A stretch of DNA of 64,000 nt from a virus. The DNA is taken from the IMG/VR virus record IMGVR_UViG_3300027836_000007, positions 42,813 to 106,812 of that record; one strand, 5' to 3'. The position numbers were made by a program, and so were the translations under genes. The notes beneath the pieces were generated by a model. It did no database searches. It was not told the DNA's origin and saw only the letters and a list, made by a program, of their open reading frames with translations. Of the stretch, positions 1 to 64,000 are shown piece by piece (position 1 is the stretch's first letter; each line of letters opens with the position of its first letter).

Positions 1-2719
1 GATAGAAAATACCTAAGTATTCGTCTGAGCTTACTAAGCCAGTATCATTATCTTCTACTGCGCCAGCTGTGTTCTTGCCCCAGTTGTTCAAGCTAGTAGC
101 ATCACTAGTTAAACGTGCTGGTGTATCGCCAACTACGAATGCTGTTAAGCCTCTATCGTAGTTTAGACTTACTAACTCACCAATTAATTCAGGATATCCT
201 GGGCAAGCAATCAAGTTAAACACACGAGATTCTTCGTCACGAATTTCTTGATTGGCATTAACAAGTGCTTGTAGAGCTTGTACAACAACTTTACGTTGTG
301 CTTTACGTCCAAATGTTCCAACGCCATTTTCTTGGTTGCCAGACTCTGTAACCCAACGATGTGGATAGTAGTCAGTCATCAATTCGCCGTTGTTAAAACG
401 AGCGTTTTCGCCGTTAACATCAACGTAATCACGTACAAATTTCTTAACGTTAAATCCGCTTCTACGCAAGTTCCATAACAACATACCTGTTGGATATAGT
501 GCTGGATCTGGAGCGTCAAAGTCTAAGAAATTACTGTCTAGTAGTTCAACAATAGTGCTAGATGTTTGAGCAGTAGCAGTACCACCGTTTATTGCCCAAC
601 GAGCATCAGCAAATAAAATGCCGTCTTCTGTTGTTTGGTCAGTAGTGTCTACAGAAACCCATTTTTGTAAACTTACATTAAATTTGTAAATTGATGGATA
701 GTTTTCAATGTCACTTGTGTCAATCCACAAGTCGCCTTGACGTAATGTTCCGCCATCTGGATTTAGTTTTGGCTTAGTAGCCGCTACCATCGGGCCACCT
801 GCCCAAGGCTCTTGACCACTGTTCCATGTATAATTTTGATAGCCAACCCATGTTGTACCGTTGTTAATCATGACATCAACTTCGTCGACTAAACTGCTGT
901 ACCATAACTGGCCGTCAGCGGCTTCTGTTACCGGAGCAATTGCTGAAGTTGTAATATCTGCGTATGGGCTCCATAAACTAGCAACGTACTCGCCTGCTGT
1001 TGCGCCTGCGTAAAAGTTTACAGTTGTTGAGCTGTTATTAACATTAAACACGGTAAACAAATCAGTAATAGCAGTACCAGTTGTATCGTCAAATAATATT
1101 TCGCCGCCGTCATTGTGAGTAATTACCACTGCGCCGGTTGTAGTCTTAGATACTGTAATTCTAGAAGTAATCGGCAAGCCGTCCCATGTAGCATCAGCTA
1201 GTTTTGCTGTTAGTGCGGCAATAAAGCCGTCAACTCCAGTTGAACCTGTAAATGATACGCTTAGTGCGTCGGACAATGTATCTTTGCCTTTTACAGTTTC
1301 TTGAATTGTGAATACATTACTTGTAGATGTTGTGAACGATGTAATTACATCAGATGTAATTGTTGTCGAGCCGGCAGATCTACGAGCGTAAACTTTGAAT
1401 GTTGCTTCAGAAGCAGTTAATTCTTCGATATTTGACTTGATGTACAATGCGCCCTGTGCTAAATTGATACCGCCGCCTGATGAATCTAAACCTTTTAAAG
1501 CGTAAGCCGAATCTTGATAAATTGGGGCTGTTTTTTCAATCCACGCACCAGTTGCTTCGCTGTATACTTTAACTCTCCAACGCGAACCTAAGTTAGGCTC
1601 AGTTGTTTTAATCCATAAAGAACCAGTCGGATTGCCGTCATTATAAGTGCTTGGACTAATTAGACGTTTAAAGTTTGGTACTACAGTATGAGTACTGATT
1701 TGTAATGATGGAGCTCTGTATGTGCCAGACGCCATGCCTACTTTAACTAACGCAGAACCTGACAGTACAATACTTACACCAGTTGAATATAATTCTAAAC
1801 GGTTGTTAATAATTGCAGCAGTAACACCTGGGATTGCTGATGTTGCGTCGCCTTCGCCAGCGTCGCCTAGTTCAGCACCAGTCATGATGTCTGTAACTAA
1901 TGAGCTTAATGTAGTGTGTCCAGTATAAATGTATTCGTCAGTACCATTAATAGTGATAACAAACGCATCGCCTGATGCTAGTGTTGGGCTTGAAATTGAA
2001 CCTTGTACCACTGGCCAGCTGGCACGCCATGCTGTTGAACCTACCGCTACCCATGTACCTGCTGGTGTTGCTGTTTTAGCTTTCTTAAACCAAAGAGCAT
2101 AATTGCCTTCGTCTAAAGTAATAGCATAATCGCCTACTGCGCCGATGCTTGCTTTAGGAGATGCTCCGTTGCCGCCGTTGCCAGCTTCTAATTTACTAGC
2201 TTCAGTAATGATTGTTGGGACTTGATTAACAAATGTTTGACCAGTGGTTACAGTTGCTTCTGCGCTGTTCCATTGGAAAATACCAAATTTACTATTAGCA
2301 GTATCTAACCAATATTGGCCATCTACTGGTGAGCCAGCTGGTGCTTCGGACTGGGCATCTAATTGATCCAAGTCTAAATTAGCACGAATAACATAAGCAC
2401 GATTGCTTACGCCCAAATAGCTGTATGCTGTTTGTAGTCCGTATTCGTTCTGTTCGCCAGCATGAATAGGATTGTTGTTTGCGTCTGTTTTAAACGTAGG
2501 TGTACCAAACGTATCTGCCAAGTCTTTCTGACTTGTTAGCAAATATGTCTTGCCAGCATTGGCCGCTAGTGTGCCAGTTGCTGTTCCTGTGTTTGAGCCA
2601 TTGGCTTTATTTTCAGCCGATGCTACGATGATTAAAGGGGTTGTGCCCGGTGCCGCTGGTGTGTAAAAACTTTCGTCTATTACGGTAACTGCTACGCCCG
2701 GTGAACTTAATTGAGCCAT
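1..2719 (-). CDS. gp18: Tail sheath protein gp18, C-terminus cut by window edge
   Basis: Contractile tail sheath subunit, which polymerises around the tail tube and drives DNA injection. I read the frame by hand: it starts at ATG 2719 and stays open to the left edge, giving about 906 codons. The N-terminus MAQLSSPGVAVTVIDESF is the typical T4-like sheath opening, in which SPGV begins the fold that contacts neighbouring subunits. The end nearest the window edge contains residues such as RAYVIRANLDL early on and a late segment with QALVNANQEIRDEESRVFNLIACPGYPEL, abbreviated here, matching the conserved C-terminal sheath core. The middle is long and rich in Thr/Ser/Gly, as expected for surface insertions in marine sheaths, which are longer than T4 gp18 (659 aa). 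An SD-like GGAG lies just upstream of the start. Confidence 0.85.
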   Translation of the reverse strand, partial: MAQLSSPGVAVTVIDESFYTPAAPGTTPLIIVASAENKANGSNTGTATGTLAANAGKTYLLTSQKDLADTFGTPTFKTDANNNPIHAGEQNEYGLQTAYSYLGVSNRAYVIRANLDLDQLDAQSEAPAGSPVDGQYWLDTANSKFGIFQWNSAEATVTTGQTFVNQVPTIITEASKLEAGNGGNGASPKASIGAVGDYAITLDEGNYALWFKKAKTATPAGTWVAVGSTAWRASWPVVQGSISSPTLASGDAFVITINGTDEYIYTGHTTLSSLVTDIMTGAELGDAGEGDATSAIPGVTAAIINNRLELYSTGVSIVLSGSALVKVGMASGTYRAPSLQISTHTVVPNFKRLISPSTYNDGNPTGSLWIKTTEPNLGSRWRVKVYSEATGAWIEKTAPIYQDSAYALKGLDSSGGGINLAQGALYIKSNIEELTASEATFKVYARRSAGSTTITSDVITSFTTSTSNVFTIQETVKGKDTLSDALSVSFTGSTGVDGFIAALTAKLADATWDGLPITSRITVSKTTTGAVVITHNDGGEILFDDTTGTAITDLFTVFNVNNSSTTVNFYAGATAGEYVASLWSPYADITTSAIAPVTEAADGQLWYSSLVDEVDVMINNGTTWVGYQNYTWNSGQEPWAGGPMVAATKPKLNPDGGTLRQGDLWIDTSDIENYPSIYKFNVSLQKWVSVDTTDQTTEDGILFADARWAINGGTATAQTSSTIVELLDSNFLDFDAPDPALYPTGMLLWNLRRSGFNVKKFVRDYVDVNGENARFNNGELMTDYYPHRWVTESGNQENGVGTFGRKAQRKVVVQALQALVNANQEIRDEESRVFNLIACPGYPELIGELVSLNYDRGLTAFVVGDTPARLTSDATSLNNWGKNTAGAVEDNDTGLVSSDEYLGIFY

Positions 2720-2751
2720 TTGTTGATCTCCAATGAATACGATTCCTACTT

Positions 2752-2759
2752 GTATTTAG
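2752..2759 (-). promoter_or_regulatory. Late-promoter-like box upstream of tail sheath
   Basis: The minus strand reads CTAAATAC, 33 nt before the tail sheath ATG. This resembles the T4 late promoter core TATAAATA recognised by gp55-type sigma factors. The same CTAAATAC or GATAAATA box precedes several other operons in this window. It is assigned by motif only. Confidence 0.35.
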
Positions 2760-2813
2760 TGGATTTTGGCAATTCGGCCTACATATACCGCCGTAAAAAG
2801 GTTTCAAAAAGGC

Positions 2814-2821
2814 TTAAATAA
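2814..2821 (+). promoter_or_regulatory. Late-promoter-like box directly before the HNH-like gene
   Basis: TTAAATAA lies 3 nt before ATG 2825. If it is a late promoter, transcription would begin at or near the start codon and give a leaderless message. No good Shine-Dalgarno sequence is present at the usual spacing. The evidence is weak. Confidence 0.22.
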
Positions 2822-2824
2822 AAT

Positions 2825-3151
2825 ATGAGACCATTATGTAGTTGTGGACGTAGTCCTGTAGCAATTAATTATTATAAAGAAGGCCAACCTTTTTATAGAA
2901 AGTATTGTGGACCTTGTTTACGCGGTGTAAAAGCACCACGTTGGTCTACTGCTGGCTACAAAATAAAAAACACTTGTGATAAGTGCGGTTTTAAAAGCCC
3001 TTATTCAGAAGTGTTTAATGTGTTTCATGTGGACGGCGATTTAAACAACTGCCGCCACACTAATCTCAAGACTGTATGTTCAAACTGTCAGCGACTGCTT
3101 CATCGTGAAGGCGTGAAGTGGCGTCAAGGTGATCTTGTACCAGACCTTTAA
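2825..3151 (+). CDS. Small HNH-like zinc-binding protein
   Basis: A 108-aa basic protein with nine cysteines, including CxC at 5-7, CxxC at 28-31, CxxC at 51-54 and CxxC at 85-88. The second half resembles a treble-clef HNH fold: HVDGDLNN around residue 68, then TNL and CSNC. The first catalytic His of the usual HH(I/V)D motif is Phe (residues 66-69 read VFHV), so nuclease activity is uncertain and the protein may only bind DNA or zinc. Similar small proteins occur in T4-like marine phages. Its last 28 codons overlap, on the opposite strand, the 3' end of the dNMP kinase gene. It is the only plus-strand gene between gp18 and gp14. Confidence 0.7.
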   Translation: MRPLCSCGRSPVAINYYKEGQPFYRKYCGPCLRGVKAPRWSTAGYKIKNTCDKCGFKSPYSEVFNVFHVDGDLNNCRHTNLKTVCSNCQRLLHREGVKWRQGDLVPDL

Positions 3152-3764
3152 CTTGAGCAAACAAGTCATCGATTGATCCATTGTTATCTAGTATAGCATC
3201 AAACTTGGTTCCAACCCATGCTGTTTCGCTAGCATGTATACCAGCTTTTTCAAGTTTGCTACGGCTAGTAGACCATGAAAAATTACCAACTTCGCCACGA
3301 TTAGCATTGATAGCATCTTCGTACCATTCGGGTTCTTCGCCACGGACAACACGTACAACAATGCCGCCTGCTGATTTAATTGATTTAATTTCGTTGGGGA
3401 AACGACAGTCTGAAATGACTACATCGTCCTTGCTGTTACGCAGTTTGTTTTCCAATGACGCAATCCAAATATCATCGTGAAATCCTCTACGGCAAACTTC
3501 TGTGCCCCAATATTGTAGTACCCAGCGAGGAGTCAAATTAGGCATGTTCAAGCGTTCTGCCCACCATGGATCTACTTGTTCACGCCATTCACGGGCGGAT
3601 TTTGTGCGCCCTTCTAGCATTGTTCTGTCCCAACCAAATACATTGGCTACCGCATCTTTAAGAGTGTTGGCAAAACTTTCTCGTCGAAATTCGTGAAAGT
3701 TAGTTAAGTAATCTGCTATTGTATCTTTACCAGAACCAATAAAACCGCATACGCCAATAATCAT
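3066..3764 (-). CDS. gp1: Deoxynucleoside monophosphate kinase (gp1-like)
   Basis: Predicted cytoplasmic kinase that phosphorylates dNMPs to feed phage DNA synthesis. A P-loop GFIGSGKDT is at residues 7-15, and the order of later motifs (FGWDRTMLEG, REWREQVDPWW, ISDCRFPNE with a Walker-B-like Asp, VVRGEEPEW) matches T4 gp1-family enzymes. Length is 232 aa, close to the family norm. The last ~24 residues lie antisense to the neighbouring HNH-like gene and look like an extension past the normal C-terminus. A strong SD (AGGAGAC) precedes ATG 3764. It lies 59 nt downstream of the gp13 stop codon, in the same direction. Confidence 0.85.
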   Translation of the reverse strand: MIIGVCGFIGSGKDTIADYLTNFHEFRRESFANTLKDAVANVFGWDRTMLEGRTKSAREWREQVDPWWAERLNMPNLTPRWVLQYWGTEVCRRGFHDDIWIASLENKLRNSKDDVVISDCRFPNEIKSIKSAGGIVVRVVRGEEPEWYEDAINANRGEVGNFSWSTSRSKLEKAGIHASETAWVGTKFDAILDNNGSIDDLFAQVKGLVQDHLDATSRLHDEAVADSLNIQS

Positions 3765-3823
3765 AGTAGTCTCCTAATGAACTACTAGTATATAACAGTT
3801 TTATTACAAGGTCAAACTATTTG

Positions 3824-4615
3824 TTAGCCAATTACAAATGTCATCGGGGTTCCGCCTGACACATATTCAACCAATTCTTTGTCCATTGCAGCCAATTCTT
3901 CTTTGCCGGCTGACAATAATGCTGTGCCGTTAAGGGTAATAGGACTTCCTGGACCAGCGATAGATCCAAACTTGCTACGTGCTTCACCTAGCATCATTTT
4001 AGCTACTGCTAGAGTATAATCTTTCAACCATTGCCCTGAATAAATGTCTTGCAGTAATACAAAATCAGGACGGTAGTTGTGTGTGCGAATTAATACTTGT
4101 TCGCCTTCAGCAAAAGGACGTTGTAGTATTGTTAGTGTGTGATTACTTTGACGCCATTTAAATTCAATGTATGCGCCAAACATACGTCCTACTAATTTTT
4201 GATATCCGCTAAACAATTCGTATGTTGCTAGTCCACCCATCATACTTCCGCTCAACAAATAGCTGTTGGTATAAGCCAAGTTGAATGGTTCAAAAAGGGT
4301 ACCGCCTGCCCCTAACCCACTTCTACTTCCTATTGCTCTTCTAAAAATACTCTGCACTTCTATTACTTCATTGGGCAAGCGGTACTCGTTTTGATCTTTA
4401 ATTAATTCTAAAAACATGTAACTTTCTTCTACACTCGCTGAACTACGTTGTCTAAAACGTGCGATAGCACGATCTAAAGCAGTTTCATAGTGCTTTGGAT
4501 CTAGTTCAACTTCGACCATGCCGTCCGCCAGCATTGTACGCACATAATCAAACACTTTATTGCGTTCGATTGTGCTATCTGACAGTCCGGGATCGGTTGG
4601 GTAAGTATCTGACAT
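3824..4615 (-). CDS. gp13: Neck protein gp13-like
   Basis: Predicted head-completion/neck protein at the head-tail joint. Features match the marine T4-like gp13 family: KVFDYVRTMLADGMVEVEL near the N-terminus, FRQRSSASVEESY, then VIEVQSIFRRAIG, and a C-terminal WLKDYTLAVAKMMLGEARSKF with the ending TPMTFVIG. I chose ATG 4615 (263 aa) over ATG 4633, because GGAG sits 8 nt before 4615 and because the upstream start would lie inside or before the putative divergent promoter at 4632-4653. It is divergent from gp14 and gp15, unlike T4, where 13-14-15 are co-directional. Confidence 0.68.
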   Translation of the reverse strand: MSDTYPTDPGLSDSTIERNKVFDYVRTMLADGMVEVELDPKHYETALDRAIARFRQRSSASVEESYMFLELIKDQNEYRLPNEVIEVQSIFRRAIGSRSGLGAGGTLFEPFNLAYTNSYLLSGSMMGGLATYELFSGYQKLVGRMFGAYIEFKWRQSNHTLTILQRPFAEGEQVLIRTHNYRPDFVLLQDIYSGQWLKDYTLAVAKMMLGEARSKFGSIAGPGSPITLNGTALLSAGKEELAAMDKELVEYVSGGTPMTFVIG

Positions 4616-4631
4616 AATAAGTTCTCCACTC

Positions 4632-4653
4632 ATATTTATCTTACGATAAATAT
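4632..4653. promoter_or_regulatory. Palindromic divergent late-promoter pair between gp13 and gp14
   Basis: A perfect 9-bp inverted repeat (ATATTTATC, TTAC, GATAAATAT) places a GATAAATA box, close to the T4 late promoter core, on both strands. One box fires toward gp13 (minus) and one toward gp14 (plus). On the plus strand the box ends 4 nt before ATG 4658, which has no SD. This is the only intergenic site between the two divergent operons, so it is the most likely promoter for the long plus-strand run. Confidence 0.5.
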
Positions 4654-4657
4654 CACT

Positions 4658-6070
4658 ATGCCAAGAATATCATTATACCGACCAGAAAAAAGCAACGATT
4701 ACAAGTTCATTGACCGCCAAGTTTCAGAGATGTTTCAAGCGGGTGGAACTGACGTTTATATACACAAATACCTGGGCCCTAAGCTGGCTACAGAGGGTAC
4801 TGCTGACCAACCTATCTATAATGCGGTTAAAGAAACTAACATTCAAGATTTGCTGTTCTTAGAAAACCGCGATAGAAAATACGCTGAAGAAATTTACCGT
4901 ATTCGTGGATTATATAATGTACAAAACATAGATTTTAACCTAAGTCAATTTGGTTTGTTTATTGACCAAGGCACATTGTACATGACTGTACATATTAACG
5001 ATTTTATCAAACATCTTGGACGTAAACCTATTAGTGGTGATGTTATCGAATTGCCTCATCTACGTGATGATTTTGCTCTTAACGATTACGATATCAGTTT
5101 GCCACGTTACTATGTTATTGAAGATGTGGGCCGTGCTAGCGAAGGATTTAGTGTTACTTGGTTCCCGCATTTGTACAGATTAAAACTTAACAAGATTACT
5201 GATAGTCAGCAGTTTGCTGACATATTAGACAAGCCTGCTAAAGATGCTAACGGTGATAGTTCTAATCAAACATTGCGCGAATTACTCAGTACTCACAGTA
5301 AAGAGCTGGAAATCAACGATGCTATTTTACAGCAAGCAGAAGCAGACGCTGGACAAAGTGGTTACGAAACTAGACAATTTTATACTCTAGCAGTTGATCC
5401 AACTACTGGCAAGCCAGTGCTTAATACTTCAGACACTTCCACGTTAGACGCTAGTATCACTAGCATTACTGCTCTTGAAAGTAACGCTCGTCCACAACGT
5501 ACTGGCTACACTGGCTACTTGGTAGCTGACGGATTTCCTAGCAACGGTTATGACTTTGGACACGGAATTCAATTTCCAGAAAACCCAGGCCCGGATGATT
5601 TCTTCTTGCGTACTGATTACTTGCCTAACAGATTATACAGATTTGACAGCACACGTTGGGTTAAAGTTGAAGATAATGTACGCATGACAATGACCAATAC
5701 TGATACTCGTGCTACGCAGAAAACTGGATTTATTAATAATTCAACTTACATTTATAACGAGGCAGTAGTACAAGATTGGATCCAGCTTGCTGTTGGTGCC
5801 ACAACAATTACAACCACTATCGATTATCCGCAGACAGCAGTATATCTAGTGTTGAAATTAGAAACTACAGAAATTGCCTTTACAATAGCAGACCACACTG
5901 GCATTGTTACCGATAACGGGTCTGGTAAAATATTAGTAACATTACCAATTATTGCCGCTGAGCAACAAGCAATTCCTTATGCGGGTACATGGAAATTAAG
6001 TCTATGTAATAATCGTGAAGCGCAAAGACAAAGTTTATCGAAAGCTCTTAGACCAAAGGCAGATTTATAA
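4658..6070 (+). CDS. gp14: Neck protein gp14-like
   Basis: Predicted neck/head-completion protein of 470 aa, much longer than T4 gp14 (256 aa) but similar to the enlarged marine versions. The recognisable N-terminal half has MPRISLYRPEKSNDYKFIDR, an FQAGGTDVYIHKYLG segment, LLFLENRDRKYAEEIYRIRG and LSQFGLFIDQGTLYMTVHIND, then GRKPISGDVIELPH, which parallels the T4 gp14 statement of an early-strand domain followed by a GDLIYFP-like turn. The second half is a variable Thr-rich region. It overlaps the next gene by one base (TAATG). No SD precedes the start, so translation may be leaderless. Confidence 0.66.
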   Translation: MPRISLYRPEKSNDYKFIDRQVSEMFQAGGTDVYIHKYLGPKLATEGTADQPIYNAVKETNIQDLLFLENRDRKYAEEIYRIRGLYNVQNIDFNLSQFGLFIDQGTLYMTVHINDFIKHLGRKPISGDVIELPHLRDDFALNDYDISLPRYYVIEDVGRASEGFSVTWFPHLYRLKLNKITDSQQFADILDKPAKDANGDSSNQTLRELLSTHSKELEINDAILQQAEADAGQSGYETRQFYTLAVDPTTGKPVLNTSDTSTLDASITSITALESNARPQRTGYTGYLVADGFPSNGYDFGHGIQFPENPGPDDFFLRTDYLPNRLYRFDSTRWVKVEDNVRMTMTNTDTRATQKTGFINNSTYIYNEAVVQDWIQLAVGATTITTTIDYPQTAVYLVLKLETTEIAFTIADHTGIVTDNGSGKILVTLPIIAAEQQAIPYAGTWKLSLCNNREAQRQSLSKALRPKADL

Positions 6071-7530
6071 TGCAACATTTTTACGATGGACAAATAAGAA
6101 GATATCTCACACAAACTATTCGTGTGTTTAGTAATTTTGTTGTCAAATACGGTGATGGAACACTTGTGCGTGTACCTGTTATGTACGGCGATGCCGATAA
6201 ACAAGCCGCTACTGTTGTACGTCAAAACTCAGAAAATAAAATTAACTCAGTACCTAAAATTGCTGTTTATATTTCTGGCCTGGCAATGGACACTACTAGA
6301 CTAAGCGATTCAACTTATGTAGGTAAGGTACATGTGCGTGAACGTGATATTAACGGTGATGTTTACACTACTGGACAAGGTAAGAATTATACTGTTGAAC
6401 GTATGATGCCTACTCCGTTCAAACTTACAATTAAAGTAGACATATGGACGGCCAACACTGACCAAAAATTACAACTACTTGAACAGATTTTAGTGTTGTT
6501 TAATCCAAGTTTAGAACTACAAACAACAGACAACTATATCGACTGGACTAGTTTAAGTGTTCTTAACTTAACCGGAGTTAATTGGTCAAGTAGACAAGTT
6601 CCAGTGGGAACAACTGACGCCATTGACATTGCTTCACTGACTCTCGAAACTCCAATTTGGATTAGTCCGCCAGTTAAAGTTAAACACCTTGGTGTTATTA
6701 CAAAAATTATTACCAGCTTGTATCAAGGATCTAGCACAGATTCTACCTACATTGACGGATTAGGTCAACCGTTAACAAATCCAGATGTAACACTGTCTTC
6801 ATTGTTGGCACAAGATGTTGTCACTATTACAGATTACAACATACAAGTGTACAACGGGCAAGCAATTTTATTAGCAAAAACTGAAAGCAGTGTTCCTAGA
6901 GAACCTACATTAGATATTCCTGTACGTCAAGGTACACCAATTCAATGGCAAGATGTATTCGATGTATATCCTGGCAAATACACTGCCGGGTCCAGCGCAT
7001 TGTATCTAACACAGCCTAACGGGGTTGAAGTAGTAGGAACTGTTGCTATCAGCCCGTTAGATCCAACACTACTTACTGTGGCGTGGGATAGTGACACTAT
7101 TCCAAGTGATACACTAATTGATAGCCAAGGACGATTAGATAATCATCCAGACTATGGAGATGGTGTACAACATCGCAGTGGCAGTCCAGGAACATTTGAT
7201 GCTATTGTTAATCCGCTTACATATAACCCAGCAACTCCAGATGCTGGTACTAGGTTGCTAATTGTAGAAGATATTGGCAGCGCAAATAATAGCGTACCAG
7301 CTGCCGCTTGGGGTACGTTAGTTGCTAATGCTAACGATATTATTGAGTGGACTGGCACTGAATGGAATGTAGTGTTTAATTCTGTTCAAGAAACCAGCAC
7401 TATGGTGTGGCAAACTAATATATACAAGAGCCAAGCAAACTTTAGAGTACAGTATGTCTGGAATGGCGTACAGTGGGCTAAGAGCTTTGAAGGCGAATAT
7501 AGGGTAGGCGAATGGAGACTAGAGCTTTAA
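6070..7530 (+). CDS. gp15: Proximal tail sheath stabilisation protein gp15-like
   Basis: Predicted tail terminator that caps the sheath and joins tail to neck. The start MQHFYDGQIRRYLTQTIRVF followed by VPVMYGD and PKIAVYISGL matches T4 gp15 in motif order (FYNSSFRRY, IRVPITYAS, LPRINLHL), and the segment TPFKLTIKVDIWTANTDQKLQLLEQILVLFNPSL matches the T4 pattern of a strand followed by an EQILPYF helix; it is abbreviated here to those landmarks. At 486 aa it is about 200 residues longer than T4 gp15 (272 aa). The extra C-terminal half contains DxxD-rich loops and a TWRV-type beta pattern of unknown role. It is translationally coupled to gp14 and overlaps the Nudix gene by 19 nt. Confidence 0.7.
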   Translation: MQHFYDGQIRRYLTQTIRVFSNFVVKYGDGTLVRVPVMYGDADKQAATVVRQNSENKINSVPKIAVYISGLAMDTTRLSDSTYVGKVHVRERDINGDVYTTGQGKNYTVERMMPTPFKLTIKVDIWTANTDQKLQLLEQILVLFNPSLELQTTDNYIDWTSLSVLNLTGVNWSSRQVPVGTTDAIDIASLTLETPIWISPPVKVKHLGVITKIITSLYQGSSTDSTYIDGLGQPLTNPDVTLSSLLAQDVVTITDYNIQVYNGQAILLAKTESSVPREPTLDIPVRQGTPIQWQDVFDVYPGKYTAGSSALYLTQPNGVEVVGTVAISPLDPTLLTVAWDSDTIPSDTLIDSQGRLDNHPDYGDGVQHRSGSPGTFDAIVNPLTYNPATPDAGTRLLIVEDIGSANNSVPAAAWGTLVANANDIIEWTGTEWNVVFNSVQETSTMVWQTNIYKSQANFRVQYVWNGVQWAKSFEGEYRVGEWRLEL

Positions 7531-7961
7531 CAGATAGAATAGTATGTAGCGGAGCATTGTTCTACGCCAAGTCTACACGAAGATTTCTACTGTTACAAAA
7601 AGCTCATGGTAAACATACTGGCACGTGGGGATTAGTTGGGGGTACAAACTTACAACACGAAAATCCATGGCAAGGTCTACAGCGTGAAGTCCAAGAAGAA
7701 ATTGGATCTATGCCCGCAGTAATTAAAACAATTCCATTAGAAACATTTGTGTCTAACGATAAAATCTTTAATTTTCACACATACTTGTGTGTAATACAAG
7801 ATGAATTTATTCCTGTATTAAGCGATGAACATTGTGCGTGGGCATGGTCAACTATTGATTATGCGCCAAAGCCCTTACATCAGGGACTGCGTAACAGCTT
7901 TTCAAACAAAACAATTCGTACTAAATTACAAACTGTATTTGATATAGTGGAGTTAATCTAA
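7512..7961 (+). CDS. Nudix hydrolase
   Basis: Predicted pyrophosphohydrolase of 149 aa acting on a nucleoside diphosphate linked to another moiety. The Nudix box G-x5-E-x7-RE-V-x-EE-x-G is complete at residues 44-65 (G44, E50, R58, E59, E62, E63, G65). The substrate cannot be told; T4 has NudE, which cleaves ADP-ribose, NADH and Ap3A, and mutasome-type Nudix enzymes also occur in phages. It starts inside gp15 (19-nt overlap) and ends in a TAATG junction with the first oxygenase, so it is the link between structural genes and the oxygenase cassette. No earlier in-frame start is plausible. Confidence 0.85.
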   Translation: METRALTDRIVCSGALFYAKSTRRFLLLQKAHGKHTGTWGLVGGTNLQHENPWQGLQREVQEEIGSMPAVIKTIPLETFVSNDKIFNFHTYLCVIQDEFIPVLSDEHCAWAWSTIDYAPKPLHQGLRNSFSNKTIRTKLQTVFDIVELI

Positions 7962-8533
7962 TGATTAAAAAAGCAGAATGTTGGATATTTCCGACCATTA
8001 TAAATGTTTATAATTTGTTAGATGTGGTCGATCTAACAGAAGTTAACGAAAAAATTGAAGAAACTGAAGTAGTTAACACTTATCATAAGTTGTTTAATGG
8101 CAAGGGTTTAAGAAGTAACTCTTCTCAGTTTTTGGATTCAAACGCAACTCTCAAGAATGCTATTCAGGAATGTATAGATCTGTATGCTGATCAACTAGGA
8201 CTATATCCGTGTAAACTAACCTATAGTTGGTGTAACATATATAGAGACGGCAGTACAATAAAGCCTCATCGACATGAACTCAGTTTAGTAAGCGGAGTAT
8301 TTTATAGTAAAACCGATGATGATTCAGGGCAACTGGTGTTTGATAACCCATGTCAGCCTTTTAAAGTCAATGAAATTTCTACGAGATTAACTGAATACAA
8401 CAGACAAGCATTTAACTTTGAAATTTCACCTGGAGATTTAATATTATTTCCCAGTTGGATGATGCATTATACTGAAAATAATTTTTCTAATCAACGATAC
8501 GTGGTTAGTTTTGACACAGGATTAAAACAATGA
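7961..8533 (+). CDS. 2OG-Fe(II) oxygenase 1 (PF13759/TIGR02466-like)
   Basis: Predicted non-haem iron, 2-oxoglutarate-dependent oxygenase, 190 aa. The double-stranded beta-helix signature is clear: SWCNIYRDGS leads to H103-R-H105, then SGVFYSK, GDLILFPSW, H169 as the distal metal ligand, and R179 for the 2OG carboxylate in QRYVVSFD. The proximal pair is HxH rather than HxD, which is usual for this family. The substrate is unknown. It is the first of eleven oxygenases in one polycistron and is coupled to the next gene by an ATGA overlap. Confidence 0.82.
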   Translation: MIKKAECWIFPTIINVYNLLDVVDLTEVNEKIEETEVVNTYHKLFNGKGLRSNSSQFLDSNATLKNAIQECIDLYADQLGLYPCKLTYSWCNIYRDGSTIKPHRHELSLVSGVFYSKTDDDSGQLVFDNPCQPFKVNEISTRLTEYNRQAFNFEISPGDLILFPSWMMHYTENNFSNQRYVVSFDTGLKQ

Positions 8534-9117
8534 GCTGGTTTATAAAAGATTTAAATTATACAAATGAGCCGTTTGCATACGCAACGGGTGTTCTTACAGA
8601 TGATGAAATAAAATTAGTAGAAATATTGGCTAGCAAAAGTACTATGCAAGGAGATGGCGCTTTAGAAGGCGGTATTTCTGACGAGGCAATACGTAAAAAT
8701 AAAATTTCCTGGCTTGAAGTCTGTGAAGAGTCTAAAGACCTTTACATAAAAATATCAAATGTTGTTCAGCAGCTAAATGAAAGATTTTATAGATACGATT
8801 TAACAGAAATGGAAAATTTACAGTATGCCGAATATCACTCAGATACACTAGGGCATTACACAACACACAGCGATGACGGTTACAAATATAATCTTTTTAG
8901 AAAATTAAGTCTAAGTATTCAACTGTCGGATGAATCGGAGTATCAAGGCGGCGAATTAGTATTCCATCGATTTTCAACAAACCATCCAGAAGCCGCGCCT
9001 AAAACCAAAGGAACACTAATTCTGTTCCCTAGTTATGTACTACATGAAGTAACTCCTGTAACAGAAGGCGTAAGAAAAAGTTTAGTTTCGTGGGTAGTAG
9101 GGCCAAGATTTAAATGA
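8530..9117 (+). CDS. 2OG-Fe(II) oxygenase 2, prolyl-hydroxylase-like (HxD type)
   Basis: A 195-aa protein resembling PKHD/prolyl-4-hydroxylase-type enzymes. LQYAEYHSDTLGHYTTHSDDG supplies H113-x-D115, followed by LSLSIQLSDES, YQGGELVFHRF, a buried GTLILFPSYVLH with distal H172, and R182 in EGVRKSLVSWVVG. The order and spacing match the P4H fold with a canonical 2-His-1-Asp triad. This type often hydroxylates protein or peptide side chains, but the substrate here is unknown. It overlaps both neighbours by 4 nt (ATGA). Confidence 0.85.
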   Translation: MSWFIKDLNYTNEPFAYATGVLTDDEIKLVEILASKSTMQGDGALEGGISDEAIRKNKISWLEVCEESKDLYIKISNVVQQLNERFYRYDLTEMENLQYAEYHSDTLGHYTTHSDDGYKYNLFRKLSLSIQLSDESEYQGGELVFHRFSTNHPEAAPKTKGTLILFPSYVLHEVTPVTEGVRKSLVSWVVGPRFK

Positions 9118-9740
9118 GATATTATATTGATACACTGTTTCCAACTTCGGTATATTATTCAGACCTTAACTGTATGGATAAACTGTTTGACTATGAACTC
9201 GATGTCTTTAAAATTTTTAAAGATATTGAAAACGATCCGCATCCGTTTGGCGAAAGTAGTTTAAGCACTTCCTTTTGGCACACTGAACACGGACACTTAT
9301 ACAACGATAGCAGATTTTCTGAGTTATCTTCAACTATACGTAAACAGGCAGTGTTATTCTGTGAAGCTTTGGGATATACTTCTTTAAAAGAAAATCAGTT
9401 AGTGTTCACAAACATGTGGGCAAACTTAATTGGACCTTACGATTATCATGCCCAACATATTCATAGTACTACTGGTAATGCTGCCATTAGTGGCGTATTT
9501 TATGTAGATTCCCCGCCTGGCGCAAAAATAAGTTTTGGTTCGCCTTATAGAGATTCCTACGAACCATTTAAGCCGTGGATTGATAATCCAGCAAATTTTT
9601 CTAAAGTATCATATGATTGTGTTCCTGGAAGATTAGTTATGTTTAAGTCTAATGTTTATCACGGTTATGATAGTCATCGTCAAGAAAAAAACAAAATAAG
9701 TATTCCATTTAATTTATCAATTATACCATATGCCGGTTGA
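9114..9740 (+). CDS. 2OG-Fe(II) oxygenase 3 (PF13759-like)
   Basis: A 208-aa member of the same family as oxygenase 1. It opens with DTLFPTSVYYSDL, the usual TLFPTPVY-type start, then MWANLIGPYDYHAQ leading to H115-I-H117, SGVFYVDSPPGAKISFG, and distal H183 in NVYHGY. Lys194 (EKNKISIPFN) stands where Arg normally binds 2OG, a conservative change. A non-overlapping, distinct sequence to oxygenases 1 and 4 suggests old divergence rather than a recent tandem copy. It overlaps the next gene by 11 nt. Confidence 0.8.
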   Translation: MRYYIDTLFPTSVYYSDLNCMDKLFDYELDVFKIFKDIENDPHPFGESSLSTSFWHTEHGHLYNDSRFSELSSTIRKQAVLFCEALGYTSLKENQLVFTNMWANLIGPYDYHAQHIHSTTGNAAISGVFYVDSPPGAKISFGSPYRDSYEPFKPWIDNPANFSKVSYDCVPGRLVMFKSNVYHGYDSHRQEKNKISIPFNLSIIPYAG

Positions 9741-10305
9741 ATATTTTTTTCCTACTCCTATATACTATTCTTTTGTAAAGAATTTAGAATCGATTCACTG
9801 CGAAGTTGATTCTCATCTTGCGTCAGTTAAAGATATTGACTTGATAAATCCCTGGGGAGATACCGTACAAACGACATTTAAGTACAGACAGCATAATCGT
9901 GTTTTAGATAATATGCCTACTCTGCTATCAGAAATTAAAGAAAATTGTCAAAATTTTTTAGAGACAATGAACCATCAAGTTGATAGCGTTGATATCGAAC
10001 AATCGTGGTGTAATATTTCAAACAGAGATTCATTTCAACATTTTCATATACACGGAGCTATGGATTTGTCAGGTGTGTATTACCATCAGACTACAAGTAA
10101 CGACGGGGACATTGTTTTTAGAAACCCGTCGCTAGTAAATAGATTTCATAAATTAACATATAATATTAACAATTCTGTCAACTATAAACCAGAAGTTGGT
10201 AAAATTATATTATTTCCTAGTTTTTTAGAACATGCTGTATTTCATAATACTTCAGACGATAAACGAATTAGTATATCATTTAATATAAACGTAAATTTAA
10301 AATGA
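9730..10305 (+). CDS. 2OG-Fe(II) oxygenase 4 (PF13759-like)
   Basis: A 191-aa enzyme of the same family. The N-terminus MPVEYFFPTPIYYS is the family's FPTP start. SWCNISNRDSFQHF leads to H106-I-H108, then DLSGVYYHQ, IVFRNPS, KIILFPSFLEH with distal H168, and R179 in DDKRISISFN. All three metal ligands and the 2OG Arg are present, so it should be active. The product is unknown. It overlaps the next gene by ATGA. Confidence 0.82.
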   Translation: MPVEYFFPTPIYYSFVKNLESIHCEVDSHLASVKDIDLINPWGDTVQTTFKYRQHNRVLDNMPTLLSEIKENCQNFLETMNHQVDSVDIEQSWCNISNRDSFQHFHIHGAMDLSGVYYHQTTSNDGDIVFRNPSLVNRFHKLTYNINNSVNYKPEVGKIILFPSFLEHAVFHNTSDDKRISISFNINVNLK

Positions 10306-10922
10306 AAGAAAATTACAAAATTTTACGAAATTTCTTTAAAAAAGAAAAATGTTTAGAGATGACTACTAAACTTAGTAATTTATTACAACGAGGAATTTAT
10401 AGAAATCCAGATTCGTTATGTACTTTGAGTCCTGCGTTCTACGGAATATTTAATGACGAGATGATAGAAATTCAAAAAAATATCGAAACACTAGTAGGAG
10501 AAGAATTATATCCATGCTATTCGTATGCTAGAATATATCAAAAACACGATATCCTCCCGCCACATACTGACAGACCAAGTTGTGAAATTAGCCTTACCGT
10601 AACTTTAAATTATGAAAAACATACATGGCCAATTTGGTTGATAGATCAGGGACAAGTTACAAGTATTGAACTAGATATTGGGGATATGTTACTGTATAAA
10701 GGAACAGAAGTCATGCATTTTAGACACCCCATGCAAGGACAAGAGTTTCAATATCAAGTGTTTTTTCACTACGTTAAAAAACAAGGCAATTACGCAAATT
10801 ACAAATACGACTTGAATACAAGTTTACTATCAAACTTAGAAGCAGAAGAACAAAATTTCCCAGAATGGACTGATGATCAGCCGGACCGGATCATAAATAG
10901 AGACGATAAGGATACAAATTAA
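10302..10922 (+). CDS. 2OG-Fe(II) oxygenase 5 (HxD type, atypical 2OG site)
   Basis: A 206-aa protein with YARIYQKHDILPPHTDRPSC giving H88-T-D90, followed by ISLTVTLNYE, a GDMLLYKGTEVMH segment with distal H139, and FQYQVFFHYV. The metal triad is complete. The Arg or Lys expected about ten residues after the distal His is not obvious (QGQEFQYQ), so 2OG binding may use R141 or differ. The last ~45 residues are acidic and unstructured (ending DRIINRDDKDTN). It is separated from the next gene by one base. Confidence 0.75.
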   Translation: MKENYKILRNFFKKEKCLEMTTKLSNLLQRGIYRNPDSLCTLSPAFYGIFNDEMIEIQKNIETLVGEELYPCYSYARIYQKHDILPPHTDRPSCEISLTVTLNYEKHTWPIWLIDQGQVTSIELDIGDMLLYKGTEVMHFRHPMQGQEFQYQVFFHYVKKQGNYANYKYDLNTSLLSNLEAEEQNFPEWTDDQPDRIINRDDKDTN

Positions 10923-10923
10923 T

Positions 10924-11529
10924 ATGAATACCAAACCATCTGAAATATTTTATTTAGAAGATGTACTAAGACAAAATACGTTTGACAACATTGTTGCCGA
11001 ATTAAAAAAACCAATCTGGCAATACGGTAGAGTTACTAATCCCGATCTGTGGGACGAGGATACAACAGTATTTTGGCAAGCCGATTTAAGTCTAAATACC
11101 CTAGTAGGGGAACAAGCATTTTATGAAATTATTGATAAATTGAACCAAATTGACTCTACTACACAGAATTACCAGTTTAAACTTTATAGTGCTATTGCTG
11201 GCGGTAAAACATTCGGGTTAGATGGCGGAATTCATACTGATAAAGACGTAGAATTTAACAACATGGGCGACGGATTCATGACCTTTTGTTTTTTCCCAAA
11301 CAGAGAATGGAATCCAGAATGGGGCGGCGAGTTTCAGTTCTTTGATCAGGAAGGAAATATAATTGCAACATACTATCCTAAGCCAAACACATGTTTAGTA
11401 TTTGATAGTAACATTCCGCACAGAGGGCTTGCACCTAATAGAGATTGTAAAAAGCTCAGGATGTACCTTTCTTTCAAAACATTTGTGAGTAAAAAATGGT
11501 ACTTGGACCAAAATAACAATGATTCTTAA
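10924..11529 (+). CDS. 2OG-Fe(II) oxygenase 6 (HxD type)
   Basis: A 201-aa protein with a canonical triad: GGIHTDKDVE gives H104-T-D106, distal H166 lies in SNIPHRGLAP and R179 in KKLRMYLSF. The NPEWGGEFQFFD stretch is typical of oxygenases that act on peptides or small molecules and have a WGGEL-type strand. The likely role is hydroxylation or desaturation of an unknown substrate. It overlaps the next gene by 11 nt. Confidence 0.82.
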   Translation: MNTKPSEIFYLEDVLRQNTFDNIVAELKKPIWQYGRVTNPDLWDEDTTVFWQADLSLNTLVGEQAFYEIIDKLNQIDSTTQNYQFKLYSAIAGGKTFGLDGGIHTDKDVEFNNMGDGFMTFCFFPNREWNPEWGGEFQFFDQEGNIIATYYPKPNTCLVFDSNIPHRGLAPNRDCKKLRMYLSFKTFVSKKWYLDQNNNDS

Positions 11530-12238
11530 TTTATTTTCATTACCGATATATAAAGTTAATATTTTAGATCAAATTGATACTGGTAATCTTGAAGAAAAGT
11601 TACAGTCTGAATTTGCTCGATCTTCTTCTGACCCAAGTGGTCTAGAAAAAAATGGCGGAGTAAGCACTTACGATACTAATTGTAATTTACATTTGGAAGA
11701 ATATACAAAAACAATATCAAATATTGTGTTACAACATGCTAGATTATATTGGAAAGTATTAGATGTTGATCCTAGATTAGAACCTAGGATCGATCAGTGC
11801 TGGTCAAATATACATTATAATAAAAGCATTACTATAGAACATTCTCATAGTTTATATCCTATTGTTGCTACCCTATATGTAAAATCTGAAAAACATTCAG
11901 GAGATTTAGTAATGATAAATCCAATGGAGTATGGGCTAACTCATATTCCGTACGGAGTTGCTATTGAAAATAAAACAGAAACTTCTATTAAAGTTTCGAC
12001 GGGAGATTTAGTATTGTTTCCAGGGTGGATTAGACATAAGACAACAGAAAATCTTTCAGATCAATCTAGAATTGTATTAAGTTTTAATATTCATTACCAA
12101 GGAACATATCTTGCGTCAAACAGTGACTATCTTGTGGATCATACGGTACATACTAGCGAAATTGATCAGTTACAGAATAAAATTCTAAAATTAGAATTTA
12201 TCATAGATCATATGCAACGGAGTTTAAAAAATGATTAA
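11519..12238 (+). CDS. 2OG-Fe(II) oxygenase 7 with C-terminal coiled coil
   Basis: A 239-aa PF13759-like oxygenase. The motif LEKNGGVSTYDT at 42-53 is shared almost exactly with oxygenase 9 (LEKNGGKSTYST), so these two are the closest pair. SNIHYNKSITIE leads to H108-S-H110, then GDLVLFPGWIRH with distal H173, and R184 in QSRIVLSFN. About 45 residues past the catalytic domain form a predicted helix with heptad-like spacing (IDQLQNKILKLEFIID), absent from the other copies. It could mediate dimerisation or docking. It overlaps the next gene by 8 nt. Confidence 0.82.
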   Translation: MILNLFSLPIYKVNILDQIDTGNLEEKLQSEFARSSSDPSGLEKNGGVSTYDTNCNLHLEEYTKTISNIVLQHARLYWKVLDVDPRLEPRIDQCWSNIHYNKSITIEHSHSLYPIVATLYVKSEKHSGDLVMINPMEYGLTHIPYGVAIENKTETSIKVSTGDLVLFPGWIRHKTTENLSDQSRIVLSFNIHYQGTYLASNSDYLVDHTVHTSEIDQLQNKILKLEFIIDHMQRSLKND

Positions 12239-12455
12239 AAAACCAAGAAGAATGCATTTAAATGAAAAAATACTACGTGTTCCTACGAAACTTTATGAAG
12301 AGCGACTAGCAATTTGTAAAACTTGTTACGCCTTCGATGCCGCTGGAGAAACAGGAGGTACTTGTAAAATTATAAATGTGCCTGTTACAGCTAAATGCGC
12401 TTTAAAATCTGGTTCTTGTCCGATGGGATTCTGGTCGTCTAATTATGACAATTAA
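12231..12455 (+). CDS. Small Cys-rich, probably zinc-binding protein
   Basis: A 74-aa basic protein with five cysteines: C29-x-x-C32, C45, C56 and C63, in the pattern ICKTCYAF, GTCKI, KCALKSGSCPMGFW. The Cys spacing suggests one structural zinc site. I do not recognise a named family; short proteins with a similar KCxxxxxxCPxGxW ending occur in marine phages. It overlaps oxygenase 7 by 8 nt and the next gene by 11 nt, so its expression is tied to the cassette. It may be an adaptor or carrier, but nothing in the sequence proves this. Confidence 0.6.
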   Translation: MIKKPRRMHLNEKILRVPTKLYEERLAICKTCYAFDAAGETGGTCKIINVPVTAKCALKSGSCPMGFWSSNYDN

Positions 12456-13146
12456 AATTGGTTACTGTCCTTGGTTTGAAAAAAATAATCGAACTACAAA
12501 TACTGCTCTTAACTATTATGGCTGGGCAGATTTGGCTTACTTTGATTTAGAACCGCTAGATACTTGGGAAAATTCAACAGCAAGGTATCATCAGTGTCCT
12601 GCGTTTGTAAAATATGTAAAAAATACATTTGTATTAAGAAATACAGTAGATTTAGTATTGCACTGGGACAAATATAACCAAGTAGTAAGCACAAATTTAC
12701 CCAAGGATGCGGCCGATGCGTTGGTAAGAACTCACTGGGGAGATTTTGATACTGACAAAGATCGCCCAATTGTTGCAATTAGTAATAGTTTTGTGTTTGT
12801 TGCAGATCAGCCAGTCTATGTCGAATTCTTACCTCCGTTTAATCATATTGATCATTCGTGGAGATTAATTCCCGGAATGTTTAATATCTTTTCGTGGCAA
12901 CGGCCTGTAGTAACTACTATTGAAATGTTAACAGACGAAGTTATTCTAAAACGTGGTCAGCCCATGGCTTATATTAGATTTAGATCTGACAACCCAAGTG
13001 ATAAGTTTGTTTTGAAAAAAATAGAACGTACTGAACAACTAGAACATGCTGTAAACAGTTGTCTCACATTAAAACAATATATGCCAAAATTAAGTTGGAA
13101 AATACATAACGCTATTAATAAGTTAAGGCCTAAAAAATGGCTGTGA
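12445..13146 (+). CDS. DUF6065-like protein A
   Basis: A 233-aa protein of unknown function. The layout is a CPAF motif at 51-54, FVFVADQPVYVEFLPPFNH around 116-134, LIPGMFNIFSWQRPV and a GQPMAYIRF turn near 171-179. This resembles the order I recall for DUF6065 proteins (CPA motif, a strand ending in a Pro-Asn-His turn, then a GEPF-type strand), as also seen in the 253-aa protein at 18326. It lies directly before the first halogenase-like gene and overlaps it by 10 nt. A role alongside the halogenases is inferred from position only. Confidence 0.55.
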   Translation: MTIKIGYCPWFEKNNRTTNTALNYYGWADLAYFDLEPLDTWENSTARYHQCPAFVKYVKNTFVLRNTVDLVLHWDKYNQVVSTNLPKDAADALVRTHWGDFDTDKDRPIVAISNSFVFVADQPVYVEFLPPFNHIDHSWRLIPGMFNIFSWQRPVVTTIEMLTDEVILKRGQPMAYIRFRSDNPSDKFVLKKIERTEQLEHAVNSCLTLKQYMPKLSWKIHNAINKLRPKKWL

Positions 13147-14606
13147 AGAAAGTAGCGATTCTAGGCGGGGGCACTTCTGGCTGGCTAACAGCAATATTTT
13201 TTAAAAAAGTTTGGCCGGCACTAGAAATTACAGTAATTGAAGATCCAAAACATCCTCCAATTATAGCAGGAGAAAGTTGCACAGCACCCTTTGTCGACTT
13301 GTTAGATTTTTTAAATATTGACGTAAACGACTGGATTAAAAAAGTAGATGCTTTTCCTAAATTAGGGGGAAAGTTTGAAGGCTGGGGCCCCAATAATTCT
13401 GATTTTGTACAACCGTTATTTTCTTCTTATAAGAATCGGTGGGATTATAAAAATCCAGAGTTTGGCAAAGATAATGTTCTACTCAAAGGATTACTTGCTA
13501 CAGGTTTACCCTTACATAAGATTACGGTGTCTGGTCATTTATTAGAAAATAATATAACACCTTTTACTTCTACCGGATTCGTAACTAGACCAATGTATCA
13601 TTTTGACAGCAGAAAAAATGCAGAATATTTTAAAAATATCGGCAAATCATTAAACATTAATCTAATTTTATCAAAATATCAGTCTTGTAAAATATCCGAT
13701 AATGGAATTGAAAGTTTAACTTTAGAAGATCAAGAAGTTTGTGCAGATTTTTATATCGATTGTAGTGGATTTAATCAGTTGTTATTAAAAAAAGCATTAG
13801 GAGTTGAATTTAAAAATTTTTCTAAATATTTCCCAGCAACTAGTGTAATAGCTTGGTGGGACGAATCAGATTTAAAACCATATTCAAGAATGATTGCCAT
13901 GGATTATGGCTGGCGATTTAATATAGACTTACGGTCTAGAAGTGGAAACGGTTATGTCTACGACGGGTCTTTAATTTCATCAGAACAAGCACAACAAGAA
14001 GTTGAAAGAAAACTTAATAAATCCGTTAATTTAGTTGCCAAAGCATCTTGGCAAGCTGAAATGGCTATTGAACCTTGGCAGAAAAATGTAATAGCAATAG
14101 GACTTAGTTCAGGATTTTTAGAACCGTTAGGATCAGGTGGTCATACTATGATTGCCTTGACTTTACAACTACTTTCAGAATTTTGGAACCCAGAAAAAGA
14201 AACACACGGCCATGCAACTACGCTATTAAATTCTCGATATAAAGACATTGTTGATGATACTGTAGATTTTATTTCATTACACTATCGAAATAACAGAAGT
14301 GATACTGAATTTTGGAGGAAACATTTATCGGAAGAAACTGTTCCTCAATCGTTAAAACTAAAAATTGAACAACTTAAATCTGGAAACTTTTACGATATTG
14401 GGGTTGCATACTCTTTAGAAAATTATGCCGTAGTATTACAAGCATACGAGTTAATTGATAAATCATTGTTAGCTAATATTATTCGTTACAAAAATGAAAA
14501 GTATTTAGATCAATGTATAGAAGAATATAACTTACTAAACAATCAAGCAAAACTAATAATCAAAGACTGTATTCCTACAACAGAATGGAAAAAATTATAT
14601 GATTAA
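13137..14606 (+). CDS. Flavin-dependent tryptophan-halogenase-like protein 1, degenerate active site
   Basis: A 489-aa flavoprotein of the tryptophan 7-halogenase fold. The FAD-binding GGGTSGW is at 10-16, a GES motif at 45-47 and the structural Lys75 in PKLGGKF, equivalent to PrnA Lys79. Two hallmarks are changed: the WxWxIP motif reads GWRFNI (258-263), and the EPLES segment reads EPLGS (329-333), so the Glu equivalent to PrnA Glu346 is Gly. Chemistry on HOCl transfer should therefore be altered or lost, although FAD binding looks intact. It overlaps the second halogenase gene by 8 nt and may act as its partner or on a different reaction. Confidence 0.8.
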   Translation: MAVKKVAILGGGTSGWLTAIFFKKVWPALEITVIEDPKHPPIIAGESCTAPFVDLLDFLNIDVNDWIKKVDAFPKLGGKFEGWGPNNSDFVQPLFSSYKNRWDYKNPEFGKDNVLLKGLLATGLPLHKITVSGHLLENNITPFTSTGFVTRPMYHFDSRKNAEYFKNIGKSLNINLILSKYQSCKISDNGIESLTLEDQEVCADFYIDCSGFNQLLLKKALGVEFKNFSKYFPATSVIAWWDESDLKPYSRMIAMDYGWRFNIDLRSRSGNGYVYDGSLISSEQAQQEVERKLNKSVNLVAKASWQAEMAIEPWQKNVIAIGLSSGFLEPLGSGGHTMIALTLQLLSEFWNPEKETHGHATTLLNSRYKDIVDDTVDFISLHYRNNRSDTEFWRKHLSEETVPQSLKLKIEQLKSGNFYDIGVAYSLENYAVVLQAYELIDKSLLANIIRYKNEKYLDQCIEEYNLLNNQAKLIIKDCIPTTEWKKLYD

Positions 14607-16083
14607 CAATTTAATAATTCTCGGCGGCGGAACTAGTGGACTAGTTAACGCAATTATATTAAAGTCTATCTACCAAAAGCTCAACATTACTATAGTAAAG
14701 TCCTCTGATGTTGGCATCATCGGCGTAGGTGAAGGTTCAACTGAACACTGGGCTCGTTTTATGCAAGTTGCAGGAATCTCCGTACACGAACTGTTAAAAG
14801 AAACAGATGCAACGTTTAAATCTGGTATAAAATTTATCAATTGGAATGGAGACGATGACTATTATTTCCATAGTGTTCACAGTCAATTTTTAACAGAAAG
14901 TTACAATGGTTCTAATAATATATATTTAAACATGATTGCAGGAGGAAAAACTCACCACGATATTATTCCTGATAACATTCATAAGTCAGTTCATTACGAA
15001 CCTTTAGAAGGAACAGTCAATCAATTTCATTTCAATACCATGAAACTTAATGATTATCTCATTAAGCAATGTTTAGTTAGAGATATAAAAATTATTGACG
15101 ATACAGTAGACGATGTTATTTTAGATGACACGGGCCATGTTTCAAAACTAATAGGCAAGTTAGGTGAATATTCGGCAGATTTTTTTATTGATTGTAGCGG
15201 TTTTAAACGTGTTATATCTTCTAAATTAGGTGCAAAGTGGGTAGACTGTTCAGACTATCTACCAATGAATTCAGCATTTGCATTCCCTACAGAAAAAATG
15301 GAAGATATTCCTTCACACACCCTTAGCACTGCAATGAGTTCAGGATGGATGTGGCGAATACCAACTAATGATAGATTTGGAAATGGTTATGTATATTGTG
15401 ATAAATTTATTACAGACGAACAAGCTATTGCAGAAGCACAATCTGTATTTCAAAAGCCTATCAACATTGCAAAGACATTTAAATTCACTGCTGGATATGT
15501 AGATAAATTTTGGATTAAAAATTGTGTGGCTGTTGGGCTGGCTGGGAGTTTTGTTGAACCGTTAGAAGCCAGTAGTATAGGAACTTCTATTCAACAGGCA
15601 TTTGGCATCGCCAACTCTTTAATAAATTACGAGGACGGTGATCAATCATTGATTGACAAATACAATTATGATTTTGAAAGCGTGGCTAAAAATATTATTG
15701 ATTTTGTTCAACTACATTATATAACTAAAAGAGAAGATTCTGCTTTTTGGAAAAATTGTAAAAATTTAAAATTAACTGAATTTAATCAACAAACATTAGA
15801 GCATTTTAAAAAATACGGTCCTAATACAACTTTCTTTAGTAAGCCATATATGCTTTTTAGGGAAGTAAATTGGTTATTAGTCATGCACGGCTTAAAAATG
15901 CTCGACATAGAAAGTATAAAGAATATGATGTCACAACAAAATGACGATATATTGTTTTCAACAAACGAACTTCAAAAAGATTTTAGTAAATTTGTTGAAA
16001 AACAAACTATGATTACTCATAGAGAATGTTTAGAAATTTTAAAATCTAGAAACTCCGTTCATGTTATCAGTATGGAACAGTGA
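14599..16083 (+). CDS. Flavin-dependent tryptophan-halogenase-like protein 2
   Basis: A 494-aa flavin-dependent halogenase homologue. GGGTSG is at 9-14, GVGEGS at 42-47, and Lys74 in FKSGIKF is at the catalytic Lys position. A complete WMWRIP (250-255) is the WxWxIP motif typical of halogenases as opposed to monooxygenases. FVEPLEASS has Glu323 at the PrnA Glu346 position. It should halogenate an aromatic, indole-like group using FADH2, O2 and a halide. The substrate may be free, as in VirX1 from cyanophage Syn10, or peptide-bound. No flavin reductase is seen in this window. Its stop overlaps the next ATG by one base. Confidence 0.85.
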   Translation: MINNLIILGGGTSGLVNAIILKSIYQKLNITIVKSSDVGIIGVGEGSTEHWARFMQVAGISVHELLKETDATFKSGIKFINWNGDDDYYFHSVHSQFLTESYNGSNNIYLNMIAGGKTHHDIIPDNIHKSVHYEPLEGTVNQFHFNTMKLNDYLIKQCLVRDIKIIDDTVDDVILDDTGHVSKLIGKLGEYSADFFIDCSGFKRVISSKLGAKWVDCSDYLPMNSAFAFPTEKMEDIPSHTLSTAMSSGWMWRIPTNDRFGNGYVYCDKFITDEQAIAEAQSVFQKPINIAKTFKFTAGYVDKFWIKNCVAVGLAGSFVEPLEASSIGTSIQQAFGIANSLINYEDGDQSLIDKYNYDFESVAKNIIDFVQLHYITKREDSAFWKNCKNLKLTEFNQQTLEHFKKYGPNTTFFSKPYMLFREVNWLLVMHGLKMLDIESIKNMMSQQNDDILFSTNELQKDFSKFVEKQTMITHRECLEILKSRNSVHVISMEQ

Positions 16084-16715
16084 TGGCTATAGAGCAAAAG
16101 TCTTTTCCAAATTACGGGTATTCAATGTCAGTTTTGCCCGACGACGTGTTATGTATAATTAAAGAAGAAATTAATAATTTACAAACTAACAGTAAAATTT
16201 ATAAAAATCTAGCAGGGCATTTAGAATCGCAACATTATCTAACAGAATCTCGAAACACATTATCTCCAATTATTTTAGAAATGGCGGCTGAGTATCTGCT
16301 TTCTTGGAATTTTAAAAACGAAGTACTTAGAAATAATCCAAAGGCAGATGTTATCTCTTTTAAATTAGATGATATTTGGGTAAATTTACAGAAAAAGACA
16401 GAGTATAATCCGTTACACGACCATTCTGGAGTTTTTAGTTTTGTTGCTTGGATCAACATACCCTACAATTTAGAAACAGAAATGAAACTGCCGAATGTCG
16501 AATCTTCAAATAACCCGTTAGCAACAACTTTTAACTTTGTCTATACTAATGTGTTTGGAGAGATTATTGCCTTGCCATTTTTTGCTGAGAAAAAACACGA
16601 AGGAACTATCATTTTTTTCCCGGCAAAGTTAAAACATTTAGTTTATCCATTTTTAACTTCAGAAGAGCATAGAATAACTATTTCAGGAAACGTGTCCCTT
16701 AACACCGCTGTGTGA
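16083..16715 (+). CDS. 2OG-Fe(II) oxygenase 8
   Basis: A 210-aa oxygenase starting at ATG 16083, chosen over the GTG three bases upstream because it forms the usual TGATG junction with halogenase 2. YNPLHDHSGVFS gives H112-D-H114, then SFVAWINIPY; GTIIFFPAKLKH carries distal H185, and R197 lies in EEHRITISGN. This type, with an extended insert between the two halves of the barrel (about 30 residues with NVESSNNPL), is common next to structural genes in marine T4-like phages. Its stop codon falls inside the inverted repeat at 16711-16732. Confidence 0.8.
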   Translation: MAIEQKSFPNYGYSMSVLPDDVLCIIKEEINNLQTNSKIYKNLAGHLESQHYLTESRNTLSPIILEMAAEYLLSWNFKNEVLRNNPKADVISFKLDDIWVNLQKKTEYNPLHDHSGVFSFVAWINIPYNLETEMKLPNVESSNNPLATTFNFVYTNVFGEIIALPFFAEKKHEGTIIFFPAKLKHLVYPFLTSEEHRITISGNVSLNTAV

Positions 16716-16732
16716 TAATTACATATATCACA
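16711..16732. promoter_or_regulatory. Inverted repeat in the only gap of the oxygenase operon
   Basis: TGTGATA and TATCACA form a perfect 7-bp inverted repeat around an 8-nt spacer. It overlaps the stop of oxygenase 8 and lies just before the strong SD (AGGAGA) of halogenase 3. It could be an operator or an mRNA hairpin resetting translation. There is no T-run, so it is not a convincing terminator. Confidence 0.4.
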
Positions 16733-16743
16733 TTAGGAGACAT

Positions 16744-18333
16744 ATGAGTAACGTGAATAAAATAGTGATAGTCGGTGGTGGTAGTGCTGGTTGGATGAGC
16801 GCAGCCACTCTGATTAAACATTTTCCAAATAAAGAAATTTATGTTATAGAAAGCCCCAATGTTCCCACTGTCGGTGTTGGTGAAAGCACTATTGGGCAAA
16901 TAAACGAATGGCTGTACGATCTTGATATCAAGGATGATGACTGGATGAAACAATGTGATGCCAGTTATAAGATGAGCATCAAGTTTACTAATTTCTATAA
17001 AGAAGATGCGGGTGCCTTTCACTATCCATTTGGTGTTCCAGTAGTTGAAGCCAAATTTTTTCCGTACGGAGTCAATGACTGGTATGTGAGGAAATCTGTT
17101 CATCCTGAGATACCGGTTTCTAATTTTGCGGACACATATTTCCCCGCAATGACATTAATTAATAAAAATAAAATTACCGACAATAAAAACAATGAAATAC
17201 CAGGCTGGAACTTTGATCGAGATGTGGCCTATCATTTTGATGCGGCAAAGTTCGGTGCTTGGCTGAGAGATTCGTATGCTGTTCCTAAAGGGGTAACACA
17301 TATACCTGCTGAAGTAACATCTATACAAACAAACAGCGAAGGTGTTGAACATCTTGTATTAGATAATGGCGATAAAGTTACTGCTGATTTATTTTTAGAC
17401 TGCACAGGATTTAAATCTATTATTTTAGATAAGACGATGAAGGTTCCTTTTGAAAGTTATAGTGATTTACTACCCAATAACAGTGCATGGGCTACACGTA
17501 TCCCATTTCAAGATAAAGAAAAAGAATTAGAACCGTTTACTAACTGTACTGCTATAGGTAATGGTTGGGTTTGGAATATTCCGCTATGGAGTCGAATTGG
17601 AACTGGATATGTTTACAGTGACGAATATATTTCAGACCAAGATGCATTAGAAGAATTTAAAGAATATTTACAAAAAGAAAGAGAAGTGCCAATTCCAAAA
17701 TCTGTCATTGACTCTTTAGAATTTAAAAATATTAAAATGCGTGTAGGAATACACAAAGAAATTTATCACAAAAATGTCTGTGGTATTGGGTTAGCTGCAG
17801 GGTTCATTGAACCATTAGAATCTAATGGTTTGTATACTGTTCACGAATTTTTATTAAAATTAGTTGCAATACTTAATAGAAATTCTGTAAGTCAATTTGA
17901 TAAAACTGCCTTTAATGAAGGATGTAGAGGAGATTTTAGAGCTTTTGCTGAATTCGTAGCCTTACACTATGCTATGAGTCACAGGGACCAAACTCCTTAT
18001 TGGCAGGCTGTGCAACATCGTGTATTTCCAAAAACTATGCCGTTGGGCGTATATGCTACATCTGGAATTGACAGTATAATACATAGAAAGTTTGTAAGCC
18101 ATTTATATGATATGGACATGGGCGGCACGTTGATGATAGCAACTGGCATGAACTTGTTTCCGTTTGACAGTAGTCTACTAAAAAGAACGCTGTTTAGAAA
18201 TTCTAATGCAGAATATCTGACCTACTTACAAGATGTTTGTTGGCATAAATGGGATGCTGACTTAGATCAAAGAAATGAATTTGCTGATTCTGCTCCAACA
18301 CTATATCAATATTTAAAAAGCAAATATGATTAA
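16744..18333 (+). CDS. Flavin-dependent tryptophan halogenase 3 (canonical motifs)
   Basis: A 529-aa halogenase with the full motif set: GGGSAGW at 11-17, GVGES at 44-48, Lys76 in YKMSIKF, WVWNIP at 275-280, and FIEPLES at 354-360 with Glu359 and Ser360 matching the PrnA Glu346/Ser347 pair. It is the copy most likely to be an active halogenase. It has its own strong SD (AGGAGA) and a 28-nt gap before it, unlike all others in the run, and its base use looks less AT-rich than the neighbouring oxygenases, so it may have joined separately. The known phage relative VirX1 iodinates diverse aromatic substrates. It overlaps the next gene by 8 nt. Confidence 0.87.
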   Translation: MSNVNKIVIVGGGSAGWMSAATLIKHFPNKEIYVIESPNVPTVGVGESTIGQINEWLYDLDIKDDDWMKQCDASYKMSIKFTNFYKEDAGAFHYPFGVPVVEAKFFPYGVNDWYVRKSVHPEIPVSNFADTYFPAMTLINKNKITDNKNNEIPGWNFDRDVAYHFDAAKFGAWLRDSYAVPKGVTHIPAEVTSIQTNSEGVEHLVLDNGDKVTADLFLDCTGFKSIILDKTMKVPFESYSDLLPNNSAWATRIPFQDKEKELEPFTNCTAIGNGWVWNIPLWSRIGTGYVYSDEYISDQDALEEFKEYLQKEREVPIPKSVIDSLEFKNIKMRVGIHKEIYHKNVCGIGLAAGFIEPLESNGLYTVHEFLLKLVAILNRNSVSQFDKTAFNEGCRGDFRAFAEFVALHYAMSHRDQTPYWQAVQHRVFPKTMPLGVYATSGIDSIIHRKFVSHLYDMDMGGTLMIATGMNLFPFDSSLLKRTLFRNSNAEYLTYLQDVCWHKWDADLDQRNEFADSAPTLYQYLKSKYD

Positions 18334-19087
18334 CTTTATTAAAGAGCTGTTTTCTAAAAAGAAAGAAATTATTACTTTTAGTTGCAAGGACTGGGCTATA
18401 CGAAAATATTCACCGGTTGAATTAGGGGAGCAAAAATTACCTCAGGAATATTTAGATTTACCTGTGGGGAAAATTTGCCCGTTTGAAAGAAAAAATCAAA
18501 GTTATCAACTTTCAGCAAGACAATGTCCGTCGATTAATTCTTTTTTAAAGTATGGATATGTTATCTCTGCTTGGTGCGATATAGAAATTAGTTTTGAAGA
18601 CGATCATGTGTACATCAAATATAGTAATTTAGATTATAATCACGATGTACACACAGAAAATCAATATCAAAAAATTATAGGTGATCAATTTGATGTTAGA
18701 CTAATTATAAAAATAAACAACCCGTGGCATATAAAAACCTTAGATGGATATAGTTGTTTCTGGATGCCAATTTACTATACAAATAAGAATTATCAAGCTA
18801 TTCCTGCTATAGTGGATACTGATTTGATGTTAAATGACTTACCAATTAATCTAGCATTTTTTGAAAAAAAATATACTTTGATAAAAATGGGAGAACCCTT
18901 AGTTAAAGTTATTCCTTTTCGTCGAGAGCCAATTGACGCTGTAAGCAAAAAATACGACTCTGCTGATGAAAATAGATTTTTAAATATCCTGGGATTAAAT
19001 GGACTTAGTAGATATAATTGGCGAGGGTTTATTACTGCAAAAAATAAGTTTAGTTTGGATAAAAAAGACTTAGACATTGAATCATGA
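18326..19087 (+). CDS. DUF6065-like protein B
   Basis: A 253-aa protein of unknown function. CPSINSFLKYGYVISAWCDIEI (residues 67 onward; landmarks CPS and WCDI) is followed by NNPWHIKTLDGYSCFWMP, AIPAIVDTDLML, INLAFF, and IKMGEPLVKVIPFRRE. The PWHIKT, VDTD and GEPLVKVIP signatures fit the DUF6065-like pattern better than protein A does. It directly follows the most canonical halogenase, while protein A directly precedes the degenerate one. The two are distant paralogues. It is translationally coupled on both sides. No catalytic residues can be assigned. Confidence 0.58.
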   Translation: MINFIKELFSKKKEIITFSCKDWAIRKYSPVELGEQKLPQEYLDLPVGKICPFERKNQSYQLSARQCPSINSFLKYGYVISAWCDIEISFEDDHVYIKYSNLDYNHDVHTENQYQKIIGDQFDVRLIIKINNPWHIKTLDGYSCFWMPIYYTNKNYQAIPAIVDTDLMLNDLPINLAFFEKKYTLIKMGEPLVKVIPFRREPIDAVSKKYDSADENRFLNILGLNGLSRYNWRGFITAKNKFSLDKKDLDIES

Positions 19088-19671
19088 TCAACTTGGAACC
19101 TATCAATCTTTGGCCTAGTTTAATACATAAATCTGTTTACCCTGGAGATTTGACAAATATTTCTAGTAAATTTTTGACACTCTTTAATGAAAATTCAAAT
19201 CATAATTTAGAAAAAAACGGTGGCAAGTCTACATACAGTACTGTAAACAACCTAATTACCGACCCAGTGTGCGGCAAACTAAAAGAATGGTTAATTCAAC
19301 AAAGTAAACTAGTTTGGGATTTATCTAATTTTGTTGATCGTCCAAGACGTGTGCATAGAAGTTGGGTAAACTTACATCCTCCAGGGGCATGGACTGATGA
19401 ACACGACCATGCAATGTGTCATCAAAACATTGTTGTTTATTTAAAACAACCTGAATTAGGTGGTAACATAATGTTTAAAGATCCTCTACAATACACATTT
19501 TCTGGATTTCCAAAAAATAATAAAAATGACTGGACAACATTGGAAGTTAAACAGAACGATGTAGTTTTTTTTCCTGGATTTTTACATCATAAAACAGAAA
19601 TTAACTCTAGTCAAGAAGATAGAATGGTTATGACTCTAACTATATCCGTGGATATATTTGCTGATGAATAA
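19084..19671 (+). CDS. 2OG-Fe(II) oxygenase 9
   Basis: A 195-aa PF13759-like oxygenase, the nearest relative of oxygenase 7 through the shared LEKNGG-x-STY motif at 42-51. SWVNLHPPGAWTDE leads to H107-D-H109, QNDVVFFPGFLHH carries distal H169, and R180 lies in EDRMVMTLTI. The metal set is three histidines plus the 2OG Arg. It lacks the coiled-coil tail of oxygenase 7. It begins in an ATGA overlap with the DUF6065-like gene. Confidence 0.82.
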   Translation: MINLEPINLWPSLIHKSVYPGDLTNISSKFLTLFNENSNHNLEKNGGKSTYSTVNNLITDPVCGKLKEWLIQQSKLVWDLSNFVDRPRRVHRSWVNLHPPGAWTDEHDHAMCHQNIVVYLKQPELGGNIMFKDPLQYTFSGFPKNNKNDWTTLEVKQNDVVFFPGFLHHKTEINSSQEDRMVMTLTISVDIFADE

Positions 19672-20254
19672 TTATAGAAACGTAACATTATTAGGAAAAA
19701 TTCCACTACTCACTAGTCAGTGGTCAGAATTCGATAACTATAAAAAAGACATCGTTGATCTTTGTTTAAAACTTGAAGTTCCTAATACGATAGAATCTAA
19801 TATAGCAGTTCATGCGAAATCAGATTTGTGGGAATCGTCTTTCGATTTTTTAGAAAAACAAACAGATATTAATAATTTAAAATTATGGCTGATACAGGAA
19901 TCTACTGAATTAATCAATAATTTTAACAATAGTAATTACAGAACAGTTATAACAGAAAGTTGGGCACATGTTACTAGGGCAAGTGGATATCATAAACCTC
20001 ATTATCACTGTGGCTCAACTTGGTCCGGCATTTTTTATGTTGCTGGTGAAACTAATAAAGGAGGAAGTAATAATTGGTACTTGCCTTATTACGTAGAAAG
20101 ACAGCCTGGGTTAGAATTTGCAGATAGTATGTACACTGTTAATTGCCAGCCCGGAACATTAGTGTTATTTCCCAGTATGCTACTTCATGATGCTGATGTG
20201 TATCAAGGAACCCAACCGAGGATAGTTATTTCTTTTAATTCCATATGCTTATAA
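19664..20254 (+). CDS. 2OG-Fe(II) oxygenase 10
   Basis: A 196-aa oxygenase starting at ATG 19664, which overlaps the previous stop by 8 nt; an in-frame TTG six bases earlier is less likely. SWAHVTRASGYHKP leads to H113-Y-H115, then SGIFYVAGET; GTLVLFPSMLLH carries distal H175, and R186 lies in QPRIVISFN. A longer loop (NWYLPYYVERQPGLEF) between strands may shape a distinct substrate pocket. It overlaps the last oxygenase by 10 nt. Confidence 0.82.
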   Translation: MNNYRNVTLLGKIPLLTSQWSEFDNYKKDIVDLCLKLEVPNTIESNIAVHAKSDLWESSFDFLEKQTDINNLKLWLIQESTELINNFNNSNYRTVITESWAHVTRASGYHKPHYHCGSTWSGIFYVAGETNKGGSNNWYLPYYVERQPGLEFADSMYTVNCQPGTLVLFPSMLLHDADVYQGTQPRIVISFNSICL

Positions 20255-20841
20255 TAGACGACGTTATTGTGTTAGACGATATTGTTCCTAAACAATATCA
20301 AGATTTGATAGAAACTCAAATGTTAGGTGACAATATACATTGGCACTACATGAGAGACATAACCTTTGATGTTGAAAAACTCAATGAGTTAAAGGTTACT
20401 GTTGCTAAACCTGCATTTGCTCACAAATTTTACGACAGGACTGCTGGGATTATTAGCCCTGGATATGGATTAGTATTGCCCATTGTGTACAATGCTTGCG
20501 AAAAAATTAAGTTTCATGTAAACGAAGTTATTGCCGCAAGGAGTTTTTTAACTATTCCCCTTCCAAATCTAGAAAGCGCCCTAGATCATCCGCATGTTGA
20601 TAGAGAAGTTTCTCACATAGTAGTTCTATATTATGTTACAGATTCTGACGGAGATACTGTGATATATGACAAAACTTTTAGAGATGTCTCTCCTGATCAT
20701 CTTAGAAAAGAAGATTTACAAATTTTTAAAAGTGTTACGCCTAAAAAGGGAAGAGCCATCGTATTTGATGGCTCTCGATATCACACTAGCACTAGGCCAA
20801 CTACTGGACACAGATGTGTAGTTAACTTTGGTGTATGGTAA
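20245..20841 (+). CDS. 2OG-Fe(II) oxygenase 11 (HxD type)
   Basis: A 198-aa oxygenase with DHPHVDRE giving H117-V-D119, then HIVVLYYVTDSDGDTVIYD; distal H180 lies in SRYHTS and R190 in TGHRCVVNFGV. This is a canonical 2-His-1-Asp triad with the DGDTxxY strand common in phage and marine bacterial oxygenases. It is the last gene of the plus-strand run. Its TAA touches the stop codon of the opposing fibre chaperone gene with no base between, so no intergenic terminator exists. Confidence 0.82.
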   Translation: MLIIDDVIVLDDIVPKQYQDLIETQMLGDNIHWHYMRDITFDVEKLNELKVTVAKPAFAHKFYDRTAGIISPGYGLVLPIVYNACEKIKFHVNEVIAARSFLTIPLPNLESALDHPHVDREVSHIVVLYYVTDSDGDTVIYDKTFRDVSPDHLRKEDLQIFKSVTPKKGRAIVFDGSRYHTSTRPTTGHRCVVNFGVW

Positions 20842-21237
20842 TTATGTTGGTGGAAGGTAATTTCCTGGATCGCCTTCTGCACCTGGCTTAGGCACCGCAC
20901 TTTTAACTGTTTCAATCGACTTAAACCATTGGCCAGTAGGCGATATAGTTCCTGTATCGCGAATCTCTTTAAACAACATATCTAATTGATCTCCCATTGG
21001 AGGATACGCTCTCATTCGTTGCATATAAAATGGCTCAACTGGATTTCCAAATTCGTCTCTAGAATGGGAGTGTGGGTCAGAAAATTCGCCAGTTTCCTCA
21101 CTATATCCCCAGCCAGTTTCACAGTTATCAGGGCAATCAACCCAGAAGAAATCTGTAGTTGTTTCAAAATCAGTTTCATCTGGTCCTAGTATCTGAGTTA
21201 CTTGCCAAAATCTTTTATCAATTAATGCTCTTTTCAT
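20842..21237 (-). CDS. Probable tail fibre assembly chaperone
   Basis: A 131-aa protein. The start at ATG 21237 (MKRALIDKRFWQV) follows the SD AGGAA and clears the upstream fibre stop at 21254; longer in-frame starts would run inside the fibre gene. The C-terminal motif YPPMGDQLDMLFKEI, then WFKSIETVKSAVPKP, is the typical YPxxGDQLDxLW signature of small phage fibre-assembly proteins. Its place as the last gene after three glycine-rich fibres fits that role: helping to fold or attach fibre tips. Which fibre it serves is unknown. Confidence 0.7.
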   Translation of the reverse strand: MKRALIDKRFWQVTQILGPDETDFETTTDFFWVDCPDNCETGWGYSEETGEFSDPHSHSRDEFGNPVEPFYMQRMRAYPPMGDQLDMLFKEIRDTGTISPTGQWFKSIETVKSAVPKPGAEGDPGNYLPPT

Positions 21238-21253
21238 GTTCCTAATTCCTATT

Positions 21254-22201
21254 TTATTTATACTCGTAGACGATACAAATTCCGCCCTTGCCATTTCTGC
21301 CGCCTTGGCTGTTGTGTGCCGGGTTAGTTGCTGTGCCGCCTGATCCAAAGGCTGCTACATCTTGCGGCTGCTGACCTCCATGTCCACTAGGTTGGCCGCC
21401 TCCAAAGAAACTTATTCCGCCATGTCCTGGAGCACCGTTACCGTTATACTGATCTTGATTATTATGGCCACCACCTCCACCACCCCATACATTTAGTTGC
21501 CCAGAAGATCCAAGGCCACCCAGGCCACCGTTATGTTGTATGTGAGCATTGGCGCCACCACCACCGGTAGCCGCTACAAATGCACCAAAACTAGTAGTGC
21601 CTCCGCCTGGGCTAAATCCAAAGTATACTCCGCCAGCGCCACCACCACCAACAGTAACCGTAACTGTAGTAATAGCTGTAGCATCTATTACTCTTTCAGC
21701 ATAACCGCCTGCGCCACCTGATTCAGCATACGCACGGCCGCCTCCTCCTCCTCCGCATACAATCACATGTAGTAATCTTACATCAGGACCAGATTTAGTA
21801 TAAGTACCAGGGCCTGTAAAAGTATAGACATTTTTTATTTTTTCGCCAGCTTTCAAAATGTTTTCTCGAGCTGCATAATTGGTCATTAATGTACCGTTGG
21901 CGGCTGTACTTTCAGGATCATCTGTTACATTTGAAATAGTTGTTCCGTTGACAACAATTGCTGTTCCCGTTGCTGCCAAAGGCGTTACGGTACCTACAGA
22001 CGTTACACTCATAGAACCGCCACTTATAGCAACGTTGTTTGAAGCCTGTTTTCCTAGTGTATCAATCACTTTGGTAACAACTGCTGAGGCATTTCCTTGA
22101 AACGCTTTACCGTCTTGTACATTAATTGCAAATTCTCCTGCTATTAAAGAACCAGGTACTTGCGTTGTTGTGTTAGAATTTTTAAATTTATATTTTGGCA
22201 T
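21254..22201 (-). CDS. Glycine-rich tail fibre/adhesin C
   Basis: A 315-aa fibre with three parts: an N-terminal segment typical of phage fibres (PGSLIAGEFAINVQDGK at about 16-32), a short linker, and from about residue 130 a glycine-rich domain with long Gly runs (GGGGGGR, GGGGAGG). Such domains in T-even-like phages (for example phage S16 gp38) form sandwiches of polyglycine II helices that present receptor-binding loops. It ends in ICIVYEYK. The non-glycine loop residues (HNNQDQYN, HGGQQPQD) differ between the three copies and probably set specificity. It is one of three tandem paralogues. Confidence 0.75.
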   Translation of the reverse strand: MPKYKFKNSNTTTQVPGSLIAGEFAINVQDGKAFQGNASAVVTKVIDTLGKQASNNVAISGGSMSVTSVGTVTPLAATGTAIVVNGTTISNVTDDPESTAANGTLMTNYAARENILKAGEKIKNVYTFTGPGTYTKSGPDVRLLHVIVCGGGGGGRAYAESGGAGGYAERVIDATAITTVTVTVGGGGAGGVYFGFSPGGGTTSFGAFVAATGGGGANAHIQHNGGLGGLGSSGQLNVWGGGGGGHNNQDQYNGNGAPGHGGISFFGGGQPSGHGGQQPQDVAAFGSGGTATNPAHNSQGGRNGKGGICIVYEYK

Positions 22202-22207
22202 AATTTT

Positions 22208-23713
22208 TTACCTTAGTTCATATACAATACAGATACCACCACGACCAACACTGCCTTCGCCACCTGACCCGCCGACTGATCCAGTACCGCCTGCGCCCGG
22301 TGCGCCATGGTCTGCTGGTCGAGAAGCACTATGATGACTATTTCTAGATCCTCCAAAGAAGCTGGAGCCTCCGCGACCCACAGCTGAATTACTAGGATTG
22401 TTTACACCATTATTGTGACCCATGCCGCCGCCGCCGTATGCATTTACATCGCCGTTTGAGCCGATACCGCCATGCCCTCCTATGTGACTACCGTGCTGGT
22501 TAGCACCATAACCGCCGCTAGCACTTAGATACGAGCCAAAACTAGTAGTGCCTCCATTGGCGCTAACTCCAAAATAGTTGCCACCGGCACCGCCGGTGCT
22601 TGAAACTGTCACAGTAATTGTTGAAATGCTGGCCGCGTCAAATGTTCTCTCAGCATAACCTCCAGAGCCGCCACTTTCTCCATAGCCGCGGCCACCGCCG
22701 CCGGCGCCAACACAGATAACTCTAATTCTTCTAACATCGGTGCCTGATTTGGTATAAGTAGAACTTGCGGTATATGTAAAAACATTCTTTACTAATCCTC
22801 GGGTGTTACTATCAATATATGTTTTTATTGCATTTTGTGTTGCAATGGTACTGGAAGAGGCATCAAGAGCTGTAGAAGTTGATACACTGGTAAATGCTTT
22901 ATTGCCGCCTCTAATCCACAGTCTTACATGAGAAAGATATACTGCTTCGTCCGCTGGGGCTTGTTCTACGTTGGAAAGATGTCTAGCTGAAAATGTTGAT
23001 GGAGTATGTGCATACCATCCGGTATCAATAATAAAATACCCATTGCCGCCAAGACCTTCTGGAGCACGACCTACGCCGCCCCATGGCGCTGTTGAATACC
23101 ATCTATTTCCGTGCCAATTTAAAGTTGTTCCTGAAGCAGTTGTAGCTATTACTGGATAGCTTGACGCACTTTTAGTAAAAGTAGTTCTCGAAACTTCTGC
23201 GCCACCGTTGTCTGTAGTGAATAACTGGTTAGTTTCGCCGTCAACGCTGTCTACTAAATGCCAAAATACTTGATATCGTACTTCAGTGTGCGCGGGGATT
23301 CCTGTTAGGTTCAATGTGTAACTTCTAGGCCCTGCGGTCCAGCCGTGAGCACTAATGTTGCCCAAGCCGCCAAATTCAGTCATAGTAGTTGTGGTTGCAT
23401 CGTTCCATACTGCTGTATTTCCTGCGGCATTGCCACCTTCATCATACCAAATTCTTTCTGCCGGTAATCCTAAAGATGTAAGATTCGCATTTGTTGTAGA
23501 AACTGTTGTTGCATCAATTGTTCCGCCAGTGATTGTTATAGCATTTGAATCTTGTCTTCCTAATGAATCACCAATTAATACCGGATTAAGTGAGGCATTT
23601 CCCATCCAAAGTTTAGAATCTGCAAGGTTTACAGCAAGTTCGCCTTGCTCTAAACTTCCAGCTGCCGGAACCGCCGAAGCAGTGGTTGATGTTTTAATTT
23701 TTATTTTAGGCAT
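22208..23713 (-). CDS. Glycine-rich tail fibre/adhesin B
   Basis: A 501-aa paralogue of the neighbouring fibres. The N-terminal AAGSLEQGELAVNLADSKLWMGN-type segment and the C-terminal Gly-rich domain (from about 335, with CVGAGGGGRGYGESGG) are shared. A ~190-residue insert in the middle (with WYDEGGNAAGNTAVWND, WHLVDSVDG and HGNRWYSTAPWGG) is missing from the other two and looks like a separate beta domain. A ~50-nt stretch is identical to the adjacent copy, pointing to recent duplication or gene conversion. It ends with ICIVYELR. Confidence 0.75.
   Translation of the reverse strand: MPKIKIKTSTTASAVPAAGSLEQGELAVNLADSKLWMGNASLNPVLIGDSLGRQDSNAITITGGTIDATTVSTTNANLTSLGLPAERIWYDEGGNAAGNTAVWNDATTTTMTEFGGLGNISAHGWTAGPRSYTLNLTGIPAHTEVRYQVFWHLVDSVDGETNQLFTTDNGGAEVSRTTFTKSASSYPVIATTASGTTLNWHGNRWYSTAPWGGVGRAPEGLGGNGYFIIDTGWYAHTPSTFSARHLSNVEQAPADEAVYLSHVRLWIRGGNKAFTSVSTSTALDASSSTIATQNAIKTYIDSNTRGLVKNVFTYTASSTYTKSGTDVRRIRVICVGAGGGGRGYGESGGSGGYAERTFDAASISTITVTVSSTGGAGGNYFGVSANGGTTSFGSYLSASGGYGANQHGSHIGGHGGIGSNGDVNAYGGGGMGHNNGVNNPSNSAVGRGGSSFFGGSRNSHHSASRPADHGAPGAGGTGSVGGSGGEGSVGRGGICIVYELR
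22674..22725. repeat. 52-nt direct repeat, copy in fibre B
   Basis: This stretch is identical, base for base by eye, to 24198-24249. It encodes the start of the glycine-rich domain (VICVGAGGGGRGYGES). It marks recent exchange between two tandem fibre genes. Confidence 0.75.
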
Positions 23714-23719
23714 AATATT

Positions 23720-24682
23720 TTATTTGTACTCGTAAACTACGCAAACGCCGCCTTGACCATCAAATCCTCTGTCATAGTTGTTGGCGCCGTTATTATAAAA
23801 ATTTGATCCTGTGCCGCCTGCGCCAAACGCACTGTTATCCTGCGATCTAGCAGTGTAGTGTACTCCTGGAGTAGACCCACCAAAGAAACTGTTTCCGCCA
23901 TGCCCTGGATTGTGATGACTTGATGTGTGGCAGTTAATGTGGCCACGGCCGCCGCCGCCGTGAAAGTTCAAATTACCGCCTGAGCCTATGCCGCCTTGGC
24001 CGCCGGTGTGGTCTTGATTGTTATTTGCGCCGGCACCGCCACTTGCTGAACAAAATCCGCCAAAACTAGTAGTCCCGCCGCTAGGGCTATAACCATAATA
24101 CACGCCACCGCCGCCACCGGTGCTTGAAACTGTCACAGTAACAGTAGTTATACTAGTGGCGTCTATCCATCTTTCTGTAAAGCCGCCGGCGCCGCCGCTT
24201 TCTCCATAGCCGCGGCCACCGCCGCCGGCGCCAACACAGATAACTCTAAGTTGTCTTACATCAGTGCCTGATTTAGTATAAGTGTTACTGCTGGTATATG
24301 TAAAAATATTCTTTAAAGATCCTCTTCCTAAATTAACATTTCCCTGCACAGCAAGTCTTGTTGGTAATGTAGTATTGCTAGAACCTAATCCGTCGGCGTT
24401 TGCAACAGCATTGATTGTGGCTCCACTGTTTAGTTGCAAGTTAGTTGTAGAAATCTGTGCAGGCACTGTTGCCCCAATACTAGTACCATTAATTGTTCCG
24501 CCAGTAATTGCCACAGAATTAGCAGCATTCCTTGCCGCAGTTCCAACTATTTTTACAACGCCGCCCGCAGTTCCAACAAACATATTACCATCGCCGGTGT
24601 TCATAGCAAGCTCGCCTACGTCTAAGCTGGCAGGTACTGCTCCTGGTGTAGTACTACTTTTTAGTTTAATTCTTAATGGCAT
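23720..24682 (-). CDS. Glycine-rich tail fibre/adhesin A
   Basis: A 320-aa fibre with the same plan as its two downstream neighbours: PASLDVGELAMNTGDGNMFVG near the N-terminus, a ~60-residue linker, and a Gly-rich C-terminal domain from about residue 145. Loops with HNCHTSSHH-like and NNQDHTGG content differ from the other copies. It ends in VCVVYEYK. Its ATG overlaps the stop of the preceding gene (TAATG). Three tandem versions may let virions carry mixed receptor specificities or act as a switching reservoir. Confidence 0.75.
   Translation of the reverse strand: MPLRIKLKSSTTPGAVPASLDVGELAMNTGDGNMFVGTAGGVVKIVGTAARNAANSVAITGGTINGTSIGATVPAQISTTNLQLNSGATINAVANADGLGSSNTTLPTRLAVQGNVNLGRGSLKNIFTYTSSNTYTKSGTDVRQLRVICVGAGGGGRGYGESGGAGGFTERWIDATSITTVTVTVSSTGGGGGVYYGYSPSGGTTSFGGFCSASGGAGANNNQDHTGGQGGIGSGGNLNFHGGGGRGHINCHTSSHHNPGHGGNSFFGGSTPGVHYTARSQDNSAFGAGGTGSNFYNNGANNYDRGFDGQGGVCVVYEYK
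24198..24249. repeat. 52-nt direct repeat, copy in fibre A
   Basis: The partner of 22674-22725, within the glycine-rich domain of fibre A. Confidence 0.75.
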
Positions 24683-25260
24683 TAAAACGTGCCCCCGTCA
24701 ATAGTGCCGTTTCCTGTCAATGTAGTATTTAGAGTAACTGTATTGAATGTTGCATCGGCTGCGTTTGTTGCTCCAATGTTAACTCTGTTCATAGTGCCTG
24801 CTACCGCAGGATTTATTGTAACAGTTCCCGTTCCAGTTGGACTAATAATAACGTTGCCGCTAGCTGGGTTAATATTAACTGCCGCGGCGCTTGGGCTTAA
24901 TGTAATTGCTCCAGTAGCACTAAATGTTGTTGCTAAAACTGGGCCGCCTTCGTTGTTAACAATAACATAATTTGTACCGTCTGATGTTAAGGTATAGGTT
25001 GCATTAGCTGGTATTGTTTGCGATGAAGCCGCAGTAAAACCTGCACCTAAAATGTTTCCTGAAGGTGTTGTTAACGTAACAACGCCGCCTGTATTATTAA
25101 AAAAGCTCTGTGTAATACCAGAAAACTGCATGGGCGAAGCCAAAGTTACTGTGTATGGCGGGGTGCCGGTTAGTGTTGTTAATAGGCCCTGTGCAGGCGT
25201 ACTAAACGAAGCTGCACCGCTACTTGTTGCTGCCGTATTAATAGTATTATAACGTGCCAT
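24682..25260 (-). CDS. Virion fibre-associated structural protein
   Basis: A 192-aa Thr/Ala/Gly-rich protein without charged clusters. The segments PSAAAVNINPASGNVIISPTG, TGTVTINPAVAGTMNRVNIG and ADATFNTVTLN are the repeating beta-turn pattern found in phage fibre shafts. It has no glycine-rich tip. It lies between the giant fibre operon and the three tandem fibres and is coupled by TAATG to fibre A. It could be a shaft or adaptor to which the tips attach; the role is inferred. Confidence 0.6.
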   Translation of the reverse strand: MARYNTINTAATSSGAASFSTPAQGLLTTLTGTPPYTVTLASPMQFSGITQSFFNNTGGVVTLTTPSGNILGAGFTAASSQTIPANATYTLTSDGTNYVIVNNEGGPVLATTFSATGAITLSPSAAAVNINPASGNVIISPTGTGTVTINPAVAGTMNRVNIGATNAADATFNTVTLNTTLTGNGTIDGGTF

Positions 25261-25283
25261 GTTTTATCTCTCTATAGTTTTAA

Positions 25284-25640
25284 TTATGATGTTGATGTTT
25301 CAATGCCGTAAATGTTTACATTTACTGTTGCCGTCGAAGCCCACACCGTAATATATTTTGCGCCACTTGCAGCAGCTAAAACTAAGCCTGTACGCTCAAA
25401 TACGCCGCTTGGTGTAATAGCTGTTCCAAATTCGATAGCTTCACTAGCTACTAACGAACCAGTTGGTGTTCCAGCACTTCCTAAACTAGCACCTATATAC
25501 AAACGAATAGTTGCCGGCGCAGATGTACTAGTATTAGTAAAACTAACGTTAACTACGCTGTATGTATTATTAGGTACTACGTAGGTTGTAGTAGCAGTCG
25601 ATGCTGCCGGTGTACCTGTGTATAAAATTCCTGTTGCCAT
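25284..25640 (-). CDS. Small virion structural protein
   Basis: A 118-aa protein of Ala/Thr-rich beta character. NVSFTNTSTSAPATIRLYIG, then VFERTGLVLAAASGAKYITVWAS, suggests a compact beta sandwich. It resembles in length and pattern the two other small proteins of the fibre region (107 aa at 55590 and 110 aa at 46704), which share a TxxxTxIxxxNTxxxxxTxxxxI-like start. A good SD (GGAGAAAC) precedes the ATG. A specific function cannot be assigned. Confidence 0.5.
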   Translation of the reverse strand: MATGILYTGTPAASTATTTYVVPNNTYSVVNVSFTNTSTSAPATIRLYIGASLGSAGTPTGSLVASEAIEFGTAITPSGVFERTGLVLAAASGAKYITVWASTATVNVNIYGIETSTS

Positions 25641-25661
25641 TTTTGTTTCTCCAAATTTATT

Positions 25662-28600
25662 TTATCGTTGCCCGAAGAATATAAGAGCAACAGGTGCTCC
25701 ATCAATTCCGCCGACGAAATTCATCTTGCTTGTTACCAAGATCTGTGTGCCGTTAGTATTACTTATCGTATTTCCAGCAATGTATATCTGGCCGGATGTT
25801 ATTGTATTTACGTTCAACGAACTTTGACCGCCACCAATTTGGGCTGTAATAAACGATTTAATTGCTTTTTGCGTTGGTACAATACTATCGCTGTTGGCTG
25901 TAAAGTATGGATCTGTACTAAATTGGGTAATTGTAGCCGATCCAACTCCTAAACTAACCGAGCCAAGTGTCAAACTCTGCAATCCTGACAAGTTAAACGC
26001 ACTAGCGTTCAATGTAGCAGTACCAGTTGACTGTTGAACTCCAAACAAGTTACCAACGTTAAAGTTACCGTCTTGGTCAGTACTTGTAAAGAACACTCGT
26101 CCACCGCCGACAAACAACTGTTGGTTAGCCGCTACAGCTTTTGTAGGATCGACATACGGATAATTAGTTGCTGAGAAGCCGCCAGTACCGATGTACAAGA
26201 AGTCATGTCCAGTTAGTCGAACGTTACTATATAGTAAGTTTGTAGTAACTTTATCGTCATGGGCAGGTGCCAATAATGTTGATATTCCTGGATTAATTTG
26301 GAATGTAGCACTATAATTACCTGGGATACCTAATATGTTAGTCACTTGAACTAGTTTGTACCATCTTTGTGTTCCGGTAATACTGTAAAACACCACGTTA
26401 CATCCTGCTTTCGGAATTTCAAATAGTCCGCTTATGTTGACAAATGTGCCTACTTGATATAAATCAGCATATCCGTCACCAGCATAACTAGCTGTCGCTG
26501 TTGTATTAGTAATACCACGATGATTGAAACTTGGATTTCCTAATGCGCCATTGCCAATACGGCCAACTAATGGCGCTGTATTAACTTTGTTAGGATCTGT
26601 TTGTGTAATAGTTGGCCCTGCAAAATATGTCATTCCACTTATTGTTGCGGCAGTTAAAGCAATAACTGTTCCGCCAGCTGTTGCTGAAATTTGAAATGTA
26701 TTTGCAGTTGGGGTTCCTTTAACAAAATAATATGTTCCAGGACTAATACCTCCAGGACTATTGTGTGCAGTACTATTAAACACAATTGGTTGATTTGCTG
26801 TTAAGTTAATAATGTTGTCAACTGTAATTGTTCCGCCACTTGCAGTACTTGTTGATACAACATTGCCTCGAGGAAAACCACTACCTGGTTCAACCATTCT
26901 AATTTCACTAACTTGATTGTTAACTACTCTTGCACGAGCACTTGGTGTTGCACCAGTATAAATTCTGGCAGCTATTTTTCCACTAGTATTAGATACCGAT
27001 ACCCACGTTGGAACTGCTCCTAGTGTTGCGTTGTTTGGATTGCCAAATGCAAGACCTAGCCAGTTGCTGGAACTTGGCATTCCGGTTGCATAGTAAGTCC
27101 AATTTACGCCGTCTGGGCTAGTTGCTACAGCTTGACTTGAAGTTGCAATTGCTACAAACAGACCTTGGCCGTAGCTAATTTTGCTCCAAGTTGTTATGCC
27201 ATTTGCAAACAATGGATTATTTGCTGTTACTACCCATGTATTATTTGCGACATTTGACGGAGTAATTGTCCACGCATTTGGTTGCCAATCAGTTGTATAA
27301 TTAATTGTACCATCGCTGGCCAGTGCTACAAATCGTCCGTTACCGTAGGCAATACTTGCCCAAGTTTTATTTGATAATGCAGCTCCAGCATACCATTTTG
27401 TTGGATCTGCTGCCGTAAACGAACTTATAGTGCTCGATGTTCCGCCAATCGCACAGAACACGCCGGCGCCGTATGCAACTGCGCTGTACCCTTGTCCACT
27501 AGTTGTAATATTAGTTGATTGGTCAGTCCATGTTGTACTTGTTAAACTACTTACAGTTCCTGGATAGTATGATACTGCTACTGCTGATGTTGTTCCACCA
27601 ACTGCTATGTATAAATTATTACCATACGCTAATGATTTAAGATTAGTTTTTCCTGTAGTACTTACAGTTGCAGTCCATGTTGTTCCTTGATCTGTACTGT
27701 ACGCCGATGAGTCGGTAGCTGTAGAAATAGCCATAAATGCTGCATTTGGATCTCTCACTGTTACTGCCGGAGTTGTAGTATAACCGTATCCTGCGTGTGA
27801 TACAGTATAACTTGTTACACCATAACCTGCTGCATTTGTATTTGTATTAGCAGTAGCAACAGCTTGTGTGCCAACGTAAGTTAATGTTACATCTGTTCCG
27901 TAGCCAGTGCTGAATACACCCGGTGCGCCCCAGCCGGATTTACCATAAATTGAGTTAGTAAATGTTGGCTTAGTTGAACTAAACGTTGTTCCTGATCCGC
28001 TAGCTAGATAAAAGTTAGTTTCGTTAGGTGATATAGTTGTATCAACTGCTGAATAATAATTTCCAGCTGTAACAGCGCCGCCTGAACTCCAACCAGTTGC
28101 AGTAAATGGAGAATCAATAGTTACTACAGGTACCGCATAATATCCTGAGCCCCATGTTGTAGCAGTAATGCTTGATACACCACTAGTAACAGCAGTAATA
28201 ATTGGAGCTGTGTAAATGCTACCAGTAATGATCATATCTACAGCTTTAATTTGTCCGTTTAAAACTCTAGCTGTTGCTGTTGCACCTGCTCCTGTTGCAT
28301 CTGTAATTACGATGGTTGGAGGAGTTGAGTAATTATAGCCGCCGTCGATAACAGTCACGCTAATAATCTGTCCAGCAGTATTTCCTGTGCCAAGAACTGC
28401 TTGGAATATTGCTCCAGATCCATTAAGACCTCCAACTACTGCGGTTGCGTTAGCGGCTTGTCCGCCACCATATACTAAACTGCTCCACTTAGAACTTGCA
28501 TCTGTAGGCAATGCTCCGCCTGCTGACCATGTTGTGCCGTCTGTTGTGTATGCTGTACTTGCAACTCCAGTTTCATTTGAGGTAGCAACAAATCTGCCTT

Positions 28601-31600
28601 GGCCGTAAGCTACACTAGCCCATGTTGTAGTAGCAGCCGCAGTCATTGTAACTGCTACTTTATCATATCCAGGGCCCGTGTAAGATAATGCTGGTTCAAT
28701 AACATAAGCAGATGTAGCATCTAATATTGCATTAACTGTTTGTCCCGGTACTACATGATCCCATCCTGCTTCGTACACTGGAACACTCACTGTACCAGTT
28801 AATGTTGTACTTGCTAAGTTTTGACTTACACTTACTCTCCAAGTTGATCCAGCACCACTGCCTGATATGTTAGAAGAAATATAAGTGTTAGGTAATATTG
28901 ATCCGCCAGTTAAACGCATTCCTGGATAAATTACGCCAGAGCTTAATGTTCCTACAGTTAATACAGATCCAACAATAAGCGAACTTGGCATTACTGCTGG
29001 TGTTGCACTGGTTGCGGTTAATGTAATATCAGTACCAGCAAGAGCATTTACTAATGTTGTAGCAAGTCTAAATGTTGTACTAGTAAAACTTGTTACACTT
29101 ACAAAGTATACTGTAGGTAAATATCCACCATCAAGCAGGCTTAACCCTGCGATTGCCGCGCCCATGTATATTGGTTGTCCTACATACATAGTAGCTGTAC
29201 TAGCCACAGTAAATACTGTAGTATTATTTGTTGTAATTGTTAATGTTGCAAAACTTGGACGGATTATATTGGTAAATTTGTCTGCTTGTCTATATCCAAT
29301 AATATTTGCAAACTGGCCTACTCCAGTACCGCCTATAATTTGAATTCTCATTCCAATATATGCTGAACTTAACTGAATGTCAGAGTTAGCAATATTTACG
29401 CTACCAACTGCACCAACCTGTGCCACGTTTGCCGCTGTTAGATAATTAGATCCTCCAATTCCTTGACCGTTATCTAAGTCAACTAATCGTGTTTCAAATA
29501 CTGCTGAGTCACGGAATTCATCATGTATCGGTACAATGTTGTAACCAGAACCGTTAAGAGTTGGCAAGGCATTTGTATAATGATTACCTGCATTTTGGAA
29601 TTCTAGTCGTAGAATTTTATCAGTACTGTCAGTTACCACGTTTGTAACGTATGCTGGATTACCACGGTTATTTAATCTGCCAACAATTGGAGCTTCGTAA
29701 CTGTCGATACCTTCAGCAATAACACCGTATGTACCGTATGAACTGTTACCGTTTGTAGCACGGATACGTCCACCGTATTCTGCCATGTAGCCTGCGTATG
29801 AGTAATATGCAAACACAGATACAAGTTCTGTTAATGCTCCACTACCAGTACACCATACACCGAAACCGTCACTGATAATAGTTGTGTAGTCGTTAGCAAC
29901 AATAGATTTGTTACCACCGTTGTGTAATGCAGCGTCAATTTTCATGCCTGAACAACCTGCACCAAACAATGTTAAGTTTTGTGTGTAAGGTGAACGGAAA
30001 CTAATCCATGCATTAGCATCGTTTGGTCCAAATCCTGCGTCAAGACTTGAGTACGATCCTGCTGTTGGACGTCTAGTTCCTAATGCATTAGGTAATGACA
30101 TTGCTCCGGTCATACCGTTTAATGTCATATTTCTTAAACCAGAACCGTTACGTAGATGGAACAAATCGGTTGTTTGTGCGCCGGCTTGTGCTGTATTATA
30201 TAATCGTGCAGAACGAGTTGAAGCATAATTTCCTGTTATACCTAAATCATAAACTAAACCATCGATATGATATACTGCATCTCGGATGGCTTGTGCTGTA
30301 CGGATATAATAAACTACTGACATTGATCCAGTAGCACCTGTTAACATTTTAACAACTTGAATTCCTTTTCCGGGAGGAGTTGTTGTAATAGTAAATGTTG
30401 ATGCAGACGGTGTAGACAACACCCAATATACAGTGCCTATTTCTATTGCAGTGTCAAAAGCTACAGCTGATAAACTAGGTGGAATAATTGGAGTATCAAA
30501 CACCACTGGATCACCTACATCAAAACAATGCGGTGCTGAGCAAGTAATTGTTCCGTTACTATTAGTAGTTGTTACGGTCCCGCCAAATACTGAGCGCACA
30601 TATTCAACTGCTTCGGTTGCCAAGAATGTTTTATTAGCACGAATTAGTTCAGCACCATTGATTGTAGTCAATGTGTTGTTATAACCAGTTGCTTTTTCGT
30701 ATGTTCCAAACGCATTATTCCATGGTTGAATTGTACCATTAGTAATTTTATCATTAATACCTTGATTTGTTGGCATACCTGCGGTGCAAGTTGCTGTTAA
30801 ACTTCCAACAGTATTAGTAATTGCAAACGCTGTTCCACTCTTATATGATTCAGTAACTGTAATAGTTGTGCCAGCTGCAGGATATGTTCCAGCAGTTACA
30901 CTATTAATCCAGTATTGTGCGCCATTTACTAAACCACCAGCTGCATTAAAGTTTGCTGTTAGTGCTAATCCTGTAGCATCAGTTAATGTTAAAGCTGTTC
31001 CACCAAAAGTTGTGGCGATAGTAATTGCGCTAGCACTGGCTGTGTTAACATAATAAACTTGATTAGAAATAATACTAGATTGTGTTGTAGTAGCTTGCGG
31101 AGTAAATCCTGTAAACCAAACTTTTTGTCCAACTACTACACCCAATGACGCTACTGTGTCGCCAAGTGTGATTGAACTGCTAGAAATTGTAGTTGCAGTT
31201 GTAGTAATATTTGCTGGTAAACCAGTGAATGTAATTGGCATATCAACTAACATGCCTTTATTACTAGAAACAGTAATTAAGTTTGTGCTTGTAGTTACAG
31301 TTGTTACAGGAATAGTTGGTCCACTTGCTGTAATATCTGTATTTAAACCAAGGCCGCCGTAAATACCGTAAACCACTGCTGTCATTGCACCAGTTGCTGT
31401 CTGAGTGATAGAAAATACAGGTCCAAGATAAGTTGTGCTTACTGTAAACTGTGTTGAACTCAGCACTTGTTTAATATAATACGTTCCGGCTTCTAAACTA
31501 TTAATTTTTGGTCCAGTAATAGTAATAACTAGTCCAGGAACGAAACCACTTGTAGTACCTGCGGTAAGAACATCATTATATGTATTTCCGTTTAATATTA

Positions 31601-34600
31601 TGCTAGTAGTTGCGCTAATGATAGAAGTTGTTGTTGAGCTGACTGATTGATTATAATTTAATAACCAATTTGTTCCGCTACCTGAGACAATACTTGTTCC
31701 AACCGCGATACCAGTTCCGCTCAATTGCATTCCAACCGCAATTGTACCTGTTACTGAACTATTAACTACTAATTGTGTGCCAGTTATTGTTCCATTGAAT
31801 GTTGCAGTTGTTGTAGGTTGGCCAAAAATTTGTGCAATCATTTCGTCAACAACAGTTTGTGTTTGTATTACAGAACCGTTTGAAGCAATAATTTTAACAC
31901 GTTCGCCAATAAAACCAAGTGCGCCATATGTTGAATCTGCTAACGATGTATGCAATGTTGCAACTGATGGAACTAACCTGTTATATGAACGTCCTGCTTG
32001 GATACTTTGGAAGTTACTGCCAAACAATACGTCATATGCCATGGCTGATACAACATAACCTGCGTCGCGATTTGTCAATACTAAGATAGGACTTTCATTT
32101 TGATAGAATCGTGTTACCCATGATTGAGCATCGTTGGCTATTTCTGCAGCACGAGCTTGAATTGCATCATAAGATGCTCTATTTGCTGTAGTTGCTAGTG
32201 CGTATGCTCCAGATGTTACTGGTGTAAAGATGTTAGTAGAGCCTGTTGCAGTGGCTGTTTGACTTGGGCCTAGTAACGAATAAGTACCTGCGCCGCCATA
32301 TGTTGAGCCAGTTAGTTGAGTGCCAATATAAGTTCCTGAAGCAACTGTGCCGCCCGTAACAATTTCTCCAGGCTGGATGCCGCCTGTTACTGAGCTAGCT
32401 GTTAGTGTATTACCACTTATTGTTCCGGTAAATGTTGCGCCTGACTCAGCGAAATTGCCTTGGTATATCCAAGTAACTACATTGCCTACACGATTTGCGG
32501 CAAACGCAGCCGCGGCAACCGAGCCTGCAGTTCCTGTTGTGTACTGTGTAGTTGTATTTCCTGAACTACGTGTAATTGCTGTCTTTAAAACAATTTCTCC
32601 AATAATTGTTTCTAAACGACCTAACGCCCTAAGTACACCATTTAAATATGGAGCAAATAATTGAGGTGTATTTAGACTATAGTATGAGCTACCTACAATT
32701 AACGACTGTGTGTTACAACCGTATGTCATATCGTAACAAACTGCATCTAGAATGAATCCTAAATCTCGTTTTGTTTCTGCTTGATAAGTTGGGCTGTAAT
32801 TTACCCACGCCTCAGGTCCTGTTAGGGTAAGATCGGTGTTTAAATAAGCAACAATTTCATCTTTAATAAACTGATAGTTAGCTTTTATCAAAGCTACTGC
32901 ATCTCCGTACCCTGGTAGAAAAGTAGTATTATAGCCAGTAACTGTTGGCATACTAATTGCTGGTTCGTATGGAAGGCCGTTAGGGTAGTTAGGATTTACT
33001 GGCCCAGTAATAACTCCGCCAGCTGAAAACATATCTTGAATAATCTTAGTGTTATTAACTACAAGATTAACCGCAGGAAGATTTCCTCTGTCACCAACTG
33101 TTGCTGGTAACGTGCCTAAATTAGCTGAAATACTACCAAGTACATAACTAATAGAATCAATAGAATCTCTAGTAGCTTGAAGTTGTTTTCCAGCAATCAG
33201 TCGTTGAGCTGATACGTTTGCTCTGTAAAATGCACGGCCTGCTACAATACTAAAGTAATTAGTACCCAACAACATGTCATAAGATAGTGCATCGATAATA
33301 GTGCCTGCATCGCGATATGTTAAAGCAAGATCATCTACAACACTTGGATATTGTACAGATACAAATGTTCTAATTTGTGTCTGAATGTAAGCTCTTCTTG
33401 ATTGAATATCTGTGTAAGCTGCTAAGTTTGCAGCACTTTGCCAAGACAACGCTGGAAGAACTGTACTTGCTAGGCCAGCGCCTGTACTTAAACTGCCACC
33501 GCTTGCTGGAGTGTTGGTACCGTTAATCCAATTAATAACATTTTTAACCAATGCTTGAGCATACAAAGCGGCGTTAGCAAATGGTCCAACTACGCTTAAT
33601 ACCTGAGTTCCGTTATTATTTGCAGATGGTGTCCAACCAGATGTTGTACCGTTTACAATATAAGGAATAATACTTTCTACACGAGTTAGTGCCGCTGTAG
33701 TACCAGCAATAATTGCTGCACTTGTTAATGTATTGTTTGTTAATGACCAGTAAGCTAGTCCATCAATTTGACTTTGTGTGTTTCCACCATAAGTTAAATC
33801 GTACATAACTGATTGTAGTAAGAAAGCAATATCTCGCAAAGTTTGACTTTGTTGTCCTGCTGACAATGCGCTCCAGCTGAATCCGCCGCCTGTATAAGTT
33901 TCTAAATAAGCTGCAATTTCTCTTTGTAGAAATAACACGTTGGCACTAATGTTTGTAACAGCAGAATTGTAACCAGTTGTTGCGCCAGTAACGTTTCCAG
34001 TATAGCCAGCAACTCCTAATCCTGTTACAGAGTAGGCTGTGTTAGTTAAACTTGTACCAAAACCTGTTGGCGTTGATAATGTTTGTGATCCTGCGCCACT
34101 TACAGTATAACTAGCAGTACTTGTAGTAACAGTTGCTAGAGCGTATCCTGGCAGAGCAGTTAATCCATTAGTTAAAATATTTTGTAAAGTTTCTACATTT
34201 GTTACAATACTTTGTGTAGTAGTTGCAAGTGTTTGTGCGCTGCCATTGATATATTTTTGTGTAGCAGTAACACCTGTAGTAGTTCTAACTGGCACATTGT
34301 TTACAATAGCAGGTATCAATTGTTGAATACGACGAATTGCAGATGTAGTTTTTGGTTTATCTGTGCCTAGATACGGTTGTGCTGGTGCTACTTGTACGAT
34401 AGTACTACGTAATTCGTCGCCAACAACAGCAGTATCTATAGGAACTACTATTGGACCATATTCATTGTACGTACCAGTTTTTAAATATATGGTTGCATGT
34501 GGACGAGATAACTGAGGAATATTTCCGTATGATTTATTAACTAGCGAACTGGTAATGATGTTTAACAAATTTTGTGAAGTCGTTAATGCACTAGTTTCTA

Positions 34601-36947
34601 TAGTGGTTGTAACAACTCCAGTTGTGTTTTGAACAGCACAACTTGTTGCCGTAATTCCATTTATTGTTTGATAGTTATTTGTAGGAGCACTGTTAGTTAA
34701 TACTGCTGTCAACAATGTGTCTTTTAAGTATATTAAACTTCCTGCAAAAACAGGAGATTGTTGTGTAGTACCAGTGCCAGTAAAACTTGTTAATGTTTTA
34801 AAGTATGCTTTTGTAGCAGTTATACTGTATAAATTACTGCCGTGTGTTAAGTCGAAAATAATTCCGTCAATTACAGTTCCAGTATCACGTTCTGCTTTAC
34901 TTTGTGTATAGTTAAATCTTGCTATAGAGGCTGTTCCATCACTAGGAGTAACTGAAAGAACTATGCCGTTTTGATATTCCGTGCTAACTGTAAATGTTGT
35001 ACTTGATGGAATAGTATTAACATAATATACAGTTCCGATAGTCACGCCACCAGTTGCGGCAGAAAATGTAATAGGCATGCCATAATACATGTTGGCAGTA
35101 GTTGTTTGACTGGTAGTACTTGAACCACCTACTATAAATGTACTTCCGCTTCCGCTTGTGCCAGTTACATTAAACGAATATTGATTTAAGATGAATTGAT
35201 TTACTTCTTTAATCATAAACTGTTTATTAATTTTCAATGCTTGCCCTGCATTGTAATTTAAATAACCTTCTTCAACTTGACGGCAAGCATATAATAAAGT
35301 TAACCATGGCTTGTCTAAAGTTAGACCTTGGCCGTTTCCGGCAGAATCTTTACCACTTGGAGCAACATATACAACGTTTTCAAGCTCGCCGTAGTATTTC
35401 CAAACTGGTTGGTCGCCGTCGACTCGCAATACCTGACCATCTGTACCGATTGGTAAGCGTACTGGGCCATCGGCTCCATAATATACCATGTCACCCTGGG
35501 TAGTTAATGCACCAGTGTCTGCTCCGCTGGCTAAAATATTCCAGAATGTTGAATTTGTATCGCTAAGAGGATCGTTAACACCTGTAGAACCAACGTGAGC
35601 ACTAATACAAATAAAGCTACTGTTTCCATAGTATACTGCATCTCCTGCAACATAAGTTATACCAGTTTTCCATGTTGCTGCATATCCAGATGCAACACTA
35701 ACTGTTGCAATAGGACCGGTTGCGCCGCCGCCTGAAATAGTTGCTACTTTAACAACTAAATCGTTACCTGGGCTCGAACCTCCTAGATTGCTACCTAAGA
35801 TTTTTAATGTATCATCAACTGTATAACCTGTTCCTGCTGTACTACCGATGACTGCTGAATAAGCAGTGCCAGTACGAGTTACAGTAAATGTTGGACTTCC
35901 ACTGCCTGTTGCTGTCACATTACTACTAGAAATATTTGTATAGTTTGTGTTAGCTGCAGAGTTCCAACGAATGCCAGAACTTAATTGTCCCCAACTTACG
36001 CTTGGAGGTTTTGAAGCTAAATTATCTTCTTTTGCTACGTAACTAAATGCTCCTAATGTTACAATGTTACCAATTTTGTAACTTGTACCGGTATCCCATT
36101 CGCCAGAATAATTTAATCCAGATGTAAATACTTTCCAATATAAAGTAGCTGTACTTGGTGTTTGAGGACTAGCAGATGTGCTGTTTTGTATTGCAGTATA
36201 TGAGTAGCCGCCGTATGTTACAACATCGCCAGTTTGATAATCATTAGTAGCACTCCAAGATCCTTCAAATTGGAATCCGTTAACAAATACAGCAAAATTT
36301 ACAGTGTCAATACTTGTACCCGTTGATGTATGGTATGCTGTACAAATCCATAGATCAGGACCAAATTTAACAACATCATTTAATTTGTAGCGTACACTAC
36401 TACCACTCCAATCACCTAGATAGGTAATACTTTGATTAAAGATGTCCCATTTGCTTAAATCATTTTCTAAGCCCGATGAAGCAGTTGAAGCTGACGTATG
36501 TTGAGTCTTACATACATAAGTGCTCCCACCGTAATAAATTAAATCACGAACTTTATATCGTGTACTTGTAGACCACGCACCTAGCCATTTAAATCCTGCA
36601 GAAAACAAGTCCCATTTGCTTTGATCATCTTCCAAAAATGCTTGGCTAGTATGCGCTGTTTTACAAATGTATACTGTTCCACCCCAAATGACAATATCTC
36701 CTAAATTATAATAGGTAGTTGCAGCCCAGTCATTGCGCCACGTTGTGCCATCAGCAATTAGATTCCACTTTGTAATTCCAACGCCGCCTGCTAAATCTGT
36801 AGCAAAAGCAGCCGACGAAGCGTGGCTAATTACACAAATGTAAGTTTTTCCACCGTTTGTAACAATGTCGTCAACAAGATAGTTGCGACTTGTTGTCCAT
36901 GTACCTTGGTACACAAACTTAATTCTACCTAATTTAAATTCTGCCAT
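25662..36947 (-). CDS. Giant modular tail fibre/adhesin, 3761 aa
   Basis: Very long virion adhesin. Domains seen: residues 1-~480, six or more tandem ~50-residue repeats with the pattern W-x-Y-x-GD-x-V-x-Y-GG-x-x-Y-x-C, like carbohydrate-binding module 5/12; ~525 onward, VYVAPSGKDSAGNG, the start of a parallel beta-helix of the pectin-lyase type; ~2265-2420, RNGSGLRNMTL through NGNSSYGTYGV, a conserved beta-helix core; ~2775-3270, repeats such as WASVAYGQGRFVA that look like propeller blades; ~3610, STDQDGNFNVGNLFGVQQ; and a C-terminal IVPTQKAIKSF. Several copies of a beta module with YYV and FTVST lie between these. The N-terminal EFKLGR is shared with the 3094-aa protein. It probably binds surface polysaccharides. 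Confidence 0.75.
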   Translation of the reverse strand: MAEFKLGRIKFVYQGTWTTSRNYLVDDIVTNGGKTYICVISHASSAAFATDLAGGVGITKWNLIADGTTWRNDWAATTYYNLGDIVIWGGTVYICKTAHTSQAFLEDDQSKWDLFSAGFKWLGAWSTSTRYKVRDLIYYGGSTYVCKTQHTSASTASSGLENDLSKWDIFNQSITYLGDWSGSSVRYKLNDVVKFGPDLWICTAYHTSTGTSIDTVNFAVFVNGFQFEGSWSATNDYQTGDVVTYGGYSYTAIQNSTSASPQTPSTATLYWKVFTSGLNYSGEWDTGTSYKIGNIVTLGAFSYVAKEDNLASKPPSVSWGQLSSGIRWNSAANTNYTNISSSNVTATGSGSPTFTVTRTGTAYSAVIGSTAGTGYTVDDTLKILGSNLGGSSPGNDLVVKVATISGGGATGPIATVSVASGYAATWKTGITYVAGDAVYYGNSSFICISAHVGSTGVNDPLSDTNSTFWNILASGADTGALTTQGDMVYYGADGPVRLPIGTDGQVLRVDGDQPVWKYYGELENVVYVAPSGKDSAGNGQGLTLDKPWLTLLYACRQVEEGYLNYNAGQALKINKQFMIKEVNQFILNQYSFNVTGTSGSGSTFIVGGSSTTSQTTTANMYYGMPITFSAATGGVTIGTVYYVNTIPSSTTFTVSTEYQNGIVLSVTPSDGTASIARFNYTQSKAERDTGTVIDGIIFDLTHGSNLYSITATKAYFKTLTSFTGTGTTQQSPVFAGSLIYLKDTLLTAVLTNSAPTNNYQTINGITATSCAVQNTTGVVTTTIETSALTTSQNLLNIITSSLVNKSYGNIPQLSRPHATIYLKTGTYNEYGPIVVPIDTAVVGDELRSTIVQVAPAQPYLGTDKPKTTSAIRRIQQLIPAIVNNVPVRTTTGVTATQKYINGSAQTLATTTQSIVTNVETLQNILTNGLTALPGYALATVTTSTASYTVSGAGSQTLSTPTGFGTSLTNTAYSVTGLGVAGYTGNVTGATTGYNSAVTNISANVLFLQREIAAYLETYTGGGFSWSALSAGQQSQTLRDIAFLLQSVMYDLTYGGNTQSQIDGLAYWSLTNNTLTSAAIIAGTTAALTRVESIIPYIVNGTTSGWTPSANNNGTQVLSVVGPFANAALYAQALVKNVINWINGTNTPASGGSLSTGAGLASTVLPALSWQSAANLAAYTDIQSRRAYIQTQIRTFVSVQYPSVVDDLALTYRDAGTIIDALSYDMLLGTNYFSIVAGRAFYRANVSAQRLIAGKQLQATRDSIDSISYVLGSISANLGTLPATVGDRGNLPAVNLVVNNTKIIQDMFSAGGVITGPVNPNYPNGLPYEPAISMPTVTGYNTTFLPGYGDAVALIKANYQFIKDEIVAYLNTDLTLTGPEAWVNYSPTYQAETKRDLGFILDAVCYDMTYGCNTQSLIVGSSYYSLNTPQLFAPYLNGVLRALGRLETIIGEIVLKTAITRSSGNTTTQYTTGTAGSVAAAAFAANRVGNVVTWIYQGNFAESGATFTGTISGNTLTASSVTGGIQPGEIVTGGTVASGTYIGTQLTGSTYGGAGTYSLLGPSQTATATGSTNIFTPVTSGAYALATTANRASYDAIQARAAEIANDAQSWVTRFYQNESPILVLTNRDAGYVVSAMAYDVLFGSNFQSIQAGRSYNRLVPSVATLHTSLADSTYGALGFIGERVKIIASNGSVIQTQTVVDEMIAQIFGQPTTTATFNGTITGTQLVVNSSVTGTIAVGMQLSGTGIAVGTSIVSGSGTNWLLNYNQSVSSTTTSIISATTSIILNGNTYNDVLTAGTTSGFVPGLVITITGPKINSLEAGTYYIKQVLSSTQFTVSTTYLGPVFSITQTATGAMTAVVYGIYGGLGLNTDITASGPTIPVTTVTTSTNLITVSSNKGMLVDMPITFTGLPANITTTATTISSSSITLGDTVASLGVVVGQKVWFTGFTPQATTTQSSIISNQVYYVNTASASAITIATTFGGTALTLTDATGLALTANFNAAGGLVNGAQYWINSVTAGTYPAAGTTITVTESYKSGTAFAITNTVGSLTATCTAGMPTNQGINDKITNGTIQPWNNAFGTYEKATGYNNTLTTINGAELIRANKTFLATEAVEYVRSVFGGTVTTTNSNGTITCSAPHCFDVGDPVVFDTPIIPPSLSAVAFDTAIEIGTVYWVLSTPSASTFTITTTPPGKGIQVVKMLTGATGSMSVVYYIRTAQAIRDAVYHIDGLVYDLGITGNYASTRSARLYNTAQAGAQTTDLFHLRNGSGLRNMTLNGMTGAMSLPNALGTRRPTAGSYSSLDAGFGPNDANAWISFRSPYTQNLTLFGAGCSGMKIDAALHNGGNKSIVANDYTTIISDGFGVWCTGSGALTELVSVFAYYSYAGYMAEYGGRIRATNGNSSYGTYGVIAEGIDSYEAPIVGRLNNRGNPAYVTNVVTDSTDKILRLEFQNAGNHYTNALPTLNGSGYNIVPIHDEFRDSAVFETRLVDLDNGQGIGGSNYLTAANVAQVGAVGSVNIANSDIQLSSAYIGMRIQIIGGTGVGQFANIIGYRQADKFTNIIRPSFATLTITTNNTTVFTVASTATMYVGQPIYMGAAIAGLSLLDGGYLPTVYFVSVTSFTSTTFRLATTLVNALAGTDITLTATSATPAVMPSSLIVGSVLTVGTLSSGVIYPGMRLTGGSILPNTYISSNISGSGAGSTWRVSVSQNLASTTLTGTVSVPVYEAGWDHVVPGQTVNAILDATSAYVIEPALSYTGPGYDKVAVTMTAAATTTWASVAYGQGRFVATSNETGVASTAYTTDGTTWSAGGALPTDASSKWSSLVYGGGQAANATAVVGGLNGSGAIFQAVLGTGNTAGQIISVTVIDGGYNYSTPPTIVITDATGAGATATARVLNGQIKAVDMIITGSIYTAPIITAVTSGVSSITATTWGSGYYAVPVVTIDSPFTATGWSSGGAVTAGNYYSAVDTTISPNETNFYLASGSGTTFSSTKPTFTNSIYGKSGWGAPGVFSTGYGTDVTLTYVGTQAVATANTNTNAAGYGVTSYTVSHAGYGYTTTPAVTVRDPNAAFMAISTATDSSAYSTDQGTTWTATVSTTGKTNLKSLAYGNNLYIAVGGTTSAVAVSYYPGTVSSLTSTTWTDQSTNITTSGQGYSAVAYGAGVFCAIGGTSSTISSFTAADPTKWYAGAALSNKTWASIAYGNGRFVALASDGTINYTTDWQPNAWTITPSNVANNTWVVTANNPLFANGITTWSKISYGQGLFVAIATSSQAVATSPDGVNWTYYATGMPSSSNWLGLAFGNPNNATLGAVPTWVSVSNTSGKIAARIYTGATPSARARVVNNQVSEIRMVEPGSGFPRGNVVSTSTASGGTITVDNIINLTANQPIVFNSTAHNSPGGISPGTYYFVKGTPTANTFQISATAGGTVIALTAATISGMTYFAGPTITQTDPNKVNTAPLVGRIGNGALGNPSFNHRGITNTTATASYAGDGYADLYQVGTFVNISGLFEIPKAGCNVVFYSITGTQRWYKLVQVTNILGIPGNYSATFQINPGISTLLAPAHDDKVTTNLLYSNVRLTGHDFLYIGTGGFSATNYPYVDPTKAVAANQQLFVGGGRVFFTSTDQDGNFNVGNLFGVQQSTGTATLNASAFNLSGLQSLTLGSVSLGVGSATITQFSTDPYFTANSDSIVPTQKAIKSFITAQIGGGQSSLNVNTITSGQIYIAGNTISNTNGTQILVTSKMNFVGGIDGAPVALIFFGQR

Positions 36948-36967
36948 TTTATATCATCCTCTGATAG

Positions 36968-36975
36968 TATTTATC
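36968..36975 (-). promoter_or_regulatory. Late-promoter-like box before the 3761-aa fibre
   Basis: The minus strand reads GATAAATA followed by C, 21 nt before the ATG. An SD (GAGGAT) lies between. It fits the late-promoter-like boxes seen at 4632-4653 and elsewhere in the window. Confidence 0.4.
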
Positions 36976-37002
36976 TTTGTTGTATCTTAAGGTTTTCAAA
37001 CG

Positions 37003-40000
37003 TTATCTCTCACGTCGCTGCATAAACATTTTAAATGCTGGGATTGCGCCGTCTGGAATCTTAGTAAGAGTAGTTTTATTTTCCATTCTAATTCCTGAGC
37101 CAGGTAATCCAGGTATTACTGTTGAACTCATGAAGTATGGGCCGCCAACAAATACTGTTCCTGCAATAAAACTACCGGTAAATGTGTTTGCGCCACCTTG
37201 ACTTAAACGTCCTGTTAAGAAAGATTTAACTGCTCGCTGTGTTGGAACAATAGTATCTAAATTAGCTGCAAATGTATTATCTGTACTAAACTGATTAACT
37301 ACAACACTTGCACTTCCAACAGCAATGCCGCCTAAACTTAGTGTTTCTAATCCCGATAATCCAAATTGTGTTGCACTAAGCGTAACTGTACCTGTTGCCT
37401 GTTGTACTCCAAATAATCCACCTACAGTAAAATTACCGTTTTCGTCTGTGCTGGTATAGAATACACGGCCCTGATTTGTTTCAACTGCCTGTTGATTTAC
37501 TCGAGCTGCTTCGCTATCAGTAAACGGATAGTTAGCTCGTTGTTTATTACCGGTGCCTACTAGTAAAAAGTCATGGTTGGTTACACGACACTGACTATAA
37601 AACTGACGTAGCAGTATAGTTGCGCCGTTATCTGGACTTAGCGCCGTTGACATCTCTGGAGATACTTGCACTGTAGCTTCAATAAACGGAGCAGTTGACC
37701 CAAACACTGCCGATGCATTGGTAATTTTATAAATTTGAGGATTGCCTGCAATTGACAAGCTACTGCCTACTAACGGAACTGATACTAAGTTTTTAAGAAT
37801 TAAATTTAGTCCAACTTGGTAAGTGTCTGCATATCCGTTACCAGTAATAGTTACTACAGTAGATGTTGTGTTGTACCCTGTTCCTCTATTGATGAATGTT
37901 GGATTCGCTAGTGTGCCGTTAGAAATTCTAGGAACTAATAGTACTGGCACAGATACGTTGTAGTCTACAAGATTAACAGCCGGTGTTATTGAATAATTTG
38001 ATCCTGGCTCCCATACTGAGACTGAACTAATTACACCACCATCAACCGCTGCTCTGCCTTGTGCTCTAGCTCCTTCGTAAATTGCGGTTGCATTCCCAAC
38101 AGAATCTCCAGTTCCTGTCAATGTTGCAAACACACCAATATTATCACTGGTGAAACCAAATGCTATAGCACTAATACTACCGTATGTTAATGTTCGAGAT
38201 TTCCAATATACTCCATGTTCACTAACCCATGCAGCGGTACTGTCTGAATTTACAGCAACAAACACACCTTGGCCGTATCTTATACTAGTAGCAGACATGT
38301 AATTATTCGATTGTGTCCAATTAACCGCATCAAAGCTAAGTGCAGAACGTAAGCCAGCACCGGATTGTGTAGCTATAAATCTACCAGCACCAAATGCTAC
38401 ATCAGTATATACTGGTGCTCCAACTTCAAATTCTAAACCAAATACAGTACCAGCACTAGTGGATATTGGATTAGTTCCCTGGATAGCGTTAATATAAGTA
38501 GTTGCCAGTGTGAACGACGATTTTCCATTAGTTGCACTAATATAGTATGTTCCGTTTGTTACGGCACCTTGTCCGCCGGTTACAGACAATGCTCCGGATA
38601 TTTTTATACTTTGCCCAATTATTAATTGAGTGTCGGTTATAGTTGTGCAATTAAACTGACCAGCGCCGCCGATAATTGTAACGCCACTGAGTGTTAAATC
38701 ACTTGTTGGTAATGTAGATGCGTTCCATGTCACTCCATTAGTGCTCCAGCTGGTTTGGCCGTTGCTGTTGACTGCAAGGAACACGCCACTACCATAAGTC
38801 AATCCAACCCAATCCCCAATAGAACTAGTAATAGCAGTACTATTGTTAAAATCGTCAAGATGCATTAATAACATAGTATTTGCATCTGAATCAAATTGCG
38901 GGCCGGATGGTGTGAATGCTGTTGTATATCTACTTACACCTCTGGTAACTCGTACTTCGTCAATATATCCAGTAGCTATATTTCCTCCTGTGAATGATGC
39001 TCCTATTCTTATTGGTCTAGCTACATACACATTAGAATCTGTATAAGTTGTAGGAGTCAATATTCCGTTAACGAACAATCTAGTTACACCGCTAGTTCTT
39101 GACACAGCTACATGCGAGAATGCACCTGGCAAAAGAGTCGAGCTAGATGTGATCTGATAAGCATTGTTGACAAATAATCTTATATTTCCAGATGTATCCA
39201 TTTCTAAATAAATTGCTGCTTCGTTAGCAATACTTCGTTGATCAATTAGTACCTGTTGTGTGCCTAATGATGCTGGTCTCCAAAAGAATTCAATAGTAAA
39301 ATCTTCATTGTTATACGCAAATTTTTCATCGCTGGCCACAGTAATATAACTTGAGCCGTCTAAGTATAAGCTAGAAATACCAGTTCTATATTGTGCTGTA
39401 CTTATTACCGGTGCGCCTGTTAATGTTATATCAGTACTGCTTGATAAACTACTTGCATTCCAAGTTAAGCCTTGATTAGTCGAATATGCAGCTCGAGTAT
39501 TATCGCTACTGATGGCTACAAAAGTTCCGTTACCATAAACAATCGAGCTCCAAGTAGAAGTTGTCGGTAGTTGACTAGTTCTCCATCCTAATCCGTTAGA
39601 TGCAGAATATGCTACTAAAGAATCACCTAGTACAACCCAATAACAATTTCCGTATGCAACATTAGTCCACACACCCGATGGTAGTGTCAATTCTGTCCAT
39701 TCTACTCCATCCGTTGATACTGCTCCAACAGTACCTGTAGTTGGTATTGCCATAAAATAATTATCACCGTAGGCAATATGGTTAAATGATCCGGTAAGTA
39801 ATGGGGTTTCTACAGTACCGGATACTTGGCTGTATGGTGGAAGATCGTACACTGTTCTAGGTTCAATAAAATATGCACTAGTAGAATCGAGTGAAATTGC
39901 AGGAGGAGTGCCTTGATTAATGTTATCCCAACCACTTGCTGCCATTTGCATATTACCTACGCCAGACGTCAAGGTTAACGGAGTTCCTGCTTTTGAAGTG

Positions 40001-43000
40001 CTGATTGATATACTTGGGGTTGCTGGATTTGATATATCTATTGCTGTTATATAGTAAACAGTGTAAGAATTAACTCCTCCAAACAAGCTAGTAGAGAAGG
40101 TACCGTTCATAGTGCTAGGATTACCTACGCTGTGCGTAATATTTAATCTAGTACCAGTACTTGTTAATGTCATTGATCCTGTGCCTGCACCTAATGATAA
40201 CGGTTCGGGGCAAGTTCTAGCCTGTATCAAACCATCTTCATCAGTTAAACCAAAAGTATTTGTTTTATCTGAACTAATTGTAATTTGTTTTGATACTACA
40301 TTAATAGTTAAAATATAATATACTGTTTCAGGAACAATATTACCAAATGTTTGTCCAAGTCGTATTCCGCTGAATATGATCGGTTGTCCTACAACAAAAC
40401 CAGTTACTGATTCTAATGTAACTACGTTCGTACCAAAGGTAGTGTTAGTTGCCGTTGTTCTAATAATACTTTCTGTAATATTAAAACTAGTACCATCGAC
40501 AATCTTACTAATGTAATAAGTTACACCCGGTGAAATGGCCGCATCAAAAATTGTTCCGCTGAACACTACTGGGTTCATAGGAATCAAACTTGTTGTTGTA
40601 ACAACTATAGTGTTTGTTGATCCGCCAATTGTCGAAGTCGATGTCAACGTTACCTTGATTGTGGAAATTGTAAAGTTATTTGCATCAATGATATCATTAA
40701 TAAAATAATTTGTTCCTAATATAATTCCGCCCAGTGATACTCCGGTAAATTGAATATTAATATTTGGCACCATGTTTGCTGTTGATGCTGATATAAGGTT
40801 AGAGTATCTTGGATAAGTCATGGTCATAGTTACTGCATTGCTTACCGGTACATTGGTTAACTGTATAGCATTGCCTGATATTGTTGTTGATATTTGTATA
40901 AGATCATTTACATAATCGATATCAACAATATAATATTCAAAACCTGTTGTAATATTAAAACCCGTGCCTGTAAATGTAACTGGCATGTTTAGGAAAAGAC
41001 TATCCGTAGGTATTGAAATAGTATTGGTTGTTCCGCCAACAGTTGCGGTAGCAACAACAGTATCAACCGAAGTTGATGTTGCAGTTGTTGTATAATATGT
41101 TGGAACAAATTGTACTGCTTGATTAACATACCAAGAACTTAACTCAGTTCCGTTAGGCAAGGCTAGTCTATTAAGTGCTGGAGTTGCATTAAACGTTGAT
41201 GTTACTATAGTTACTGGATCAACACTTTCTTTAAGCACTAATGCGGTTTTTCCATCAATTCCGTTTGCATCAGTTGTTGCTAAATTGTTGTAATATGAAA
41301 TAAATCCATATTGTCCGGCACCAGTACCGCCATTAACAAACACACGCATGCCTAAGTAGTTAAAAATTCCTTGATCAGTACCTGCAAGTTTAATAGTATT
41401 TGGACTTCCTTCTTGAGCAGTATTTAAACTAGTTGCATACCCTGCGCCACCAGTGCTGCCATTAGAGTCTGTGGTAATTCTAGAATTAAAAACAGCCTGA
41501 CTACGAATTTCGTCGCCCGATAAAAGAGCGTTGGAGCCGGCTCCAACTACTTGGAAATTTGCGTATGCACTAAATCTATTAATAGTTGTTTCAAGATAAA
41601 AATTTGGAGCAAACGTTGATTCTGATATTTCTAACTGGGCACCGTAAATTATAGAATATGTATTGGCAATTGGTGAGTGTGCGCTTTGCGGGAAGAATTT
41701 ATAAGTTACTGTGTTATTAACGCCAGTTGAATCACTTATTGACATCCACACACGGTACCAGCCAGTTGCTAACGTTTTTTGTGCGCCGTATTGAGTCGGT
41801 GCCGTGCCGCCGTTTGCCGAACTTAAAATACTAGTTCCGCTGTATGGAGTTACTGTATTACTAGTGACGTTGTAGTTGATACCGCTAGTTACAGTAGTTG
41901 TTCCAGAAAATACAGCTTGTATATCAACACTTGATGATGTGCCGGCGAACACATACATGCTTAATGTATATCCTTGATTAGTTCCGGTTGGCACTGTACC
42001 AGACGTTGAAGCAATTGTTGAAATTCCAGTTCCGGCTAAATCGCCAACAACTATTGTTAGATCATTAACAATGTTTTTTCCACCAAGCAGGGCTCCACTA
42101 ATTTTAATGGTATTACCAGATTGATACAATGATCCTGCAATATTTACTGTCACTACGTACCCTGCAGGCGCAATAGTAACATTAAATGTTGCGCCGTCGC
42201 CTGAAGCACCGTCTTGTGTTACACCTGCTAAATTAGTATAGGTATATCCAGCCGGATTAATGCTTACTGATTGTTGAATATATCCAGTTCCAGGTGTGTT
42301 TGTCGAACCAGTAAGTAACCACCCTTCAGTGTAACCGTTAGGAGCAATGTTATTTTTAGTAAATGCAACGTTACTATCGCTAGTCCAAGTAGTAAGGAAA
42401 TCGTTACTCCAATTTAACATATTAGTTGTAGACAAATTATATGCTGAGCCGGCATTGGTATAATTTAATTTTAATACTTGGTCTGTAGTACCAAAAGCAC
42501 TTTGAACGTTGGCTTGAACTTGCTGTGATTGATTATTCACAACACCTGTTAACGGAACTTCTGTTGGGTCAAACCCTTCGCCAATGATGCCAAATGTGCC
42601 GTATGAACTGTTACCGTTAGCTGAACGAATTCTACCGCCATCTTCTGACAAATAGCCTGCATAGCAGTAGTATGAGAATACTGAAATTGCTTCTGTAATC
42701 GCGCCTGGACCTCTACACCATAAGCCAATGCCATCACTTAGTACCATGGTATAGTCGTTTGATACAATCGACTTACTTCCGCCGTTGTGCAAGTATCCAT
42801 CAATCTTTATACCAGCACACCCTTCACCAAACACTGTAATATTTTGAACATATGGGCTTCGACGGGATATCCAAACAGTAGAATCGTTTGGACCGTTTCC
42901 TGGATCTAAGCTGGTATATGCTCCGCCAGTTGTTCTTGCAGTACCAAATTGATTATCTGCTGATACTGTGCCTTTTAACCCAAAGAATGACACGTTACGC

Positions 43001-46000
43001 ATGCCTGAACCGTTACGCATGTAGAACATGTCTTTTAGACAATCACCGGCGTACACTGTCATATTACCAGAACCACTAGTAAATTCTACTAGATTGCCGC
43101 TGGCAGTAAATGTTTGAAGTATTCCAGTTAAAGTTGCATTTGAAGGTTCATAGTAATACACACTGAGAATGTTATCAAATTCTACAGTGCTTAAAGTAAT
43201 TGTGGCAATACTATTAGCCTCTTGAGAAAATGCCGATACAACAGTATTTGCTGGTATTCCAGGGCCTGTTATTTTCATGCCAACTGATAACTTGGTAATA
43301 CTAGTTACATTTGATAGTATGTTGCTGTTAGTTGTTGTACTACCTTTAAATGTAAATGTTGGAGCATCGTTAATTTTTAATGTTGTGCTAGTAATACTGC
43401 TACCTACAACATAGTATGTTTGGCCAGATACAACGCCTCCAAACGTTGTACTTGCATTGTTCACAAACGGGCTGATAAATTGTAAAGGCATTTGATCAGT
43501 CAGCCCAGCAGTACTATTAACAACCATGGTGTTTGATAATGTCCCGTTGCCTGCTGAAAAAGTTTCTTTACAATATAAAGTAATATTAGTAGCTGGTTGG
43601 ATTACAGCACTACGCAATTCGTCTCCAACAACTGCTACGTTTTCTGGAACAATTATTGGAAGAAACTCGTTATACGTACCTGTTTTAACATAGATAGTTG
43701 CAGATATACCTGTATTTGCAGCAGGAAGTAAGTAAGTGTTTTTATTAGATAATGCTGTTAGAATAATATCCATTAAACTTGTAATGTTGGCAGTCGTTAA
43801 TGGTTCTGCTACAAGATCAGTATCGATATATTGATTAACAATGCTGGTAACGGGTACATTATTCAATGTTTGATAGCTAATTAATGCTACATTTTCTACA
43901 ACGCTGGTCATTAAAGTTAGTAAGTAGTCAAGAGCCGGAACATAATATACAACAGATGATTCAACTAAACTGTTTATAAGTTGCGTCTTACTTCCAACAA
44001 AGAAAAACGACAGAGCCGCGGCAACTGATTGACTGTTTCCGCCACGTTTTAAATCATATATAACTGCATCAATAATTTGTGCGGCATCGCGCTGTGCCTT
44101 ATAGGCACTCCATAAACTGTCTGGGTCGAATGGACTAATACTTTCACTCATCTGATAAAGCATCCATTCGTACATTTCTGCAACTAGGTAGGCTTGGTTT
44201 GCTTCTAATAATGTTACAGCATTTTTAAAATAAAATCCTTGATTGATAGTGTCGCAGGCATACTTAATAGTTTTCCAAGGTTGATCCCAGTCAACGCCAT
44301 AATGTGCAGCATCTACTCCAATATTATTGTCAACATAGTATACTGCCGCTATTACATTCAACTTTCTCCAGTTGGGAAGATCGCCTGATACACCTAATAT
44401 GTAAGTATCAATTTCAGTAGTACTGGTAATTGGCAACGTTGACGGTTTATTGTCTTTGAATGTTCTTAGATCTCCTTGAACATTTAAAGAGTTATTAGGA
44501 TCGTGTGCAATTAATACAATCCAATACACAGAAGTAGTATCAGTATCAGGTCTGTAATTTCCTGTGTGATTGTTTATACAAACATACGTTACGTTATTCC
44601 ATTTAACTATATCTCCAACTGCATACGACGCACTCGGGATCCAACGATTGCTCCATTTTTTGCCTGGGATTACTAATGCCCAATATTCTGAGTTTACTCC
44701 TCTGAATGTAATTGGCGAGCCTTGAGTGATAGTGTCGTCTGTATGTTTTGATAATTGAATTGCGTACAGTGTTCCTGTAATAAGTGACGATGCTACAACT
44801 TGATCGGTACTTATCTTCCACGATGTTCCAGAGCCAGATACAATATATACATTACCACTAAAACCTGAAACTATCATTCCAACTGCAAATGTTCCTGTAA
44901 TAGTGCCGGCAAGTGTTAAAATATTTCTATTAGATGGGCTTATTGTAGTTGTACCTGATCCGTATACTCCCGGATCAGTAGTATAACTTACAGTAATACT
45001 GGTAGTAGAACTATCTGTACATGTAACCGATCCGTTATAAGATACATTACTATTTCCAGCTATAGTATATTGTGTATTAATTTCTGGAGCAATTGCCTGT
45101 GAAGGAATTGCAAAAGTAACTAAAAACAGTAATGAATTAGAAGTATCTTTACTAGTAAAAGAGCTAATGGTAATTGGTACTGATGCCGTAACAGTTGCGG
45201 CAGTTGCTGATGCCGTTGATGTGGTGATTGTTGAAACTGTTTGTCCGCTAGTGAGTCCAAGTCCAGATGCTATATTACCAACAGCTATGCCGGCTACAGA
45301 AGTAAGATTTATAATACTACTCGAGGTGCTAGTTGTATAAGACGATACAACTGCACTAGAATTTGGATCCTGTGCTGTATTATTTGTAACTGCTTCATAT
45401 AATACACCGTTGCGAGATACTAAATCACCTGGTGCATAACTCGATCCACCACTCCACATATTTTTTACAGTGTATCCAATGTTAAATAATCCCCAATCAG
45501 TTGTACTAGTATTTGGATCGTTATTTAAATTGTTTGCTGTTTTACTAATATATGCATCACCGCCATACACAACGGTATCGCCGAGTTGATAAGTAGTTCC
45601 TGGTGACCATATTAGGTCAAACATCTGTCCTGGAATCCATAATGTAAAATTATTTGTATCAAATGTAGCAATTGATGTATGATATTGAGTACAAATATAA
45701 ATGTTTGAATCTAGTTTGACTAAATCGTTTAATTTATATCTATAATTAGATTGCCAGTCGCCTAAATACACGTTGCCAGAATAATAAACAGTCCAACTGG
45801 CCTGATTAGCTTCTAATCCAAGTGTAGTGCTAGCGGAACTAACATGATTTGCAATACACTTGTAGACAATTCCACCCCAACGAACAACATCGTTTAATCC
45901 GTATACTGTGTTAGGAGTCCAGTCTGTTTTCCAACCGTCAAATTCTGTATATACGGCCCAGTTTGCTACGTCAGCTGCAAACGTAGTACTTGTGTGTGCA

Positions 46001-46287
46001 ACTATAGATGTATATGTTTTTCCGCCAAAGATAACAATATGTCCAACTCCGTACGAATAATTGGCAGTCCATGGACCAACAACTGTTTTACCATCGGTCA
46101 TTTGTTGCCAGATTGGAAACGTAGCGTACAGATCAGTATAGAAATTTGGGCTTGCTGTATTTGGAATTAAGCAAGAATATGCTTTTCCATCGTTTAAGAT
46201 TACATCATCTCGAGAATATACATTACCTGGAGTCCATGTGCCTGACCAGTTATATCGTAATCTTCCAAGTTTAAATTCTTGTGCCAT
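37003..46287 (-). CDS. Giant modular tail fibre/adhesin, 3094 aa
   Basis: Paralogue of the 3761-aa fibre with a similar domain order. N-terminal EFKLGRLRYNWSGTW opens a run of CBM5/12-like repeats (to ~330, with another at ~545-590). A beta-helix start VYYVDNNIGVDAAHYG is near 648 and its core RNGSGMRNVSFFG to NGNSSYGTFGI at ~1085-1243. Many YYI/FTIST beta modules follow. A laminin-G/concanavalin-A-like domain is at ~2305-2476 (FTIEFFWRP, YLEMDTSGNIRLFV, GYIDEVRVTRGVSRY), and STDENGNFTVGGLFGVQQ at ~2938. The laminin-G block has a close copy in the 1356-aa fibre. Likely a long side fibre or baseplate adhesin. Confidence 0.75.
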   Translation of the reverse strand: MAQEFKLGRLRYNWSGTWTPGNVYSRDDVILNDGKAYSCLIPNTASPNFYTDLYATFPIWQQMTDGKTVVGPWTANYSYGVGHIVIFGGKTYTSIVAHTSTTFAADVANWAVYTEFDGWKTDWTPNTVYGLNDVVRWGGIVYKCIANHVSSASTTLGLEANQASWTVYYSGNVYLGDWQSNYRYKLNDLVKLDSNIYICTQYHTSIATFDTNNFTLWIPGQMFDLIWSPGTTYQLGDTVVYGGDAYISKTANNLNNDPNTSTTDWGLFNIGYTVKNMWSGGSSYAPGDLVSRNGVLYEAVTNNTAQDPNSSAVVSSYTTSTSSSIINLTSVAGIAVGNIASGLGLTSGQTVSTITTSTASATAATVTASVPITISSFTSKDTSNSLLFLVTFAIPSQAIAPEINTQYTIAGNSNVSYNGSVTCTDSSTTSITVSYTTDPGVYGSGTTTISPSNRNILTLAGTITGTFAVGMIVSGFSGNVYIVSGSGTSWKISTDQVVASSLITGTLYAIQLSKHTDDTITQGSPITFRGVNSEYWALVIPGKKWSNRWIPSASYAVGDIVKWNNVTYVCINNHTGNYRPDTDTTSVYWIVLIAHDPNNSLNVQGDLRTFKDNKPSTLPITSTTEIDTYILGVSGDLPNWRKLNVIAAVYYVDNNIGVDAAHYGVDWDQPWKTIKYACDTINQGFYFKNAVTLLEANQAYLVAEMYEWMLYQMSESISPFDPDSLWSAYKAQRDAAQIIDAVIYDLKRGGNSQSVAAALSFFFVGSKTQLINSLVESSVVYYVPALDYLLTLMTSVVENVALISYQTLNNVPVTSIVNQYIDTDLVAEPLTTANITSLMDIILTALSNKNTYLLPAANTGISATIYVKTGTYNEFLPIIVPENVAVVGDELRSAVIQPATNITLYCKETFSAGNGTLSNTMVVNSTAGLTDQMPLQFISPFVNNASTTFGGVVSGQTYYVVGSSITSTTLKINDAPTFTFKGSTTTNSNILSNVTSITKLSVGMKITGPGIPANTVVSAFSQEANSIATITLSTVEFDNILSVYYYEPSNATLTGILQTFTASGNLVEFTSGSGNMTVYAGDCLKDMFYMRNGSGMRNVSFFGLKGTVSADNQFGTARTTGGAYTSLDPGNGPNDSTVWISRRSPYVQNITVFGEGCAGIKIDGYLHNGGSKSIVSNDYTMVLSDGIGLWCRGPGAITEAISVFSYYCYAGYLSEDGGRIRSANGNSSYGTFGIIGEGFDPTEVPLTGVVNNQSQQVQANVQSAFGTTDQVLKLNYTNAGSAYNLSTTNMLNWSNDFLTTWTSDSNVAFTKNNIAPNGYTEGWLLTGSTNTPGTGYIQQSVSINPAGYTYTNLAGVTQDGASGDGATFNVTIAPAGYVVTVNIAGSLYQSGNTIKISGALLGGKNIVNDLTIVVGDLAGTGISTIASTSGTVPTGTNQGYTLSMYVFAGTSSSVDIQAVFSGTTTVTSGINYNVTSNTVTPYSGTSILSSANGGTAPTQYGAQKTLATGWYRVWMSISDSTGVNNTVTYKFFPQSAHSPIANTYSIIYGAQLEISESTFAPNFYLETTINRFSAYANFQVVGAGSNALLSGDEIRSQAVFNSRITTDSNGSTGGAGYATSLNTAQEGSPNTIKLAGTDQGIFNYLGMRVFVNGGTGAGQYGFISYYNNLATTDANGIDGKTALVLKESVDPVTIVTSTFNATPALNRLALPNGTELSSWYVNQAVQFVPTYYTTTATSTSVDTVVATATVGGTTNTISIPTDSLFLNMPVTFTGTGFNITTGFEYYIVDIDYVNDLIQISTTISGNAIQLTNVPVSNAVTMTMTYPRYSNLISASTANMVPNINIQFTGVSLGGIILGTNYFINDIIDANNFTISTIKVTLTSTSTIGGSTNTIVVTTTSLIPMNPVVFSGTIFDAAISPGVTYYISKIVDGTSFNITESIIRTTATNTTFGTNVVTLESVTGFVVGQPIIFSGIRLGQTFGNIVPETVYYILTINVVSKQITISSDKTNTFGLTDEDGLIQARTCPEPLSLGAGTGSMTLTSTGTRLNITHSVGNPSTMNGTFSTSLFGGVNSYTVYYITAIDISNPATPSISISTSKAGTPLTLTSGVGNMQMAASGWDNINQGTPPAISLDSTSAYFIEPRTVYDLPPYSQVSGTVETPLLTGSFNHIAYGDNYFMAIPTTGTVGAVSTDGVEWTELTLPSGVWTNVAYGNCYWVVLGDSLVAYSASNGLGWRTSQLPTTSTWSSIVYGNGTFVAISSDNTRAAYSTNQGLTWNASSLSSSTDITLTGAPVISTAQYRTGISSLYLDGSSYITVASDEKFAYNNEDFTIEFFWRPASLGTQQVLIDQRSIANEAAIYLEMDTSGNIRLFVNNAYQITSSSTLLPGAFSHVAVSRTSGVTRLFVNGILTPTTYTDSNVYVARPIRIGASFTGGNIATGYIDEVRVTRGVSRYTTAFTPSGPQFDSDANTMLLMHLDDFNNSTAITSSIGDWVGLTYGSGVFLAVNSNGQTSWSTNGVTWNASTLPTSDLTLSGVTIIGGAGQFNCTTITDTQLIIGQSIKISGALSVTGGQGAVTNGTYYISATNGKSSFTLATTYINAIQGTNPISTSAGTVFGLEFEVGAPVYTDVAFGAGRFIATQSGAGLRSALSFDAVNWTQSNNYMSATSIRYGQGVFVAVNSDSTAAWVSEHGVYWKSRTLTYGSISAIAFGFTSDNIGVFATLTGTGDSVGNATAIYEGARAQGRAAVDGGVISSVSVWEPGSNYSITPAVNLVDYNVSVPVLLVPRISNGTLANPTFINRGTGYNTTSTVVTITGNGYADTYQVGLNLILKNLVSVPLVGSSLSIAGNPQIYKITNASAVFGSTAPFIEATVQVSPEMSTALSPDNGATILLRQFYSQCRVTNHDFLLVGTGNKQRANYPFTDSEAARVNQQAVETNQGRVFYTSTDENGNFTVGGLFGVQQATGTVTLSATQFGLSGLETLSLGGIAVGSASVVVNQFSTDNTFAANLDTIVPTQRAVKSFLTGRLSQGGANTFTGSFIAGTVFVGGPYFMSSTVIPGLPGSGIRMENKTTLTKIPDGAIPAFKMFMQRRER

Positions 46288-46309
46288 TTTTTATTTTTCC
46301 TTGACTTTA

Positions 46310-46693
46310 TTAGCTAACAATTTGTTCTGGGCCATATGTGTACGCTTGATTAATACGAACAATTAATTCTCCAGCAGCATTTATATAATAATAACAATTT
46401 TTGCTGTCCCATCGATACTGATCAAATTGTAAATTGGTATATGGGCGGCTATGGTCAGATGCTTTTCTCCCGTCAAAAAAGTCAACGCCGTATTCAAAAC
46501 TTTCAAAATTGTTTTCGTATGCGCCGGGAACATTTATTGTAATTGTATCTATGCTAGAAAGTTGGTCTACTTTTGTAAAAAATAAAGTACCGTCATCGGC
46601 GCCAGTATCTTGTCTACGGAGACCGTAGAAGAATCTTGGATTACCTTCCCCTAGTAGTTCAACTGAACTAAGCTGTCCAACATAATATGTCAT
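46310..46693 (-). CDS. Small virion protein of the fibre operon
   Basis: A 127-aa protein with aromatic-rich strands (NPRFFYGLRRQD, YENNFESFEYGVDFFDG, YYYINAAGELIVRINQAY). Charged residues are more common than in the fibres, and no known motif is seen. It sits between a 110-aa small protein and the 3094-aa fibre, each separated by only ~10-22 nt, with an SD AAGGA. It could be a short connector that joins a fibre to the baseplate. I do not recognise the family. Confidence 0.5.
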   Translation of the reverse strand: MTYYVGQLSSVELLGEGNPRFFYGLRRQDTGADDGTLFFTKVDQLSSIDTITINVPGAYENNFESFEYGVDFFDGRKASDHSRPYTNLQFDQYRWDSKNCYYYINAAGELIVRINQAYTYGPEQIVS

Positions 46694-46703
46694 AATTTAT
46701 TCC

Positions 46704-47036
46704 TTATGTAATTGATACATAACTCATTACTAGATCTAAACTAGCATCCTGGCTAGCTGTCATAATGATGCTGGTATTAGTACCAATAATTAATTTTTCG
46801 CCACCGTTAATAACACGTAAACTTTGATTTGGCGGCACTGGGATGCCCTTGATGTAATGAGCACTGTCACCAGTAGTGAGATTTTCTATAAGAATAGTTG
46901 CTAAAATAATACTGTCTGTTAAGTTAGTTAGACTTAGACCAATAACAGTGACACGAGCATTAACAGCCGATGTTAGAGCAGTTGTTGGAGTTGTTCCAAG
47001 TTCTGGTATTAAAGAGTTTCCAAATGTGGTTGCCAT
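46704..47036 (-). CDS. Small virion beta protein (paralogue of 55590)
   Basis: A 110-aa protein with the pattern ARVTVIGLSLTNLTDSIILATILIEN, then IPVPPNQSLRVINGGEKLIIG and a final VMSYVSIT. The order matches the 107-aa protein at 55590-55913 (VTTIIVCNTGVTDRTLTIFA, IVPAGDTVSFDQEKVVLG, TVSVLVV), so both are likely copies of one fold. Both lie beside a fibre gene. It overlaps no neighbour and starts 3 nt after the 1356-aa fibre stop codon. The role is unknown. Confidence 0.55.
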   Translation of the reverse strand: MATTFGNSLIPELGTTPTTALTSAVNARVTVIGLSLTNLTDSIILATILIENLTTGDSAHYIKGIPVPPNQSLRVINGGEKLIIGTNTSIIMTASQDASLDLVMSYVSIT

Positions 47037-47039
47037 ATT

Positions 47040-50000
47040 TTATCCAAATGTTAAAACGTATTCAATTGCAATGTTTGTTGCGTCATTAAAGTTAATACCG
47101 CCGCCAACACCAGATACACCGGTCCATATTGATCCGTTATAAACTTCAACAAATTCCTGTTCTGTGTTAAAGCGTATCATACCTGCTTCAGTTACACCTG
47201 GACGTGTAGAGTCTGTGCCTGATGGAATTACAATTCCGTAAGTTCCTGCAACCTTTACATACCCTGTGCCTGTTTGACTAAATTCAGTTATTGCGCCTGA
47301 TACTACGTTGGTAATTGTATTATTCTTAATACTTAAATTTCCAACACGTACACTACCGGTGCCAGTTGGTGTTAAATTAATATCACTATCAGTACTTATC
47401 GAACTAATAGTATTGCTTTCTATATTTAAGTTACTAGTTTGTAACCGCTCTGCGTATAATTTAGTACTGTCAATAGTAGCCATCAAACTACCATCTGCGT
47501 AAAATCTTAAAGTATTATCGTTTGCGCCCGGAGTTAATTCAGCAGTAATATATGTATTGCCGTCTGAATCTGCAACTCCGCTCATAGTTAACCAGAGACC
47601 GTTATTATAACCTTCATAGCGTTCAATTTGGTTATTGTAACGAATCATACCATTTACAGGTGTGCCTGGTCGTTGGCTGTTGTCTCCGACTGGAAGTTTT
47701 AAACTTTGATTACTGTCAATTGTAACAATGCCAGTTCCTTGCGGAGTTAGCACAATGTCTGAATTTGTTACAGTGCTTTTAATTACATTGTCTTCAACTT
47801 TTAAGCCTTCAATTACAACATTGCCAGTGCCGTTTGCACTTAATTGTAAATCAGTTCCAGCAGTTCTAGTTGTAATGGTACTACCACTAATTTCAATATT
47901 AGGTAATCTTAAGTATCCTGTTCCTGTTATGTTGCCAGTAACCTCAGTATTACCACTAGTAGTAAAATTACCAGTTTGATTAATGTCGCCTGTTTGAGTA
48001 ACAGTGCCAGTAATACTAGTATTCTTTAAATATGTTGTTCCTGTAGTAACTGTTAAATCAGTTGTAACAGTTAAATTTTGATCTATTTGTACATTGTTAC
48101 TTGGGATTGAAATTATTCCACTACCGTTAGCTTGTAATGTTAAATTATCATTACCCACAGTAGTTTGAATAGTGTTACTATCAATTACAAGTCCGTCAAT
48201 TTCTGCTCTGCTTAGGAATACGTTATTCCAACGTAACGGAGTTACTCCGCCTTGCCCTAAGTTATAAGTTGCTGTTGTCGCAGGTACTAGGTTACTGCTG
48301 ATTCCACCGACAAAATTAATTGTATCTGTACTAGCATCACCAATAGTAATATTGCCGCCTAGCGTAATATCGCCTGTAACATCTAAGTTACCAGTAATGA
48401 ATGTATTATTCTGTAGATTAATTGTACCGCTGGCCGCAGTTACATTAACATCACCGGTTAAACTTTCAATAGTATTACCACTAATACGCATATTTCCAGT
48501 GTCAATACCATCTGCTGAAATTATTGTAGTGTTTATACCATCAGTAAAGGTAACGCCTGCTGGAGTTGTTATTGTTAATAGTTCGCCGTTGAATAATACT
48601 TCGCCAGTTTTTTGATTTACAAAAAACGCATCGCCTACACTAAAATTACCTTCATTATCTACAGACGTTCTGTAGATACGTGCGCCATTAAGTTCAACTA
48701 CTTCATTAGCCGCAATTCTATCGTTAGGATCGTTAGTTGTTAATTTGCCGGTGCCTACATAAGCAAAGTTTTGTGATATTAAGTAACCAATAACTCCTGG
48801 GCCGTCACCGTATGCGCCGTATGTTCCGTATACGTTAGCACTACCAATAGCACGAATCTCAGCACCAAAGTCTGAGTAGTCTGCAAACTGTATTAAACTT
48901 GCTGTTCCTAATGCACTTGTTCTTAAATCTTGTAAAGTTACACCGTCGTCAACAAATGTTGTTGAATTGTTTGCGCCGTTAAAGTGTAATAACAATACTG
49001 TTGATAAGTCGCCTGCAAGTGGCGCTGTTGGAACTGTTACTGAAGTTGTGTATTTTGCTACACCTTTAACAACACGAACTTCATCAATGTATCCTGTACT
49101 TGGTGCTCCGTCAGTCCAGCTTGCCCCCATTCTAACTGGTCGTGCTGGATAGTTAGTAGTGTCTGCCCATGTTGTTGGTGTTAAAGTTCCGTTGACTGCT
49201 AATTTGGTGACGCCGCCAACTCTAAATAGTGCTATGTGATTAAATGCGCCTGCTGAACAAGCCACAGATGAAGTTATTCTATAGGCGTTGCTAACAAATA
49301 ATCGAATGTTACCAGCAGTATTCATTTCCAAATACAGTGCGGTATCGTTACTGGCAGTTCTACAGTCTAGTAAAATTTGTTGTGTTCCGAGCGCAGTTGG
49401 TCTCCAGAAAAACTCAAAAGTAAAATCTCCAGTGCCGTATTCAAAATCTGGTTGTGAAGATATAGTAATATAGTCTCCAACACCATCTAAAACTAAACTT
49501 GCTGTGCCAAATTTCTTTTGCGCTATTGATAATTTAGCATCGCCTTGGGCGTATACTGTTTTACCTACACGGTCTGTGATTGTTTCAAAGCCTAATTCGC
49601 GTCCTGTTAGGTTAACATAATCGCCATCAATACTAGCAATAGTTCCTGTACCTAATACTGTTGTTCCGTCAGTATCGTAGTAGTTTACAGTATTACCAAC
49701 TGCCCACGTACCTGTACGAGTTTCAATACGTAAGCGTGTTAAACCTGCGCCAGCAAAACCGCTGGCGCTTGAATAAGCGTATAACCCTTTATCAGCAAAG
49801 TAAGTAAATGAGTTCAACCACTCGATACGTACACCGTTAGTTGCTACAATGGTTTCTTGGTTTGGTGTAAAGAACGTACAGCTATGAAACAACATAGCCG
49901 CTTCTCTGCTTAGTATATTAGCTACACTACCGTCTATTAACGCACCTTTACCAGCATCGTTTTGATCAAAGCCGTACGGGTCTCCGGCACTAGTTACGCT

Positions 50001-51110
50001 TCCGCGAGTTAGTACTGTTATATTTCTAATATACGGACTACGAGTAGATACTGTAAAAGATGGAGCAAAACGGAATCCATATCCTGTATTGTTTCCGCTG
50101 TTAAATCTAAATCCAGTTACTGTTAGTTCTTCAACAGTAGTTTCTCCATTCATTAAGAACGCATCTTTATCAACGGTTCCAACTGTAGGCTGAATAGTTA
50201 CGGCACGTAGTCCGGCGCCTTTAACAGTAACGCCAACTGGTACAGTTAATGGAAATATTTCAGAATACGTACCTGGATAAATGTAAACAGTGTCGCCCGG
50301 TGATGTCAAACTTAACGCATACTTAACTGTTAATACTGGGTCGTGTTCATGCTCACCTGAATTGGTGTCGCTGCCATTTTCAGCAACATAATAGATATTG
50401 CCTTGAGTAGATACTACGTTGATACTACTTACTGTAATTGTATCTGCTGTAAAATCTGTAGCAAATATCTCTTTAGCGTAAGTGTTGCGCCATCTTTTAC
50501 CAAAATTACCTGGAGTAATTTCAACTGCTGGATTACTACCTAGGTCGTATGTTTCAGTAATATCTGGAATAATATTACTAGTAATGTCAGCATTAAATGT
50601 AATGCTGTCAGTGTCAGCGTCACCTAGTGTTAAGTTGCCGTCTGCTGTAATAGTTCCGGTTGCGTGTAAATTGCCGTTAACTAACACATTGCTGTTGATG
50701 TTTACTTCGCCGATGCCGGTAGTATTGATTTCTAAGTCACTATCAGTTACAGTTGTTTCAATAATGTTTGACGATATTCTTAAATTGTCGTCGACTAAAA
50801 TTTTAGCTTGATAGATAACAGCATTAGCGCCAGCGGGCTCTAAGCTAATTATTGAATTTGAACTTGATATTTTGTTACCAAATATTGTAATCTCAGCTAT
50901 GTCAGCTTGATTGGTAACTTCTAAATCTGTGGTACGTGTTGTACCGTTGATTCCTAATTGGTAGTCGTCGAGGGCTGTTGGGGTTGTCTTTACGCCGACT
51001 TTACCATTAATAACATCTAAATATAAAAGGTCGGTCTCAAAAGCCAGATCAACCCCGTCACGAAGCAGATTTGCTTTTAAGAGCGGACCGGTAATACGAC
51101 CAACAGCCAT
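47040..51110 (-). CDS. Tail fibre with beta-helix and laminin-G domains, 1356 aa
   Basis: The start is ATG 51110 with SD AGGAG; a GTG six codons upstream is less likely because MAVGRITGPLLKANLLRDG aligns with the start of the 366-aa protein (MGLELGRISGTLLAENLRRD). Next come repeated TITADGNLTLGDADTDSITF-type shaft segments, a beta-helix (YYVAENGSDTNSGEH; TRSPYIRNITVL; NGVRIEWLNSFTYFA), a laminin-G-like domain at ~540-705, SVDNEGNFSVGDAFFVNQ, and more shaft repeats to the end. This intact gene is the template showing that the two ORFs at 51245-55005 are halves of one ancestral fibre. Confidence 0.75.
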   Translation of the reverse strand: MAVGRITGPLLKANLLRDGVDLAFETDLLYLDVINGKVGVKTTPTALDDYQLGINGTTRTTDLEVTNQADIAEITIFGNKISSSNSIISLEPAGANAVIYQAKILVDDNLRISSNIIETTVTDSDLEINTTGIGEVNINSNVLVNGNLHATGTITADGNLTLGDADTDSITFNADITSNIIPDITETYDLGSNPAVEITPGNFGKRWRNTYAKEIFATDFTADTITVSSINVVSTQGNIYYVAENGSDTNSGEHEHDPVLTVKYALSLTSPGDTVYIYPGTYSEIFPLTVPVGVTVKGAGLRAVTIQPTVGTVDKDAFLMNGETTVEELTVTGFRFNSGNNTGYGFRFAPSFTVSTRSPYIRNITVLTRGSVTSAGDPYGFDQNDAGKGALIDGSVANILSREAAMLFHSCTFFTPNQETIVATNGVRIEWLNSFTYFADKGLYAYSSASGFAGAGLTRLRIETRTGTWAVGNTVNYYDTDGTTVLGTGTIASIDGDYVNLTGRELGFETITDRVGKTVYAQGDAKLSIAQKKFGTASLVLDGVGDYITISSQPDFEYGTGDFTFEFFWRPTALGTQQILLDCRTASNDTALYLEMNTAGNIRLFVSNAYRITSSVACSAGAFNHIALFRVGGVTKLAVNGTLTPTTWADTTNYPARPVRMGASWTDGAPSTGYIDEVRVVKGVAKYTTSVTVPTAPLAGDLSTVLLLHFNGANNSTTFVDDGVTLQDLRTSALGTASLIQFADYSDFGAEIRAIGSANVYGTYGAYGDGPGVIGYLISQNFAYVGTGKLTTNDPNDRIAANEVVELNGARIYRTSVDNEGNFSVGDAFFVNQKTGEVLFNGELLTITTPAGVTFTDGINTTIISADGIDTGNMRISGNTIESLTGDVNVTAASGTINLQNNTFITGNLDVTGDITLGGNITIGDASTDTINFVGGISSNLVPATTATYNLGQGGVTPLRWNNVFLSRAEIDGLVIDSNTIQTTVGNDNLTLQANGSGIISIPSNNVQIDQNLTVTTDLTVTTGTTYLKNTSITGTVTQTGDINQTGNFTTSGNTEVTGNITGTGYLRLPNIEISGSTITTRTAGTDLQLSANGTGNVVIEGLKVEDNVIKSTVTNSDIVLTPQGTGIVTIDSNQSLKLPVGDNSQRPGTPVNGMIRYNNQIERYEGYNNGLWLTMSGVADSDGNTYITAELTPGANDNTLRFYADGSLMATIDSTKLYAERLQTSNLNIESNTISSISTDSDINLTPTGTGSVRVGNLSIKNNTITNVVSGAITEFSQTGTGYVKVAGTYGIVIPSGTDSTRPGVTEAGMIRFNTEQEFVEVYNGSIWTGVSGVGGGINFNDATNIAIEYVLTFG

Positions 51111-51223
51111 TTGCGCTCCTGAATACACCGAGTTTCACGGATAACCACTTTTTCAGCTTTCGCTCTATGCGGGTTTACCACAGGTTAATCATACAGTGGA
51201 TTGGTCGTCCCTTGTAATCATTA

Positions 51224-51232
51224 GTATTTAGC
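51224..51232 (-). promoter_or_regulatory. Late-promoter-like box with 114-nt leader, 1356-aa fibre
   Basis: The minus strand reads GCTAAATAC, identical to the box at 57696-57704, and begins 13 nt after the stop of the upstream fibre. The ATG lies 114 nt further on, so the message would carry an unusually long leader containing GGTAAACCC and GCATAGAGCG-like segments that partly resemble the other leader. This is the whole content of the 51111-51244 gap. Confidence 0.4.
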
Positions 51233-51244
51233 TGTTTTGGTTTT

Positions 51245-53905
51245 TTACCCTAGGATCAGGGTCCAAAGTTCAAGAACGTCAAGAACATCTTCAGCGGAAA
51301 CTGTTGCATTATTTCCTACAGCACTGATCCATTGGGTGCCATTGAAGATTTCTAGAACTCCGGCTGCTTGTGTATTATATCGAAGTTCTCCAAGATCAGG
51401 AGTTCCTCGTCTACTGCTCTCATTTCCTGTAGGAACTACAAGGCCGCCGCTACCTGAAAATTTAATATAACCAGTGCCAGTCGTATTCAAATCTAACGAA
51501 GTGTTTAATGAATTTACAATATAATTTTGGCTGATTGGTAATCCGTTTAACACTGTATTTCCAACGCCGTCTGGAGAGAATGTTAAATCATTTCCAGAAA
51601 CTTTATTTGATAACGTATTCCCTGTCAGTCGAACATTGCCTGCTTCAAAAATATCAGAATTAAGAGATGTGCTGTTTAATGTAGTTTTAACAACATTATT
51701 AATTCCAAAATAGATAGTATTATCAGTTGCTCCGGTTGTTATATATGTGTTTCTATCTGAATCGTATAAGCCATTAAAGCTAATCAACCCAGTACCAGCA
51801 CCACCTTCGTATAAATTTGTTAAATTGTTATAACGTATTTCGCCTGCTGCAATAGTTCTTGTAGTTGTATTTCCAACTGGGATTTTTGCCGCATTTGTTC
51901 CTGTAATTGTTACACTTCCAGTACCGTTAGGTTGAAGTATAACACTTCGCTGTGTATCGGTTGTTGGACTAGCCCACACGTTACTAATAGTAGATCCGTC
52001 AATTTTTAAACGTTGATCGAGAACAACAGCGCCAGTTGTTGCGCCAGTTAATGTTAAATCACTGTCAGTTGCCGTAACACTGATTTCACTATTTTGCAGT
52101 TTGATATCTGGAACCGCAAAATACGAACTGCCTGTAATTTCGATATTAGTATTAGCGAACAGTCCAGTAATATATGCGTTACTGCTACCAATTTGATCCC
52201 AATCGCCTGTTTGAGTTATTGTTCCTGTTAGCTCAGTATCTTGTAAACTGCTAACACCGTTTACAGTTAATGTATTGCCAACTATTAAATCGTTAGCAAT
52301 CGTCACATCCGTATTTGTAACTTGTACTTGCCCAGTGCCGGCAGCTGAAAGAACTAGATTTGTATCAGTAGTTAAAGTCGAAACAGTATTAGATGATAGT
52401 TGTGTAACATTGTCAACATTTAATAAAGTTGCAAATAGTGTGTTCCATCGTGTAGTATCTGTACCTAGAGAGAACGGGCCGCCAACATCGTCTGGAACTA
52501 AATCTTGTGTTAAGTTAGAAAATACTGTGATAGTATCTGTTGATTGATTGCCAAGAAATAAATTGCCATCAACATTAATATTTGAGGAAACTGTAGTATT
52601 TCCTGTAACGAATACATTGGTATTTAGGTAAGTCGATCCTGAGCTGGCTAGAAAGTTAACTGGGCCTAATAAGCTATCAATATTATTATCGTATATTCTA
52701 ATATTTCCAGTTTGAACTATGTTTCTATCAACATACGACGGGCTAGTTCCACCTTCTACACTAATAGCTCCTAATGGATTAAATGTAATTGACTGTGCGT
52801 TAAACGCAATCGCGCCAGTTTCCTGATTTACATAAAAAACATCACCTACTCTAAAGTCGCCTTTATGATCAACACTTTCATAATAAATTCGGCCATTGTT
52901 AGATTCTACTACTTCAAATGCTTGTATTGCCTGTGATGGATCATTAGTGCTAACTATTCCTGAACCAATATAACCAAAATTGTGGCCAATCAAGTAACCT
53001 AAAGTGTTTGCGCCGTCTGCTACTGCGCCGTAAGTTCCGTATACGTTTGCGCTGTTAATACTACGAATTTCTGCCCCATAGCGAGTTATTGTACCAATGC
53101 CTGGGGCAGAAAAAATAGGAATACCAACACCTGCTACCAATGACGTTGTGACATATATTCTCCACATGTTAGTATTAACAGGATCTTCAATTATATAATC
53201 AACAATGTAGATTGTTCCAGCAACATTTATAGTCCAGCCTGGACTAACTGTAGTAATAAAGTCAATTGGTAAATTAGTTTTATACCAAGCTACCCATTTT
53301 TCTCCAATCGAGTTGCCGGTCGTGTCCCAAATATCATTTGAAAATACCAATGCTGTGCCAGAGTCTGGATAGAAACTAATAGGTTTAAGCTGGCCAGCCG
53401 GATTAAAAGTTGTATCAACAGTCATTCTCCACTCTGTTGGAGACAATGGCTCTGTGGCAATTGATACAACTGTGTAAAATAAAGGAGCTGCAGGATACCT
53501 ATCAATAACTGCTGTTTGACCTACTAACGAATCTACAAGAACTTGACTATAAAATGATTTGGACAGAGTCACGCTGTTACTAGATAACGAAATCCCAGTA
53601 GGGTTTGGGCCAACAGTGATAGCTGTAGGAGCAGTGCCGCCTGGTGCGTCAAATCCTAGAGTGCCTTCAGTTAAGTAGATACCGCGATAAGCAAAGTATG
53701 TAAATGAATTCAACCACTCGACACGGGCGCCGTTGGTAGCTGTAATTCCATCTGCGTCCGGAACTATCATAGTAACAGCATGGAATAACATGCTTGCTTC
53801 TTTGCTGCCACTACTAACAACGCTTCCGTCGACTAGTGCTCCGTTTCCAGGAAATATAGTTGTTGTTGGAGGGCCGCCTATACCGCCGCCGCCTGATATT
53901 GGCAT
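51245..53905 (-). CDS. Split tail fibre, C-terminal part, 886 aa
   Basis: A fibre part that begins in the middle of a beta-helix. MPISGGGGIGGPP is followed at once by GNGALVDGSVVSSGSKEASMLFH and NGARVEWLNSFTYFAYRGIY, matching the 1356-aa fibre from its GKGALIDGSV onward. SVDHKGDFRVGDVFYVNQ and DTDLVLSAAGTGQV-type shaft repeats follow, and the end is similar in kind. The start codon overlaps the stop of the upstream ORF (TAATG) and has a near-perfect SD (AGGAGGT, 5-nt spacing). The two products probably assemble together. There is no laminin-G block here; a ~150-residue stretch between residues 80 and 250 replaces it. Confidence 0.72.
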   Translation of the reverse strand: MPISGGGGIGGPPTTTIFPGNGALVDGSVVSSGSKEASMLFHAVTMIVPDADGITATNGARVEWLNSFTYFAYRGIYLTEGTLGFDAPGGTAPTAITVGPNPTGISLSSNSVTLSKSFYSQVLVDSLVGQTAVIDRYPAAPLFYTVVSIATEPLSPTEWRMTVDTTFNPAGQLKPISFYPDSGTALVFSNDIWDTTGNSIGEKWVAWYKTNLPIDFITTVSPGWTINVAGTIYIVDYIIEDPVNTNMWRIYVTTSLVAGVGIPIFSAPGIGTITRYGAEIRSINSANVYGTYGAVADGANTLGYLIGHNFGYIGSGIVSTNDPSQAIQAFEVVESNNGRIYYESVDHKGDFRVGDVFYVNQETGAIAFNAQSITFNPLGAISVEGGTSPSYVDRNIVQTGNIRIYDNNIDSLLGPVNFLASSGSTYLNTNVFVTGNTTVSSNINVDGNLFLGNQSTDTITVFSNLTQDLVPDDVGGPFSLGTDTTRWNTLFATLLNVDNVTQLSSNTVSTLTTDTNLVLSAAGTGQVQVTNTDVTIANDLIVGNTLTVNGVSSLQDTELTGTITQTGDWDQIGSSNAYITGLFANTNIEITGSSYFAVPDIKLQNSEISVTATDSDLTLTGATTGAVVLDQRLKIDGSTISNVWASPTTDTQRSVILQPNGTGSVTITGTNAAKIPVGNTTTRTIAAGEIRYNNLTNLYEGGAGTGLISFNGLYDSDRNTYITTGATDNTIYFGINNVVKTTLNSTSLNSDIFEAGNVRLTGNTLSNKVSGNDLTFSPDGVGNTVLNGLPISQNYIVNSLNTSLDLNTTGTGYIKFSGSGGLVVPTGNESSRRGTPDLGELRYNTQAAGVLEIFNGTQWISAVGNNATVSAEDVLDVLELWTLILG

Positions 53906-55005
53906 TATGGACCTCCTGTTATAATTGTTACATTTTGAATGTAAGGACTTCTAGTTGTAATTGTACAACCAGTAGCAAATCTAAAACCGTACCCGGTGTC
54001 AGTCAGTGAATTATATAAAAAATCTTTAATAGTTAAAAACGATACAGTAGTTTCTCCGTTGAGTAAGAAAGCATCTTTATCAATTGTTTCAATAGTTGGC
54101 TGTATATTTACAGCACGTATACTTGTGCCGCGTACACTAACTCCTTGCGGAACAGTTAGTGGAAATTCTTCTTCGTATGTTCCTGGAAATATAACAACTT
54201 CATCTCCAGAAACTGCTTGACTTAACGCATACTTTACAGTTCTATACGTTGCGTGATCGTGTGCTCCAATGTTGCCATCGCTGCCATTAACACTAACATA
54301 TAATGTTTTATTAATTAAGGTAGATAAATTAATATTGTTAACTATAAGATTGCCACTAATAGTAGCTGATGTTGCTAATATATTTTTGCTATAAAGAGAA
54401 TTCCAACGTTTAAGACTAGTGCCTAAATCGTAAGTTTCATTCAAATCTGGAACAATATGACTAGCAATGTCGGCACTAAATGTTAGACTGTCTAAATTAT
54501 TATTACCAAATGTGATTGATCCGTCAAATGTTATATCACCGGTAGCGTGTAAGTCGCCGTCAATATTGACTTGGGTAGTTGTAAACACAACGCGGCCGGC
54601 ACCGTTAGGATTAAGATTAATATCACTACCATTAGTGACATTTTCAACAGCGTTTGTTGTAAATTTAAAATTAACAGTATCGAATCGAAGACCTTTTACA
54701 GTTGGGTCTGTTGTTTGATCGGGCTCGATAGTAATCGCACTAACTAAGTTTTGAATACGGTTAGTACTAATGTAAAAATTAGGAGTTTCTAAATGAGTGT
54801 CAACTACTAGGTTAGTAGTTAATGTTTTACCTAAAACAGTTAGCGCATTATTTGTAGAATCGGTATTGATTCCAATCTGTCGTGCGCCAACATTTAAAAA
54901 TAAAACTGGATCGCTAAGATCATTATTTTTAAATGTAAGGTCGTCGTCGCGTCTTAGATTTTCCGCAAGTAGCGTACCACTAATTCTACCTAGTTCTAAA
55001 CCCAT
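53905..55005 (-). CDS. Split tail fibre, N-terminal part, 366 aa
   Basis: The N-terminal half of the fibre whose C-terminal half is the next ORF. MGLELGRISGTLLAENLRRD matches the 1356-aa fibre start; then LYVSVNGSDGNIGAHDHATYRTVKYAL and VIFPGTYEEEFPLTVPQGVSVRG begin the beta-helix, and ATGCTITTRSPYIQNVTIITGGP is the last stretch before the stop. In the intact paralogue the helix continues without a break. SD AAGGA precedes ATG 55005. This is either an authentic two-chain fibre or a recent frame disruption kept alive by the strong internal SD. Confidence 0.72.
   Translation of the reverse strand: MGLELGRISGTLLAENLRRDDDLTFKNNDLSDPVLFLNVGARQIGINTDSTNNALTVLGKTLTTNLVVDTHLETPNFYISTNRIQNLVSAITIEPDQTTDPTVKGLRFDTVNFKFTTNAVENVTNGSDINLNPNGAGRVVFTTTQVNIDGDLHATGDITFDGSITFGNNNLDSLTFSADIASHIVPDLNETYDLGTSLKRWNSLYSKNILATSATISGNLIVNNINLSTLINKTLYVSVNGSDGNIGAHDHATYRTVKYALSQAVSGDEVVIFPGTYEEEFPLTVPQGVSVRGTSIRAVNIQPTIETIDKDAFLLNGETTVSFLTIKDFLYNSLTDTGYGFRFATGCTITTRSPYIQNVTIITGGP
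53911..53917 (-). promoter_or_regulatory. Strong internal Shine-Dalgarno at the fibre split
   Basis: AGGAGGT lies inside the last codons of the 366-aa ORF (coding Gly-Gly) and 5 nt before the ATG of the 886-aa ORF. Its strength favours termination-reinitiation rather than a frameshift. No X-XXY-YYZ slippery heptamer precedes the stop. Confidence 0.7.
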
Positions 55006-55020
55006 GGCGATTCCTTAGGG

Positions 55021-55587
55021 TTATTGATCAAACCCGTGTAATACTGTAACTGGTTCAGTTGTTCCTGATGTTACTCCTGGAACAGCACCTTGAAACTGGA
55101 GGTATTTTGTGCCAGTAGTATATGGGCCTAATGCTCCGGCTCCAATGGTAATATCTGCGCCATCAATAACTACATAATTAGTATTGGCCAGTTGAATTAC
55201 ATTACCCACTATCACAATAATATTTTTAGCCATTTGGCTGACATCCCAAGTTACACCGTTAGCAACAATTGATGATGGTTGCGGACTTAATGGGAATACT
55301 GTATTAACGCCGTCACCTGTGCCTGCTGGCTGTACTGTGATACCGTTAGACTCTCTGTAACGTAATGCTCGCCAAGTGGCTGCTCCGCCTGTGCCTTGGA
55401 ATACTTCAATGTCATTTGTAGAAGTATTATATCGTATCATACCTATTACACCTGTTACTGCTGAACTGCTCTTAGGTAAAGTCATCACAGTGCTATCAGC
55501 TACTGTAAAATTATTACTAGTATCCAATGCTACGCGACTATCGTAAATTGCTCTACGATTAAGTGTAAGAGTTTTTAAAAATCGCAT
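55021..55587 (-). CDS. Virion structural protein, fibre-associated, 188 aa
   Basis: The N-terminal 75 residues follow the usual phage pattern GMIRYNTSTNDIEVFQGTGG-x-WRALR, the peptide seen before fibre tips in many marine phages and repeated in the 1356-aa and 886-aa fibres (GMIRYNN and GELRYN with EVYNG). The C-terminal part (SIVANGVTWDVSQMAKNIIVIVGNVIQLANTNYVVIDG) looks like a separate beta domain. It is located between the split fibre and a small protein, with gaps of 2-15 nt, so it is part of the same operon. Confidence 0.6.
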   Translation of the reverse strand: MRFLKTLTLNRRAIYDSRVALDTSNNFTVADSTVMTLPKSSSAVTGVIGMIRYNTSTNDIEVFQGTGGAATWRALRYRESNGITVQPAGTGDGVNTVFPLSPQPSSIVANGVTWDVSQMAKNIIVIVGNVIQLANTNYVVIDGADITIGAGALGPYTTGTKYLQFQGAVPGVTSGTTEPVTVLHGFDQ

Positions 55588-55589
55588 TC

Positions 55590-55913
55590 TTATACCACCA
55601 ATACACTTACTGTAGCTGTTAAACCAGTGCCACTTCCTACAGCAACTAATGTATCTGTTGCTCCAAGAACTACTTTTTCTTGGTCAAAACTCACAGTGTC
55701 TCCTGCTGGTACTATTAGTGCGTTTACAATCATACTGGTTGTGCCTGCTGTGGTTTGAGTTCCTGTTCCGTCTTTGCCTAAGGCAAATATAGTTAAAGTT
55801 CTATCCGTTACGCCAGTATTACAAACAATAATAGTAGTTACTGCTCGCTCTACAGCAGAGCCTGACACTAATGTAGTATTTGTTGCTAAAATTTCTGTGT
55901 TGTAAATTGCCAT
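55590..55913 (-). CDS. Small virion beta protein (paralogue of 46704)
   Basis: A 107-aa protein. VTTIIVCNTGVTDRTLTIFALG, IVNALIVPAGDTVSFDQEKVVLG and a TVSVLVV end are shared in pattern with the 110-aa protein at 46704 and, more weakly, with the 118-aa protein at 25284. Short beta-sandwich proteins of this kind are found in virions, but no role is known. SD AAGGAAAG precedes the ATG. It ends 2 nt before the next ATG. Confidence 0.55.
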   Translation of the reverse strand: MAIYNTEILATNTTLVSGSAVERAVTTIIVCNTGVTDRTLTIFALGKDGTGTQTTAGTTSMIVNALIVPAGDTVSFDQEKVVLGATDTLVAVGSGTGLTATVSVLVV

Positions 55914-55922
55914 ATTCTTTCC

Positions 55923-56870
55923 TTAAAATAGTATGCTAAACAATAAGGCTCTATTCTTAGCCACTAGTTCGTCAGTATTTAAATTGTTTGTAAAATAGAT
56001 TCCAGTATCTCCTGGAGTGTATGTTGATGCTCCAACATTTGAATAAATTCTGCTGGACCCGCCAGTTGCGCTAGGTGCCACTGAACGCTCATCTAAGTTT
56101 AAATAACCGTCTATATATACATGATTGTTTAGTGATGTTAATACTAAATCCGCCGCGGTTGAATTACGAATAGTGTCGCCAAATATGTTAACATTATCAA
56201 CGTCTAAACCGGCTGCTGTAACTTGAGCACGTTGTTGTAGAACACCTGTTGTTTTAACATAAAATCTAACACTAGATATACCTGCTTCAACTGAAGTGTC
56301 TTGTAAACCCACAGGAGAAGTAACTGGATAAACTATTTTGTCAACTATAGCAGAACCGCCACTAGCGTAAACATAATCACTTACATATTTTCTATTTGGA
56401 ATATCATCGTCGTCTAGTACACGATCTTCATAGTCTGTAGAATTAATCACGCGAAGTGTGCCTGCGCCACTTTGCATGTCGAATTGAAGATTGCTAGTTG
56501 GATCTGTAGCAATAGTTCCTACTACAATATTTGATAATGTGCCTACACCTACGTCGGTAATAGTTTGAAATCTAAATTTATCAACTGCTTCATCCCAAAC
56601 TAACTGAGCGTCATCTAAACTGCCCCGATCAATTTGAAGTCCTGACGTAACTTCTGTTACGCCAGTACCCGTTTCACCTTTGTTCAATAAGATAATATTA
56701 TCTTCAATAGTCAAGTTAGCTGTGTCGATAGTCGTAGTAGTACCTTGGACTTCTAAGTTGCCAGTTACATAAACTGTGCCAACGTTAGATCCAGTGTCTA
56801 GTGTTATATTACCACCAGACTGTACTTTAAGACGATAATCGCTTTGACTAACTTTAACTATTTTAGACAT
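55923..56870 (-). CDS. Virion fibre/structural protein, 315 aa
   Basis: Contains the motif GNLEVQGTTTTIDTANLTIEDNIILLNKGE (residues ~35-65; landmarks GNLEVQG and NIILLNKGE), widely seen in T4-like marine phage structural proteins. GLQIDRG, DDAQLVWDE and ADLVLTSLNNHVYIDGYLNL follow. It lacks a recognisable tip domain. It may be a baseplate-linked fibre or a whisker-like protein. It is second in the operon after the 241-aa protein, with an SD AGGA before its ATG. Confidence 0.6.
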   Translation of the reverse strand: MSKIVKVSQSDYRLKVQSGGNITLDTGSNVGTVYVTGNLEVQGTTTTIDTANLTIEDNIILLNKGETGTGVTEVTSGLQIDRGSLDDAQLVWDEAVDKFRFQTITDVGVGTLSNIVVGTIATDPTSNLQFDMQSGAGTLRVINSTDYEDRVLDDDDIPNRKYVSDYVYASGGSAIVDKIVYPVTSPVGLQDTSVEAGISSVRFYVKTTGVLQQRAQVTAAGLDVDNVNIFGDTIRNSTAADLVLTSLNNHVYIDGYLNLDERSVAPSATGGSSRIYSNVGASTYTPGDTGIYFTNNLNTDELVAKNRALLFSILF

Positions 56871-56883
56871 TTATAAATCCTAA

Positions 56884-57609
56884 TTATTGATTGCTAATAG
56901 TAACAGTATCGTCTACTATAGCAGATCCAAATGTCCACTTAGCGCCGGTGCCGCTAGCAAATTGTGTTCCAGCAGAGCTTGATCCACCGTGAGCGTTTGC
57001 TGTTGGAACTAGTACTGCTTGACGAGCTGTTAATTTAGCAACAAGATATGTGCCTCCAGCACTGTCTGTAGCCATAATACTCATTTCGCCTTCGCCTTTA
57101 GTTTCAGTTGTAACTAGTTTGAAAATGCTAGTAGCTTGGCTTGTTTGTACTTTGTAACGACGTGTACTAACTTGTTTGATAACGTCACCAGTTAAAATTT
57201 CTGCGTCGCCTGAACCGTATTGTGTTTCAGCTTTAATACCGTTTTGACGAGCAGATGCGCCAGAAGTCATTGTTGCTGTTAGTACAACAGTACCTGTACC
57301 AGCGCCACCTAATGCTTGTAGGGCCGCGCCACTGATTGTTACTGCTGTTAAATAACCAGATCCTGGTGTAACTACAGCAACAGATGCAGTGTCTTCTGTT
57401 AACATTGTTAATGTTAATGTTGGTTTTACCCCGCCGGTAATACCTGGAGCACTGATTACTGATGCTGGAATATCATAAGTGCCTAGAGTTTTGCCGGCAA
57501 ACGTACCAGTAACTGCTACGCTAGCTGTACTTTCGCCGCCAACACCTGCTGTACCAAAATCTTGATAGTTTGTGTTAGCGAAATATTTTTTATTTAAAGG
57601 ACGTCCCAT
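56884..57609 (-). CDS. Conserved virion structural protein, 241 aa
   Basis: A 241-aa protein beginning MGRPLNKKYFANTN, a start shared by conserved T4-like marine phage structural proteins encoded near gp23. It has a GSGYLTAVTISG segment, AEILTGDVIKQVSTRRYKVQTS, and a final WTFGSAIVDDTVTISNQ. Its position directly after the gp23 terminator and promoter suggests a capsid-decoration or other abundant virion protein. That role is a guess, because no direct homologue in T4 is recognised. Confidence 0.55.
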   Translation of the reverse strand: MGRPLNKKYFANTNYQDFGTAGVGGESTASVAVTGTFAGKTLGTYDIPASVISAPGITGGVKPTLTLTMLTEDTASVAVVTPGSGYLTAVTISGAALQALGGAGTGTVVLTATMTSGASARQNGIKAETQYGSGDAEILTGDVIKQVSTRRYKVQTSQATSIFKLVTTETKGEGEMSIMATDSAGGTYLVAKLTARQAVLVPTANAHGGSSSAGTQFASGTGAKWTFGSAIVDDTVTISNQ

Positions 57610-57695
57610 TTTGATTTCTCCTTAAGAAAAACGGCGTTCTAGGCCGTACGCGGTGGGTTACCGCATAAAATCCACACCATGCGGATCATTACTAT

Positions 57696-57704
57696 GTATT
57701 TAGC
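57696..57704 (-). promoter_or_regulatory. Late-promoter-like box with 87-nt leader before the 241-aa gene
   Basis: The minus strand reads GCTAAATAC, just downstream of the gp23 terminator. The ATG at 57609 is 87 nt further on with a strong SD (AAGGAGA). The leader contains an ATGCGG/CCGCAT inverted repeat at 57661-57684. It likely drives the whole fibre operon. Confidence 0.45.
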
Positions 57705-57712
57705 TCTCAATA

Positions 57713-57736
57713 AAAAAGGACCCGAAGGTCCTTTTT
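57713..57736 (-). terminator. UUCG-loop terminator behind gp23
   Basis: A 10-bp perfect stem with a four-base loop. Read on the minus strand it is AAAAAGGACC-TTCG-GGTCCTTTTT, so the loop is the very stable UUCG type and the stem ends in a U-run. It starts 23 nt past the gp23 stop codon. Because both flanks are A/T tracts it could also act on the plus strand, though no plus-strand gene is nearby. Confidence 0.85.
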
Positions 57737-57758
57737 ATTTGTAACTTTAAGTAACGGA

Positions 57759-58919
57759 TTACTTGAAAGAAACGTTGCTGATAGACACTTTACCTAAGTA
57801 ATCAGCTGCATTACCTAGAGAAGATGCTGTGTTTGTCAACTCAACATAACCATAACGTGTCATGAATGATACGACTGGTTCGAATGTTGATGGATCTAAA
57901 ACAACGCCACTGCTCATCAATGGAATGTATGGGCAATAGAACGCGGCTGCGTCAGATTCGCTAGAACCTTTGTAACCGATTAGAACATCTGTACTGTCTG
58001 TTGCGTATGTGTTAACATAAATCTTCATAGCACCGTTCAATGTACCAACAAACTTGGTGTTTGTAGGAGCTTCGAAAACGCCTTCTGTTGTACGAGCAAA
58101 TGCGCTAGTAGTAGCAGACTGAAGAATTGTTAAAGCAAATGGACTTACTACAGCCCAGTTACCAGCACCACGACGTGTACGCTGAGCGATCAAGTTAGAT
58201 ACACGATTGATCTGAACAGCTAATGCAGCGTGTTCGTCACCAACGAATGTAGCTGTACCTGAAACAGCGTTTTGGTCATAAGACTCAACAGCACTACCAG
58301 CCAATGATGCTAGGCTAGCTAGGATCTCTTGGTCGATTTCAGCTGTAATTTCTTGTGCTAGAGCAGCCATGATTTCTGCTTCGATGTCAATACCTTGTTG
58401 GGCTTGTGCATCTTGAGCAGCCTCAAATGTCCAACGAGCAGACAATTTACGAGTCTTGGCTTCAACTGTCTGTTTCAAGATTTGAATAGACATTTTCTTA
58501 CCTGCTGCACCTTCAAGCGTTGCTGTGGATGCTGCACGTGCTACGGCTGCATCATTACCTGAATAAGCCTCAGCAATTTTGAATGGGCTTAGTGCCTCTT
58601 CACCAGCAGTAACGCCAGTACCGCTGTCTGCGTAACGCACACGTAAGGTATGGATTTGACCAACTGGTCCAGTCATTGGTTGTACACCTACCAACTCGTT
58701 AGCGATAACTGTTGGCATAACACGGCGGATTACTGGAAGAATCACGCGGTTTAAAGTTGCGACGTTGCCGGCAGAAGTGGCACCAGCTGTAGCAGATTCT
58801 TGAAGATAACGTTTAGTATTCTCAAGAGTCACACCCATTACTGATTTTTTAGTGCCTGATAAGCCTTCTAATAGGGCTTCTTTTGTTTCTGCCCAACGGC
58901 CATTAAGTAGTTCTGACAT
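57759..58919 (-). CDS. gp23: Major capsid protein gp23
   Basis: The main shell protein of the head. Segments typical of gp23 are GPVGQIHTLRVRYAD at ~85-98, TLEGAAGKKMSIQILKQTVEAKTRKLSARWTFEAAQDAQAQ (landmarks KARKLSARWT-type and EAAQD, ~134-175), AEIMAALAQEITAEIDQEIL, WAVVSPFALTILQS, and a C-terminal PYIPLMSS plus TFEPVVSFMTRYGYV. At 386 aa it is clearly shorter than T4 gp23 (521 aa), placing it with distant T4-like groups. The N-terminal ~65 residues should be removed by the gp21 protease. SD AAGGAGA precedes the start. A terminator follows the gene. Confidence 0.93.
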   Translation of the reverse strand: MSELLNGRWAETKEALLEGLSGTKKSVMGVTLENTKRYLQESATAGATSAGNVATLNRVILPVIRRVMPTVIANELVGVQPMTGPVGQIHTLRVRYADSGTGVTAGEEALSPFKIAEAYSGNDAAVARAASTATLEGAAGKKMSIQILKQTVEAKTRKLSARWTFEAAQDAQAQQGIDIEAEIMAALAQEITAEIDQEILASLASLAGSAVESYDQNAVSGTATFVGDEHAALAVQINRVSNLIAQRTRRGAGNWAVVSPFALTILQSATTSAFARTTEGVFEAPTNTKFVGTLNGAMKIYVNTYATDSTDVLIGYKGSSESDAAAFYCPYIPLMSSGVVLDPSTFEPVVSFMTRYGYVELTNTASSLGNAADYLGKVSISNVSFK

Positions 58920-58930
58920 TTAATTTCTCC

Positions 58931-60025
58931 TTAAAATTTTAGTCCAGCAAGGCGACGGATATCAATGATGTTGCCATCTTCCTCGCTGCTACGGTTGCTG
59001 TTGGAAACTTTGTTTCCTGTAATTTCTTTAGCCTCTACTAGTGCCTGTTTCTTCTGCGGAGCTTTACCAGCGATAACTGCTGGGAGATACTTGTCAAAAC
59101 TTTCTACAAGTTTTGAGGTTTTCACACTCTCCATTAACTCACCCATGATTTCTTTTTGCTCTGTGTTTAACGGAGACAATAGTTCATTCATGATTGTTTT
59201 TCTTTGTTGCGATTCTTTTAGTCCCGCAATTTCTGCTTCTTTACTTTCTACGATTTGTTGCGCTTCCTCAATAGCTTGTTTAGCTTCGTGGACCGCCGCA
59301 TCTTTCATGTCTATGACCTTGAGTAATTTTGCAGTTTCTGATTTCTCGTTTAGGTAGCTAGCTTGATATTCAGAAGCAAAAGCTTCAAATAACTTGCGAC
59401 CAAAATCTGCGCGACGTGCAGCTTCGATGTCTTCTTTCAATGAAGTTAGTTCAGAACGTAAATTCTGATTAACTACACCTTCAACCATCTTAGCGGCTTT
59501 AGCAACAAATTGTTGTTTAACCTGTTTGAGTTCTTCGCGACCTTCGCGAACTAAGCGTACCTTAGTTTCAGCTAAGTCTTGTTTATCTTTATAAAACTCT
59601 GCGATTTCTTGAGCTAGAGCCTCTACTACGAAAGTTTCTAATGTGCCAAATTTCTCAGCCATAGCAACTTGATCTTCATGTAACTCTTTAACTTCAGCTG
59701 ATAGTTGACGTGTTACGAATTCCTTCATAACGCCAGCATCTGCTTTCATTTTTTGAGCGTACTTGACTTTCATTTCTGCTAATGACTTACGATCGTCGGC
59801 AAATTCAACAAGTTCTTGTGATAATTGGTCAGTGATCATACGATCAACTGCTTCAATCATTGTGTTCTTGTCGTGCTCATATTTTTGAGCAAATTCTTCG
59901 CGTAATTGTTCAGCTACCTGAGTGCGATTCTCGTTGATCTTCGCGTCCCATGCTTGCTGAATTGACTCTTGGATCTCTTCAGAAATCACATTGTTTTCAA
60001 ATAATTGTTTAATTGCATCCAACAT
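58931..60025 (-). CDS. gp22: Prohead scaffold protein gp22-like
   Basis: A 364-aa protein, highly charged and almost wholly helical with long coiled coils rich in Glu, Lys and Gln (for example AETKVRLVREGREELKQVKQQFVAKAAKM). There is no beta domain until a short basic end (IIDIRRLAGLKF). Position between gp21 and gp23 and size fit T4 gp22 (269 aa), the internal scaffold that is degraded before packaging. SD AAAGGAGA before ATG 60025 supports high expression. It is separated from gp23 by 11 nt. Confidence 0.85.
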   Translation of the reverse strand: MLDAIKQLFENNVISEEIQESIQQAWDAKINENRTQVAEQLREEFAQKYEHDKNTMIEAVDRMITDQLSQELVEFADDRKSLAEMKVKYAQKMKADAGVMKEFVTRQLSAEVKELHEDQVAMAEKFGTLETFVVEALAQEIAEFYKDKQDLAETKVRLVREGREELKQVKQQFVAKAAKMVEGVVNQNLRSELTSLKEDIEAARRADFGRKLFEAFASEYQASYLNEKSETAKLLKVIDMKDAAVHEAKQAIEEAQQIVESKEAEIAGLKESQQRKTIMNELLSPLNTEQKEIMGELMESVKTSKLVESFDKYLPAVIAGKAPQKKQALVEAKEITGNKVSNSNRSSEEDGNIIDIRRLAGLKF

Positions 60026-60037
60026 GTGATTCTCCTT

Positions 60038-60667
60038 TTATTGGAGTTTGCTTATTACGGATAATAAGCTCTCTTTGAGATATTTCTGTGCTTTAGGATC
60101 ACCCTTAACCTCTTGCGCTATGCGTAAGGCATTAAAACCACCACGACTGTTCATCAGGTGTTCATAAATTGGTGTTGGGTATGCTCCAGGAGCACTAGGT
60201 TGAGCTACCATATCTACTGTGATAATCTCAAAATCTGATACTTCACCGGAGCCGTCTTCTTTGACATTTCCGGATCCGCGACTTGAAACGCCTAACTTAA
60301 CTCCGCTTTCCAGCATTGTTTTAATTAGTTGTCCCATAGGTGTTGGAAGTATTTTCAACTTCCCGTAACCGTTTGGACCGTCCATCCACATATTTGTAAT
60401 CATGTGTGATACACGGTCCAGGTTAATTTTTAGATCATCTGGATGATCCACTTCTCCGAGAACTGAATAGCCGTTTTGAATCTGATCGTTAAGGGTTTTG
60501 ACAGCCTTGCCAATCTCATTTACAGGGTAGACACGCTGATTAGCGTTGCGTATACCGCCTTGGATACAAATCCCAGACATGTATAAGCTCTTCCCATCTT
60601 TGTCATCAGACTCAACGACCATTTTTGCTTCGTTGAAACTGAGATTCTCTCGGAGGTATAAAGACAT
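60038..60667 (-). CDS. gp21: Prohead core protease gp21
   Basis: A serine protease of the T4 gp21 type, 209 aa (T4: 212 aa), which cleaves head proteins during maturation. GICIQGGIRNANQRVYP is followed by LGEVDHPDD with the catalytic His75, and GVSSRGSG with the catalytic Ser128/129. The order and spacing match gp21, where the fold is shared with herpesvirus assemblins. It lies 12 nt upstream of the gp22 start. The SD is weak. Confidence 0.9.
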   Translation of the reverse strand: MSLYLRENLSFNEAKMVVESDDKDGKSLYMSGICIQGGIRNANQRVYPVNEIGKAVKTLNDQIQNGYSVLGEVDHPDDLKINLDRVSHMITNMWMDGPNGYGKLKILPTPMGQLIKTMLESGVKLGVSSRGSGNVKEDGSGEVSDFEIITVDMVAQPSAPGAYPTPIYEHLMNSRGGFNALRIAQEVKGDPKAQKYLKESLLSVISKLQ

Positions 60668-60688
60668 ATTTTTAATAGTCTCGTTTAA

Positions 60689-61537
60689 TTACTTGCCACC
60701 GACAATACTTTTCTTATTGTCAGCTTGTTCACGTGAACCTTTCTTCTCAGCACCATGACCTGGTTCAGTTTTCTTGAACGCTGTCTTGCCTGCTTTTCCG
60801 CCTGGAACATTAATGTTACCAGCGTTTTGTAATGTAGTTGATGTCTTAGCTAAACCACCGTCAGCGCCGCCGCTTGTTGTGCTAAAAGACTTAGCAATGT
60901 TAGCAGTTGTGCCACCCATGTTGTTTGACTTAGCTACGATTGACTTAGCGTTTGCGCCGTTGTCACCGTGCTTTGGCAAAGCAACTTTTTGTGTGTATTC
61001 CATCATACGCTCTAATTCGTCTTGTTCGTCACCCATTTCTGGTGCGCCCATTGCGTCCATGCCGCCCATGTCGTCGCCGCCCATTTCTGGCTCAGCACCC
61101 ATTTCTGGCTCATTGCCTTCATCGGCCATTAACTGTTCAAATTCTGCTTTTAATTCTTCTAGTGCGTCTTCTAGATCCATGATGCGAGCTTCTTGGTCGC
61201 CTTCACCTTCTTCGCTTTCACCGTCCATATCACCTTCTTCTTCACCTTCGTCGTCTGTGACGTCGTCGATAAAGTCGTCAGTAGCATCGCCACCAACGTC
61301 GTCTGATTCTTCGCTATCGTCAGCTTCTTCGCTGTCGTCAGCTGGCTCTTCTTCGCTGTCGTCAGCTTTTGCGAATGGGTTTTCACCTTCTTCTAAATCA
61401 AAGTCTTCAGATAGCAATTCTTCGTAAATTTCGCGAGATTTCGCAACTACGATGTTGTGGAAAATTTCTTGTGCTGTTTCTTGATCTTCGTTGATCAATG
61501 CCTCAAGCATGGCTTCAAATTGTGTACGATCAGTCAT
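60689..61537 (-). CDS. Acidic prohead core protein (gp67/68-like)
   Basis: A 282-aa protein with three regions. The N-terminal ~45 residues form a helix (EALINEDQETAQEIFHNIVVAKSREIYEELL; landmarks QEIFHNIVV and REIYEELL), a motif I associate with T4-like prohead core proteins. Residues ~50-120 are a long acidic tract of Asp, Glu and Ser. A coiled coil (LEDALEELKAEFEQLM) and a Met-Gly repeat (EPEMGAEPEMGGDDMGG) follow, then a basic Lys/Gly/Ser tail. Its place between gp20 and gp21 is that of T4 genes 67 and 68. It is much longer than either, so the number is not assigned. Confidence 0.65.
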   Translation of the reverse strand: MTDRTQFEAMLEALINEDQETAQEIFHNIVVAKSREIYEELLSEDFDLEEGENPFAKADDSEEEPADDSEEADDSEESDDVGGDATDDFIDDVTDDEGEEEGDMDGESEEGEGDQEARIMDLEDALEELKAEFEQLMADEGNEPEMGAEPEMGGDDMGGMDAMGAPEMGDEQDELERMMEYTQKVALPKHGDNGANAKSIVAKSNNMGGTTANIAKSFSTTSGGADGGLAKTSTTLQNAGNINVPGGKAGKTAFKKTEPGHGAEKKGSREQADNKKSIVGGK

Positions 61538-61591
61538 TTATATCTCCTGTAGTATGATGACAAGGCTGTATTATATTTACACATATATTAA

Positions 61592-61637
61592 AAATCACTA
61601 TTAAAACAGCCGTAAAACGACGTCTTTTTAGTGATTT
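61592..61637 (-). terminator. Possible weak terminator or hairpin upstream of the core protein gene
   Basis: AAATCACTA and TAGTGATTT form perfect 9-bp arms around a 28-nt loop with an inner GACGTC palindrome. On the minus strand the second arm runs into TTTTT. It lies between the 78-aa gene and the core protein gene and fills most of the 61538-61657 gap. The AT-rich stem makes it a weak call; it may instead be a processing site. Confidence 0.3.
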
Positions 61638-61657
61638 ATGTAAATTCAGTTTGTTAT

Positions 61658-61894
61658 TTATGCGGGTGCCGCAGGCATCATGTACATGCTGTGTACAAAT
61701 GCCATTTCTTTTTCTTGTTCTAGTATGTGCGCTTCGCTTGATTTGCGTAATTGATTTATCTGGCGCAATGTTAAACGTGTTTTACGAGTATCGTCCCTGT
61801 GCATAGTAGTCGTGTCGCGATCGGGCTCGTAACGAAAATCGTTACTAACGTTACGAGTATCTGGATCAATGTAAAACAATTCTCTAAGGATCAT
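61658..61894 (-). CDS. Small conserved protein downstream of the portal
   Basis: A 78-aa charged protein. I chose ATG 61894 (MILRELFYIDPDTRN) because the longer ORF would overlap the portal gene; 61894 falls 8 nt past the portal stop codon. DDTRKTRLTLRQINQLRKSSE and a helical EQEKEMAFVHSMYMMP follow. A similar small protein (LFYID, DTRKTRLTL, QIN-LR) occurs after gp20 in marine T4-like phages, so it is likely a conserved but unnamed head protein. A TAAATAC box overlaps the portal stop, but it is too close to the ATG to be a normal promoter. Confidence 0.65.
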   Translation of the reverse strand: MILRELFYIDPDTRNVSNDFRYEPDRDTTTMHRDDTRKTRLTLRQINQLRKSSEAHILEQEKEMAFVHSMYMMPAAPA

Positions 61895-61897
61895 GAT

Positions 61898-61906
61898 GTA
61901 TTTATG
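61898..61906 (-). promoter_or_regulatory. Late-promoter-like box overlapping the portal stop
   Basis: CATAAATAC on the minus strand contains the portal stop codon (TAA) and ends 3 nt before ATG 61894. Together with 2814-2821 and 4645-4653 it is the third case of a TAAATA box almost touching a start codon. It could be chance in AT-rich sequence. Confidence 0.22.
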
Positions 61907-63638
61907 CTGCCGGTGGTGTAGCTGGTGCCGGAGCAACCGCTGTTGGACCTAATCCAAGATCTTCACCGCCCAAGTCGTCTTCCATGTCTTCAGGTGGTGA
62001 AAAGTCACCTGCGGCGCCTAAGTCGCCTTCGATGCCTGCGGCACTTAGGCCTGCGCTACGTAACTCACCTGCCGCATCTGTGTAAGTTGGCTGACCTTTG
62101 CCGTTTTCTTCTGCCCACATGCGTTCGTTTTCTGCCACATCCTCGTCTGTTAAGCCTAGGAAACGTTTTAAAGCAAAACGCTTAGACATATATGGCACTG
62201 TTTGAATTGTATTAAATGTGTTAATACGTTCAGCATCCAGCGCACTTTGACGTGTGCTTGCGAAGTTTAATGGTGGATTAAACTTTAATTCAAACAAGTT
62301 TGCGTCAATATTCACTCCACGTGAATGCATGTATAACTTAAATTCTTCGTCAAAAACACTAGTAACTAGTGATTGTAAACGTTCACAGTACTTGTTAAAA
62401 CGTAGTTCTTGAATGTATGCTGTGCCAACGCGACCGTCATTATATGATGCTTGGCTATCATCTGCGCCAGTTGGCAGATAGCTTGATGGAATTCTTAAAC
62501 CACGGAATAATTTGTTTGTAAAGTATTTTAAATCGTCAATTTCGCCTAGGTTAGTACCGCCTGGCAATGTGTCAACTTTACTACCACGACCGTCTGCCGT
62601 CATAGGAAAGAAGTAATCTTCGTTGATGCTTAATGGATTGTAAGCAGAGTCAATAACGTTTTGTCCACCGCCTGTTTGGCTTGGAATACGACGTTGATGT
62701 ATTTCGTTTTTAACACGTTCTACGAATGCCATAGCCATGTGACTTGGCATATTACCTACGTCAATGTGAAAAATTCTACGTTCAGGAGCACGTTGTATAC
62801 GATAGATTAAGATAGCATCTTCAAGCAGTTCTTTCTGCTTATAAACTTTAAAAATGTTTTCAAGTAAGCTGTTACCAAACGGATAGTTATTGTCTAATCC
62901 TTCGCTAACACTTAGGTGTATCACGTGTTCTGCGCCCACTGCGTGTTCTGATTCTGTTGTACCAAAACGACTGCTGTTACCGCCAGCATATGGACTTTGT
63001 GCGCCTTTGCTTGCTTGGCCAGCGCCAAGATAACCACCAGAGCCACTCAGGCCACCGCTACCTTGTCTTGGATTAATATTAGGAGTAATCTGTGTTGCTA
63101 CTAGATCCATAAGGTTAGGAGCAATGTCTTTGATCACATACTGTTCTGGCTTTTTGCCATCACTTTCATTTACAATAATCTTTGTAACTTTACTTGGATC
63201 AACGTAAGTCCACTTTTGTGTTTCTGGATCACGGATGAAGAAAGCATCGCCAAATTTAAACACATTACGTAATATACGAAAAATTCGTGTGTCAAACTTT
63301 TGTAGTTTAGTCCACTGTTGTAGGTACTCGCCTAAGATTTTAATCTCGGTGTTGGTAGCTTTGTGGCGCCATTGTACACTGAAAGGTGTCTTACCGTCTT
63401 TGTTTTTTTGTGTACAAAATTCTGCTAAAATGTCTAATGCGGCATTAACTTCTGGATCACTGTCCATAACTTCGTATTGCTGATAACGCTCAACACGATT
63501 TGGACTGCCGGTATAAACATCAGGTAGATAACTGGAATAGTTTGTTTTAGCAGGACCAGCTTTAGCTGATGCTATTCCGTTAATCGGACTAACGTTACCG
63601 CCAACAGGTACTGGTGTAAAATATTTTTTCCAACTCAT
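61902..63638 (-). CDS. gp20: Portal vertex protein gp20
   Basis: The portal through which DNA enters and leaves the head, 578 aa (T4: 524 aa). Conserved landmarks are RVERYQQYEVMDSDPEVNAALDILAEF (~52-78; landmarks YEVMDSDPE and ALDILAEF), FKFGDAFFIRDPET near 150, the tunnel-region NSLLENIFKVYKQKELLEDAILIYRIQRAPERRIFHIDVGNMP (landmarks LEDA and RAPERR), and GRGSKVDTLPGGTNLGEIDDLKYF. A Gly/Ser/Gln-rich insert around 205-235 is absent in T4. The Pro/Ala-rich C-terminus (GLGPTAVAPAPATPPAA) is disordered. SD AAGGATAA precedes the start. Confidence 0.93.
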   Translation of the reverse strand: MSWKKYFTPVPVGGNVSPINGIASAKAGPAKTNYSSYLPDVYTGSPNRVERYQQYEVMDSDPEVNAALDILAEFCTQKNKDGKTPFSVQWRHKATNTEIKILGEYLQQWTKLQKFDTRIFRILRNVFKFGDAFFIRDPETQKWTYVDPSKVTKIIVNESDGKKPEQYVIKDIAPNLMDLVATQITPNINPRQGSGGLSGSGGYLGAGQASKGAQSPYAGGNSSRFGTTESEHAVGAEHVIHLSVSEGLDNNYPFGNSLLENIFKVYKQKELLEDAILIYRIQRAPERRIFHIDVGNMPSHMAMAFVERVKNEIHQRRIPSQTGGGQNVIDSAYNPLSINEDYFFPMTADGRGSKVDTLPGGTNLGEIDDLKYFTNKLFRGLRIPSSYLPTGADDSQASYNDGRVGTAYIQELRFNKYCERLQSLVTSVFDEEFKLYMHSRGVNIDANLFELKFNPPLNFASTRQSALDAERINTFNTIQTVPYMSKRFALKRFLGLTDEDVAENERMWAEENGKGQPTYTDAAGELRSAGLSAAGIEGDLGAAGDFSPPEDMEDDLGGEDLGLGPTAVAPAPATPPAA

Positions 63639-63647
63639 TTATTATCC

Positions 63648-64000
63648 TTAGGCAAGTATGTTGCCGCCGGAAGTTCTAACAGCTTTAACATTAGCTGATG
63701 ACCCTTCGACAACCGCCGTAATTAGTTCTCTCACTTGTGTATTTAACAGTTGAACGTGCTTAATCAGCTCATTACTGGCAGTATTATCCTGTGGCATTTG
63801 TGGTAATTGTTTTGGCAACGCCGCTGTTACGCGACTCATTGCTTCTTCTAACTGCCCGGCTGTTAGCGTACTGCTTTTCAAATCTGCTATCTTACTGCGC
63901 ATTTCAGATTGTAAACTACTTGTGGCATTGCGTAAATCTGTATCTGCTTCGCCAAACAAACTTCTTAAGTTTTTATTAGATAATAAATTACTATCTTTAT
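63648..64000 (-). CDS. Unknown head or tail protein, N-terminus cut by window edge
   Basis: The frame is open to the right edge (reading from KDSNLLSNKNLRSLFGE), so the TTG at 63959 that would start it inside the window is not a genuine start. The 117 visible residues are helical and charged: LRNATSSLQSEMRSKIADLK, LEEAMSRVTAALPKQ and LIKHVQLLNTQVRELITAVV suggest coiled coils. It ends 9 nt before the portal gene, in the same direction. T4 has gp19 there; this fragment is not recognisable as a tail tube. Confidence 0.55.
   Translation of the reverse strand, partial: KDSNLLSNKNLRSLFGEADTDLRNATSSLQSEMRSKIADLKSSTLTAGQLEEAMSRVTAALPKQLPQMPQDNTASNELIKHVQLLNTQVRELITAVVEGSSANVKAVRTSGGNILA

Follow-up and report, generated by a model that had tools for sequence, protein, structure and literature searches.

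The window analysed here is a stretch of 64,000 nucleotides from the virus record IMGVR_UViG_3300027836_000007 (positions 42,813 to 106,812). It contains a cassette of 17 ORFs, all on the plus strand, at positions 7961 to 20841, adjoined on the minus strand by a small ORF and three Gly-rich tail-fibre adhesin genes (Table 1). The original prediction, made from the sequence alone, had given the cassette this place and strand and had read it as eleven 2OG-type oxygenases, three flavin halogenases, two DUF6065-like proteins and one Cys-rich protein; Pfam and PHROGs profile matches back this content and uphold the oxygenase-type assignment of all eleven. Junctions described as overlaps of 1-11 nt do mostly overlap, but by 4-14 nt, and there are also gaps of 1 nt (10922/10924) and of 28 nt, the latter ahead of the ORF at 16744, whose ribosome site is good. 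O16 more probably starts at ATG 19664 than at TTG 19658. The genomic position of the cassette suggests late expression. The upstream Nudix gene was rejected as a member because the gp15-Nudix pair is also found in the Arenbergviridae phage Paride and in PA5oct, and is therefore backbone.

Table 1. Features of the cassette and of the adjoining adhesin locus (positions in the window)
Feature	Position	Strand	Basis
Nudix hydrolase, backbone gene outside cassette	7512..7961	+	PF00293 1.7e-13
O1, PF13759 oxygenase-like, HxH...H	7961..8533	+	Pfam/PHROGs, motif
O2, PF13640 2OG oxygenase, HxD...H	8530..9117	+	Pfam/PHROGs, motif
O3, PF13759 oxygenase-like, HxH...H	9114..9740	+	Pfam/PHROGs, motif
O4, PF13759 oxygenase-like, HxH...H	9730..10305	+	Pfam, AF2 model
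O5, phrog_2954 ('ferrochelatase' label), distant 2OG oxygenase, HxD...H	10302..10922	+	Pfam/PHROGs, motif
O6, PF13640/phrog_274 2OG oxygenase, HxD...H	10924..11529	+	Pfam/PHROGs
O7, PF13759 oxygenase-like, HxH...H	11519..12238	+	Pfam/PHROGs
C8, 74-aa Cys-rich, DUF6171-like (C-x2-C...C...CPxGxW)	12231..12455	+	Pfam just under cut-off; phrog_13558; conserved columns
D9, DUF6065-like, dUTPase-like fold family	12445..13146	+	phrog_17480/7084; alignment; family model
HA, flavin halogenase, WxWxIP partly lost (GWRFNID)	13137..14606	+	PF04820 2.2e-76
HB, flavin halogenase	14599..16083	+	PF04820 3.1e-99
O12, PF13759 oxygenase-like, HxH...H	16080..16715	+	Pfam/PHROGs
HC, flavin halogenase, VirX1 clade	16744..18333	+	PF04820 6.5e-104
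D14, DUF6065-like, predicted dUTPase-like fold	18326..19087	+	PHROGs, model
O15, PF13759 oxygenase-like, HxH...H	19084..19671	+	Pfam/PHROGs
O16, PF13759 oxygenase-like, HxH...H	19658..20254	+	Pfam/PHROGs
O17, phrog_274 2OG oxygenase, HxD...H	20245..20841	+	Pfam/PHROGs
'wac' ORF (working label, not fibritin), 168 aa, YPPMGDQLDML motif	20842..21348	-	phrog_1787
Adhesin 1, Gly-rich, gp38-like tail fibre (ESGGAGGYAE)	21254..22201	-	Family assignment; motif
Adhesin 2, Gly-rich (GESGGSGGYAE)	22208..23713	-	PF21722 2.4e-07; motif
Adhesin 3, Gly-rich (GESGGAGGFTE)	23720..24682	-	Family assignment; motif

Enzymes, small partners and phage backbone

By their PF04820 scores (258-349 bits against a curated cut-off of 21), HA, HB and HC are members of the flavin-dependent halogenase family, with halogenation as their predicted activity. 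The GxGxxG motif, the catalytic Lys and the active-site Glu (G11/G13/G16, K76 and E356 in HC numbering) are kept in 100% of 102 members, and WxWxIP is intact in HC (WVWNIP) and HB (WMWRIP), while HA reads WRFNID. The best PDB match of HC is VirX1 (6qgm, 396 bits), aligned end to end (residues 3-526); HC also nests with VirX1 in the tree, where HA and HB form separate clades. HB is the most widespread slot in the jumbo-phage contigs (47 loci). The jumbo contigs searched gave no match to the flavin reductase families PF03358 and PF01613.

Seven of the oxygenase-type ORFs match PF13759, and O2, O6 and O17 match PF13640, phrog_61 or phrog_274. The HxD/E...H iron triad is present in O2, O5, O6 and O17 and absent from the seven PF13759 ORFs, in which HxH...H takes its place (100% of the 145 PF13759 sequences aligned). 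For these seven, '2OG' is a family label, as the three-His site is not a canonical 2OG site; hydroxylation is not certain, because most of the 'oxygenases' carry it. An Arg about 10 residues past the distal His is found in 93% of the 145 PF13759 sequences (Lys in 6%) and in 97% of the O6/O17 family, and was not seen in O5. Nor is O5 a halogenase of the WelO5 type, in which the carboxylate ligand is changed to Gly or Ala, as it has HTD (weak Pfam match, 0.015). The fold was modelled for O4 and the remaining oxygenases were placed by family match; the AF2 model (pLDDT 93) is a double-stranded beta-helix whose top structural matches are 3bvc, 2rg4 and P4H/PHD prolyl hydroxylases. Pairwise identity among the oxygenases of the window is about 22-30%, apart from one short match. 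Eleven recent paralogues were ruled out, each slot having its own orthologues across phages.

D9 and D14 give weak or no Pfam matches and solid ones to phrog_7084/17480. The modelled DUF6065 fold looks dUTPase-like: the top 50 Foldseek matches are all dUTPases (E 3e-5 to 8e-4), at low query TM (0.27-0.36) and pLDDT 75. Stretches like dUTPase motifs I, III and IV were recognised by eye in the alignment, and motifs II and V were not seen there; the DUF6065 profile had no match among PDB sequences, nor had the dUTPase family PF00692 in G000. C8 probably binds Zn, to judge from its Cys pattern. A C8-like partner beside DUF6065 in Syn10 and S-CREM1 was discarded, the 73-aa ORFs there being unrelated.

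The gene order of the cassette recurs in the independent contigs L054, L055, L056, L010 and L011, which rules out a chimeric assembly, and, in altered form, in many further contigs; this recurrence is more than chance. Values of dN/dS against the closest contigs, mostly 0.03-0.25, indicate purifying selection on the cassette genes. The terminase is 52.9% identical to that of the PA5oct-group jumbo phages and the order gp14-gp15-Nudix is common to the window and Paride; on terminase and synteny, the nearest relatives are PA5oct-like (Arenbergviridae-like) jumbo phages, and the phage may belong to the family itself. 'T4-like' survives as a broad label, given the gp15-like and neck genes. An origin from a marine T4-like cyanophage was rejected: the terminase is PA5oct-like, and no psbA occurs in 15 contigs. 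In Paride just one ORF lies between gp15-Nudix and the fibres, and a comparable site in Phosso is occupied by NAD-metabolism genes. The contig that carries the cassette also encodes, at another place, a Nol-like carbamoyltransferase.

Linkage to a subfamily of Gly-rich adhesins

The C-terminal domain of the adhesins at the fibre locus is Gly-rich (30-33% Gly; PF21722). BLAST with the window's own adhesin returned 2 records only, probably because Gly-rich sequence is masked, and DNA-pattern scans were therefore used. In a forward scan, loci were picked by one adhesin peptide alone, blind to the halogenase. Among the matches listed, all 60 peptide-positive loci followed by 2.5 kb or more of sequence had a halogenase (59 within 2.5 kb), compared with 6 of 60 adhesins of the same HMM family without the exact peptide; at least five of these six carry a variant motif. 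With the motif relaxed, after the variants had been seen and on partly redundant contigs, the matches listed comprise 96 loci with halogenase and motif, 39 with neither, one with the motif only and none with the halogenase only. The lone exception, with the motif only, lies on a contig that breaks off within a cassette of the same type. The VirX1 clade supplies the nearest halogenase in 91 of the 96 (among the matches listed), and the 'wac' ORF is a conserved spacer between adhesin and cassette, lying beside the adhesin in 60/60 motif-positive loci (among the matches listed).

The reverse direction agrees: the 14 jumbo contigs picked for a homologue of HB, some of them near-duplicates, each hold 2-3 motif adhesins, as does the window's own record. 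Among isolate records with a motif adhesin (11 phage names), a halogenase lies within a few kb in 20/20. Some halogenases occur without a motif adhesin, and the isolates with a halogenase elsewhere (S-B64, S-MbCM6, P-SSM2, Sf-CH11, HTVC008M) have no motif.

Seven residues of adhesin 2 (E346, Y353, E355, Y380, N405, H410 and H433) mark the halogenase-linked subfamily; E346, E355, Y380, H410 and H433 are invariant in linked adhesins and rare otherwise, and Y353 is kept in 92%. Since the linked adhesins almost form a single clade (on 100 non-redundant domains, parsimony needs 3 changes), this correlation may reflect shared ancestry and not chemistry. At the level of sequence, two things are shown: every sampled locus with this halogenase near an adhesin has the subfamily ExGGxGGYxE ... 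Y ... N ... H ... H, and Gly-rich tip genes (2-3 copies), 'wac', a VirX1-clade halogenase, DUF6065 and several 2OG-type oxygenases make up a linkage group common to two distant phage groups, the PA5oct-like jumbos and the Kyanoviridae cyanophages. No earlier report of it was found in the searchable literature. Adhesin and cassette apparently recombine together: between the window and L054, the cassette, 'wac' and adhesin 1 are about 93-100% identical and gp14/gp15 66-80%, with dS mostly 0.01-0.26 in the exchanged block versus 1.6-1.8 in gp14/gp15.

Candidate substrates of the cassette

The original prediction left the choice between virion fibres and a host metabolite. The adhesin linkage in both search directions and the apparent co-transfer favour the fibres, whose chemistry is itself put forward as a proposal: at about even odds (0.5), the cassette and adhesin would form a late, horizontally exchanged module in which the adhesin is oxidised and halogenated as it matures. 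Somewhat more tentative is the fuller claim that the phage halogenates and hydroxylates its tail-fibre tip, that the native target of VirX1 is its own phage's Gly-rich adhesin, and that tip chemistry sets attachment. The enzymes would act late in infection on the adhesin itself. A host reductase would supply reduced flavin to the halogenase, which would place halogen on an exposed aromatic residue, Y380 and Y353 of adhesin 2 being the best candidates; the oxygenases would hydroxylate other side chains, such as Asn and His of the Gly-rich loops, each site or each tandem adhesin having its own slot-specific enzyme. In the resulting oxidised and halogenated tip, hydrogen bonding, stiffness or receptor contacts would depart from the encoded sequence. 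At the weakest step, DUF6065 and C8 may be structural or targeting partners.

Adhesin maturation is supported by the full conservation of the catalytic Lys and Glu (102 halogenases) and of the three His (145 PF13759), by the resemblance of the O4 model to prolyl hydroxylases, some of them protein-acting, and by the unusually open active site of VirX1 (PMC8407142) together with the architecture of gp38 tips, polyglycine scaffolds with receptor loops (PMC12892980). Counting against it are the absence of matches to two flavin reductase families from the jumbo contigs searched, the partly lost WxWxIP of HA, the non-canonical three-His site, the halogenases that occur without a motif adhesin, the mainly small-molecule substrates of known PF04820 enzymes and the near-single clade of the linked adhesins.

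The main rival, although unlikely, is that the target is the host surface molecule bound by the adhesin, and that modifying it stops re-adsorption or the loss of progeny to debris. As adhesin and enzyme would covary by matching the same receptor, this accounts for the linkage equally well; phage O-antigen-modifying genes are a precedent, and the carbamoyltransferase on the same contig fits. However, no glycosyl- or acyltransferase is found in the cassette by Pfam/PHROGs, presumably cytosolic flavin and 2OG enzymes would miss the outer surface, though precursors could be reached, and so many enzymes for one receptor would be odd. Less probable still is that the cassette acts on an aromatic or peptide metabolite of the host and yields a halogenated, hydroxylated product (a protective antibiotic, signal or defence inhibitor). 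The substrates of known PF04820 enzymes are mostly small molecules. In vitro, many small aromatics are halogenated by VirX1 (PMC8407142), and antibiotic protection was put forward by earlier authors (PMC2984593, PMC9964418); but the cassette is without a scaffold-making, ligase or export gene, and both the link with one adhesin subfamily and the fibre-gene adjacency maintained across unrelated phages would be left unexplained.

It is improbable that the gp15-Nudix/fibre site is simply a hot-spot that collects genes, with the adhesin linkage as one recombination unit. The contents of the site in Phosso and Paride, the exchange of the block and the nearly single clade of linked adhesins agree with this, but same-fold adhesins in the same 'wac' context are mostly without a halogenase (among the matches listed, 44 of 60 peptide-negative loci have 'wac' and 6 of 60 a halogenase), and the linkage survives rearranged architectures and two phage groups. 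A pathway to modified nucleotides, built from DUF6065, Nudix, oxygenases and halogenases, is very improbable: the predicted dUTPase-like fold and the halovirus DUF6065 relatives, which adjoin thymidylate synthase or RNR, speak for it, but Nudix is a backbone gene, these phages have no PF00692 match, motifs II and V were not seen, and the cassette sits among virion genes.

If adhesin maturation is the correct reading, the receptor-binding proteins of virions can be halogenated and hydroxylated, a state that virion proteomics with standard modification settings would overlook, and the adhesin gene by itself would not reveal the chemistry of the tip. Through the adhesin link, the natural substrate of VirX1, a well-studied biocatalyst, and the role of the numerous unexplained 2OG oxygenases of aquatic phages become one testable question in the culturable Syn9, Syn10, S-CREM1 and S-SZBM1.

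Comparison with known systems

The closest bacterial PF04820 halogenases by sequence (Cellvibrionaceae, Caulobacter, Xanthomonas, Alteromonas) share 28-35% identity with HB, but are flanked by a large ORF (about 1000 aa) and by further halogenases. A bacterial source cluster was ruled out, PF13759 occurring in 4 and DUF6065 in none of 80 bacterial halogenase loci. To our knowledge, no modifying enzymes are known beside the gp38 gene of enterobacterial phages. The long-tail-fibre adhesin gp38 of T2, S16 and PP01 is likewise rich in Gly, sits at the fibre tip and has variable loops (PMC12892980). In syn9 and Syn33, the homologues of the Gly-rich adhesin are annotated gp38, and the window-type adhesin has no sequence match to solved gp38 in the PDB.

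VirX1 of Syn10 (PDB 6qgm) resembles HC in whole-length alignment, clade and cassette. Treated so far as a lone gene, and cited as such in the original prediction, it lies in a sister cassette of its own (Gly-rich adhesin, 'wac', halogenase, DUF6065, 2OG). The window differs from it in two extra halogenase lineages (HA, HB) and in its jumbo-phage backbone. Nor are such oxygenases limited to 'a few' per phage, as had been assumed: 24 2OG genes are published for S-SCSM1 (PMC9602691) and 10 for S-CREM1 (PMC9964418). Both share with the window many divergent PF13759/PF13640 oxygenases, and S-CREM1 the same block, in which a halogenase, DUF6065 and JmjC accompany a 'collagen-like' adhesin; the adhesin lies at 55301-56104 of the S-CREM1 record. 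In the genome stretch of S-SCSM1 examined, the oxygenase genes are scattered and no halogenase is present, and S-SCSM1 has no motif adhesin. The authors describing these two phages read the oxygenases as auxiliary metabolic genes, and the searchable text of those papers does not report the adhesin linkage. Phages with many 2OG genes, and VirX1, were already known; what is new is the linkage to an adhesin subfamily.

Cassette content and genomic setting

The seventeen ORFs of the cassette are all encoded on one strand, as originally predicted, and are assigned by Pfam and PHROGs to eleven 2OG-type oxygenases, three PF04820 halogenases, two DUF6065-like proteins and one DUF6171-like Cys-rich protein. 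Most junctions overlap, by 4-14 nt (1-11 nt predicted), and two have gaps of 1 and 28 nt. The G+C content dips to 32-34% in the cassette versus 39-46% in the near flanks. The left flank carries gp14-like, gp15-like (PF16724) and Nudix genes, and the right flank, on the opposite strand, the 168-aa ORF labelled 'wac', a trio of Gly-rich fibre genes and some very large fibre ORFs. The cassette's final gene and the 'wac' ORF terminate on neighbouring bases (20841/20842), leaving no space for a terminator between them.

Coordinates of features (window positions unless a locus is named)
Feature	Position	Strand
Cassette, 17 ORFs	7961-20841	+
2OG HxD...H proteins under misleading PHROG names	10302-10922, 10924-11529, 20245-20841	+
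Halogenase HA	13137-14606	+
Halogenase HB	14599-16083	+
Halogenase HC (VirX1 clade)	16744-18333	+
'wac' ORF (not fibritin)	20842-21348	-
Adhesin 1	21254-22201	-
Adhesin 2	22208-23713	-
Adhesin 3	23720-24682	-
Cassette extras	L045:5005-5754, L013:6003-6653, L049:1-1237	
JmjC/cupin-8 protein	L023:17513-18235, L060:15114-15824, L144	
Nol-like carbamoyltransferase	L152:433-1899	

The flavin glycines, catalytic Lys and active-site Glu are invariant in 102 halogenases. Seven of the window's oxygenases belong to PF13759, whose presumed metal-site residues are His-x-His...His (100% of 145 members) and an Arg (93%); the other four carry the usual HxD...H. The PF13759 model (pLDDT 93) best matches two solved PF13759 proteins, followed by prolyl hydroxylases, and its strand positions suggest that two His occupy the place of HxD. 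The best 50 structure matches of the moderate DUF6065 model (pLDDT 75) are all dUTPases, but PF00692 (dUTPase) was not found by sequence search, so this is a hint of fold, not of activity. Unlike the cassette proteins, DUF6065-like proteins of haloarchaeal tailed viruses (HF2, HRTV-11; L141, L142) lie near RNR or thymidylate synthase. The PHROG names 'ferrochelatase' (phrog_2954/3531) and 'DNA endonuclease V' (phrog_274), which include proteins with the 2OG motif, have been copied into public phage annotations.

Comparison with other phage contigs, suggested along with the original prediction, recovers the same gene order in L054, L055, L056, L010 and L011 and a reshuffled one in L013 and L045. 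In a second architecture (L023, L025, L039, L043, L049 and others), three halogenases share one strand, and the opposite strand carries the oxygenases, DUF6065 and often one more halogenase. Against closest relatives dN/dS is mostly 0.03-0.25 (higher in a few short or near-identical genes), which indicates that the cassette genes are maintained as proteins. Fresh duplication as their origin is rejected, every slot having its own orthologues in other phages. Some cassettes contain additional SGNH-hydrolase-looking ORFs without family match, an AMP-binding enzyme lies near that of L049, and a JmjC/cupin-8 protein (phrog_8014), absent from the window, occurs in many sister cassettes.

The record is a 106.8-kb fragment with a terminase 53% identical to those of PA5oct-like Pseudomonas jumbo phages; two cassette-bearing relatives are contigs of 270 and 278 kb, and psbA is absent from the 15 contigs searched. 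In the related phage Paride (L155) the same site reads gp15, Nudix, one 202-aa ORF and opposite-strand genes, a near-empty counterpart by gene order, while in Phosso (L156) NAD-metabolism genes (NadE, NAPRTase, NMNAT) follow gp15; the site after gp15 thus looks like a cargo hot spot. A Nol-like carbamoyltransferase is encoded on the same contig, some 21 kb to the left of the window.

Linkage of halogenase and adhesin

IMG/VR was scanned with a DNA pattern encoding GESGGAGGY(A/S)E, a peptide of the adhesin, a query containing no halogenase. Among the matches listed were 117 loci, in 60 of which the adhesin is followed by 2.5 kb or more of downstream sequence. Every one of these 60 has the 'wac' ORF and a halogenase, the latter within 2.5 kb in 59. 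The control was a second pattern from a different part of the same adhesin fold: among the matches listed, 117 adhesins of the same HMM family lacking the peptide included 60 with enough DNA, of which 44 have 'wac' and only 6 a halogenase. Five of these six carry a variant of the motif, the sixth falling outside the decided set. The motif was then relaxed to admit variants, only after they had been seen. On that basis the loci among the matches listed comprise 96 with halogenase and motif, 39 with neither, 0 with halogenase only and 1 with motif only (L390), whose contig ends within a DUF6065/2OG cassette before any halogenase could appear. The nearest halogenase is of the VirX1 clade in 91 of those 96. 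Conversely, 14 jumbo contigs chosen by similarity to HB (near-duplicates included) without use of the motif, together with the window's record, each carry 2-3 motif copies. Of 13 named isolates, all four tested with the cassette halogenase have the relaxed motif, against none of the nine others, five of which have a halogenase elsewhere. BLAST with the S-CREM1 adhesin returned 20 records from isolates, covering 11 phage names; each has a halogenase within a few kb.

Proposed adhesin maturation and its rivals

The most economical reading, with a probability of about one half, makes the cassette a maturation system for the adhesin, whose enzymes would act on the Gly-rich protein; gp38-type tips are polyglycine scaffolds bearing receptor loops (PMC12892980). 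Between the window and L054, gp14/gp15 are 66-80% identical and the stretch from ~8.5 to 22.4 kb, where L054 ends, mostly 93-100%, a jump which points to apparent transfer of cassette, 'wac' and first adhesin as one. The main rival, receptor editing by the phage, accounts for the same adhesin linkage and is considered unlikely; small-molecule chemistry seems somewhat less probable again, plain hitch-hiking is improbable, and nucleotide chemistry is very improbable.

As to where maturation might act, E346, E355, Y380, H410 and H433 (adhesin 2 numbering) are invariant in 73 non-redundant linked adhesins and Y353 is present in 92%, all six being rare in 27 unlinked ones. The linked adhesins form almost a single clade, with three parsimony changes and pairwise identities as low as 37%. 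The marker positions are therefore inseparable from ancestry, and Fisher p-values on loci likewise overstate independence. The six residues are candidates for modification or a shared binding site only, and the invariant E, E, H and H could equally form a metal site. The linked adhesin domains are His-rich (3.6-4.7% in the window's three, up to 7.8% in S-CREM1, versus 0.7% in other structural ORFs).

Comparison with VirX1 and related systems

Cyanophage halogenases and 2OG oxygenases have been on record since 2010 (PMC3037559, PMC2984593), with 24 oxygenases in S-SCSM1, the highest count (PMC9602691), and 10 in S-CREM1 (PMC9964418). The roles proposed for them are nitrogen sensing, DNA repair, antibiotic protection (PMC2984593, PMC9964418) and host reprogramming. 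No paper found in a search of the open-access literature links these enzymes to the tail-fibre adhesin, and as far as that search shows the linkage is new.

Bacterial halogenase relatives (L061-L140) mostly lie beside a ~1000-aa ORF, the size of a TonB receptor, and second halogenases. The best solved relative of HC is VirX1 of cyanophage Syn10, whose open active site accepts bulky aromatics (PMC8407142), and in the tree HC nests among cyanophage VirX1-type enzymes. Syn10, S-RIM44, S-CREM1, Sf-FP1 and P-RSM6 share the order Gly-rich fibre genes, 'wac' homologue, one or two halogenases, DUF6065 (four of these phages) and 2OG/JmjC oxygenases, followed in some by neck genes. VirX1 is not the lone gene it had been taken for; it keeps the same gene company as HC, namely Gly-rich fibre genes, a 'wac' homologue and 2OG-type oxygenases. 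At the equivalent site pelagiphage Mosig carries a block of 2OG genes with no halogenase.
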